This document shows, one piece after another, positions 1-38,903 of a stretch of DNA of 38,903 bases; the first letter of the stretch is position 1; the number at the start of each line of letters is the position of its first letter. The DNA comes from Clostridia bacterium (lineage in GTDB: Bacteria; Bacillota; Clostridia; Christensenellales; Aristaeellaceae): assembly GCA_030536295.1 (NCBI GenBank), contig JAUNQH010000018.1, forward strand, positions 1-38,903, given 5' to 3'. Below the pieces are notes generated by a model. The model searched no databases and was not told where the DNA came from. It saw nothing but the letters and a program-made list of their open reading frames with translations. The translations under genes and the position numbers were made by a program.

Positions 1-60
1 CTTCCGATGATACAATAAATTGTTTCTTTGTACACACTAAAGATTATCGGAGGTATAATC

Positions 61-1188
61 GTGAAAAAGCTTTTATGCATTCTGCTCTGTCTGATCCTGA
101 CATCGGCTTCCGTCGCCGCGATGGCAGATCCTGTCGTTATTGACCCTTATGAAAACCGCGGCATCACACCGGCGGATGCCGGGACCAACCCCCGTATCGA
201 CGGCGTCAGCCCCACCACCGGCCGCGTTCTGGCGGACATCGAAGTACCGGACGGCTTTGCCGGTCTCGCGGCGACGGGCCGCTATTTCCCGCTGCTTGTG
301 CAGATCAGCAATTCAGGCGGCGGCATCAACAAAGTCGCCCCGTGGAATGTGCTCTATGCCGATGTGTTTTATGAAACTCCCCTGTACCGCGAAGGCGCCA
401 CCCGCTTTTCCTGCCTGTTTTCCGATCTGATGCCGACGATCGCCGGTCCGGTCCGCTCCGCCCGTGTCGGTCATATCCGCATCCGTGAAGAGTGGGATTG
501 CGCTTTCGTCCACTGGGGCGGTCAGGAATATGAAGAAACCAATTACAGGGCACTGCTCCGTGAACTCGGCGTTTTTGACAAGAATCTGGACTTTGACGGA
601 CTCGCTCCCAGCAGAGCGGGCGGAAAGCTCTTTGAGCGTGATGAACGCATCGCCGCTCCCAACAACGTACAGGCTTTCCTTTCCCAGATGGCATCCGTAC
701 CGGCGGAAGACCAGACTGCCGCGGAACATGCCTGGCTGTTCACCGATGAGCCGCTGACCGACGGCGATGAAGCCCTGAGCATCCATATCACATGGGGCGA
801 GGCGGAAGGCGGCGCCTACAACAGTCTGCTGGAATATGACGAAGAGGATGACTGTTATTACCGCTATCTGCTGAGTGATCCGAAGAACCCCTCGCTGTAT
901 AAGGAACGCTATACCGGCACCCCGATCACATTCACCAACGTGATCATTCAGGATACCGATTGCGATTACATTGCCTATGACGCTCCCGATCTGAAAAATG
1001 TCGGTGAAGGCAACGCGGACTTCTTTATGAACGGCCGCCATATCGCCGGCTGCTGGAAACGCGCTGATATGGAAAGCCGCACCGTATTCTACGGAGCGGA
1101 CGGCAATGAGATCACCCTCCGCCCCGGCCGTACCCTGATCGTCATGATCGACGAAAAGAATGAGATGCGCAGCGTATCCTACGAATAA
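61..1188 (+). CDS. Secreted DUF3048 (YerB-like) protein
   Basis: 375 residues. GTG at 61 is chosen because GGAGG at 49-53 lies 7 bases upstream and the product then begins with a clean signal peptide (VKKLLCILLCLIL...). An ATG at 28 would put non-signal sequence first and leave the Shine-Dalgarno inside the gene. The core segment around residues 105-150 (CLFSDLMPTIAGPVRSARVGH, then FVHWGGQ) is the hallmark of the DUF3048 N-terminal domain; the last ~130 residues, ending near RTLIVMID, fit the DUF3048 C-terminal domain. The Bacillus homologue YerB is a lipoprotein of unknown function. Here no lipobox Cys follows the signal peptide, so a secreted or signal-anchored form is more likely. It stands alone and is followed by a strong terminator. 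Confidence 0.85.
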   Translation: MKKLLCILLCLILTSASVAAMADPVVIDPYENRGITPADAGTNPRIDGVSPTTGRVLADIEVPDGFAGLAATGRYFPLLVQISNSGGGINKVAPWNVLYADVFYETPLYREGATRFSCLFSDLMPTIAGPVRSARVGHIRIREEWDCAFVHWGGQEYEETNYRALLRELGVFDKNLDFDGLAPSRAGGKLFERDERIAAPNNVQAFLSQMASVPAEDQTAAEHAWLFTDEPLTDGDEALSIHITWGEAEGGAYNSLLEYDEEDDCYYRYLLSDPKNPSLYKERYTGTPITFTNVIIQDTDCDYIAYDAPDLKNVGEGNADFFMNGRHIAGCWKRADMESRTVFYGADGNEITLRPGRTLIVMIDEKNEMRSVSYE

Positions 1189-1196
1189 AAACATTA

Positions 1197-1232
1197 AAAA
1201 TGCGCCCGTTTCGGAAGAAGCGGGCGCATTTT
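1197..1232 (+). terminator. Rho-independent terminator after the DUF3048 gene
   Basis: Perfect 12-bp inverted repeat AAAATGCGCCCG (1197-1208) and CGGGCGCATTTT (1221-1232) with a 12-base loop, starting 9 bases after the stop codon. The A-tract and T-tract at both ends mean it can act in either direction. It separates the DUF3048 gene from the antiporter operon. Confidence 0.85.
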
Positions 1233-1278
1233 AGCGGTTATGGAGACCGGATCTGCATGGACCGGACACACGCACGGC

Positions 1279-1306
1279 TTGCTTATTTCGCCGAAAAGAG
1301 TAGAAT
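1279..1306 (+). promoter_or_regulatory. Candidate sigma-70-type promoter of the antiporter operon
   Basis: TTGCTT (1279-1284), 16-bp spacer, TAGAAT (1301-1306), about 35 bases before the mrpE start. The position between an upstream terminator and the first gene of the operon supports it; the hexamers are imperfect. Confidence 0.5.
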
Positions 1307-1340
1307 ATGTGCAAACACACAAAGAGGAGAAAATATCGGA

Positions 1341-1811
1341 ATGTTTCTTGCGTATTATTGTCTCTGGCTGATCCTGAACGGACGGCTGACATGGGAGATC
1401 GCGATCATCGGGCTCCCGGTTGCGGGGGCAGTCTGGTTTTTTGCCATGAAGACGCTCGATCTGACGCCGGGGCGGGAAATGCGGCTGATACGAAGCTTTC
1501 CGAAGATCGTCGGCTACCTTGTATTTCTTCTGCGTGAAGTGATCCGTTCCGCCCTGCATGTCATGAAGCTGATCTGGCGGCCCGATCCTGTCCGGCCGCA
1601 GCTGATCAGCTTCAGGCCGGATCTCGGAACCGATATCGGACGTACGGTGCTGGCGGACTCCATCACCCTGACGCCGGGAACCATCACCGTGTTTCTGGAA
1701 GACGGTTCTTTCACCGTGCACGCGCTGGATATTTCAACGGGTGACGGGATCGATGATCCGGACAACAGCATGACAAAGCATGTTTCCCATCTTGAACATA
1801 AGCGGCAGTGA
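1341..1811 (+). CDS. mrpE: Mrp/Mbh antiporter subunit E (MrpE/MbhA)
   Basis: 156 residues. ATG 1341 is set by AGAGGAG at 1323-1329; longer upstream reading would run through the terminator. The N-terminus is hydrophobic with two to three membrane segments, and a central stretch (FLLREVIRSALHVMKLIWRP) matches the MnhE family. It is followed by the typical soluble tail (LADSITLTPGTITV, then FTVHALDI). MrpE is a small membrane subunit of multi-subunit cation/proton antiporters and of the membrane arm of Mbh hydrogenase. It is first in a ten-gene operon and lies about 16 bases before mrpF. Its length is close to the family norm. Confidence 0.9.
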   Translation: MFLAYYCLWLILNGRLTWEIAIIGLPVAGAVWFFAMKTLDLTPGREMRLIRSFPKIVGYLVFLLREVIRSALHVMKLIWRPDPVRPQLISFRPDLGTDIGRTVLADSITLTPGTITVFLEDGSFTVHALDISTGDGIDDPDNSMTKHVSHLEHKRQ

Positions 1812-1827
1812 AAGGAGCGTGACGGTA

Positions 1828-2145
1828 TTGGATGAAGCATGGCGCCTCATGGCGCAGATCTCTCTCGGTGTGATCGGGATCCTGATCTTTCTCTGCGTGA
1901 TTCGGCTGATCCGCGGGCCGAAAGTCGCGGACCGGATCGTCGGCGCCAATATGCTGACGACGCTCGTTACCGTTGCCATCTGCATCATGGCCCTGATGCT
2001 GGGTGAAGGATATCTGGTGGATGTGGCGCTGATCTTCTGTCTGCTCTCCTTCCTCGCGGTCGCGCTGCTGAGCAAGGTCTATATCGGTATCTGGTCAAAG
2101 AATCAGGCGGAAAAAAGATCCGGAACGAAAGGAGCGCGATCCTGA
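1828..2145 (+). CDS. mrpF: Mrp/Mbh antiporter subunit F (MrpF/MbhB)
   Basis: 105 residues. TTG 1828 is preferred because AAAGGAG at 1811-1817 is 10 bases upstream; GTG at 1819 sits on the Shine-Dalgarno and ATG at 1849 would remove part of the first membrane helix. It has three predicted membrane segments with the family pattern RLIRGPKVADRIVGANML in the loop after helix 1. The stop overlaps the start of mrpG (TGATG at 2143-2147), which indicates translational coupling. It is the F subunit of a multi-subunit Na+/H+ antiporter type complex. Confidence 0.88.
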   Translation: MDEAWRLMAQISLGVIGILIFLCVIRLIRGPKVADRIVGANMLTTLVTVAICIMALMLGEGYLVDVALIFCLLSFLAVALLSKVYIGIWSKNQAEKRSGTKGARS

Positions 2146-2465
2146 TGGAAACGGTACGGTTCATCATCAGCGCGGTTCTGATGGCAGGCGCGCTGTTTAC
2201 CTTTATCACCGGCGTGCTCGGCGCGTTCCGGTTCAGATATGTGCTGAACCGCATGCATGCCGCCGCGGTCAATGACACATTGGGCGTTCTTCTGGCGATC
2301 GCGGCGCTCGTCATTGCTTTCGGCTTCACGATGACCAGCCTCAAGCTGATCCTGATCATCATATTTCTGTGGCTTTCCTCGCCGGTCAGCAGTCATCTGA
2401 TCGCGCGTCTTGAAGTCACAACGAGCCCGGATCTCAAACAGGAAATGGAGGACAGGCGGAAATGA
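2145..2465 (+). CDS. mrpG: Mrp/Mbh antiporter subunit G (MrpG/MbhC)
   Basis: 106 residues with three membrane helices. The pattern GVLGAFRFRYVLNRMHAAAV followed by NDTLGVLL is diagnostic for the MnhG/PhaG family. The start overlaps the mrpF stop and the end overlaps the next start (2462), so E, F and G are read as a coupled unit. In known complexes G sits beside E and F in the region that links the antiporter-like subunits. Confidence 0.9.
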   Translation: METVRFIISAVLMAGALFTFITGVLGAFRFRYVLNRMHAAAVNDTLGVLLAIAALVIAFGFTMTSLKLILIIIFLWLSSPVSSHLIARLEVTTSPDLKQEMEDRRK

Positions 2466-2734
2466 ATCTGTTTTTATTGCTGCTTCTTCTGATCCTGATC
2501 TTCAACGCGATATCTGTTGTGCTTACAAAGAACCTGCTGGCCACCTGCCTGATCTTTATGGCGCAAAGCACCGTCATGGTCCTGGTCTGGATCCTTCTGG
2601 AGAGCCCGGACCTTGCCATCACGGAAGCCGCGGTCGGCGCCGGGGTCAGTTCCCTGCTGATGTTCATCACGCTGAAGAAGATCCATGTCATTGACGAAGA
2701 GACCCGCAAAGGGGGCGAGAGCCGCAATGAATAA
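2462..2734 (+). CDS. MbhD-like small membrane subunit (DUF4040)
   Basis: 90 residues with three hydrophobic helices. The motif ESPDLAITEAAVGAGVSS (about residues 46-63) is the hallmark of the MbhD/DUF4040 domain, which in ordinary Mrp complexes is the C-terminal part of the large MrpA protein. Here it is a free-standing gene, as in membrane-bound hydrogenase (mbh) operons. It overlaps mrpG by 4 bases and the next gene by 8 bases. The acidic residue in the TEAA motif is conserved in the family and is thought to be part of the ion path. Confidence 0.85.
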   Translation: MNLFLLLLLLILIFNAISVVLTKNLLATCLIFMAQSTVMVLVWILLESPDLAITEAAVGAGVSSLLMFITLKKIHVIDEETRKGGESRNE

Positions 2735-3674
2735 CTGTTTTCGCGGTCTCCGCGCGTTCTTCTCCGAAAGCGAAAGCCCGCTGGACGCGGATCAGATCCG
2801 TTCACTTGCGGGAAGCGTGCAGGAAGCCGGACCCAGCAGCGCCGAAATGCTCACCATGCACGAGGACAACATCCGCGGATCCGAGCGGAATCTGGACAAC
2901 CGTTTCGAAAGCAGCAAGAAGCGAATGACAGCCGTATACCGGATCTTATCCGTGCTCGCCGCCGCCGCGATCATCCTTGTTCTGCTGTACACCACAGCCG
3001 GTCTTCCTTCCTTCGGCGATGCCGAAAACCCGACACAGAATGAAGTACAGCAGCGTTACCTTGAAAAAGGACTGGAAGAGGGCGGCGCCACCAATCTTGT
3101 GGCGAACATGATCCTGGATTACCGTGCCTTTGATACGCTCGGTGAGAGCAATGTCCTCTTTATGGCGGTATGCACCGTCATCCTGCTTCTCCGCGTCTCG
3201 CGGGAAGATACGGACCGCAGGCTCCGTGAAGAAAACGATGACCGTCACTTTGAGCCGAAAGACGATCTGATCCTTCAGATGGGCGCGCGGGTGCTGGTGC
3301 CTGTTATACTGCTGTTCGGCATCTATGTGATCCTCAACGGTCATCTCGGGCCCGGCGGCGGCTTCAGCGGCGGCGCGATCATGGGCGCGGGGCTGATCCT
3401 CTATCTCAGCGCGTTCGGCTTTGCCCGGACGGAGCGGTTCTTTACCTTCAGAACATTCAAGACCGTCAGTTTCACGGCACTGGCTTTCTACGCGCTCAGC
3501 AAGGCTTATTCCTTCTTCACCGGCGCGAATCACCTTCCCTCGGTCATTACGACGGGGACCCCCGGCGCGATCCTGTCAGCCGGGCTGATCCTGCCGCTCA
3601 ACATCGCGGTAGGTCTGGTCGTCTGCTGCACCATGTACGCATTCTACACCCTGTTCCGGAAGGGGGATATGTGA
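2727..3674 (+). CDS. MbhE-MrpB (MnhB) fusion subunit
   Basis: 315 residues; ATG 2727 follows AAAGGGGG at 2708-2715 and overlaps the end of the MbhD-like gene. Residues 1-67 are a hydrophilic, charged N-terminal extension with no family I recognise. A helix at about 70-92 and the segment DYRAFDTLGE (131-140) match MbhE, the other piece normally fused to MrpA. A second charged linker (about 157-180) leads into an MnhB domain with the signature NGHLGPGGGFSGGAI (204-218) and four helices. MbhE and MbhF (MrpB) are separate genes in classical mbh operons, so this gene joins neighbours. It lies 3 bases from mrpC. Confidence 0.85.
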   Translation: MNNCFRGLRAFFSESESPLDADQIRSLAGSVQEAGPSSAEMLTMHEDNIRGSERNLDNRFESSKKRMTAVYRILSVLAAAAIILVLLYTTAGLPSFGDAENPTQNEVQQRYLEKGLEEGGATNLVANMILDYRAFDTLGESNVLFMAVCTVILLLRVSREDTDRRLREENDDRHFEPKDDLILQMGARVLVPVILLFGIYVILNGHLGPGGGFSGGAIMGAGLILYLSAFGFARTERFFTFRTFKTVSFTALAFYALSKAYSFFTGANHLPSVITTGTPGAILSAGLILPLNIAVGLVVCCTMYAFYTLFRKGDM

Positions 3675-3677
3675 CCG

Positions 3678-4055
3678 ATGCTGCAAAAGCTTGCTGACAA
3701 TTATGTGGCGGCAGCCGCCGTCATCCTGTTCGGGATCGGATTTACGACCCTCCTGCTGAACAAGAACCTGATCAAGAAGATCATCGGTTTTTCCTTCATG
3801 GATTCCGCGATGTTTCTCTTTCTGGCCGCGCAGGGATACATTGAAGGCGGCAAAGCGCCGATCCTGGACCCTGATGATCTGACCGCGCGGACAACATTCA
3901 TCAATCCGGTCCCCGCGGGTCTGGTACTGACCGGTATCGTGGTCTCGGTATCCGTAACGGCGCTGATGCTGGCGCTGACCATACGCCTGTACAGGCGCTA
4001 TCACTCCCTTGATATTGACGAGATCTGCCGTCTCGCCGGAAAGGAGGAGAGCTGA
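3678..4055 (+). CDS. mrpC: Mrp/Mbh antiporter subunit C (NuoK-like)
   Basis: 125 residues with three membrane helices typical of the MnhC/NuoK family. Recognisable are LIKKIIGFSFMDSAMFLFL and NPVPAGLVLTGIVVSVSVTA, the latter being the family signature of the last helix. The C-terminal tail is short and hydrophilic. The stop overlaps the next start (TGATG, 4053-4057), so it is coupled to the first large antiporter subunit, as in mrpCD. Confidence 0.9.
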   Translation: MLQKLADNYVAAAAVILFGIGFTTLLLNKNLIKKIIGFSFMDSAMFLFLAAQGYIEGGKAPILDPDDLTARTTFINPVPAGLVLTGIVVSVSVTALMLALTIRLYRRYHSLDIDEICRLAGKEES

Positions 4056-5542
4056 TGAGCTGGTGGGCCAATATCCCGCTTTTCTCCATTATTCTCTGCC
4101 TTCTGTCCGCTGCTCTTTGTTCCGTGCTGAAAGCGAAAGCCGCCCGCGTTACCGGGTATACGGCGCTCGTGCTGTGCGTGTCCGGCGGCGTGGGGCTGCT
4201 GTCGGGTCTTCTCGCGGCCGGCGGCAGCGTTACCTTCATGATGGGGCACTTTCCCGCGCCGTGGGGAAATGAGATCCGTTTCGGTCGGCTGGAGGCGCTG
4301 CTGGCGATCATCTTTCCGCTCATCATGCTGATGAGCCTGTCCGGCGGAGCGCACCGCATGGCGGAACAGGTCACTTCATTCCGCGAGAATCTTTATTATA
4401 CCGTATGCCTGCTGCTGAACGCGGCATTGCTCTCGCAGATCTACACCAATGACCTGTTCACCGGCTATGTTTTCCTGGAGATCATGACCCTTGCCAGCTG
4501 CGGGCTGATCATCGCGCGCAGCAAGGGCAAAACGCTGGTTTCCGCGATGCGGTATATGATCCTGAACCTGATCGGCAGCGGGCTGTTCCTGCTGGGCGTC
4601 ATCCTTCTGTATGATGTGACCGGTCACCTGCTGATGGAAAATATCCGTCAGGCGCTGGAAAAACTGTACGCGGCCGGAGAATACCGTACCGGTCTGACGG
4701 TCATCATCGCGCTGATCACCGTCGGTCTGTGCATCAAAAGCGCCCTTTTTCCGTTTCACACATGGGTCCCGGACGCTTACTCAAACGGTACGCCTTCGTC
4801 CAACGCGATCCTGTCATCGCTTGTTTCCAAAGGCTACATTATTCTGCTGATCAAGTGCTATTACCGCGTCTTCGGTCCGGAACTGATATCCGGGTCCGGT
4901 ATAAACAGCCTGATCATGCTTCTTGCCCTGGCCGGCATGATCATCGGCTCGGTGGACGCGATACGGACAAAGCAGTTCGGCAGAATGATCGCGTATTCAT
5001 CCGTCGCGCAGATCGGGTACATCTATCTGGGTATCGCGCTGGGCACGGAAGGCGGATACGCCGCCGCGATCTTCCACCTGATCCTGCACTCAGCGAGTAA
5101 AAGCCTGCTTTTCCTTTCCGGTGACGCGCTGCGCGCGGTATCCGGTGAAAGCCGTGAGTTCCGGCCGCTTTCCGGAGCCGGCAGACGCGCGAAAGGAGCA
5201 GGGGCCGCTTTTACGCTGGGCGCGTTCAGTCTGGTCGGGCTGCCGTTTACCGGCGGCTTCGTGACAAAACTGCTGCTCGGCCGGGAAGCGCTGAATCATT
5301 CCGTACCGGTCACCGTGGCGGTGCTTGCGGTGCTTGTTGTCTCCACACTGCTCAACATTCTTTATTTTCTGCGCACCGTGATCCTGATCTGGAGCCCCGG
5401 TGAAACGATCAAAAAGAAAGTGCGTTTCGGGCCGGCATTCGGCGTATCGATGATCATACTCGGTACCGGGATCCTCGCGTGCTTTTTCCTTGCTTCACCC
5501 CTGCTCGATCTGATCCGTGCGGGACTGACGAATTTCGGCTGA
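4055..5542 (+). CDS. mrpD: Proton-conducting antiporter subunit 1 (MrpD/NuoN-type)
   Basis: 495 residues, about 14 membrane helices, full length for the family. Key charged residues of the proton path are present: Glu142 in YVFLEIMTLAS (helix 5), Lys228 in GLCIKSALFPFHTWVPDAY (helix 7), Lys259 in SSLVSKGY (broken helix 8) and Lys405 in GGFVTKLLLG (helix 12), with His345/Lys349 in the HSASKS segment. This is the MrpD/NuoN branch by position (right after MrpC). It is the first of four such subunits in a row. The next gene starts 16 bases later with GGGAGG at 5545-5550. Confidence 0.88.
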   Translation: MSWWANIPLFSIILCLLSAALCSVLKAKAARVTGYTALVLCVSGGVGLLSGLLAAGGSVTFMMGHFPAPWGNEIRFGRLEALLAIIFPLIMLMSLSGGAHRMAEQVTSFRENLYYTVCLLLNAALLSQIYTNDLFTGYVFLEIMTLASCGLIIARSKGKTLVSAMRYMILNLIGSGLFLLGVILLYDVTGHLLMENIRQALEKLYAAGEYRTGLTVIIALITVGLCIKSALFPFHTWVPDAYSNGTPSSNAILSSLVSKGYIILLIKCYYRVFGPELISGSGINSLIMLLALAGMIIGSVDAIRTKQFGRMIAYSSVAQIGYIYLGIALGTEGGYAAAIFHLILHSASKSLLFLSGDALRAVSGESREFRPLSGAGRRAKGAGAAFTLGAFSLVGLPFTGGFVTKLLLGREALNHSVPVTVAVLAVLVVSTLLNILYFLRTVILIWSPGETIKKKVRFGPAFGVSMIILGTGILACFFLASPLLDLIRAGLTNFG

Positions 5543-5558
5543 CTGGGAGGCTTGAAAT

Positions 5559-7031
5559 ATGAATGGATGTCTTTGGCTGCTGATTCCTGTTCTCTTTCCC
5601 ATTCTCTGCGGTATCACCGCCGGAACGGCAAAAGGGCTGAAGGACCGGAAACGCGTCCGCGTATGGACGGGTGTCACCATGACGGCGACTTCCGCGGCAA
5701 TGATCCTGGCGGCGATCCTGCTGCCCGGAAAAGAACTCACTTTGTGGCGGATCACGGACGCGCTGCGTATCACCGTGCGGATCGACAGCCTCAGCAGGTT
5801 CTTCCTGATCCTTGTCGGCACCGTCTGGATGCTGGTCGGCTTCTATGCCTTCGAATATATGGAGCATGAAGAGAATGAGCCCAGATTCTACTGTTTCTGG
5901 CTGATCACCCAGGGCGTGCTCGCGGCTCTGGTCACCGCAGAGAATCTGGTCACCTTCTACCTGTTCTATGAGGCCATGACGCTGATGACGCTGCCGCTCG
6001 TGCTGCATAACGGCACGCCCGAAGCGATCGCCGCGGGCATCAAATATCTTGTCTACTCGGTTTTCGGCGCCGCAGCGGCCCTGCTGGGCATCTTCTTCCT
6101 CAATCATTACGGGACAACATTGTCCTTTACGCCGGGCGGATTCCTTGACCCGGAGCTGACCGCCGGACACGAAGGCGCCCTGCTGATCATCGCCCTGGTC
6201 ATGATCCTGGGATTCGGAACAAAAGCAGGCATGTTCCCGCTGCACGGCTGGCTGCCGACAGCGCACCCGGCCGCGCCGGCACCGGCTTCAGCCGTTCTCA
6301 GCGGCATTATCACCAAAATGGGCGTGCTGGGCACGATCCGCGTGGTCTTTGAATGCTTCGGCGCCGATTTCATCCGCGGCACATGGGTCCAGACCGTCTG
6401 GTCGGTGCTGACGCTCATTACGGTATTCATGGGCAGCATGCTCGCGCTGAAAGAGAACGGGCTGAAAAAACGGCTGGCATACTCCTCCGTCAGTCAGGTC
6501 AGTTATGTGCTGTTCGGCCTGTCCACACTTACGGTCACGGGGCTGACGGGCTCCATGCTGCATATCACTTTCCATGCCGCCATCAAATGCACACTGTTCA
6601 TGTTCGCCGGCGCCGTCATCTGCAAGACCGGTCTGACAAAGGTCGATGAACTGAAAGGCATCGGGAAACGGCTGCCCGGCGTGCTCGGCCTGTTCACCGT
6701 CGTATCGCTTGGACTGATCGGCATTCCGCCGACGGGCGGTTTCGTCAGCAAGTGGTATCTGGCACAGGGCGCGCTTGAAACGGAAGGGGTCTTCCGCATT
6801 CTCGGTCCCGCCGTACTGCTGATCAGCGCGATCCTCACAGCGGCCTATCTTCTCACGATCACGATCCGCGGTTTCTGGCCCGGAAAAGATACGGATCTGA
6901 GCGGGCTGACAAAAGCGCCCGTGACCTGGCGGATGCTGATCCCCATGGCCGTGCTTGCCGCCGTTACGGTATTCTTCGGCATGTTCCCGGACCGTCTGAT
7001 CTCCTTCTTCTCCGAACTGCCCTTCTGCTGA
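5559..7031 (+). CDS. Proton-conducting antiporter subunit 2
   Basis: 490 residues, about 14 helices. The conserved machinery is intact: Glu138 in YLFYEAMTLMT, Lys222 in GFGTKAGMFPLHGWLPTAH, Lys253 in GIITKMG and Lys398 in GGFVSKWYL. The discontinuous helix-7/8 region reads HPAAPAPASAVLSG. The domain order and length match complex-I-like antiporter subunits (NuoM/N, MbhH). Such subunits translocate H+ or exchange Na+/H+ in larger complexes. The intergenic gap to the next gene is 19 bases with its own Shine-Dalgarno (GAAAGGAG), so expression is stoichiometric with the neighbours. Confidence 0.88.
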   Translation: MNGCLWLLIPVLFPILCGITAGTAKGLKDRKRVRVWTGVTMTATSAAMILAAILLPGKELTLWRITDALRITVRIDSLSRFFLILVGTVWMLVGFYAFEYMEHEENEPRFYCFWLITQGVLAALVTAENLVTFYLFYEAMTLMTLPLVLHNGTPEAIAAGIKYLVYSVFGAAAALLGIFFLNHYGTTLSFTPGGFLDPELTAGHEGALLIIALVMILGFGTKAGMFPLHGWLPTAHPAAPAPASAVLSGIITKMGVLGTIRVVFECFGADFIRGTWVQTVWSVLTLITVFMGSMLALKENGLKKRLAYSSVSQVSYVLFGLSTLTVTGLTGSMLHITFHAAIKCTLFMFAGAVICKTGLTKVDELKGIGKRLPGVLGLFTVVSLGLIGIPPTGGFVSKWYLAQGALETEGVFRILGPAVLLISAILTAAYLLTITIRGFWPGKDTDLSGLTKAPVTWRMLIPMAVLAAVTVFFGMFPDRLISFFSELPFC

Positions 7032-7050
7032 TGCCGAAAGGAGCCGGAAA

Positions 7051-8511
7051 ATGTTTAAACTGATGCTCGCGCCGCTGATCGCGCTGGCCGGCGGCGGACT
7101 GGTCTTTCTTTCGCGGAAAGGTTCGAAAAAACTGACCTTCGTTTTGTCGGAGATCATCATCCTGCTGACGGCAGGCGCCGGCGGATATCTTATATTCGGC
7201 GGTGATGTGTCCTGCGCGGAACTGATCCGGGTCACCGACACCTTCACGCTTGCCTTCCGGCTGGATCCGACCAACCGTGTCTTCCTCGGTCTGATCTGTT
7301 TTCTCTGGCCGTTTTCCGGGCTGTATGCCGCGGAGTATATGGATGAAGACAGGCACTGCGCCCGGTTTATGGGCTTCTATACCATGACCTTCGGGATCAC
7401 CGTGCTGCTGTGTCTGAGTGCGAACCTTTTCACGCTTTACTGTTTCTATGAGATGCTTACGCTGATCACGCTGCCCCTTGTCACGCATTATGAAGATCCG
7501 GATTCCCTTCGCGCGGGTATGACCTATCTGAAGTATACCGTTGGCGGAGCGGCACTGGGGCTGATGGGTCTGCTGGTGCTCTCTTTCTTCGGCGGCGCGG
7601 GTGAATTCGCGGCCGGCGGCTGCCTGGACCCTGAACTGGTCGCCGGTCATGAAACGCTGCTCCGCGGCGCGTTCGTCGCGGCTTTCATCGGTTTCTCCGC
7701 CAAAGCCGCGATCTTCCCGCTGAGCCGCTGGCTGCCGGAAGCCTCCGTCGCGCCGACGCCGGTCACCGCGCTGCTGCATGCCGTGGCTGTTGTCAATGCC
7801 GGCGCGTTCGCGGCGATCCGGCTCATATACCATGCCTTCGGTACGGAACTGATCGCAGGCACATGGGCGCAGACGGCCGTGCTGCTGCTGAGCGCGTTCA
7901 CACTCCTGTACGGTGCCGTCAAGGCGTTACGTGAACAGCATCTGAAACGGCGGCTGGCATGGAGCACCGTATCCAACCTGAGCTATATGCTGTTTTCCGC
8001 CTGCGTGATGACGCAGGCCGGCATGACAGGCGCGCTCAATCACATGGTATCCCACGGACTGATGAAGATCACCCTGTTCTTCTGCGCCGGCATCTGGCTG
8101 GTCCGCGGTGAAAGAGCGGAGCTGAAGGATCTGAAAGGCATCGGCAAAAGGATGCCCTTCACGGCCGCCGTATTCATGCTGGCCGCGATCGCGCTGACAG
8201 GCATTCCTCCGCTGCCGGGCTTCCTGTCCAAGTGGCGGATGCTGACCGCGGCAGTGGATCAGGGGTCAGCCGCGGCCATTGCCGGTACCGCTTCGATGGT
8301 AACAGCGGCCGTTCTGTGCTGCGCGTACGTCATCGTTCCGGCAGCCAATATGTTCTTCCTCGGTGAATCGACCGTTTCACGCGGAAAGCCGGCATCGGAT
8401 CCCGGCTGGAAGATGAAGCTGACGCTGGCGGTCCTGGCCGCGGTGCTCATCTTCCTTTCCTTCGACTCCGGATGGCTGACCGGGGTCCTTGAAGCGGCAT
8501 CCGTCGTATAA
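7051..8511 (+). CDS. Proton-conducting antiporter subunit 3 (NuoL/MrpA-type helix 8)
   Basis: 486 residues, about 14 helices. Glu134 (CFYEMLTLIT), Lys218 (GFSAKAAIFPLSRWLPEA) and Lys394 (GFLSKWRML) fill the helix 5, 7 and 12 positions. Helix 8 is of the NuoL/MrpA kind, APTPVTALLHA, with His243 where subunits 1, 2 and 4 carry Lys. The MrpA-type C-terminal MbhD/MbhE part is absent; those pieces are encoded upstream as separate genes. This suggests that this is the distal MrpA/NuoL-like pump of the complex, though the fourth subunit also has distal-type features. Confidence 0.85.
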   Translation: MFKLMLAPLIALAGGGLVFLSRKGSKKLTFVLSEIIILLTAGAGGYLIFGGDVSCAELIRVTDTFTLAFRLDPTNRVFLGLICFLWPFSGLYAAEYMDEDRHCARFMGFYTMTFGITVLLCLSANLFTLYCFYEMLTLITLPLVTHYEDPDSLRAGMTYLKYTVGGAALGLMGLLVLSFFGGAGEFAAGGCLDPELVAGHETLLRGAFVAAFIGFSAKAAIFPLSRWLPEASVAPTPVTALLHAVAVVNAGAFAAIRLIYHAFGTELIAGTWAQTAVLLLSAFTLLYGAVKALREQHLKRRLAWSTVSNLSYMLFSACVMTQAGMTGALNHMVSHGLMKITLFFCAGIWLVRGERAELKDLKGIGKRMPFTAAVFMLAAIALTGIPPLPGFLSKWRMLTAAVDQGSAAAIAGTASMVTAAVLCCAYVIVPAANMFFLGESTVSRGKPASDPGWKMKLTLAVLAAVLIFLSFDSGWLTGVLEAASVV

Positions 8512-8579
8512 CGGTTTTCGCCGTGTTTACAGCATTCCACTAATACCGATCGGGTCCTTACGGACTCAAAGGAGGGCAT

Positions 8580-10604
8580 ATGACCTTCTCCTTTCCGCTG
8601 TGCGGTTTCCCGCTGACTTTCCGGGCGGACGGATTCCGGATCCTTTACTCCGCCATCGCCCTGTTCATGTGGGGAATGTCGGCACTGTTCTCCCCCAGAT
8701 ATTTCAAAGGACACGGACACACCGGCAGATACGCCTGCTTTACCGCGGTCACGTTTCTGGCCACCGTCGGTGTGTTTTTGTCCGATGACCTCTTCTGCAC
8801 CTTTATCTTTTTCGAGATCATGTCCCTGTCCAGCTATCCATGGGTCGTGCAGGAAGAAACACGGGAAGCGCTGCGGGCCGGTCAGACTTATCTGGCCGTC
8901 GCCATCCTCGGCGGAATGGTCACCCTGATGGGCATGTTTCTGATGTATCGCATGGCCGGAACGCTGTCCTTCGGCGGTCTGCGCGCCTTTGCCGCCGGGA
9001 CCGCCGATCCGGCCGCGCTGTATCTTCCCGGCGTGCTGATCTTCTTCGGTTTCGCCGCGAAAGCGGGGGTCTTTCCGCTTCATATATGGCTTCCGAAAGC
9101 GCACCCCGTAGCTCCCGCCCCCGCCAGCGCGCTCCTTTCCGGTATTCTTACAAAAGGCGGCGTGTTCGGCATCCTCGTTGTCAGCTGCAATCTGTTCGCG
9201 GGGGATCCGGGCTGGGGAAACTTCCTGCTTCTGCTCGCGATGATCACCATGGTGCTCGGCGCGGCAATGGCGATCTTTTCCGTGGATCTCAAGCGGACGC
9301 TCGCCTGCTCCTCCATGAGCCAGATCGGCTTTATCCTGACAGGCGTCGCAATGACCGTCCTGCTGGGTGAAGAAAACGGCACCGCGATCCGCGGCACCGT
9401 ACTGCATATGGTGAATCACAGTCTGCTGAAGCTGGACCTGTTTCTGTGCGCCGGCGCCGTATATATGAATACCCACAGCCTGGATCTGAATACGGTCAGG
9501 GGGTTCGGCCGCGGCAAACCGTTCCTGCATTTCTGCTTTGCGATGGGATATCTCGGGATCATCGGTATGCCGCTCTTCAACGGTTTTCTGTCCAAGAGCC
9601 TGCTGCACGAAGCGATCCTTGAGCAGTATGCCGAAAGCGGCGCGTGGGCATACAAAGCGGCGGAGATCCTGTTCCTGTTCTCCGGCGGGCTCACAGCCGC
9701 CTATATGACCAAGCTGTATATCTGTATCTTCCATCAGAAAAATAAAGACGCGAAACTTCAGCAGAAATACAACGGCATGAAGCATTATCTTTCTCCGGCT
9801 TCCGCCGCCGCGCTGGGGGCAAGCGCGTTCGTACTGCCCGTCCTCGGCATGCTGCCCGACCTTACGGCCGGTCCGCTGGCAGACAAAGCGGCGCCGTTCC
9901 TCGGCGGCATCTCATCCTCACCGGTCATTCACTGGTTCAGCGGGGAAAACATCAAAGGCGCGCTGATCTCGCTCGCCATCGGCGCGGCGGGATATTTCCT
10001 GATCCGCCGCTTCCTGATGAAGGAAGACCGCTATATAAACCGCTGGCCCGTTTGGCTGGATCTGGAAGACCGCGTCTACCGGCCGCTGGCGGAACGCATC
10101 CTGCCGGCCGCCGGTCTCCTGATCGGCCGCGCCGCGGACAGGCTGATCGACAACCCGTTCTGTATGAAGATCTTCCCCGCGATCATCACGGCACTGACCA
10201 GAGGGCTTGAGCATACCGTGGAGAACAGCTTCTGTACCAAAGCTGTCCCCGCCTGTGTCACGGGCATTACGCGCACGCTTGATAAAGGAACGGATACCGC
10301 GGCAGTCGCCCTGCGCCATACGCTGTTCCGCAGAGAAAAGAAAGCTGATCACACCTTATCGGCAGGCGACAGGATCCGCCTCAGGGCGGGCAGCGCGATG
10401 AACCGTTCCGACGCGGCCATGGACGCCCTGTTCCATGAAAAAGAATACAAAGGAAGGCGGAAAGATCACGTTGCCCGCCTGTTCGCCCTGAAGGATGAAA
10501 CATACAAGGCAAACCGGTATATCTCCAGAAGCGTCAGCTATGGTCTGCTTCTGGTGGCGTTCGGTCTGTGCGCGGCACTGGTCTGGCTGATCTTCATGCA
10601 ATGA
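8580..10604 (+). CDS. Proton-conducting antiporter subunit 4 with long C-terminal extension
   Basis: 674 residues. ATG 8580 follows AAAGGAGGG and an in-frame TAA lies 36 bases upstream, so the N-terminus is genuine. Compared with subunits 1-3 it lacks the first ~60 residues (helices 1-2): the helix-5 Glu is residue 79, not ~138. Lys161 (FGFAAKAGVFPLHIWLPKAH), Lys192 (GILTKGG) and Lys339 (GFLSKS) are present. After the core come two further helices (about 405-425 and 457-478), then ~170 hydrophilic to amphipathic residues with an internal duplication (525-547 and 549-571), and a last helix at 651-673. A long cytoplasmic or lateral segment followed by a terminal helix recalls the NuoL lateral helix, without visible sequence identity. 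It is the last gene of the operon. Confidence 0.85.
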   Translation: MTFSFPLCGFPLTFRADGFRILYSAIALFMWGMSALFSPRYFKGHGHTGRYACFTAVTFLATVGVFLSDDLFCTFIFFEIMSLSSYPWVVQEETREALRAGQTYLAVAILGGMVTLMGMFLMYRMAGTLSFGGLRAFAAGTADPAALYLPGVLIFFGFAAKAGVFPLHIWLPKAHPVAPAPASALLSGILTKGGVFGILVVSCNLFAGDPGWGNFLLLLAMITMVLGAAMAIFSVDLKRTLACSSMSQIGFILTGVAMTVLLGEENGTAIRGTVLHMVNHSLLKLDLFLCAGAVYMNTHSLDLNTVRGFGRGKPFLHFCFAMGYLGIIGMPLFNGFLSKSLLHEAILEQYAESGAWAYKAAEILFLFSGGLTAAYMTKLYICIFHQKNKDAKLQQKYNGMKHYLSPASAAALGASAFVLPVLGMLPDLTAGPLADKAAPFLGGISSSPVIHWFSGENIKGALISLAIGAAGYFLIRRFLMKEDRYINRWPVWLDLEDRVYRPLAERILPAAGLLIGRAADRLIDNPFCMKIFPAIITALTRGLEHTVENSFCTKAVPACVTGITRTLDKGTDTAAVALRHTLFRREKKADHTLSAGDRIRLRAGSAMNRSDAAMDALFHEKEYKGRRKDHVARLFALKDETYKANRYISRSVSYGLLLVAFGLCAALVWLIFMQ

Positions 10605-10655
10605 TCCCGTAAGATCGTCCGTTTCCGGCTGCGGTATGGCAGTGAAACAAACATA

Positions 10656-10704
10656 AAGGGTTGTCAGTGACAGCGGCTGTTTGCCGTTATCCCTGACAAC
10701 CCTT
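10656..10704 (+). terminator. Terminator at the end of the antiporter operon
   Basis: Perfect 12-bp stem AAGGGTTGTCAG (10656-10667) and CTGACAACCCTT (10693-10704) with a 25-base loop, then GCTCTTTC. It lies between the convergent antiporter operon and the minus-strand nucleotidyltransferase gene and could serve both. Confidence 0.75.
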
Positions 10705-10715
10705 GCTCTTTCGGT

Positions 10716-10751
10716 ACCGCAAAACAGAACTGCTGTTTTCCGCTTTGCGGT
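10716..10751. repeat. Nested inverted repeat downstream of the operon terminator
   Basis: ACCGCAAA (10716-10723) pairs with TTTGCGGT (10744-10751), and inside it AAAACAG (10721-10727) can alternatively pair with CTGTTTT (10733-10739). The two pairings compete. Its place between convergent genes suggests a transcription-end structure for the minus-strand gene that stops at 10798, but there is no clear T-run. Confidence 0.4.
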
Positions 10752-10797
10752 CCGTTGTTTACCCGTGATCTCCGTTCACCGGAACAGAGACCGGCTT

Positions 10798-11703
10798 TCA
10801 GAAAAGCGTTTCCGGATACACGCCTTCATCATGCATCTTTTTCAGCTCCGCCTGTACATAGGGCTTATCTTCTTTATATGTAACACCGAACCATACGGCA
10901 TCCGTGCTGAGCACATCCACCGCCATTTTCTCCTCATGCATCAGCTGATCCACGAGCGTCGGCAGCACATACTCCGCCTTCAGTTCATTCTCGGGCAATC
11001 CTTTCAGGAAAGCGGCCAGATCGTTTTCAGCCTTTCCGAAGATCCACGGCGTAAAGCCGAAAAAGTTCATGCTGACCAGACCGTCCGGATCCAGCAGCAC
11101 GCCGGCCGGATCAGCCGCCGTGTCCCGGATCGTCCCATCCGGGAACAGTGTGATCTTATACGTTTCCTTAATGGATGACAGGCAGCCGGACTCATCAACA
11201 TCGCAGACCCCGCGTGTAACATGTCCGTGCTCACTGACCGTGTTTTTCAGATAGTAACCCACCATACAGGAATGACGGCTGTCCCGCAGCTTATCGAGAT
11301 GGTCCGCCATGGTCTTGAACGCGGATACCCCGTAGTAATCGTCCGCGTTGACCACGGCAAAAGGCTCGCTGATAACATTGCGGGCAGCGAGGACCGCCTG
11401 CACGGTGCCGAGCGGCTTCGTTCTTTCGGCCGGAACATGGCAGCCTTCCGGAATATCGTTCATCTCCTGGAATACATACTCCACCCGCACTTTTTTCGAA
11501 ATGGGATCGCCGAATCTTTCCCTGAACATTTCCTCAAAATCATGTTTGATCACAAAAACGACTTTGTCAAATCCTGCCTTTACCGCGTCAAAAACGGAAT
11601 ACATCATCAGGATCTCATTGTGCGGCCCCATACCGTCGATCTGCTTGTTTCCGCCGTATCTGGAACCCATACCGGCGGCCATGACAAGAAGCGTCTTCTG
11701 CAT
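10798..11703 (-). CDS. Sugar-phosphate nucleotidyltransferase-like protein
   Basis: 301 residues. ATG at 11703 is chosen: GGAG lies 10 bases upstream and the product begins directly with the nucleotide-binding core MQKTLLVMAAGMGSRYGGNK. An upstream ATG at 11760 would add a non-conserved 19-residue leader without a good Shine-Dalgarno. The N-terminal GxGSRxGGxKQ signature and the acidic metal-binding motif AVVNADDYYG (about residues 107-116) are those of NTP_transferase (GT-A-like) enzymes that join a sugar phosphate to a nucleotide. The substrate cannot be read from sequence. It is monocistronic or weakly linked to the Ig-like gene upstream (157-base gap). Confidence 0.75.
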   Translation of the reverse strand: MQKTLLVMAAGMGSRYGGNKQIDGMGPHNEILMMYSVFDAVKAGFDKVVFVIKHDFEEMFRERFGDPISKKVRVEYVFQEMNDIPEGCHVPAERTKPLGTVQAVLAARNVISEPFAVVNADDYYGVSAFKTMADHLDKLRDSRHSCMVGYYLKNTVSEHGHVTRGVCDVDESGCLSSIKETYKITLFPDGTIRDTAADPAGVLLDPDGLVSMNFFGFTPWIFGKAENDLAAFLKGLPENELKAEYVLPTLVDQLMHEEKMAVDVLSTDAVWFGVTYKEDKPYVQAELKKMHDEGVYPETLF

Positions 11704-11859
11704 TGCTGTCAAATCTCCATTCTCTGTTGTTTTCCGTATCAGTATATTTTTCTGAGCCATATGCTGATATGATCACCTGAAATCGGATCTGTACACATTG
11801 CGGTCTTTTTCTCCCACAGTGCGACATCTTGTCCCGCGTCCGTTACAGCGCTGCGTATA

Positions 11860-12924
11860 TCACTTTACGCCGGCTGTGATCGTCATATCTTCGGTCACAC
11901 CTTCAAGCGTGAATGTGCCCGCCACGGTGTCCGCTGAGATCGTAATGCCGTTGATCACCCAGTAATCCACATTGCCTTCAGCCGTTACGGTAAAGGCAGC
12001 GGGGGCTGTCAGCGTAAGCGCGGCCGCCGGAGCGTCCGCGGAACCGGCAGCCTGGAGCAGGGCGCCTTCCGCCGTAATGGTGACCGTACCGTCCGGAACA
12101 GGCGTGGGCGTTGTCTTGTCCGCCTTGGTCTTCTTCGGCTTCGGCGTCGGGGTGGGCATCGGCGTGGGCGTCGGGTCAGGCGTACGGACACCGGCCGGCA
12201 GATCCATTCCTTCGATCATGACAACGACCGGATCGGTCTTTTCCGAGAATGAACCGTTGGTCACCTTGCAGTAAACGTACCATCCGTTCATTTCTTTCGG
12301 AATATTGGTCAGTGTAAGCTTGGATCTTGTCGCGCCGGTGACTTCCAGTCCTTTGAGGGTCTTCGCCACCGTCTTCGCGTTGATCTCTTTTTTCGTCTTC
12401 GGACTGACAAAGATCCATTTATATTCCTTGGCATTCTCCGCCTTCACCGTCAGGGTGCAGGAACCTCCGACAGGAACGACCGGTGACGGGGACCATTCCG
12501 TGATCGTCGGTGTGACCGGTTCCGGTGTCGGCGTCGGAGCCTCCATCCCCTTGATAAAAATGGTCGCGGTATCGGACTTCACGGTATACCCGTCGCCGAC
12601 GAGCTTGCAGTAATAAGACCATCCGTTCATCGATTCCGGAACATTGCCCAGCGTCAGGGACGATTTGTTGGGCCCCGTGACCTTGAGACCCTTGATCGAC
12701 TTGGCGATCTTTCTGCCGGTGATCTCCTTGCCGGTCTTCGGATTGATAAAGACCCAGGTAAGTGATTTATAATTCTTTGCCTTCACTGTCAGTACGCAGC
12801 TCTTTCCCGCCTCTACCGTGACATCTTCCGGCTGCTGGGAAATGGAAGGTTTCGCGGCCAGCGCGGTACCGGCACAGCCGATGATCAGCACAAGAACCAT
12901 CAGCAGGGCTGTAATCTTTTTCAT
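11860..12924 (-). CDS. Secreted two-domain Ig-like protein with Pro/Thr linker
   Basis: 354 residues; ATG 12924 has AAGGAGG 8 bases upstream. A signal peptide occupies residues 1-23 (ALAA-KP). Alternatively LIIGC (13-17) reads as a lipobox, so lipoprotein anchoring is possible. Two homologous Ig-like modules follow (about 25-126 and 138-238), each with a core W, the phrase F-NPKTGKEI or VSPKTKKEI, and a late NGW-Y-YC strand. A Pro/Thr/Lys linker (about 248-277; PTPTPMPTPTPKPKK) leads to a small C-terminal beta-rich domain (278-354). No enzyme motif is visible. A surface-binding role is an inference from the architecture. Confidence 0.75.
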   Translation of the reverse strand: MKKITALLMVLVLIIGCAGTALAAKPSISQQPEDVTVEAGKSCVLTVKAKNYKSLTWVFINPKTGKEITGRKIAKSIKGLKVTGPNKSSLTLGNVPESMNGWSYYCKLVGDGYTVKSDTATIFIKGMEAPTPTPEPVTPTITEWSPSPVVPVGGSCTLTVKAENAKEYKWIFVSPKTKKEINAKTVAKTLKGLEVTGATRSKLTLTNIPKEMNGWYVYCKVTNGSFSEKTDPVVVMIEGMDLPAGVRTPDPTPTPMPTPTPKPKKTKADKTTPTPVPDGTVTITAEGALLQAAGSADAPAAALTLTAPAAFTVTAEGNVDYWVINGITISADTVAGTFTLEGVTEDMTITAGVK

Positions 12925-13131
12925 TTCATATGCCTCCTTGTCAGTATCTGTTTTCGATCAGTGTTCATAACCGCCGGACACTGAAATGCTTCCCGGACCG
13001 TCCGGTCATCAGGCAGGTGTTTTTCTGTTTCCTGTCCCGCGTTTTTTATCCTTTTCTGCGTTATCTGTACGCTCCGCTTCATGACTTCGGTACATATCCG
13101 GTCCGAAACATCAATCCCCCCATAATGCGAA

Positions 13132-13160
13132 AGTATAATATATTCGTATCCCTTTGTCAA
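13132..13160 (-). promoter_or_regulatory. Strong sigma-70-type promoter of the two-domain Ig-like gene
   Basis: On the minus strand TTGACA (13160-13155), 17-bp spacer, TATACT (13137-13132). The -35 is a perfect consensus match and the -10 matches five of six. Predicted transcription starts near 13125, leaving an untranslated leader of about 200 bases. Confidence 0.7.
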
Positions 13161-13210
13161 ACAAGTTCGGCGTATATAACTTGTGTTTCCTGCTTTTTTC
13201 GCATTTGCGG

Positions 13211-13239
13211 TTGCTATTTTTATGCCGTGCAATTATAAT
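13211..13239 (+). promoter_or_regulatory. lysR promoter, homologous to the transporter promoter
   Basis: TTGCTA (13211-13216), 17-bp spacer, TATAAT (13234-13239). The -35, spacer start and -10 closely resemble the promoter at 14391-14419, and a TTTATGTTAT element found there recurs at 13262-13271. This implies shared control, probably including autoregulation. Confidence 0.7.
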
Positions 13240-13292
13240 TTATCTGTTATTATTCATCATCTTTATGTTATGAAGGTAAGGAGGCCGGCGAT

Positions 13293-14261
13293 TTGAACTC
13301 TGCTGACGAAACAGTACTGAAAATTCTGGAATACGGCAGCATCACCGGTGCGGCAAAAGCGACCGGGCTTACGCAGCCGGCGCTGAGCAGCAGCCTGATC
13401 CGCCTCGAACAGGAGCTGGGCTTCAAGATCTTCAACCGGAAAACGACTCCGGTCAGCCTGACGGTGAAAGGCCGTATGTATATCGACCTCATACGAAGGC
13501 GCCAGAAGCTGACAGATTGTTTTGAGGAAAAGATCAAAGCTGTTGATAAAGGGGAGACTGTTACCCTGTCGGTCGGCGCAACAGTAACTTACGCCGACTC
13601 GATCGTCATGGAGGCGGTCGCGAGGATGTCGGAGCTCCATCCGGATTGTCGGCTGTCGGTCCGGGCAGCCACAATGGATAATCTGGTCAAGCTTTCGGGT
13701 GAAGGAAAGCTGGACTGCTTCATCAGTACATATTCCGGTCTCCCGGAACAATTCCGTCAGGAGCTTCTGTTTTATGACAGATACATCCTCATTGTGCCTT
13801 CCGGAACGCCGATGGAGCAAGCGCTTTCGGATTCAGCCTTACACAGCGGCGGAGTGCCGGATTACGCCCTGCTGAACGGCGCGCCGTTCATCCTGCTTGA
13901 CGAGGAACAGCCGATGCGGCAAAGGGTGAACGATTTTTTCCGGTTCTATGGGATTCAGCCGTCAAAAGTGATCAATATCGACCACAATTCGGCTGCCGTC
14001 ACGCTTGCGAAAAAAGGCTGCGGCATTTGCTTCCTTCCGCAAAGTTTCATCAGGTTCTCCGGTTTATGCGACAGATTCGTTTATTTCCCGCTTCCGGATA
14101 TGCTGTTCAAATATGAGATCCTGTTCGCCGTCAATGACGATCTTGAATATTCACCCTTGTGCGGTGAACTGAAAACAGCTTTGCTGGAGTTCGCGGGCGA
14201 ATGGGAAGAAAGCCGGAAGTTCAATAACGATACCGCGGACAGACCGTCAAATGACAAATGA
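13293..14261 (+). CDS. LysR-family transcriptional regulator
   Basis: 322 residues. TTG 13293 lies 8 bases after AAGGAGG (13278-13284) and gives a product that starts exactly at the winged helix. Residues 1-60 contain the HTH signature (YGSITGAAKATGLTQPALSSS, then RLEQELGFKIFNR). The periplasmic-binding-protein-like effector domain spans about 85-300, with SVGATVTYADSIVMEAVARM at its start. LysR proteins bind a small effector and control a nearby gene. The transporter 242 bases downstream, on the same strand and with a matching promoter, is the likely target; a carboxylate effector is an inference. Confidence 0.88.
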   Translation: MNSADETVLKILEYGSITGAAKATGLTQPALSSSLIRLEQELGFKIFNRKTTPVSLTVKGRMYIDLIRRRQKLTDCFEEKIKAVDKGETVTLSVGATVTYADSIVMEAVARMSELHPDCRLSVRAATMDNLVKLSGEGKLDCFISTYSGLPEQFRQELLFYDRYILIVPSGTPMEQALSDSALHSGGVPDYALLNGAPFILLDEEQPMRQRVNDFFRFYGIQPSKVINIDHNSAAVTLAKKGCGICFLPQSFIRFSGLCDRFVYFPLPDMLFKYEILFAVNDDLEYSPLCGELKTALLEFAGEWEESRKFNNDTADRPSNDK

Positions 14262-14390
14262 CGAAACGGCGGCACGCGTTTTCATCACCCCGCCGCTCCC
14301 GCCCGGCGCGAAATATCGCGGTACCTTATCTTTCCCGGATATCCGCGGCGAGATCGTATCTTTGAATTTGTTTTTTCATAGTATTCCCTG

Positions 14391-14419
14391 TTGCTATTTT
14401 TTTCCGTTGCATCTATAAT
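14391..14419 (+). promoter_or_regulatory. Promoter of the DASS transporter gene
   Basis: TTGCTA (14391-14396), 17-bp spacer, TATAAT (14414-14419), so the transporter can be transcribed separately from lysR. It resembles the lysR promoter base for base over much of its length. Confidence 0.72.
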
Positions 14420-14423
14420 GTTT

Positions 14424-14442
14424 ATGTTATTGCACATAACAT
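14424..14442. promoter_or_regulatory. Candidate LysR operator palindrome
   Basis: ATGTTAT (14424-14430), 5-base centre, ATAACAT (14436-14442): a perfect dyad, AT-rich and of LysR T-N11-A type spacing. It starts 4 bases after the -10 box and covers the expected transcription start. A half site (TTTATGTTAT) is also found in front of lysR at 13262-13271. Confidence 0.6.
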
Positions 14443-14503
14443 TTCCATAATGTCCGGTATTCCGGAACAGGGCGGCATCAGCCGTACAGGGAGGAATTTC
14501 AAA

Positions 14504-15928
14504 ATGAAACGAAGCACAAAATGGATCCATCTGCTCATCGGTCCTGCGCTGTTTTTCCTGTGCAGGTTTCTCCTGCCTGCTTCAGTCTTCACCGATGCCG
14601 TTTCACGGTCAGCCATCGGCACGGTCGCGTGGATGGCTTACTGGTGGGTGACCCGGCCGGTCGATCTGGCCGTCACGGCCTTCCTGCCGATCGCCGTGAA
14701 CGCGATCTTCCCGATGACCGGGATGAGTACCGTGATCGCGAACTACTCATCCGAAACGATCCTGCTGCTGCTCGGATCGTCCATTCTCGCAGTCTCGATG
14801 GAGATCACCGGCCTGGATAAGCGGATCGCCGCCCGGTTCCTCGGGCTCATCGGCGAAAAGCTCCGCCTCCAGCTGATCTTCTGGTTCATTCTTTCCGCTC
14901 TGCTGTCAGCCATTCTCCCGAACGCGGTCGTCTGCGCGACGATCACGCCGATCGCGGTATCCATGCTGAAATTCGCGGGTGAAGGCGACGTCTCCTCCAG
15001 CCGGATCGGTTCCAAGCTGCTGCTGTATATCGCTTACGGCGTCGGCATCGGCGGGCTCTTCAGCCCGCTCGGCGGTGCAATGAATCTGGTAACGGTCGAC
15101 TATCTCCAGCAGGTGACCGGTCAGGAATTCATGTACGGCGTCTGGGTCGTCCGTTTCCTGCCCTTCATGTTAGTGCTGCTGATCAGCAATATCGTGTTCA
15201 TGCTTCGGGATGTAAAAAAGACGGATGCCCTTTCGGGCTCCCGCCAGTATTTCATTGAAGAATATCAGAAGATGCCGCCCATGTCCCGCGGGGAATGGGG
15301 ATCGCTGATCCTTTTTGCCGTGGCGACGCTCCTGTCCTTCACCCGTGAACTGTATAAGGATCTGATTCCCGGTCTCAAACCGGCATATGTATTCATTATC
15401 TGCGCCATCCTCTCTTTCCTGATCACGGATAAGGATCATCAGCGTGTGATCCGCTGGAAGGAGGTCCAGGGCAAGATCGTCTGGGAACTGATCTTTGTCT
15501 TCGCGGGCGGTCTGGCAGCCGGTTCGCTGATCAACGGATCCGGCGCCGCGGAAGCGATCGGTTCCTTTGTCGCGGGGCTCGGTCTGACCGGGGATATTTT
15601 CACCATATTGATGATCGTGGCCGTTACACTGATCCTTTCCGATGTTACTTCCAACACCGCGACGGCATCCGTCGCGATCCCGATCGTGATCTCTATTGTG
15701 AAGGGGATCGGGCTGGATCCTGTTCCGTGGATCTATATCGCGACGATCGGTGTGAATCTCTCCTACATGCTGCCGACTTCGATCCGCGCGATCCCCGTCG
15801 GCTATGGACTCGAACCGAAATATATGCTGAAGGAGGGCTGGAAGATGAGCATCATGGTCATCATCCTGATGACCGGAGTCGCCTGGCTCCTCCTCACCTA
15901 TTGGCCCGCCTTCAGTACGATCCTGTAA
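14504..15928 (+). CDS. SLC13/DASS-family sodium:dicarboxylate-type transporter
   Basis: 474 residues. ATG 14504 follows AGGGAGG (14488-14494) by 9 bases; an upstream in-frame ATG at 14450 has no such site. About 11-12 helices are expected. The C-terminal half carries SDVTSNTATASVAIPI (about residues 383-398), the DASS Ser-Asn-Thr substrate/Na+ motif, and the N-terminal repeat has the related LPNAVVCATITPIAVS. The family imports Krebs-cycle or related dicarboxylates with Na+. Control by the adjacent LysR protein is suggested by the shared promoter and dyad. The exact substrate (succinate, malate, tartrate, citrate) cannot be told. Confidence 0.85.
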   Translation: MKRSTKWIHLLIGPALFFLCRFLLPASVFTDAVSRSAIGTVAWMAYWWVTRPVDLAVTAFLPIAVNAIFPMTGMSTVIANYSSETILLLLGSSILAVSMEITGLDKRIAARFLGLIGEKLRLQLIFWFILSALLSAILPNAVVCATITPIAVSMLKFAGEGDVSSSRIGSKLLLYIAYGVGIGGLFSPLGGAMNLVTVDYLQQVTGQEFMYGVWVVRFLPFMLVLLISNIVFMLRDVKKTDALSGSRQYFIEEYQKMPPMSRGEWGSLILFAVATLLSFTRELYKDLIPGLKPAYVFIICAILSFLITDKDHQRVIRWKEVQGKIVWELIFVFAGGLAAGSLINGSGAAEAIGSFVAGLGLTGDIFTILMIVAVTLILSDVTSNTATASVAIPIVISIVKGIGLDPVPWIYIATIGVNLSYMLPTSIRAIPVGYGLEPKYMLKEGWKMSIMVIILMTGVAWLLLTYWPAFSTIL

Positions 15929-15953
15929 ACCCTGTTTTTACCGGAACAAATAT

Positions 15954-16026
15954 CCGCCTGATCTCATTGCATCCCCCGCGCGGCAATCACCTGTTTGCTG
16001 TCCCGGGAAGCTATGAGATCAGGCGG
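15954..16026 (+). terminator. Terminator with an unusually long loop
   Basis: Perfect 13-bp stem CCGCCTGATCTCA (15954-15966) and TGAGATCAGGCGG (16014-16026) followed by TTTTT. The loop is 47 bases and can itself fold (GCAA...TTGC). It ends the transporter transcript and lies 24 bases beyond the rfbD stop on the other strand, so it may also limit that operon. Confidence 0.75.
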
Positions 16027-16050
16027 TTTTTCCGTTCCGTTCATTGTTAT

Positions 16051-16959
16051 TCAAAGCGACGCGATGTATCTTTCCAGCGCGTCGCGCCAGTCCGGCAGCG
16101 GTCTGAAGCCGTTTTCAGCCAGTTTCCGCTTGTCAAGTCTGCTGTTGAAAGGGCGTTTTGCCTTCGCGGCACCGTACTCCGCGGTCGTAACGGGAATGAC
16201 CTCGTTATCCGTCCCGGCGATCCGGAAGATCTCCCTGGCGAAATCATACCAGCTGATAAACCCGCCTTCATTGGTCGCATGGTAGACCCCGTAGCGGTCT
16301 GTCACGATCATATCCGCCAGCAGCCGCGCCAGATCCGCCGTATAAGTGGGGGTGCCGATCTGATCATTCACGACCCGCAGCACATGATGCGTCTTTCCGG
16401 CCTTCAGCATCGTCTTCACAAAATTGCTGCCGTTCTGCCCGAACACCCAGGCAATGCGCACAATAAAGAATTCACTCAGGCAGGCGCGCACAGCCATTTC
16501 ACCGGCCAGTTTCGTCTGTCCGTACACATTGAGCGGACTGTATGCCTCGTCATCCGGATCACGCGGTTCGGTACCCCGGCCGTCAAACACGTAATCGGTG
16601 GAGATCAGCATCATCTTCACGCCGTTTTCGGCGCATGCCTCCGCAAGATACTTCGGTCCGAGCGCGTTTACGGCATATACCGTTTCCCTGTTCTGCGGTT
16701 CTTCCGCCGCGTCGACCGCCGTCCAGGCCGCGCAGTGGATCACGGCGTCCGGCCCGGTCTCCCGGATCACGCGCGCAGCGGCTTCCCCGTCCGTAATATC
16801 CAGCGGTACATACGGCATGCCCGTTACGGGCGTACCGTCAGCCATACCCGCGTATGCCGGCGTGATATCGCTGCCGATGCCGTTTATGCCGCGGGACGCA
16901 AGTTCATTCATCACATCATGCCCGAGCTGACCGTTCACACCGGTCACAAGAATCGTCAT
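16051..16959 (-). CDS. rfbD: dTDP-4-dehydrorhamnose reductase
   Basis: 302 residues, normal length. It catalyses the last step of dTDP-L-rhamnose synthesis, NAD(P)H-dependent reduction of dTDP-4-keto-rhamnose. The N-terminal Rossmann motif is GVNGQLG (7-13), STDYVFDG is at 120-127, and the short-chain dehydrogenase pair is Tyr146/Lys150 (YGQTK). The later motif HATNEGGFISWYDFA fits RmlD. It is the last gene of the six-gene minus-strand operon and starts 12 bases after rfbB. Confidence 0.93.
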   Translation of the reverse strand: MTILVTGVNGQLGHDVMNELASRGINGIGSDITPAYAGMADGTPVTGMPYVPLDITDGEAAARVIRETGPDAVIHCAAWTAVDAAEEPQNRETVYAVNALGPKYLAEACAENGVKMMLISTDYVFDGRGTEPRDPDDEAYSPLNVYGQTKLAGEMAVRACLSEFFIVRIAWVFGQNGSNFVKTMLKAGKTHHVLRVVNDQIGTPTYTADLARLLADMIVTDRYGVYHATNEGGFISWYDFAREIFRIAGTDNEVIPVTTAEYGAAKAKRPFNSRLDKRKLAENGFRPLPDWRDALERYIASL

Positions 16960-16971
16960 CTCCGGGTCTCC

Positions 16972-17991
16972 TTATCTGTCTGAATACATACGTGAATAAT
17001 AATTGACATAATCGCCCGATGTGCATTCATCCATCCAGTCCGTATGTTCTGTATACCAGCGGATCGTCATCCGGATGCCGTCCGCGAACATGACGGTCGG
17101 CTGCCATCCCAGCTCACGGTTTGCCTTTGACGGATCAATGGCATAGCGGCGGTCATGCCCTTTTCTGTCCCCGACATAGGTGATCAGCGATTCCGGCTTG
17201 CCAAGCTCATGCAGGATCGTACGTACGATCTCAATGTTCGTTTTTTCGTTATGCCCTCCGAGATTATATATCTCGCCGATCCTTCCCTTTTCCAGAATGC
17301 TCAGGATGCCCCTGCAGTGGTCCTCCACGTACAGCCAGTCGCGCACATTCAGACCGTTTCCGTATACAGGCAGGTTCCTGTCATGCGTCGCGTTGTTGAT
17401 CATCAGCGGGATCAGTTTTTCGGGAAACTGGTACGGACCGTAATTGTTCGAGCAGCGTGAGACCGTCACCTGCAGGCCGAAAGTGCGGTGATACGCCAGT
17501 ACCAGCAGATCCGCTCCCGCCTTGGACGCGGAATAGGGAGATGATGTATGGATGGGCGTATCCTCCCGGAACAGCAGATCAGGCCGGTCCAGCGGCAGAT
17601 CGCCGTACACCTCGTCCGTACCCACCTGGTGAAAGCGTTTCACGTCATATTTCAGGCAGGCGTCCATCATCACCGCCGTACCCATCACATTGGTCTCCAG
17701 AAAGACGCCCGGATCCTCAATACTGCGGTCCACATGAGTTTCCGCGGCGAAGTTGACAACAGCATCCGGATGTTCCTTTTCAAAGATCGCGCAGATCGCG
17801 TCCCGATCGCGGATGTCCTCTTTATAAAACACGAAATTGCTGTTCTCCATGGCGCCGTTCAGCGTATGGATATTGGCAGCGTAGGTCAGCGCGTCCACGC
17901 ATACGACTTTCCATTCCGGACGTTCCCTGAGCAGCAGATAAATGAAATTCGACCCGATAAAACCGGCGCCTCCGGTCACAAGTATCGTCAT
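16972..17991 (-). CDS. rfbB: dTDP-glucose 4,6-dehydratase
   Basis: 339 residues. Second step of the rhamnose pathway: NAD-dependent conversion of dTDP-glucose to the 4-keto-6-deoxy sugar. The Rossmann motif is GGAGFIGSN (7-15). The catalytic Thr125-Asp126-Glu127 is in GTDEVYGD, and Tyr153/Lys157 in YSASK. SRCSNNYGPYQFPEKLIP is diagnostic for RmlB. It lies 16 bases after rfbC. Confidence 0.95.
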   Translation of the reverse strand: MTILVTGGAGFIGSNFIYLLLRERPEWKVVCVDALTYAANIHTLNGAMENSNFVFYKEDIRDRDAICAIFEKEHPDAVVNFAAETHVDRSIEDPGVFLETNVMGTAVMMDACLKYDVKRFHQVGTDEVYGDLPLDRPDLLFREDTPIHTSSPYSASKAGADLLVLAYHRTFGLQVTVSRCSNNYGPYQFPEKLIPLMINNATHDRNLPVYGNGLNVRDWLYVEDHCRGILSILEKGRIGEIYNLGGHNEKTNIEIVRTILHELGKPESLITYVGDRKGHDRRYAIDPSKANRELGWQPTVMFADGIRMTIRWYTEHTDWMDECTSGDYVNYYSRMYSDR

Positions 17992-18007
17992 TCGGCATAC
18001 CCCCGTA

Positions 18008-18565
18008 TCAGAATTCGATCTTCTGCTCCCGCAGCGGGATCCGTTTCCGGTCCTGTTCCTTCAGCAGCACTTCGCCCACATCCGGCCATTCAATGCCGAC
18101 ATCCGGATCATTCCACGGAATTCCGCCCTCATCCTCCGGATGATACACATCGTCACACTTATAGGCAAACTCAGCGTAGTCGCTCACAACAACAAATCCA
18201 TGCGCGAACCCCCGCGGCACCATCAGCTGACGCCTGTTCTCCCCGGACAGGAGCACGCCGACCCATTTACCGTAAGTCTCCGACCCTTTCCGGAGATCCA
18301 CGGCAGCATCGAAGACCTCGCCCCTGATCACCCTGACCAGCTTCGCCTGCGGATGTTTCAGCTGGAAATGCATTCCGCGGAGAACGCCGTGCCGGCTGGC
18401 GCTCTGATTATCCTGAACGAATGTATAGTTCAGCCCTGCTTCACGGAAACTGCTTTCACTGTATGTTTCCATAAAGTATCCGCGCTCATCGCCGTAGTTC
18501 TTCACATCAATGATGTATACCCCTTTGATCTCCGTTTCGGTAAAGGTAAAATTGCCGACAGTCAT
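18008..18565 (-). CDS. rfbC: dTDP-4-dehydrorhamnose 3,5-epimerase
   Basis: 185 residues, family length. Cupin-fold epimerase of the third rhamnose step. The catalytic His66 lies in GVLRGMHFQ, and FDAAVDLRKGS, VPRGFAHGF and YHPEDEGGIPWNDP are all conserved. It lies only 4 bases after rfbA, so translation is probably coupled. Confidence 0.94.
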   Translation of the reverse strand: MTVGNFTFTETEIKGVYIIDVKNYGDERGYFMETYSESSFREAGLNYTFVQDNQSASRHGVLRGMHFQLKHPQAKLVRVIRGEVFDAAVDLRKGSETYGKWVGVLLSGENRRQLMVPRGFAHGFVVVSDYAEFAYKCDDVYHPEDEGGIPWNDPDVGIEWPDVGEVLLKEQDRKRIPLREQKIEF

Positions 18566-18569
18566 TTGT

Positions 18570-19457
18570 TCAGTACCTGACCTTTCCGTCCGCGACGGCC
18601 TTCAGATGCGTACCGTACGGACTTTTCCCGTATCTGCCCGCGGCTTCGAGCAGCTCATCCCTGCCGATCCATCCGTTGTTGTACGCGATCTCCTCGGGCG
18701 CGGATATCACGGTGTTCTGGCGTTTCTGTACCATACGCACAAAATCGGACGCGTCCAGCAGCGTGTCCATGGTGCCGGTATCCAGCCATGCGTATCCGCG
18801 GCCGAGGAGCTTTACATCCAGCAGCCCGTCCCGCAGATACATCTCATTGAGCGTGGTGATCTCCAGTTCATTGCGCGATGACGGCTTCACTTCATGCGCC
18901 CTTCCGCTGACGCCTGACGGATAGAAATACAGACCGGTCACGGCATAGCTGCTTTTCGGGCAGGCCGGTTTTTCCTCAATGGATACAGCCTTCCCCTCCT
19001 CATCGAACGCCACAACGCCGAACCGCTCCGGATCGTTCACATAATAACCGAATACGGTCGCCCTGCCGGCCTTTTCCGCGTCTGCCGCCGCCCGGCGCAG
19101 CGTTTCCCCGAAGCCATTCCCGTAGAAGATATTGTCTCCCAGCACCATAGCGCACGCGTCATGCCCGATGAATGTCTCCCCGATCAGAAACGCCTGCGCG
19201 AGCCCGTCCGGTGACGGCTGGACCGCGTAAGTCAGCCTTATCCCGAACTGGCTGCCGTCACCAAGCAGATCTTCAAAGCGGGGCGTGTCCGCCGGCGTGG
19301 AGATCACGAGAATATCCCTGATACCGGCCAGCATCAGCGTGCTGAGCGGATAATAGATCATCGGCTTGTCATACACGGGCAGCAGCTGTTTGGAGGTGAC
19401 CATCGTCAGCGGGTAAAGCCGCGTACCGGCGCCGCCGGCAAGAATAATGCCTTTCAT
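18570..19457 (-). CDS. rfbA: Glucose-1-phosphate thymidylyltransferase
   Basis: 295 residues. First step of dTDP-L-rhamnose synthesis, dTTP plus glucose-1-phosphate. The signature [21 protein letters not shown] (about 8-28) and the metal site LGDNIFYG (106-113) are typical of short RmlA enzymes. It follows the three-domain PEP mutase gene by 24 bases with AGGAGG ahead of the start. The gene order A-C-B-D is common in polysaccharide clusters. Confidence 0.95.
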
Positions 19458-19481
19458 GGGTTATTCCTCCTTTTCCGCCGC

Positions 19482-21488
19482 TTATTCTTCGGGGATCAGA
19501 TTAATGATCTCCTTGATGGACATGCACATATCGTCGCATTCCTTGGCGCGGTGATTCGTAAGGATGGTGCGCGCCGCGTTCTGCATAGCCGGAAAGCCCG
19601 TCCGCGTAAGCTGGTTCGCGTAGATGATCACGTTTGCCCCGCGGGCCCTGAACTCGTCCTCGTATACGGTATTGAAGCTTGTCGGCACGAGCACGATCGG
19701 CGTTGCCGCGTCCCTTGCGCGGAACTTTTCAATAAACTCAAAGATCTCCGCCGGGTCCTTCTTCCGGCTGTGGATCATGATCGCGTCCGCCCCGGCGCGC
19801 GTATAGGCAAATGCCCGTTCCAGCGCGTCAGTCATGCCTTTTTCAAGGATCAAGCTTTCGATCCGCGCGCAGATCATGAAATCCGCCGTTTTCTGCGCCC
19901 GTTTTCCGGCAGTGATCTTCGCGCAGAAGTTTTCGGCCGAGTCCTGCGTCTGCTGAACTTCATTGCCGAAAAGGCTGTTTTTCTTAAGCCCCGTCTTATC
20001 TTCGATGATCACCATGGATACGCCCATGCGTTCAAGAGAGCGTACCGTGTAAACGAAATGCTCCGTCAGTCCGCCGGTATCCCCGTCAAAAATGATGGGT
20101 TTTGTGGTTACTTCCATGATATCGTCGATCGTACGGAAGCGGCTCGTCATGTCCACCAGTTCGATATCCGGCTTCCCCTTTGCGGTGGAATCACACAGCG
20201 ATGAGATCCACATCGCGTCAAACTGATAGGTCTTTCCATCCTGCAGCACGGTGGTTTTTTCGGCGATCAGCCCGGTTATGCCGCTGTGCGCCTCTATGGC
20301 GGTAACGCAGCCTTTCATCCCGATCAGCTTCCGCAGGCGTCCGCGGCGGCAGTCCGGCATCGCCAGCTGCGCGCGCGCGTGCTTTTCCAGCTCCTCATAC
20401 CGTTCATCCCTGGCATAGGGATATTCCACCAGCTGACCGCCGTACTCCGCGAGCACCGCGAGCACCTCATCGCGGATCGGCTTCTGCAGACCGGAGCGCC
20501 AGTCATCCCCGTGGACCACATAGTCCGGCTTCAGTTCCCGAAGGATCCCCGCGTAGCTCAGTGTTTTCTGTTCCACAACGCGATGAACACCGGCTATATT
20601 CTCAAACAGCGTTCTGCGTTCCTCGAACGGGATCATCGGAAACCGCTTGTATGAAGCAACGGCCGCGTCGGACAGCACGCCGACGGTCAGCCTCCCCAGT
20701 CTCTCCGCTTTGCGGATAATGGCAATGTGCCCGCTGTGCACCATATCGGTGGAAAAGCAGATATACACGCTCCTGTTTTCGATCTCCGCCAGGCGGACCT
20801 TCACCGCGGCAAGGTCCTCCGGCGTGTCTATCTCCGTACACAGCCTGCCGCCGGCATCAAACGCTTCGATCGCGCATTGGTCCGTCACGGTATTCAGCGC
20901 GTTCTCGGCATATACCTTTGTATTTCCGTTTCTGCAGAATCCGGCAATGGCGTCCGACCAGACCCTCCAATCCTTTTTGTTGAGCTTGTAAAGGGCCTGC
21001 GCTTCCATTGCGCTGTCAAAAAACTCAATGCCCACGGCCTTCACAAGCCCGTCTTTCACGACTGCCTTGAAATCCTTGTCCGGCAGCGCGGCGGTCGAAG
21101 AGACCTTCATGCAGCTGCCCGGGTTTTTCAGCATATCCTCAAGCACCGAAAACTCAAATACAAGGTCCCCGTGCATCAGCAGGATATCATCATCCAGATA
21201 TGCCAGCGCGCAATTGATCGAGTATATGTAATTCGTTTCCGCGTACAGGGGATTCTTTACGAAGGTGATGCGGATCGGCAGCTCAAGCGACGCGCAATAT
21301 TCGGTAAGGACCTCATCGAAATACCCTGTTGTTATCACGGCTTCCTTGATCCCGGCCTCGCACAGCAATGTCAGCTGCCGGCTGAGGATCGTTTCACGGG
21401 CGGAGATCCCGGTCATGCACTTCGGATGTTCGCTGGTCAGCGCACCCATCCGGTGCCCGAGACCCGAATTCAGAATCAATGCTTTCAT
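19482..21488 (-). CDS. Three-domain LicC-like / TagD-like / phosphoenolpyruvate mutase protein
   Basis: 668 residues. Domain 1 (1-235) is a nucleotidyltransferase of the LicC kind: LNSGLGHRMG at 7-15 and MHGDLVF at the metal site. Domain 2 (about 240-375) is a cytidylyltransferase fold with HSGH (251-254) and HGDDWRSG; the ISST-like motif I would expect near 357-366 is replaced by YPYARDERYE. Domain 3 (about 385-668) is PEP mutase: FDGDTGG (467-473) and IIEDKTGLKKNS (494-505) carry the Mg and phosphoryl-transfer residues. PEP mutase makes phosphonopyruvate, the entry step to nearly all C-P compounds. The gene sits inside the rhamnose operon. Phosphonopyruvate decarboxylase and 2-AEP transaminase genes are not in the window. 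Domain calls are firm; the final product is inferred. Confidence 0.88.
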   Translation of the reverse strand: MKALILNSGLGHRMGALTSEHPKCMTGISARETILSRQLTLLCEAGIKEAVITTGYFDEVLTEYCASLELPIRITFVKNPLYAETNYIYSINCALAYLDDDILLMHGDLVFEFSVLEDMLKNPGSCMKVSSTAALPDKDFKAVVKDGLVKAVGIEFFDSAMEAQALYKLNKKDWRVWSDAIAGFCRNGNTKVYAENALNTVTDQCAIEAFDAGGRLCTEIDTPEDLAAVKVRLAEIENRSVYICFSTDMVHSGHIAIIRKAERLGRLTVGVLSDAAVASYKRFPMIPFEERRTLFENIAGVHRVVEQKTLSYAGILRELKPDYVVHGDDWRSGLQKPIRDEVLAVLAEYGGQLVEYPYARDERYEELEKHARAQLAMPDCRRGRLRKLIGMKGCVTAIEAHSGITGLIAEKTTVLQDGKTYQFDAMWISSLCDSTAKGKPDIELVDMTSRFRTIDDIMEVTTKPIIFDGDTGGLTEHFVYTVRSLERMGVSMVIIEDKTGLKKNSLFGNEVQQTQDSAENFCAKITAGKRAQKTADFMICARIESLILEKGMTDALERAFAYTRAGADAIMIHSRKKDPAEIFEFIEKFRARDAATPIVLVPTSFNTVYEDEFRARGANVIIYANQLTRTGFPAMQNAARTILTNHRAKECDDMCMSIKEIINLIPEE

Positions 21489-21521
21489 GGAAAAGACAGC
21501 TCCTTCCCGATCATATGGATA

Positions 21522-23045
21522 TCAGTATTTCCGTCCGCGGCATGGATCGTAACGGATCTCGCCGTGCTTTCCGGCAAACAGCGCTTTATCCGCCGCGTCC
21601 CGTTTCTTGCCGCTCAGAAGCATCCCGTTCCGGCGGCACACCGCTTCGGCATACGGCGTATATATATGCCGCAGTCCCTGTTCTTTCAGCCGCAGGCAGA
21701 GGTCAACGGCGCCGAGTCCGGTCCTGAAACGCTCGTCAAAAGGAATGAACCGTTCCCTGCGGATCATCATCGCGCACGGACTGACCGCGCTCACATTGCG
21801 CGTCATATTCATCACATCGTGATATCCGCCCGCGCCGGCGTGAAGCCCTTCATATTCGCACTCCGCGATGCGCTCCGTCCCGATGATGAATCCGCCGTGA
21901 ACGATCCTGCCGCGCGCATCCGTCAATACGGGCGTCACCGCGCCGATGCCTTCCCGGGCAGCGTGTGAAAGCAATTCGTTCATGAATGTTTCACTGTGCC
22001 GGATATCCAGATCCATGTCCGCGAAAAACAGGTATTCCGCCGTGCTTTCCTTCGCTTTCCGGTTCAGTTCCGCGTATGCATCCGCCGAATCCGGATCAAA
22101 ACGGATAACATCCGTCATTACATTTCCCGGCGATTCATAGCGGACGCGGATCATATTTCCGCTGATGTTCACGGCGCATTTCTGCCCCAGCCGTTCCTCA
22201 TGCTCCTTCACGGCACGGCAGCCCGCGTCCCGGCACTGATCCAGTTTTCTGTGGCTGGCGGATGACTGCACTTCCCGCCAGCTGTACAGTATATACGGCA
22301 GATGAACGATCCTGTCCGTCTTCTCCGTCAGCCGCAGGATCAGGTCATGATCCTGCGACCCGTCAAATCCGCTCCGCAGTCCGCCGATGTCCCGCAGCAG
22401 CTGTGTACGCGCGACCAGCAGATGACAGACATAATTGCAGGCGTTCAGATCCTCGGGGCAGAAGTCCGGCTTATGATACGGATCCATAAAGTGTTTCCCG
22501 TCTTCCGTGATCCTGTCCTCATCGGAATACAACACATCCGGTCTCTCCCGCGCGATCGCTTCCGCAACGCGCCACAGCGCGTCCGGCGTCAGCAGGTCAT
22601 CATGATCGCACAGCGCCGCGTAGCTACCGGAAGCAAGCGTCAGCGCGTGATTGGTGTTTCCGGAGATCCCGTCGTTCGTTTCCGCGTGGGTCACCTTCAG
22701 CCGCGCGTCCTTCGCGGCGTATTCATCAAGGACCTCCGCCGTTTCCGGTCTCGTGCTTCCGCCGTCATACAGGATCGCTTCCATGCAGGTGTAGGTCTGC
22801 GCCAGCAGGGACTCCAGCAGCGCGCGCAGCATGCCCGGATCTGTATTGAAGACCGGGATCACAACGGAGATCAGTCCCGCTTCCGGCTGTGAAGCTTTCT
22901 GTTCGGCAAGTTCCGCCCCGTCCGGCATTTCCCTGCGGCGTTTCCGGTCATAGATGCCGAGAACGCGTTCCCCGGCCTTCCGGCAGCCCCGCCGGAGGGT
23001 CCACGCGATGCCGCGCTCCCGCGCATATTCCAGAATCCGTCGCAT
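21522..23045 (-). CDS. GT2-family glycosyltransferase, two-module type
   Basis: 507 residues. ATG 23045 is preferred (GGAGG 9 bases upstream) over an ATG at 23090. After a basic N-terminal region the GT-A core begins at ISVVIPVFNTDP (59-70). The nucleotide/metal motif is CDHDD (146-150), with YSDEDRI (173-179) and GSQDHDLILR (229-238). The C-terminal half (about 330-507) looks like a second, partial GT2 module (AEYLFFADMDLDIR, then GAVTPVLTDARGRIVHGGF), as in WsaE-like O-antigen or S-layer glycan transferases. It is the first gene of the PEP-mutase/rhamnose operon. Rhamnosyl transfer is plausible but not proven. Confidence 0.85.
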   Translation of the reverse strand: MRRILEYARERGIAWTLRRGCRKAGERVLGIYDRKRRREMPDGAELAEQKASQPEAGLISVVIPVFNTDPGMLRALLESLLAQTYTCMEAILYDGGSTRPETAEVLDEYAAKDARLKVTHAETNDGISGNTNHALTLASGSYAALCDHDDLLTPDALWRVAEAIARERPDVLYSDEDRITEDGKHFMDPYHKPDFCPEDLNACNYVCHLLVARTQLLRDIGGLRSGFDGSQDHDLILRLTEKTDRIVHLPYILYSWREVQSSASHRKLDQCRDAGCRAVKEHEERLGQKCAVNISGNMIRVRYESPGNVMTDVIRFDPDSADAYAELNRKAKESTAEYLFFADMDLDIRHSETFMNELLSHAAREGIGAVTPVLTDARGRIVHGGFIIGTERIAECEYEGLHAGAGGYHDVMNMTRNVSAVSPCAMMIRRERFIPFDERFRTGLGAVDLCLRLKEQGLRHIYTPYAEAVCRRNGMLLSGKKRDAADKALFAGKHGEIRYDPCRGRKY

Positions 23046-23095
23046 TGTCAATATCCTCCGAAAGTCCTTCCGGACCGCATAATATCTCATTTCAT

Positions 23096-23124
23096 ATCAT
23101 ACCATTCAGAGCGCGTGATTACAA
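23096..23124 (-). promoter_or_regulatory. Promoter of the GT2-PEP mutase-rfb operon
   Basis: Minus strand TTGTAA (23124-23119), 17-bp spacer, TATGAT (23101-23096), giving a start about 44 bases before the GT2 start codon. No other good promoter is seen before the following five genes, whose gaps are 4-33 bases. Confidence 0.6.
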
Positions 23125-23164
23125 GCGCCGGAACATATCATTCCTTCACGGGACATCATGCAAA

Positions 23165-23192
23165 ACCGGGCAGGCGATCGATCCTGCCCGGT
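23165..23192 (-). terminator. Terminator after the 113-residue secreted protein
   Basis: Perfect 10-bp stem ACCGGGCAGG (23165-23174) and CCTGCCCGGT (23183-23192) with an 8-base loop. On the minus strand it is followed by TTTTG. It insulates the GT2 operon promoter from upstream transcription. Confidence 0.8.
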
Positions 23193-23254
23193 CATTCCGG
23201 ATATATCATGAAGATACGGTTGTAAAAGGAACAGAGCCCGTATGCGTGTCTGCA

Positions 23255-23596
23255 TCAGTTCATCGGCATGAAACCATCGGGGGTCCGGAGATCCTTCAGC
23301 ATGATGCCGCCCAAAGTACCGTCTGCAAACTCAAAAGTGATCATTTTTGAATGTTCATCATAAAAAACATTCCGGATCATTTCTTCCGCTTCAAGTTCTC
23401 CGGTCAGCTCCAGCGCCATTTTCAGGCGCGTATCATAGGCCGCGGAACTGTATGTTTCATCATTGACCAGAATTCTGATCCGCGCGTTCGCCGCTTCGGT
23501 ACGATCCCGCGCGTTATTCTTTGGTCCGGAAACGGTCACCACCCCCGTCAGCGCCACTGTCAGCGCCGCGATCATCAAGCATAAAATCCTGTTCAT
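23255..23596 (-). CDS. Small secreted protein, fragment-like relative of the 868-residue surface protein
   Basis: 113 residues with an N-terminal signal peptide (MNRILCLMIAALTVALTG). Residues 73-103 (VFYDEHSKMITFEF, then GGIMLKDL) resemble residues 355-385 of the 868-residue protein encoded at 27638-30244 (VYYDEKNGMISFMY, then GGICLRDF), including the spacing of the YDE and GGI-L-D positions. No catalytic His or Cys is included. The Shine-Dalgarno is weak (GGATAAG right at the start). It could be a small functional secreted module or the product of a decaying duplicate. A terminator follows. Confidence 0.6.
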   Translation of the reverse strand: MNRILCLMIAALTVALTGVVTVSGPKNNARDRTEAANARIRILVNDETYSSAAYDTRLKMALELTGELEAEEMIRNVFYDEHSKMITFEFADGTLGGIMLKDLRTPDGFMPMN

Positions 23597-23597
23597 C

Positions 23598-23640
23598 TTA
23601 TCCGATCACCACATTGTCGATCATACAGACCTTCAAGATC
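23598..23640 (-). pseudogene. Possible C-terminal remnant of a paralogue of the 868-residue protein
   Basis: Reading the minus strand in the frame that ends at a TAA at 23600-23598 gives LKVCMIDNVVIG-stop. The 868-residue protein ends ACLIDNVTIK-stop. Eight aligned positions with the same stop position, directly before the small gene that also resembles this protein, suggest a leftover of a decayed copy. The match is short, and IDNV-type endings are common in jelly-roll domains, so this is tentative. Confidence 0.35.
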
Positions 23641-23673
23641 CGCCGTAACACATGATCAGGTCCGGAAAACCAA

Positions 23674-23714
23674 AGCCGGCCTCCGATGGCTCCGTCCGTC
23701 ATCGGAGGCCGGCT
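23674..23714 (-). terminator. Terminator after the Ig-repeat gene
   Basis: Perfect 15-bp stem AGCCGGCCTCCGATG (23674-23688) and CATCGGAGGCCGGCT (23700-23714) with an 11-base loop, 90 bases beyond the stop of the 1229-residue gene. On the minus strand it is followed by TTGGTTTTCC. Confidence 0.8.
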
Positions 23715-23804
23715 GTATTTTGATCCCGGCAGTTCACACACCCGGTCCGCATATCCGCGGGTGCGCGGATATATAAACAAGCATGTCAGGCATGGCAGCT
23801 GATC

Positions 23805-26800
23805 TTACGGTGCTATATAGCTCAGCATTACCGTATCGCTTCTGGCGGTATTGCCGTATTTATCCGTGACCACGCAGTAGATCTGCCGCCCGTTATTGTC
23901 CGCTGTCATTGTGATGCTGTAGGTCGCGGTCGTTTCCGTTCCTTTTGTGAACGAACCCGAGTCCTTGTCCTTGTAATACCAGGCATACGTCAGTCCGTCG
24001 CCCATGGCCACGATCGTTGTGCTGGCTGTGGAACCTGCTGCGGCAACACGTACATTCGACGGCTGTACAAGGATCGTCGCGGGCGTCGCGATGCTCAGCA
24101 CCGCCGTTTGGCTCTGCGCGGTATTGCCGTACTGATCCGTCACAACGCAGTAAACCAGGCGGCCGTTCATCGACTGCTTCATCGTCACACTGTACGACGC
24201 CGTCGTTACGGAAGTCTTGGTGAACGAGGTATCGCCTCTGTCCTTATAATACCAGACATACTTCAGCCCTGCACCGGTCGCGGCCACTTTCACCGTCACT
24301 TCGTCCCCGGCTTTGGATGCTTTCACATCCTTCGGCTGCGTTGTGATCTTCAAAGCTACGGCAATGCTCAGCGTCACCGTATTGCTCTTTACGGAATTTC
24401 CGTACTTGTCCGTCACGACGCAGTAGACCTTACGGCCGTCCCTTGATGCTGACATCATGACGCTGTAGGTCGCGGTCGTGTTTGATGTCTTGCTGAACGA
24501 TGATGAGCCCGGATCTTTATAATACCAGACATATGTCAGCCCGTCGCCGGCCGCAACGACCTTTACGGTTGCGGTATCTCCGCTCTCTGCCACCGTTACA
24601 TCCTTGGGCTGCGTGGTGATCCTCACAGGCGCAGTGAGGCTCAGCGTCACCGTATTGCTCTTTACGGAAGTGCCGTACTTGTCCTTCACGATACAGTAGA
24701 CCTTACGGCCGTTTCTTGATGCTGTCATCGTGACGCTGTAGGTCGCGGTCGTGTTTGAAGTCTTGGTGAAAGATGTCGCGCCCGGGTCTTTGCAGTACCA
24801 GACATAGGTCAGCCCGTCGCCCGTCGCGGTGACTTTTGTCGTTACCGTCGCGCCGCTTTCAGCTGCCGCGTCCGTCGGCTGGGTCGTGATCTTCGCCGGT
24901 GTATACACTGTCAGGGTCACTGTCCTGGATATGGCGCTCTGACCGTACTTATCCGTGATCACGCAGCGGTACCGGTTGCCGTTTCTGGCGAGCGTTCCGG
25001 GAAGGGTCAGGGTTGCCGTCTGGTTGCCCGTTGCGTTGGAATTCGTCCATGTTTCGTATGTTTCATTTGTGAATTGCCACTGATACTGCAAGCCGTCTCC
25101 GGTCGCAGCCACGGTAAATGCCGCGTTCGTGCCGACCGGAACCGTCACGTCCGCGGGCTGGGTCGTGATCTTCACAGGCGGAGCAAGGCTCAGCGTCACC
25201 GTATTGCTCCTCACGGAATTTCCGTACACGTCCTTCACGATACAGTAGACCTTACGGCCGTCTCTTGAGGCAGTCATCGTCATGCTGTAGGATGCGGTCG
25301 TGTTTGAAGTCTTGGTGAAAGATGTCGCACTCGGGTCTTTGTAGTACCAGACATATGTCAGCCCGTCGCCCGTCGCGACGACTTTTGTTGCTACCGTCGC
25401 GCCGCTTACAGCTTTCACATTCTTCGGCTGTGTTGTGATCTGCACAGGTACTGCAATGCTCAAAGTCACCGTGTTGCTCGTCACGGAATTTCCATACTTG
25501 TCCTTTATGACACAGTAGACCTTACGGCCGTCTCTGTCATCCGTCATCTTGATGCTGTAGGATGCGGCCGTGTTTGAAGCCTTGGTAAACGATGATGAAC
25601 CCTTATCTTTGTAGTACCAGGTATATGTCAATCCGTCGCCGACCGCCGTGATCTTTACGGTCGCGGTATCTCCGGCTTTTGCCACCTTCACATTCTTGGG
25701 CTGCGCGGTGATCTTCGCCGTTACGGCAATGCTCAGTGTCACCGTGTCGCTCTTTACGGAATTCCCGTACGCGTCCTCCACGATGCAGTAGACCTTACGG
25801 CCGTCTCTTGAAGCAGTCATCGTGATGCTGTAGGTCGCGGTCGTGTTTGATGTCTTGGTGAAAGATGACGCGCCCGGATCTTTACAGTACCAGGCATATT
25901 TCAGCCCGTCACCGGACACAACGATCTTTGCCGTTACCGTCTCTCCGCTCGCGGCCGCCGCGCTCTTCGGCTGCCTGGTGATCTGTGCGCAGATACCGAG
26001 TGTCACCGTTTTGCTCTTCACGGTGCTGCCGTACTTATCCTTTACGACGCAATAGATCTGACGTCCGTTTTTTTCAGCTGTCATCGTGAGCTTGTAGGCC
26101 GCGGTCGTGGCTGTACCCTTGGTAAACGAAGAATCGCCCTTATCTTTATAGTACCAGGCATACGTCAGCCCGTCGCCGGTCGCGACAACTTCCGTCATTA
26201 CGGAATCTCCGGCTTTGGCTGCATTTACATTCTTCGGCTGCGTGGTGATCTTAGGCGCGATACGCAGTGTCACCGTATTGCTCTTCGCGGAATATCCGTA
26301 CTGGTCCTCCACGATACAGTAGACCTGACGGCCATCTCTTGAAGCTGTCATCGTGGTGCTGTAGGTCGCGGTCGTGTTTGAGGCCTTGGTAAACGATGAC
26401 GATCCCGGGTCTTTGTAGTACCAGGCATATTTCAACCCGTCGCCGGTCGCCGTGATCTTTGTTGTTACCGTCTCTCCGCTGTCAGCTGCCGCGTTCTTCG
26501 GCTGGGTCGTGATCTTCACAGGTACGGCAACGCTGAAGGTCACCGTATTGCTCTTCACGGAATTCCCGTATTGATCCGTCACGATACAGTAGACCTTGCG
26601 GCCGTCTCTTATGTCTGTGATCACAATGCTGTAGGTCGCGATCCTGGTTGAACCCTTGGTGAACGATGACTCTCCCGGGTCTTTGTAGTACCAGGCATAT
26701 GTCAATCCGTCGCCGGTCGCCGCGATCTTTGTTGTTATGGAGTCTCCGACCTTGGCCACCTTCATGCTTTGGGGCTGTGTGGTGATCTTCAGCGTTGCGG

Positions 26801-27494
26801 CGATGCGCAGCGTCACCGTATTGCTCTTCACTTTATTACCGTACTCATCCTTCACGACGCAGTAGACCTTACGGCCGTCTCTTGACGCTGTCATCGTGGT
26901 GCTGTAGGTCGCGGTCTTGTTTGAGGCCTGAGTGAACGATTCCGCGCCGGGATCTTTGTAGTACCAGGTATATTCCAGCCCGTCACCGGTCGCAACGATC
27001 TTTGCCGTTACCGTTACCCCGCTTTCGGCTGCCGCGTTCTTCGGCTGTGTGGTGATCTTCGCACGGATGCCGAGCGTCGCCGTACTGCTCTTCACTTTAT
27101 TGCCGTACTGATCCTTCACGACACAGTAGACCTGACGTCCGTTTTTTGCGGCCGTCATGGTGAGCTTGTACGTTGAGCCTGTGGCGGTGCCTTTGGTAAA
27201 CGAAGAATCACCCTTGTCTTTATAGTACCAGGTATATGTCAGCCCGTCACCGGTCGCAACGACTTCCGTTAATGCGGAATCTCCGGCTTTGGCCGCATAT
27301 GCGTCCTGCGGCTGCGCGGTGATCTTTGCGGTTGAACCGCCGCCTGCCACAGGATCGGTGCCGGCAGCCGAATTCTGTTCCGCCGCCGTTCCGTTCATTC
27401 CGTAAACGGTATCGCTGCCGTTCTCCGCGCTGCCGAAGGACAGCATAACAACCAGCTGAACGACGATCAGCAAGCATGCAAGTATCTTTCTCAT
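23805..27494 (-). CDS. Secreted protein made of 13 tandem Ig-like repeats
   Basis: 1229 residues. ATG 27494 has GGAGG 8 bases upstream; an ATG at 27509 is too close to that site. The signal peptide spans about 1-23 (MRKILACLLIVVQLVVML). A short low-complexity stretch is followed from residue 58 to the end by 13 repeats of ~90 residues. Each starts ITTQPK-, has GDGLTYxWYYKDPG and ends NGRKVYCVVKDxYGNxVKSNTVTL. Repeat 9 is divergent (YQWQFTNETYETW). There is no LPxTG, S-layer homology domain or enzyme motif. It is probably an extended cell-surface or released adhesin-like fibre. It lies 143 bases after the 868-residue gene and may share its transcript. Confidence 0.85.
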   Translation of the reverse strand: MRKILACLLIVVQLVVMLSFGSAENGSDTVYGMNGTAAEQNSAAGTDPVAGGGSTAKITAQPQDAYAAKAGDSALTEVVATGDGLTYTWYYKDKGDSSFTKGTATGSTYKLTMTAAKNGRQVYCVVKDQYGNKVKSSTATLGIRAKITTQPKNAAAESGVTVTAKIVATGDGLEYTWYYKDPGAESFTQASNKTATYSTTMTASRDGRKVYCVVKDEYGNKVKSNTVTLRIAATLKITTQPQSMKVAKVGDSITTKIAATGDGLTYAWYYKDPGESSFTKGSTRIATYSIVITDIRDGRKVYCIVTDQYGNSVKSNTVTFSVAVPVKITTQPKNAAADSGETVTTKITATGDGLKYAWYYKDPGSSSFTKASNTTATYSTTMTASRDGRQVYCIVEDQYGYSAKSNTVTLRIAPKITTQPKNVNAAKAGDSVMTEVVATGDGLTYAWYYKDKGDSSFTKGTATTAAYKLTMTAEKNGRQIYCVVKDKYGSTVKSKTVTLGICAQITRQPKSAAAASGETVTAKIVVSGDGLKYAWYCKDPGASSFTKTSNTTATYSITMTASRDGRKVYCIVEDAYGNSVKSDTVTLSIAVTAKITAQPKNVKVAKAGDTATVKITAVGDGLTYTWYYKDKGSSSFTKASNTAASYSIKMTDDRDGRKVYCVIKDKYGNSVTSNTVTLSIAVPVQITTQPKNVKAVSGATVATKVVATGDGLTYVWYYKDPSATSFTKTSNTTASYSMTMTASRDGRKVYCIVKDVYGNSVRSNTVTLSLAPPVKITTQPADVTVPVGTNAAFTVAATGDGLQYQWQFTNETYETWTNSNATGNQTATLTLPGTLARNGNRYRCVITDKYGQSAISRTVTLTVYTPAKITTQPTDAAAESGATVTTKVTATGDGLTYVWYCKDPGATSFTKTSNTTATYSVTMTASRNGRKVYCIVKDKYGTSVKSNTVTLSLTAPVRITTQPKDVTVAESGDTATVKVVAAGDGLTYVWYYKDPGSSSFSKTSNTTATYSVMMSASRDGRKVYCVVTDKYGNSVKSNTVTLSIAVALKITTQPKDVKASKAGDEVTVKVAATGAGLKYVWYYKDRGDTSFTKTSVTTASYSVTMKQSMNGRLVYCVVTDQYGNTAQSQTAVLSIATPATILVQPSNVRVAAAGSTASTTIVAMGDGLTYAWYYKDKDSGSFTKGTETTATYSITMTADNNGRQIYCVVTDKYGNTARSDTVMLSYIAP
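23808..27323 (-). repeat. 13 tandem ~270-bp repeats encoding Ig-like modules
   Basis: Thirteen in-frame units of about 270 bp. Units 1-4 (27323-26250) and 5-8 (26249-25170) correspond pairwise: 1 with 5, 2 with 6, 3 with 7, 4 with 8, a higher-order block of about 1.08 kb. Unit 9 (25169-24891) is of a different subtype. Such an array is prone to copy-number change and to assembly collapse. Confidence 0.85.
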
Positions 27495-27637
27495 ATCCGG
27501 GTCCTCCATCCGTAAGGGATTGGTAGTTGAATCGAATTCCGTTGCCGGACGTTTCCGTATGGACGGTCTGCGGCACTGCTCATCACATTGCGTACAATGT
27601 CAGCCGTCATCGGGATCATCCGGGTCCATACCGTATA

Positions 27638-30244
27638 TCACTTGATCGTCACGTTATCGATCAGGCACGCGGAGTCATAGTAGCTGTCACCCACATCATA
27701 TACGATAAACTGAAGATTGATCGTCTTGCTGCGCATGGAATACAGATTAATGGACACATGCTGCCAGCCCGTATGATAGACCGTATCATCGCCGCCGGTG
27801 AAATTCACGCCGCTGACGGATTTCCACGTTGATTTATTGATGGAGGCGTATTGCTTCTCGAACCTGACAGTATCACCTGTGGCGATCCGTACAACGAAGG
27901 AATCGTTGAACTGGTTGCCTACATACTCCATCGGCTCCTCGGAAACGAAATCATAGTCAAATTCCAGGGTAGCCGCGCCGGACGGAATGTATATGATCTG
28001 ATTGATCGAACTTCCTTCCTTGCCGTTTCCGAACTTCGCGTTCTGCTGCGCGCCGATGCCGGTGCTCAGCAGCGCCACGCGTGAACTGCCGGAGCTTGCG
28101 GGGCTGATCGCGCCCAGCTTCTGAACGGTACGCACATCGCCCAGTGCTGTCCAGCTGCCGGGTTCTGTCGTCGAAGAATTATAAGATTCAAACCCGCCGT
28201 TCTTCAGCTGCGCGTTGACCAGCTTCACGCCGTCCTGACCGCGGCGAACGGGATACGCGATATCCACAGCCGCGTCATACGAGGATTGCTGGACATATTT
28301 CTTATAGTATTCCCAGGTGATCCCCTCTTCTTTTTCGAACCATTTCGCGTGGTCCGTTCCCAATTTTGAGAGCGCGTTGTCATAAGCGACCTTGGATGTT
28401 TTGCCGGAGATCAGGTTATCCACATACTCTTTCATCAGCAGTCTGCTGTAGTCCGCAAGCACGGAATTGTGGAAACCGATATACACTTTGGCGCCGCAAT
28501 TGGTGAATGCATTGGCCATCCGGTAATCATAGCTGCCCGAGGACGCGCCCTCCCCATAGCCCAAAGCTTCACAGCACTCGGAAATAATAAACGTCGCATC
28601 AAAGCTGTCAGATACAAACCTGGATGTGAAGAAAGCGGGCACAATGCCATACGATATGCTGCCGTCATTGGAATACATCATTACGATCTGCTTATCTTTC
28701 AATTCCAGCTGATAACTCGTATCTTTTGCCGATGTGCTGCTTTCCGCGAGGCAGATGACGGATTGATAAAGGCCGCCCCAGTAGCCGTATGTTCCGTGCG
28801 TCGAAATACATACAACATTATACTTTCCGATCGAACGGTAATCCGCCACAGTCGGGGTCGGATCATATTTCAATGTGGTCGTCAGGCCTTTGGCATCCCA
28901 TTCCTTTTTGACTGTTTTATAGAATTCAGTCCGGTAAGCTATCGTTCCCTGATCGGTTTCATGCGCCGGGAACGAGTTCAGGATCAGGGCCGTTCCGATC
29001 TCACCCGTGTTAACGGTGTTCACCGTGAAAGCATTGTCATCCGTACCGTAAACATTGTTTGTACTGAGACCCGGATATGTTACATCATCAAAATCCCGCA
29101 GGCAGATACCGCCCATGATATTTTCCGGATACATGAAAGAGATCATTCCGTTCTTCTCATCATAGTATACGGATTCCCTGTCGATCTTCCCGGATTCGAT
29201 AAAGGGGCTGAGCGCGTTCAAAACCATGTCTGCCTTCGCGGCGCCGTTCATTGTCCCGGAGCCCGAACGTTTCAGCGCCGTCGTGATGGCATCGCCGACA
29301 TTTTTCATCGTATTCAGCGTGTTATCCGAGATCGGGGTATAATATCTGACTTTTACGGTATTGGAACTTTTGTCGTTATATTGGGCGCGGAAGGATATTT
29401 CTGTATCTTTGCTGAGCGGAACATCGACCTTGGCAGTATAAATGCAGTCGCCCGCGATATCATCTGTGCCTTTACCGTCATCGCGCATCGTCACCTGGTT
29501 TGTCAGGCTGCCCTCCTCGCCATACCAGAGCGTGATGGAATCCACGGTCGATTTCGTTTCCAGATACATAACAGCCGATTCTTTGCCGATCAACAGTACA
29601 TTTTCCTCCGTCCGCAGCCGGAAGTCATTGTACACGGTACCCGGAACGGTATAATCAACATCCGCCCGGACGTCAAGCTTCGTACTGCCGACGGTGATCG
29701 TCTGTCTGATATTGATCGTGTCCGGCCCGTTGTTGTCCGCAAGCGCGCTGCCGCACGGAGCGATAACCGCCGCGGAGCCGAGCAGCACGGCGCACAGCAT
29801 CAGGGAAAGGAAGATCCTCCCTGCTTTTTTATGCCGGATAAAATATACAGCGGCGGCAGCGGAAAGGACAAACACGCCCAGAAGCAGAAGCGGATGTTCA
29901 CCATCGCCCGTTCCCGGCATATTGGCCGGAATGAAATTCACGGTGAAAGAGGTTTTTCCGCCGGCCGGCAGAACCGATACATCTTTTTTCGGGCTGATGC
30001 CGTTTTCCAGTTTATAACCCGCCGGAACCTGATAGTACAGCACAAGATCCCCGGCTTCGCCCGCATTGTTGTTCTGCACAGTCAGCATCGCCCTGATCGT
30101 TTCAGCGGGTCCGTATTCGGTCTTATCCGTCACCAGCGTGACTTCAAGCCCGTTTTCCGAAACCGTCGCGGCTGACGCGGCAAACATTGTCATACAGATG
30201 GCAAGAATGATCAGCAGACCCAAAAAACGTTTTGTTTGATTCAT
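27638..30244 (-). CDS. Surface protein with embedded sorting-signal-like element and caspase/CHAT-like domain
   Basis: 868 residues. The signal peptide is at 1-26. A beta-sandwich-like domain (about 30-105) ends in MPGTGD (109-114), a hydrophobic helix (118-136) and RHKKAGR, which looks like an LPxTG sorting signal. This is followed at once by a second signal-peptide-like helix (144-161) ending CGSALADN. Residues ~200-305 fit a choice-of-anchor-X-type beta domain (MRDDGKGTDDIAGDCIYT). Residues ~350-660 hold a clan-CD-like core: His483 in VVCISTHGTYG and Cys557 in FIISECCEALG, then MANAFTNCGAKVYIGF, like CHAT or gingipain folds. The last ~190 residues are a jelly-roll-like binding domain ending IDNVTIK. 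Protease activity is inferred from the His/Cys motif pair only. Confidence 0.75.
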   Translation of the reverse strand: MNQTKRFLGLLIILAICMTMFAASAATVSENGLEVTLVTDKTEYGPAETIRAMLTVQNNNAGEAGDLVLYYQVPAGYKLENGISPKKDVSVLPAGGKTSFTVNFIPANMPGTGDGEHPLLLLGVFVLSAAAAVYFIRHKKAGRIFLSLMLCAVLLGSAAVIAPCGSALADNNGPDTINIRQTITVGSTKLDVRADVDYTVPGTVYNDFRLRTEENVLLIGKESAVMYLETKSTVDSITLWYGEEGSLTNQVTMRDDGKGTDDIAGDCIYTAKVDVPLSKDTEISFRAQYNDKSSNTVKVRYYTPISDNTLNTMKNVGDAITTALKRSGSGTMNGAAKADMVLNALSPFIESGKIDRESVYYDEKNGMISFMYPENIMGGICLRDFDDVTYPGLSTNNVYGTDDNAFTVNTVNTGEIGTALILNSFPAHETDQGTIAYRTEFYKTVKKEWDAKGLTTTLKYDPTPTVADYRSIGKYNVVCISTHGTYGYWGGLYQSVICLAESSTSAKDTSYQLELKDKQIVMMYSNDGSISYGIVPAFFTSRFVSDSFDATFIISECCEALGYGEGASSGSYDYRMANAFTNCGAKVYIGFHNSVLADYSRLLMKEYVDNLISGKTSKVAYDNALSKLGTDHAKWFEKEEGITWEYYKKYVQQSSYDAAVDIAYPVRRGQDGVKLVNAQLKNGGFESYNSSTTEPGSWTALGDVRTVQKLGAISPASSGSSRVALLSTGIGAQQNAKFGNGKEGSSINQIIYIPSGAATLEFDYDFVSEEPMEYVGNQFNDSFVVRIATGDTVRFEKQYASINKSTWKSVSGVNFTGGDDTVYHTGWQHVSINLYSMRSKTINLQFIVYDVGDSYYDSACLIDNVTIK

Positions 30245-30275
30245 AAAGATACCACCCCGTTACAATCTTACTTTC

Positions 30276-30303
30276 AGTATAGCACACGGGACATTCGTGT
30301 CAA
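30276..30303 (-). promoter_or_regulatory. Promoter of the 868-residue surface protein gene
   Basis: Minus strand TTGACA (30303-30298), 16-bp spacer, TATACT (30281-30276), about 32 bases before the start codon. The -35 is a perfect consensus match. Confidence 0.7.
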
Positions 30304-30385
30304 GCTTCCATCTTTTACATAAAAATAAAGAATATGTAACGTTGCTGTAATATCGCCGTACGCCGGGACAGCCCGCGGCCGGTCA

Positions 30386-30414
30386 TTGACACAAACCGCT
30401 GAATTCATTACAAT
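30386..30414 (+). promoter_or_regulatory. Promoter of the Wzy/GT4-LicD operon
   Basis: TTGACA (30386-30391), 17-bp spacer, TACAAT (30409-30414). Transcription would start near 30421, which rules out an upstream ATG for the first gene and supports the TTG at 30446. It is divergent from the surface-protein promoter about 80 bp away. Confidence 0.75.
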
Positions 30415-30445
30415 GATTACACTGATTTTAAGGGAGGAACAGGTA

Positions 30446-31591
30446 TTGAGATTCATCCGAAAAGGAGCAGAGGCGGTATCCAGGTTCTGCGTTTATCTGT
30501 TCCCGGCCGCGATCATCGCGTGCCTCTTCAGAACGTATCTTTCACTGCTGAGCCCGCACGTTCTGGGACTCGAATCGTTCAGATTGTCTCTGAATTCGGC
30601 TCTTATGCACATATGCTATGTCCCCCTGACGATCTCCGTCATCGCGGGCTGGCTGCTTCAGCCGAAACGCCTGCTGTATCAGCTGCCGGTACTGGCTTTT
30701 CTGCTGTACGTGCGGGATCATTTCTATTTTACGGGCGATCAGATGTTTGATCTGTTCCTGTTCGCGTTCGCGTCCGTCAATGCCGGCCGGAAGAGCGCGA
30801 TCCGTACGGCCGCGGCCGCGTGGGCCGCGCTGGCAGTGCTCACAGCCGTTCTGTACTGCACGGGGCAGACAAACAACGTGGTCCGTGTTTTCACATACGG
30901 CACCGGCTATTCCTTCGGTTTCAGCCATCCGAACACCACGGGGGCGGCGGCGCTGGCGCTCGTTCTGGTCCTCTGGGCGGCATTTTTCCGCGGCAAACAC
31001 GTGATCACCTTCATCGTATCCTGGTCCGCCGCCGCGGTGACTTATCTGATCTTTGCCAGCCGTACACCGGCGGTGATGCTGATCCTGTTTCCCATTGCCG
31101 ATCTGCTGCTCGAAGCGCTGTCCCGCAAAAGCGAAAAACTGCTGCCCCGCGCGATGGCGATCCTTCCCGTATGCTATTGTCTGGTCTCGGTCCTGCTGGT
31201 CGTGATCGCGATCGAAAGCCCCGGGCTCCTTTCCGGCAATCTTATGGCCCGCTTCACATACGCGGCGAAGGCGATCAAACAATGCGGCATCACATTCTTC
31301 GGCAACCCGACCGTGATCTATGAATGTGAAGGTATCGTGCTGGATAACCAGTACCTCAACTGGATCATTTACAGGGGCGTCATTCCGGCAGTGCTCGGGC
31401 TCGCGCTTGAAGTATACATGATGTACCGCTTCGCCAAAAACAAAGACCATACCGGCCTGGTCTGGGCATTCATCATGATCACCGCCGGGCTGATGGAAAA
31501 CGTTTATACCTGGCCTCTGTTTTTCCCCGCGCCGATGATCCTGTTCGCTGCCGTATCCGGAACAGCAAAAAAAGAACGGCTCCCCTCATGA
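30446..31591 (+). CDS. Wzy-like polysaccharide polymerase (multi-spanning)
   Basis: 381 residues. TTG 30446 is chosen: AGGGAGG (30431-30437) is 8 bases upstream, and an earlier ATG would overlap the promoter. About 10 hydrophobic helices are seen, with a central extracytoplasmic-type segment GYSFGFSHPNTTGAAAL, a pattern found in putative O-antigen/capsule polymerases. Wzy proteins join flipped undecaprenyl-linked repeat units outside the membrane. The sequence family is very diverse, so the call rests on topology, the HPNTTG motif and the neighbours (Wzx, priming transferase). It overlaps the next gene by 4 bases. Confidence 0.65.
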   Translation: MRFIRKGAEAVSRFCVYLFPAAIIACLFRTYLSLLSPHVLGLESFRLSLNSALMHICYVPLTISVIAGWLLQPKRLLYQLPVLAFLLYVRDHFYFTGDQMFDLFLFAFASVNAGRKSAIRTAAAAWAALAVLTAVLYCTGQTNNVVRVFTYGTGYSFGFSHPNTTGAAALALVLVLWAAFFRGKHVITFIVSWSAAAVTYLIFASRTPAVMLILFPIADLLLEALSRKSEKLLPRAMAILPVCYCLVSVLLVVIAIESPGLLSGNLMARFTYAAKAIKQCGITFFGNPTVIYECEGIVLDNQYLNWIIYRGVIPAVLGLALEVYMMYRFAKNKDHTGLVWAFIMITAGLMENVYTWPLFFPAPMILFAAVSGTAKKERLPS

Positions 31592-33483
31592 TCCCGCGTC
31601 GCGGTCCCTCTCCGGATGAAGAACGTGTGGCGTTCGTCATCGGGGGCACAACGATCAGCGGCGGCATGAAGATCGTATGCGAATATGCCAACGCGCTCCG
31701 CATGGCGGGCGCGTATGTCGTGATGCTCTGCACCGGGCCCGAAACGGGGCAGATGGAATGGTTCCCGGACCAGAAAGTCCCGGTGATCCCGTTCCGCGAG
31801 GCCCCGCGTGACTGGGATACCGTGATCACGACCTTCTGGCAGACAAACGAGTTCGCGGCCGGGCTGTCAGCAAAGCGCCGCGTCTATCTCGTGCAGTCCG
31901 ATGAACGCTGTTTCTATCCGCGCAATCCGTATCTGCGCCTGCGCGTCGCGAAAACATACCGGCAAAAGAACGTGGAATACCTCTGTGTTGCCGCGTGGAT
32001 GAAAAAATGGCTGAAGGACGAGTTCGGACAGAACGCTGAGCTCATCGTCAACGGGATCGATGTGAACGCCTTCGCGTCCGCGGTCCCGCTTATACCGAAA
32101 AGCGATCGTATCCGCGTTCTGATCGAGGGTGACGCGAACAGTTCCGTCAAAAACATTTCCGCCGCGATGGAGATCGCGCGCGGCATGGATATGGAGATCT
32201 GGCGCGTCAGTCCCGGCGCGGATCCCTCCGTGAATGAGGCGGACAGAGCTTTCAGCGCCGTTCCTGCCGGTGATATGCCCGGCATTTACAGGTCCTGTGA
32301 TATTCTGCTGAAAACAAGCCGTTTCGAAAGCTTCTGCCTGCCGGCGCTGGAAATGATGGCCGGGGGCGGTGTTGTGATCGCGGCCCGTACGCCGGGCGCG
32401 GAAGAACTGATCCGCCATGGGGAAAACGGATTTCTGTTCGATCAGAATGATACGGAGACAGCAAAGAAGCTCCTTGACGCGCTGCGTGATCCGGAATACC
32501 GTGAGCGGATCGGCAGCCGGGCCGCCGCGGACGCGGCCGGCTATTCACGTGAAGGCTCCATCCGGCACGCGTGCTCCTGGTTGCTGCCCGGCCAGAGATA
32601 CAAACGGTTTTTCAGGGAACACGCGGGATCCGCCAGACCGGACGCTGAAACGCTCAGGCAGATCTTTCTGAACATGCCCGCAGCGGAAGGGACCGCCCGG
32701 AAGATCCAGCTTTGCAACAATGATCTCCTGCAGCGGTTGAAGCGCGTATGCGACGCGAACAGCATTCCCTTTTTCCTGCTGTGGGGAACACTGCTCGGCA
32801 GCGTCCGTCACCGCGGCTTTATCCCATGGGACGATGATATCGATATCGGCATGATGCGGCAGGATCTGCTGAAGCTGAAAGACGTCATCCGGGATGATCC
32901 GGTGCTGAGGCTCGATATGGCCTACAACTGGGGGCTCGGCGGTATCTGCTGGAAGGTCCGGTATCGCGTGTGCGGCTCCTTCTGGGTCGACATCTTTCCG
33001 TATGAAACGTTCGAAGACGATCCGTCCGAAGACCGCGCCGCGATGATCCGCGAAGCCTCCGCACGCTACCAGCGCCGGCGTCTGCGCGCTGTGCGGCGAT
33101 ATTATCACACACGTAAGCCGTGTCTCGCCGCGGTATCCGACCCGCGTGTGGACAGGCTCTGTGAAGGCGCGCGGACCGCGCTTGAAAAAGAGCTGCCTTT
33201 CCTCGGGCGCGGCGATAAGCTGATCCTGAGCCCGGACGCGAATCCGCAGCTCGCAAAACCGCCCGTTCCGTACAGCAGCTTCTTCCCGCTGCAAAAAAAC
33301 AGTTCCCCTTTTGAAGGAGAACTGTATGATACGATCCGCGATCCGGAAGCCTGGCTGGAATCACTTTACGGGGATTATATGACGCTTCCCGGGGACATCA
33401 CGCCGAAGCATGAGGCGGAATCGTTGTCCCGCGCGGAAGAGGACCTGAAAAAGCTCGCGGATGCCGGTCTCATTTCTTTCTGA
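31588..33483 (+). CDS. GT4 glycosyltransferase fused to a LicD phosphotransferase domain
   Basis: 631 residues. The N-terminal part (about 12-345) is a GT-B glycosyltransferase: GGTTISGGMKIVCEYANAL near the start and the Glu247-x7-Glu255 motif in RFESFCLPALEMMAGG. The C-terminal part (about 375-610) is LicD: LLWGTLLGSVRHRGF followed by IPWDDDIDIGM (412-422), and SFWVDIFPYE (464-473). LicD enzymes transfer phosphocholine or similar groups from a CDP-activated donor to a glycan, so one protein may add a sugar and then its phospho-substituent. ATG 31588 overlaps the wzy stop. Its 3' end overlaps the convergent wzx gene by 14 bases. Confidence 0.88.
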   Translation: MIPRRGPSPDEERVAFVIGGTTISGGMKIVCEYANALRMAGAYVVMLCTGPETGQMEWFPDQKVPVIPFREAPRDWDTVITTFWQTNEFAAGLSAKRRVYLVQSDERCFYPRNPYLRLRVAKTYRQKNVEYLCVAAWMKKWLKDEFGQNAELIVNGIDVNAFASAVPLIPKSDRIRVLIEGDANSSVKNISAAMEIARGMDMEIWRVSPGADPSVNEADRAFSAVPAGDMPGIYRSCDILLKTSRFESFCLPALEMMAGGGVVIAARTPGAEELIRHGENGFLFDQNDTETAKKLLDALRDPEYRERIGSRAAADAAGYSREGSIRHACSWLLPGQRYKRFFREHAGSARPDAETLRQIFLNMPAAEGTARKIQLCNNDLLQRLKRVCDANSIPFFLLWGTLLGSVRHRGFIPWDDDIDIGMMRQDLLKLKDVIRDDPVLRLDMAYNWGLGGICWKVRYRVCGSFWVDIFPYETFEDDPSEDRAAMIREASARYQRRRLRAVRRYYHTRKPCLAAVSDPRVDRLCEGARTALEKELPFLGRGDKLILSPDANPQLAKPPVPYSSFFPLQKNSSPFEGELYDTIRDPEAWLESLYGDYMTLPGDITPKHEAESLSRAEEDLKKLADAGLISF

Positions 33484-34897
33484 CCGCGCGGATGATCCCG
33501 GCGATCCGTTTGCGGAGCACAACGGCGGATACGATCATGGCAAGCAGGATCCCGTAGCGCACCGCCGGCATCCCGTACAGGAGCCCGCCGGTCAGACTGA
33601 TCACGATCATGACGGCGCTCATGCACAGGATCTGCTTCATATTGTAGATATCTCTGCCGACCGCGCGCCGCATCACGATATAGTCGATCACCGCCTGAAC
33701 GATATAGCTGATCAGCGTGGTATAACCCGCCGCCGCGTAACCGTATTTCCGGATAAACACATAATTCAGCACCAGATTCAGAACGGTCGCCGTTACGGAA
33801 CCCGCCATGACACCGGCGGGCTTTTTATAATAATAAAGGATATTCGCGTAAATGTAGTACTGCACCTGAAAAAACAGGCCGCCGATGATCGGCGGGATCA
33901 CATTCACCGCTTCCATATAATGCTCATTGGAAACAATGCGGACGACCTCCGGCGCGAACAGGATAAGCGCCGTACAGCACAAGCCGAACAAAAGCAGGAT
34001 CGGTCTTGTGAACCTGTCGATCGCGGAAAAATCTTCCGTTTTGCATTTTTCATAGGTATACGGAAGCAGGGACGAGTTGACAGCGGTCCACACCACCAGT
34101 ACCACCGCGGCCGTGGTATGCGCCACGCTGTAATACGCGACGGCGGTATCGCCGACAAGATGCTCGATCATCAGCTTGTCCGAGCTTGACAGCAGATAGG
34201 TCGACAGATAGTGCGGGATCAGCGGCAGATTGAACAGAATGGCCGCTTTCCAGTATTCCGTCTTCACCCGGAAACGGTTGCGGATACCGAGATAAAGATG
34301 GAAGCCGGCATAGATCGCGATCATTGTCAGCTCCATCCCGAAGAGCCGGGGATAAAGCCGTTCACCCTCAGGCGCCGCGCATACCGCGATGATCGAGACC
34401 ACAGGCGCCGCGACCGCGAGCAGCAGCGAAAAAAAGATCACCGCTTTGTATCTGTACTCATACCGCTGCCATGTCTGCCACAGGTTGAACGCCGGCTGCA
34501 CCAGAAACAGACCGCACATCAGCAGCACAAGGCGCAGATCCATTTTCAGCAAGTCCTTCAGCACGGGATACAAAAGCAGCAGGACCGCTGAAAAAACAAG
34601 TGTGATCAGATTGGACAGGATCAGCATTGAATAGGTATATCCGTTCCGGTCTTCCGGATGCTCGACCATTCCGTTGTTGAACACGCCGTAGGACAGGCAG
34701 AACATGGCAATGATCCCGAGCACCTGCACCCAGGTCAGAAAAGCAGAGGCCTGACCGAACTCTTCCGGAGAAAGCATGTTCGTGAAAACGGGCGTGGTGA
34801 TATATCCCATGCCCAGCGAGATCACGCCGGCAAAGAAATAGGCCGCCGATGCTTTCACACCCGCGGACAGTCCCCGCCATTTCTCCAGCAGCTTCAA
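33470..34897 (-). CDS. Wzx-like polysaccharide flippase (MATE/PST superfamily)
   Basis: 475 residues with about 12-14 helices. TTG 34897 (AAAGGGGAT 7 bases upstream) is preferred over an ATG at 34930 that would overlap the preceding gene. The start ASAAYFFAGVISLGMGYITTPVFTNMLSPEEFGQ is typical of polysaccharide_synt family exporters. Wzx moves undecaprenyl-diphosphate-linked oligosaccharide repeat units across the membrane for Wzy polymerisation. It is last in the minus-strand operon after the DUF4422 gene. Confidence 0.85.
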   Translation of the reverse strand: MKLLEKWRGLSAGVKASAAYFFAGVISLGMGYITTPVFTNMLSPEEFGQASAFLTWVQVLGIIAMFCLSYGVFNNGMVEHPEDRNGYTYSMLILSNLITLVFSAVLLLLYPVLKDLLKMDLRLVLLMCGLFLVQPAFNLWQTWQRYEYRYKAVIFFSLLLAVAAPVVSIIAVCAAPEGERLYPRLFGMELTMIAIYAGFHLYLGIRNRFRVKTEYWKAAILFNLPLIPHYLSTYLLSSSDKLMIEHLVGDTAVAYYSVAHTTAAVVLVVWTAVNSSLLPYTYEKCKTEDFSAIDRFTRPILLLFGLCCTALILFAPEVVRIVSNEHYMEAVNVIPPIIGGLFFQVQYYIYANILYYYKKPAGVMAGSVTATVLNLVLNYVFIRKYGYAAAGYTTLISYIVQAVIDYIVMRRAVGRDIYNMKQILCMSAVMIVISLTGGLLYGMPAVRYGILLAMIVSAVVLRKRIAGIIRAVRKK

Positions 34898-34919
34898 GGC
34901 CGATCCCCTTTCTCCGGTC

Positions 34920-35678
34920 TTACCGGGCACTGAATTTACGTTTCAGGAAGCGCCATATCTTCACGGGCCAGTTCTGCTTTTCGGTGAACACCACCGGGCA
35001 TTCCGAATATCCGATCCGCTCTGCCTCAAGCCACACATCCGTCAGCCGTTCGGCCACATAGCCGAAAACACGCCTGTCCTTCTCGCTGTATCCGGAAATG
35101 TCCAGCCGTTTTTCCAGTTCAAAAAGCACCGGAAACAGAAATTCATTATATCTGAGGAAATACGCCTTTGTCATCAGAAACATATTGAACCGATGCCCGC
35201 TGCGCCGGTCCATCACCCTGTCAAACGCGGCCGTGTACCGCTGACCGTACATCTCACCGAGGATCTCCCTTGTGCGGATCAGATCCTCTTCATGATGCGC
35301 GTGCACATACTGGGACCGGTTGGTCTCGACCCAGTAATGCCTCTTTTTCGGCAGAATGACTGAGGAGCCCGCCAGAAGCGTTTTCAGCGCTTCCCCGCTC
35401 AGGATCCGCTCCTTTTTCGGTTTGATGAATGCGTGCGAAGCGAAATAGCGCCTGTAATGGCACAGCCCGTACGCGTCCGCTTCATGGTTCTTCCACAGCC
35501 AGTACTGCACTGTCAGCTCGCAGAAACCCGGGTTTTTGTCTGAAATGTGTTCGCCCGCATTGTCCGCCGCGATCCCGAAGCTTTCCTTTCCTTCCGCGCC
35601 CGCCTGCACCGGCAGGTATACCGGATCCGGCGGGAACGTGTAAGGTTTATGCGAAGCGACAGCCACGATCAGGTCCAT
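34920..35678 (-). CDS. DUF4422 glycan-biosynthesis protein
   Basis: 252 residues. ATG 35678 is favoured because GGGAGG directly abuts an ATG at 35684 and is properly spaced (6 bases) for 35678. It has the domain start IVAVASHKPY and the core ADNAGEHISDKNPGFCELT followed by YWLWKNHEADAYGLCHYRRYF, the DUF4422 signature. Members are common in capsule and exopolysaccharide clusters and are thought to be glycosyltransferases, but the reaction is unknown. It lies 14 bases after glf. Confidence 0.85.
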   Translation of the reverse strand: MDLIVAVASHKPYTFPPDPVYLPVQAGAEGKESFGIAADNAGEHISDKNPGFCELTVQYWLWKNHEADAYGLCHYRRYFASHAFIKPKKERILSGEALKTLLAGSSVILPKKRHYWVETNRSQYVHAHHEEDLIRTREILGEMYGQRYTAAFDRVMDRRSGHRFNMFLMTKAYFLRYNEFLFPVLFELEKRLDISGYSEKDRRVFGYVAERLTDVWLEAERIGYSECPVVFTEKQNWPVKIWRFLKRKFSAR

Positions 35679-35692
35679 CTTCATCCTCCCTG

Positions 35693-36805
35693 TCAGAGCA
35701 ATTCCGGCACTTTCAGCGCCTCGGCGACAACACGGTCCATATCAAGATACCGGTATGTTCCGAGACGGCCGCCGAACAAAACCTTCTCTTCCTTCTCAGC
35801 GAGCGCGCGGTACCGGCTGTATAACGCCCCGTTTCCGTCATCGTTCACGGGATAATACGGTTCATCACCCGGTTTCCATTCGGAGCTGTATTCACGGCTG
35901 ATCACAGTACCGTGCACAGGATCCCCCGCGCCGTTCAGGCCGAAATTGAACCATTTGTGTTCAATGATCCGGGTCCACGGAGTCTCACGGTCCGTATAAT
36001 TCACAACAGCATTGCCCTGATAATCATCCGTATCCGGATATTCCCGTTCAAAGCGCACCGTACGGTATTCCAGAGGACCGTACCTGTAACCGTAAAACGC
36101 GTCGATCGGACCGGTATATATCACATGCTCCGCCATGGCGTCATACCGCTCACGGTTCTGCAGATAATCCGTTCCGGTCCTGATCTCCGCGCCCGCCAGC
36201 ATCCGCCCGATCATCGCGGTATAGCCGTCCTTCGGAATGCCCTGATACGCGGCGTCAAAATAGCTGCTATCCCGGCTGAAGCGTACCGGCAGTCTGCGGA
36301 TGATGAATGCCGGCAGATCCCTGCATTCCCGCCCCCACTGTTTTTCCGTATACCCTTTTACCAGCTTTTCATAAATATCCGTTCCGACCAGTGAGATCGC
36401 CTGTTCCTCAAGATTCCGCGGTTCTCCGCAGCCGTGAGCCGTTCTTTGTTTTTCAATGATCGCTTTTGCCTCATCCGGCGTTGATACATTCCACAGTTCG
36501 GAGAATGTCAGCATCGTGAACGGCAGCGAGTAGATCTCACCGTGATAATTGGCTTTCGGCATATTGACAAAGCCGTTGAATTCCGCGAAGCGGTTCACAT
36601 AAGCCCACACGTTCCCATCATTTGTATGAAAGATATGCGGACCATACACATGGACCTGTATACCATGATCATCTTCAGTATATATGTTGCCGCCGATGTG
36701 GTCCCGCTTTTCCAGCACAAGCACGCGCATCCCGCGTTCGGCCAGCTGCTGCGCGGCAACAGCTCCGTACAGCCCGGCCCCGACGATCACGGCATCATAC
36801 ATCAT
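35693..36805 (-). CDS. glf: UDP-galactopyranose mutase
   Basis: 370 residues, normal length. The FAD-dependent enzyme converts UDP-galactopyranose to UDP-galactofuranose, the donor for Galf residues in surface glycans. The dinucleotide motif is VIVGAGLYGAVAAQQL, followed by EKRDHIGGNIYTEDDHGI and VHVYGPHIFHT. The late segment YTGPIDAFYGYRYGPLEYR is diagnostic. The start may be the first or second Met (36805 or 36802). It overlaps the preceding transferase gene by 11 bases. Confidence 0.95.
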   Translation of the reverse strand: MMYDAVIVGAGLYGAVAAQQLAERGMRVLVLEKRDHIGGNIYTEDDHGIQVHVYGPHIFHTNDGNVWAYVNRFAEFNGFVNMPKANYHGEIYSLPFTMLTFSELWNVSTPDEAKAIIEKQRTAHGCGEPRNLEEQAISLVGTDIYEKLVKGYTEKQWGRECRDLPAFIIRRLPVRFSRDSSYFDAAYQGIPKDGYTAMIGRMLAGAEIRTGTDYLQNRERYDAMAEHVIYTGPIDAFYGYRYGPLEYRTVRFEREYPDTDDYQGNAVVNYTDRETPWTRIIEHKWFNFGLNGAGDPVHGTVISREYSSEWKPGDEPYYPVNDDGNGALYSRYRALAEKEEKVLFGGRLGTYRYLDMDRVVAEALKVPELL

Positions 36806-38222
36806 CGTCTGTCCTGCCTTTCGCGTGTTTGCTTTCCCGGATCACGACCTCGGAATTGATCATTCCGCCGAAGACGGTAGACCACATGATCCTCAGATCA
36901 AGCTCCGGCGACCAGTCATCGATATATTCAAGATCCAGCTTCACACGCTCGGTGATACTGGTATCACCGCGGTAGCCGTTTACCTGGGCAAGCCCGGTTA
37001 TGCCCGGCCGCACCTGCTGGCGCACCAGATAACGCGGGATCTCATTCTTGAAATGATCGATATGATAAGGGATCTCGGGCCGCGGACCGACAACGCTCAT
37101 ATCGCCGCGAAGCACATTGAAAAACTGCGGCAGCTCATCCAGACTGAATTTACGGATAAAGCTTCCAAACTTTGTTTTGCGCGGATCGCCGTCCGTGCTC
37201 CAGCCGGTCGATTCCGATCCGGTCACCCGCATACTGCGGAATTTATACATGTTGAACAGCTTTTTACCGCGACCCATCCGTTCCTGTTTGAAAATAACGG
37301 GACCCGGGCTTGAGATCTTCACACCCGCCGCGATGATCAGCATCAGCGGACTGAGCGCGATCAGCGCGAATACGGAGATCAGGATGTCCGTCGAGCGCTT
37401 GAGAAGCGCGTTGGACGGATCATCCAGCGGTGTGGCTCTCAGATCCACGAGACGCGTGTTGCCGATCACACCGATCGTCGGATGCTTCGGATAGTAGTCA
37501 TTGAAGAAAGGGATCATTTCGACATAAGTTCCTTCCTTGTCCGCCGCAGCCAGGATCATCGGCAGAAACTTGGTCTCATGCGATTCCAGCGCCACCACGA
37601 TCCCATCGTATGCCCCTTTCTCAAGGATCTCCGCCAGCTGCTCATAGCTGCCGAGACATACGCCCATTTCCGGGCGGACGGAAGCGCTCACATAGCCGTC
37701 CACGCGGATACCGCAGAAGAAGTTTTCCTCAACATCCTTCAGATATCCCGCCGCGGAGGAACCGTTGCCCACAACGATAAAGTGTTTGAGATTCCGTCCC
37801 TTTGACCGGAGAACATGTAAAAGCGCATGCAGAATGATGTGTTTCAGGCTGATCAGCACGGAACACATCAGCCATCCGATCACGATCGCCAGGCGGGACA
37901 TATCGATCTGCCGGAATACGAACATTGCCGCCATCAGGATCAGCACGCAGCCGCCGCATGCCGCAAAAATGCGCACGGTGTTGCTTCCGGCCATTTTAAG
38001 CCGCTGCGGCGCGTAAAGACGGAAAAGGAACAGCACACCCGTATTCAACGCGGCGAAAAGCGCCGCATATACGATTATCTCACCGGCTGTCAGATCCAGA
38101 CTCAATATGCCGTCCAGCACAACATAACGGATATTCCACGCGATGATGCAAGCGATCCACAGAATGACAAAATCGGAGATCACATTGATCGCGTTCAGGA
38201 TCGACTGGTTCTTTTTGATCAC
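36795..38222 (-). CDS. Polyprenyl-phosphate glycosylphosphotransferase (WcaJ/WbaP-type priming enzyme)
   Basis: 475 residues, starting at GTG 38222 with GGGAGGGG upstream. It has four N-terminal helices, then a CoA-binding-like domain (about 130-255), then the C-terminal bacterial sugar transferase domain: LKRSTDILISVFALIALSPL, FKQERMGRGKKLFNMYKFRSM, DELPQFFNVLRGDMSVVGPRP and RPGITGLAQVNGYRG. Such enzymes place the first sugar-1-phosphate (Glc, Gal or similar) on undecaprenyl phosphate. It is the first gene of the minus-strand operon with glf, DUF4422 and wzx. Confidence 0.92.
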   Translation of the reverse strand: MIKKNQSILNAINVISDFVILWIACIIAWNIRYVVLDGILSLDLTAGEIIVYAALFAALNTGVLFLFRLYAPQRLKMAGSNTVRIFAACGGCVLILMAAMFVFRQIDMSRLAIVIGWLMCSVLISLKHIILHALLHVLRSKGRNLKHFIVVGNGSSAAGYLKDVEENFFCGIRVDGYVSASVRPEMGVCLGSYEQLAEILEKGAYDGIVVALESHETKFLPMILAAADKEGTYVEMIPFFNDYYPKHPTIGVIGNTRLVDLRATPLDDPSNALLKRSTDILISVFALIALSPLMLIIAAGVKISSPGPVIFKQERMGRGKKLFNMYKFRSMRVTGSESTGWSTDGDPRKTKFGSFIRKFSLDELPQFFNVLRGDMSVVGPRPEIPYHIDHFKNEIPRYLVRQQVRPGITGLAQVNGYRGDTSITERVKLDLEYIDDWSPELDLRIMWSTVFGGMINSEVVIRESKHAKGRTDDDV

Positions 38223-38421
38223 TGTATCCCCTCCCTTTCATATGTTCATCGGCCGAAACGCTTCCGGTCATCACCTGTTGTTTTCGGAAGCTCCGGCTTT
38301 TTCCGCAGTTCGATACGCGTCATCGTTCCCGGGCCGCGCCTTCGGTTCTCCGCCCTCAGCATCCTGTCGGGCATTTACATGACGGTCCCTCCGGTCTGCG
38401 TCATACCGCCCGCGCATATCG

Positions 38422-38903
38422 TTACACAACGGCCCACACCGCGCAGGGAACGGCCGTTGTGTTTTCCCCGAAGTAATCCCGCAGAAAATCAGGGTTATCG
38501 ACCGGTATCACGAGTACCAGATCGTCTGTGATAATGCTCAGCGTTCCTTCTTCAATAATGATCTCCGCTGTCATCACCGGTACGGCTTCCGGAATCGCGG
38601 CGAATTCCGCGGCATGGATCACATCCGGGTCCGTCATCAGATATCGCTTTGCTCCGGGCATCTGCCCCACCGCCCCGACTCCTTCGGAAAATGTGATCGC
38701 CATATGATCCGCCGTGATCATTCTGGCGCTGAACGGACGGGCCGTTTCCGTTCCGGCGGTCTCGATCACGAACGCGGTCGATTTGCCTTCCGGAAGCAGA
38801 TATATGGCGATACCTTCCGGAAGCTTCGGAACAGGCGTCGCCGCCGGTTTTGCCGGTGCCGCCGTTATTACGGGCGTGTTCGTCGGCGCGGGCGCCGGTG
38901 TCT
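38422..38903 (-). CDS. Partial secreted-type protein with Pro/Ala/Thr linker
   Basis: The frame stays open to the window edge, so the start is missing. The visible 160 residues begin with a Pro/Ala/Thr-rich linker (TPAPAPTNTPVITAAPAKPAATPVP, in part) followed by a ~130-residue C-terminal domain (starting LPEGIAIYLLPEGKSTAFVIE), with acidic beta-rich character and no motif I recognise. The linker style resembles that of the Ig-like protein at 11860-12924. It is upstream of the priming transferase gene with a 199-base gap in which I see no convincing promoter or terminator. Confidence 0.6.
   Translation of the reverse strand, partial: TPAPAPTNTPVITAAPAKPAATPVPKLPEGIAIYLLPEGKSTAFVIETAGTETARPFSARMITADHMAITFSEGVGAVGQMPGAKRYLMTDPDVIHAAEFAAIPEAVPVMTAEIIIEEGTLSIITDDLVLVIPVDNPDFLRDYFGENTTAVPCAVWAVV

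Follow-up and report, generated by a model that had tools for sequence, protein, structure and literature searches.

A triple-fusion PEP mutase as a candidate enzyme of phosphonate tailoring at a rhamnose-containing polysaccharide locus of a Clostridia bacterium

The window, a stretch of 38,903 nucleotides from a Clostridia bacterium, encodes a PEP mutase fused to two nucleotidyltransferase domains. It appears that this protein is the entry-and-activation enzyme of phosphonate tailoring for a rhamnose-containing surface polysaccharide, with the phosphonate most likely being 2-hydroxyethylphosphonate (HEP); the probability of this reading is put at roughly 0.6. Comparative evidence from related sequences suggests HEP rather than the better-known aminoethylphosphonate (AEP), added by what would be a modular form of an established route.

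Architecture and neighbourhood of the triple fusion

The gene (ppm) and its three domains are arranged as follows.

19482-21488, (-) strand: triple-fusion PEP mutase gene (PntC/LicC-like nucleotidyltransferase, Fom1-like cytidylyltransferase and PEP mutase), ATG start, 668 aa
20784..21488, (-) strand: N-terminal LicC/PntC-like nucleotidyltransferase domain, residues 1-235, with GLGxR...PK, D108, E219, D221 and H106
20364..20777, (-) strand: PF01467 cytidylyltransferase domain, roughly residues 238-375; nearest solved structure 5x3d (Fom1 CyTase domain)
19485..20336, (-) strand: PEP mutase domain, residues 385-668, with EDKTGLKKNS

A Shine–Dalgarno-like AAGGAG lies 5′ of the ATG start. In the 668-aa protein, Pfam matches PF12804 (NTP_transf_3) at residues 3-121 (34.8 bits, cut-off 27), PF01467 (CTP_transf_like) at residues 248-342, which contain DMVHSGH (45.4 bits, cut-off 21), and PF13714 (PEP_mutase) at residues 385-643 (180.4 bits, cut-off 31.5). 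The open reading frame and these scores bear out the initial annotation of a LicC-like domain, an HSGH-type cytidylyltransferase and a PEP mutase in one chain. By curated score and motif, the C-terminal domain is a PEP mutase. It reaches 397.4 bits with the NCBIfam model TIGR02320 (curated cut-off 319.55), and the E, D, K, N and S of its EDKxxxxxNS signature are invariant in 43/43 aligned sequences; the NCBIfam models for phosphonopyruvate hydrolase and methylisocitrate lyase stay far under their own cut-offs with this protein. The middle domain, with its HxGH motif, lies N-terminal to the PEP mutase (Ppm) and has Fom1 as its nearest relative among solved structures. The N domain is LicC-like and carries the nucleotide and metal motifs, its GxGxR, K23, D108, E219 and D221 being invariant in 43/43 aligned sequences.

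A relative of the triple fusion is encoded by 105 genome-contig stretches, and 68 of the best 80 match residues 1-668. These full-span relatives and the Pfam scores rule out the domains as a product of chance or truncation.

The following genes surround ppm. The domains, motifs and neighbours given here were computed directly.

21522-23090, (-) strand: GT2 glycosyltransferase, 522 aa, 33 bp upstream of ppm; Pfam over cut-off
18570..19457, (-) strand: rmlA, glucose-1-phosphate thymidylyltransferase (TIGR01207, 454 bits)
18008..18565, (-) strand: rmlC, dTDP-4-dehydrorhamnose 3,5-epimerase (TIGR01221)
16972..17991, (-) strand: rmlB, dTDP-glucose 4,6-dehydratase (TIGR01181)
16051..16959, (-) strand: rmlD, dTDP-4-dehydrorhamnose reductase (TIGR01214)
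30386..31591, (+) strand: membrane protein with 7 hydrophobic segments and no Pfam match; possible Wzy-type polymerase
31588-33483, (+) strand: GT1-LicD fusion, 631 aa (PF04991 75.8 bits, PF00534 67.1 bits); candidate enzyme for adding the CMP-activated phosphonate to a sugar
33470..34930, (-) strand: Wzx-type flippase (Polysacc_synt)
34920..35684, (-) strand: DUF4422 protein, presumably a glycosyltransferase
35693..36805, (-) strand: UDP-galactopyranose mutase (GLF)
36795..38222, (-) strand: initiating sugar-phosphate transferase (Bac_transf)

The ppm, GT2, rmlA, rmlC, rmlB and rmlD genes share a strand with gaps of 4-33 bp, and the rml genes score over their NCBIfam cut-offs. The operon with GT2 and rfbACBD was thus correctly recognized at the outset. 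Homologues of the GT2 gene are also present in three loci of the genus (L001, L065 and L126). The GT1-LicD gene and the polysaccharide locus lie 10 kb from ppm, with LicD on the opposite strand; the GT1-LicD protein carries a 20-residue stretch (letters not shown). LicD-like genes were found near only 37 of 81 sequences, a lower bound given the limited query set.

Proposed pathway and the supply of its enzymes

In the proposed pathway, the C-terminal domain would convert PEP to phosphonopyruvate. Phosphonopyruvate decarboxylase (Ppd), acting in trans, would decarboxylate this to phosphonoacetaldehyde and drive the reaction forward, and an iron alcohol dehydrogenase of the PhpC kind (Fe-ADH), also in trans, would reduce the aldehyde to HEP. 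The Fom1-like middle domain would activate HEP to CMP-HEP, the LicD protein would attach the phosphonate to one of the repeat unit's sugars, and the decorated unit would be exported by the Wzx/Wzy-like machinery. Each of these enzymatic steps is inferred, as are HEP as the product, the acceptor sugar and the availability of Ppd and Fe-ADH to the window's strain. The earlier proposal of a rhamnose glycan bearing a phosphonate stands in so far as nucleotidyl activation and LicD-type transfer fit the anatomy of the window; the architecture itself, however, was already known.

Among the best 80 of the 105 relatives, 70 loci extend at least 4 kb downstream, and Ppd and Fe-ADH both adjoin the gene in 64 of them. 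Linked genes were called by tblastn; antisense shadow ORFs hid Ppd from ORF picking in some loci. The parts are also found re-fused in relatives, as NTP-CTP-ADH (L130/L132), NTP-ADH (L078) and ADH-LicD (L013). These reshuffled fusions, which like the co-occurrence were computed directly, appear to tie the pathway steps together.

Within the genus, Ppd scores over its cut-off in 36 of 45 genomes. In 21 of the 28 genomes with both enzymes over cut-off, no Ppd lies within 10 kb of Ppm on the same contig. The expectation that a trapping enzyme is encoded elsewhere therefore agrees with much of the genus, but no Ppd was found in the window's own assembly (G000, 67% complete), nor in that of the nearest sister (G032/L001, 64% complete). 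The suggested genome search for Ppd or an AEP transaminase likewise returned neither from the own genome, although it did return an Fe-ADH with the cluster-ADH signature (G000:C5). This enzyme is below the TIGR03405 cut-off and only 36-38% identical to the cluster ADHs. Since Ppd and a related Fe-ADH both occur in 7 of the 8 genus genomes without Ppm, these genes may serve something else.

It could be proposed that the window's strain and G036 have no Ppd, and that phosphonopyruvate, or another product formed from it by an unrecognized enzyme, is used directly, which would make the end product a phosphonate other than AEP or HEP. G036 is 97% complete and contains the triple fusion, and Ppd is absent from it while the genes that flank Ppd elsewhere are there. 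G036 and G021 both show a rearranged Ppd block that lacks Ppd itself; in G048 nothing occupies the position of Ppd, and in G013 no Ppd comes after CapA. Against this, G021 holds partial Ppd matches elsewhere, and the window's Ppm nests among alleles that mostly adjoin Ppd. The two low-completeness assemblies, G000 and G032, also lack orthologues of the Ppd-adjacent genes CapA, u175 and phosphoglucomutase, which fits missing sequence, and the region after RodA is in a different order in both. Because these neighbours are also missing and the order after RodA differs, loss of Ppd in the window's species is left as a possibility. Such an alternative fate of phosphonopyruvate is considered unlikely.

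Identity of the phosphonate

The published Pnt route offers a different product, an AEP-decorated glycan formed by way of PnPy, PnAA, AEP and CMP-AEP followed by transfer. In PMC6697681, the tailoring loci under study code for AEP synthesis, and the two PntC enzymes, which are LicC-like, prefer AEP. However, none of the 45 genus genomes, the own 67%-complete one included, has an AEP transaminase over the TIGR03301 cut-off, and only 1 of 50 genomes drawn from the best 80 of the 105 loci does (48 carry the triple fusion; L078 and L080 encode the domains as separate chains). The single positive is Bacteroides cutis, where the gene lies ~78 kb off on the same contig. When the best 80 of 105 loci were searched by tblastn with the transaminase, only L027 and L053 gave a match, weak in both cases (23-25% identity); the window, L130 and L132 gave none. 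Fe-ADH takes the place of the transaminase at related loci, and AEP as the first-choice product was set aside on the transaminase counts. A non-homologous or unrecognized transaminase could still supply AEP.

The pocket of the N domain bears on the same question. Tde-PntC contacts the AEP amine by Glu104 and Glu196 (PMC6697681). H106 of the N domain occupies the E104 position in 43/43 aligned sequences, whereas the conserved E195 corresponds to E196. One of the two acidic amine contacts is thus retained, as an AEP route would have it, and the pocket is only half changed. The transaminase counts, the Fe-ADH neighbours and the His at the E104 position together make an AEP-decorated glycan quite unlikely.

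The preference for HEP was also examined in an independent phylum control, which was split by whether the cytidylyltransferase (C) domain is at least 48% identical to that of the window or of another type. Among the six loci of the first group, Fe-ADH is present in 5/6 and AEP transaminase in 0/6; in the nine loci of other types, the transaminase is present in 9/9 and Fe-ADH in 0/9. The remaining HEP-type locus, L198, has neither within reach. Four of the five control Fe-ADHs share no more than 29-34% identity with the cluster enzymes. A motif check found the cluster-ADH signature in L209 only; L197 and L207 have a variant of it, and L196 and L204 lack it. The C-domain tree separates the HEP-type and AEP-type control groups at an SH-aLRT of 100, with 2 label changes among 32 labelled rows (L041 left out). 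The PEP-mutase tree is less clean, with 3 label changes among 34 labelled rows (L041 left out); in it L197, which carries Fe-ADH, is placed apart from the AEP-type rows, and L130 among them. L130 contains Fe-ADH even though the CyTase joined to its Ppm is of the AEP type.

Judged by its intact motifs, the PntC/LicC-like N domain is a second nucleotidyltransferase that co-travels with HEP-type loci. As 5 of the 9 AEP-type control loci show distant LicC-like matches (25-31% identity), having two such enzymes may not set HEP loci apart. Their distinctive feature is the close nucleotidyltransferase pair of the window's kind.

Most likely, horizontal transfer brought in the window's allele, which lacks the neighbours that usually accompany it. 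Like the L001 allele, it falls outside the main clade of the genus (AU p 0.0001, quick tree), a foreign position that was computed directly. That the gene is a stranded acquisition, expressed but functionless after loss of the linked ppd and adh that both alleles lack, is very unlikely given that the catalytic motifs of all three domains are intact, the operon is tight with a Shine–Dalgarno-like sequence, and the triple fusion is intact in two species at 95% identity.

A wider form of the HEP reading is tentative and somewhat doubtful. It holds that many rumen and gut anaerobes (Clostridia, Lachnospiraceae, Bacteroidales) place HEP, not AEP, on surface glycans by a freely re-fused modular kit of Ppm, Ppd, Fe-ADH, two nucleotidyltransferases and LicD, with the HEP branch relying on a Fom1-like cytidylyltransferase paired with a newly specific PntC-like enzyme. 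A phosphonate donor of a doubly activated or two-step kind, undescribed so far, would follow from this pair. To our knowledge, few bacterial phosphonate products are known. If the HEP reading is right, a whole Ppm architecture would gain a product, HEP, from sequence. HEP-glycans would be predicted in common gut and rumen bacteria, including the cultured Hungatella hathewayi DSM 13479 and Ruminococcus flavefaciens 007c, both relatives with the linked locus. It also raises the question as to the role of the second, PntC-like nucleotidyltransferase in an AEP-free pathway.

Comparison with known systems

HEP-bearing glycans occur in organisms other than the window's. The phosphonoglycans of Glycomyces and Stackebrandtia reportedly contain HEP, and we know of no triple-fusion or LicD route for these or for the HEP glycans of marine matter. 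In marine dissolved organic matter, HEP and methylphosphonate are esterified to polysaccharide (PMC9381506). Most bacterial phosphonate capacity is thought to be destined for cell surfaces (PMC6697681). A search of open-licence papers for HEP in combination with LicD returned PMC6697681 alone.

The three-domain fusion is not new, as 42 triple-fusion proteins were already counted among 1485 Ppm (Rice et al. 2019, PMC6697681). These share PF12804, PF01467, PF13714 and the EDKxxxxxNS motif with the window protein. The class appears to be given no product there, and the main text of that study makes no mention of an alcohol dehydrogenase, whereas here it is tied to Ppd, Fe-ADH and reshuffled fusions.

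The window protein has the CyTase-PEP mutase fusion in common with Fom1 of fosfomycin biosynthesis in Streptomyces wedmorensis, and Fom1 5x3d is the best PDB match of the middle domain (120 residues, E 1e-40). Fom1 is a HEP cytidylyltransferase, with HEP as its substrate (PMC6697681). As described there, Fom1 bears a single CyTase domain at its N terminus and belongs to an antibiotic pathway, whereas the window protein has an additional N domain of the PntC kind and is encoded at a polysaccharide locus. This N domain shares its sequence family and its nucleotide and metal motifs with PntC (Treponema denticola Tde1415, 6pd1; Atopobium rimae) and LicC (1jyk). PntC, with its E104 amine contact, is fused to an AEP transaminase; the N domain of the window instead has an invariant His, is fused to Ppm, and co-occurs with Fe-ADH.

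The fusion protein and its locus

The open reading frame at 19482-21488(-), for which the initial annotation had proposed three domains in one chain, is real, and so is the architecture. It encodes 668 amino acids from an ATG start with AAGGAG upstream, and NTP_transf_3, CTP_transf_like and PEP_mutase all score above the Pfam cut-off. The PEP mutase (Ppm) model TIGR02320 gives 397.4 bits against a cut-off of 319.55, and the domain has an intact EDKTGLKKNS signature. The closest solved structures are LicC (1jyk) and PntC (6pd1) for the N-terminus, the Fom1 cytidylyltransferase (CyTase) domain 5x3d for the middle domain (E 1e-40, domain searched alone), and PEP mutases for the C-terminus. The window protein is a real, intact fusion of a known type.

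By their coordinates, the gaps from ppm through GT2, rmlA, rmlC, rmlB and rmlD are 4-33 bp. The window also encodes an initiating sugar transferase, a flippase, a DUF4422 protein, UDP-galactopyranose mutase, a membrane protein of 7 segments as a possible polymerase, and the following:

Window 31588-33483: fusion of GT1 and LicD

The gene content resembles that of a Wzx/Wzy-type locus for a surface polysaccharide, and the GT1-LicD fusion is a candidate for its phosphonate transferase.

Elsewhere in the window, a 1234-aa secreted protein with repeated Ig-like domains (23805-27509) adjoins an 868-aa protein (27638-30244) with no Pfam match. Proteins related to this pair lie in the same order beside the ppm operon of L001, the locus of the nearest sister genome (G032). 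A second NTP_transferase-family protein adjoins a small Ig-domain protein (10798-11760 and 11860-12924), with homologues of both in L001. MNHE, MnhB/MbhE and Proton_antipo_M proteins are encoded at 1200-10604, from a scan covering two of four antiporter-like ORFs; this is an Mrp/Mbh-like antiporter or hydrogenase-type membrane module.

Linked enzymes and the predicted product

A genome_contigs scan returned 105 stretches encoding a relative, and the best 80 of the 105 were kept as loci. Most of them are MAGs of Clostridia, Lachnospiraceae and Bacteroidales from rumen and gut, and the named organisms include Hungatella hathewayi, Ruminococcus flavefaciens and Bacteroides cutis. Linkage was counted by tblastn in the 70 loci with at least 4 kb downstream, the 10 shorter ones being left out. 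Phosphonopyruvate decarboxylase (Ppd) and an iron alcohol dehydrogenase (Fe-ADH) both lie within 4 kb of the gene in 64 of the 70; two loci have only Ppd (L041, L055), two only Fe-ADH (L046, L067) and two neither (L001, L065). The last two belong to the window's genus, and the genome of L065 (G044) carries Ppd elsewhere. In the window itself, tblastn found neither gene. Counting the window with the 80 loci, at least 37 of the 81 sequences have a LicD-like gene in their available flanks. Since the phosphonoacetaldehyde reductase PhpC is described in the available part of PMC9381506 as related to Fe-alcohol dehydrogenases, the pair of Ppd and Fe-ADH reads as synthesis of 2-hydroxyethylphosphonate (HEP).

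The same domains also occur in other fusions:

L130 15774-18020: N and C nucleotidyltransferase domains (NTP-CTP) fused to Fe-ADH
L078 12421-14160: N domain (NTP) fused to Fe-ADH
L013 13159-15465: Fe-ADH fused to LicD (PF04991, 152.6 bits)

The first of these, 748 aa long, is found in L130 (G010; Pfam run on this locus) and L132 (G039), whose Ppm bears a different CyTase. A long ORF similar to the Fe-ADH-LicD fusion is cut by the contig end in L012, the Pfam scan covering L013 only. L080 encodes the N domain as a gene of its own (236 aa) preceding CTP-Ppm, and in L079 this domain was not found in the available flanks. As these fusions join all five in varying combinations, they support a predicted single pathway for Ppm, CyTase, the PntC-like domain, Fe-ADH and LicD.

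The aminoethylphosphonate (AEP) transaminase TIGR03301 is above cut-off in none of 45 genus genomes. Among the 80 loci, 50 were selected for the same check of their genomes: 48 have the triple fusion, and two (L078, L080) have the domains on separate chains. One of the 50 is positive, Bacteroides cutis, where the gene shares a contig with ppm at a distance of approximately 78 kb. Searching the 80 loci and the window by tblastn with this transaminase gave two weak matches, L027 and L053, at 23-25% identity.

An independent control drew on 398 phylum genomes, 16 with Ppm including the window's own, and the loci of the other 15 were fetched and searched. In six of them (L196, L197, L198, L204, L207, L209) the C domain shares at least 48% identity with that of the window. 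Fe-ADH is nearby in five of these, and AEP transaminase in none. Four of the five Fe-ADHs share no more than 29-34% identity with the cluster enzymes (those encoded beside ppm in relatives). A motif check found the cluster signature in full in L209 alone; L197 and L207 carry a variant of it, and it was not found in L196 or L204. An N-type nucleotidyltransferase (41-65%) occurs in five of the six, fused in L209 and otherwise a separate gene or contig-end piece. L198, whose contig stops just before the C domain, shows no Fe-ADH, AEP transaminase or N-type nucleotidyltransferase within reach. Where the C domain is 41-45% identical (L199-L203, L210), AEP transaminase is present in 6/6 loci and Fe-ADH in 0/6; loci without a C domain (L205, L206, L208) give 3/3 and 0/3. 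Distant LicC-like matches (25-31%) also occur in five of the nine transaminase loci. In the C-domain tree the two CyTase groups separate at SH-aLRT 100, L130 alone crossing between them, and the PEP-mutase tree needs three changes, with L197 outside and L130 inside the AEP-type rows. HEP is the best predicted product of the triple-fusion pathway.

Partner enzymes in the genus and origin of the window allele

Ppm is above cut-off in 36 of the 45 genus genomes, Ppd in 36 and both in 28. Ppd lies within 10 kb of Ppm in seven of the 28 (G010, G017, G024, G028, G039, G045, G051); in the other 21, many assemblies being fragmented, there is none within that distance on the same contig. The two genes are 1.7 Mb apart in G009 (single contig) and 1.5 Mb in G029 (two contigs). 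The initial annotation had placed a trapping enzyme elsewhere in the genome, which fits the unlinked Ppd of these 21 genomes, but none was found in the window's own (G000). Ten fetched regions share a conserved genus block:

L119 6848-13403: Lrp, aminotransferase, CapA-like protein, Ppd, u175 (a 175-aa protein), phosphoglucomutase; matching regions L120-L125 and L133-L135

As Ppd is also present in seven of the eight genus genomes without Ppm, its retention is not due to Ppm alone, and it may have a second role.

Nine genus genomes, G000 and G032 among them, have either a Ppd match below cut-off or none. Orthologues of CapA, u175 and phosphoglucomutase were also not found in G000 (67% complete) and G032 (64% complete), and the gene order after RodA differs, so that loss of Ppd and missing assembly are inseparable in these two. 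G036 (97% complete), with a triple-fusion Ppm (L128 = G036:C18), has no Ppd match, and the rest of the block is present, partly inverted (L175 = G036:C36). It is the strongest case for a putative other phosphonopyruvate sink.

An Fe-ADH 34-43% identical to the cluster enzyme (at least 150 bits, linked class excluded) is found in 40 of 45 genus genomes, the window's own included (G000:C5:12564-13613, L179), and in all seven with Ppd and no Ppm. The signature DAL[AS]QGIES / TTAAHAMSY / AHGHA, which closely resembles the one in the cluster enzymes, is present in 12/12 aligned genus rows (11 genes, one twice); it is absent from four other Fe-ADHs of two of the aligned genomes and partial in a fifth (L190). 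The top NCBIfam match of L179 is TIGR03405, below cut-off, and its neighbourhood looks like housekeeping. It carries Gln at what we take to be the second metal-ligand His, a change shared by many, not all, cluster enzymes.

A tree of the CTP-Ppm region has one main genus clade, of six alleles. Those of the window and L001 fall outside this clade, within a set of loci from rabbit gut, Bacteroidales and other sources, and the genus alleles L128 and L184 take still other positions. A single group of the 10 genus sequences is rejected with an AU p of 0.0001 (quick tree). Horizontal acquisition is the most likely origin of the window ppm, which is now part of a GT2-rml operon without ppd and adh. 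Its pathway partners would be encoded in trans, the Ppd of the strain itself being putative, and HEP would be joined by LicD to a rhamnose-containing glycan. The enzymatic steps of this HEP route are predictions from sequence.

Comparison with known phosphonate systems

In its available part, Rice et al. 2019 (PMC6697681) counts 42 Ppm fused to both PF12804 and PF01467 (2.8% of 1485), so the three-domain architecture is not new. That part argues that phosphonate tailoring as a rule involves nucleotidyl activation; alcohol dehydrogenase is not mentioned in the main text, where HEP appears solely in connection with Fom1. A search of open-licence literature for HEP combined with LicD returned this paper and no other.

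The N domain was aligned for the window and 42 chosen loci, L064 being left out for an internal stop. The GxGxR nucleotide motif, K23, D108, E219 and D221 are invariant in all 43, and the domain therefore looks catalytically active. In PntC, Glu104 contacts the AEP amine (PMC6697681, available part). This position is His106 in 43/43 N domains and that of PntC Glu196 is still Glu (Glu195) in 43/43, thus the pocket appears altered from that of PntC, though not wholly.
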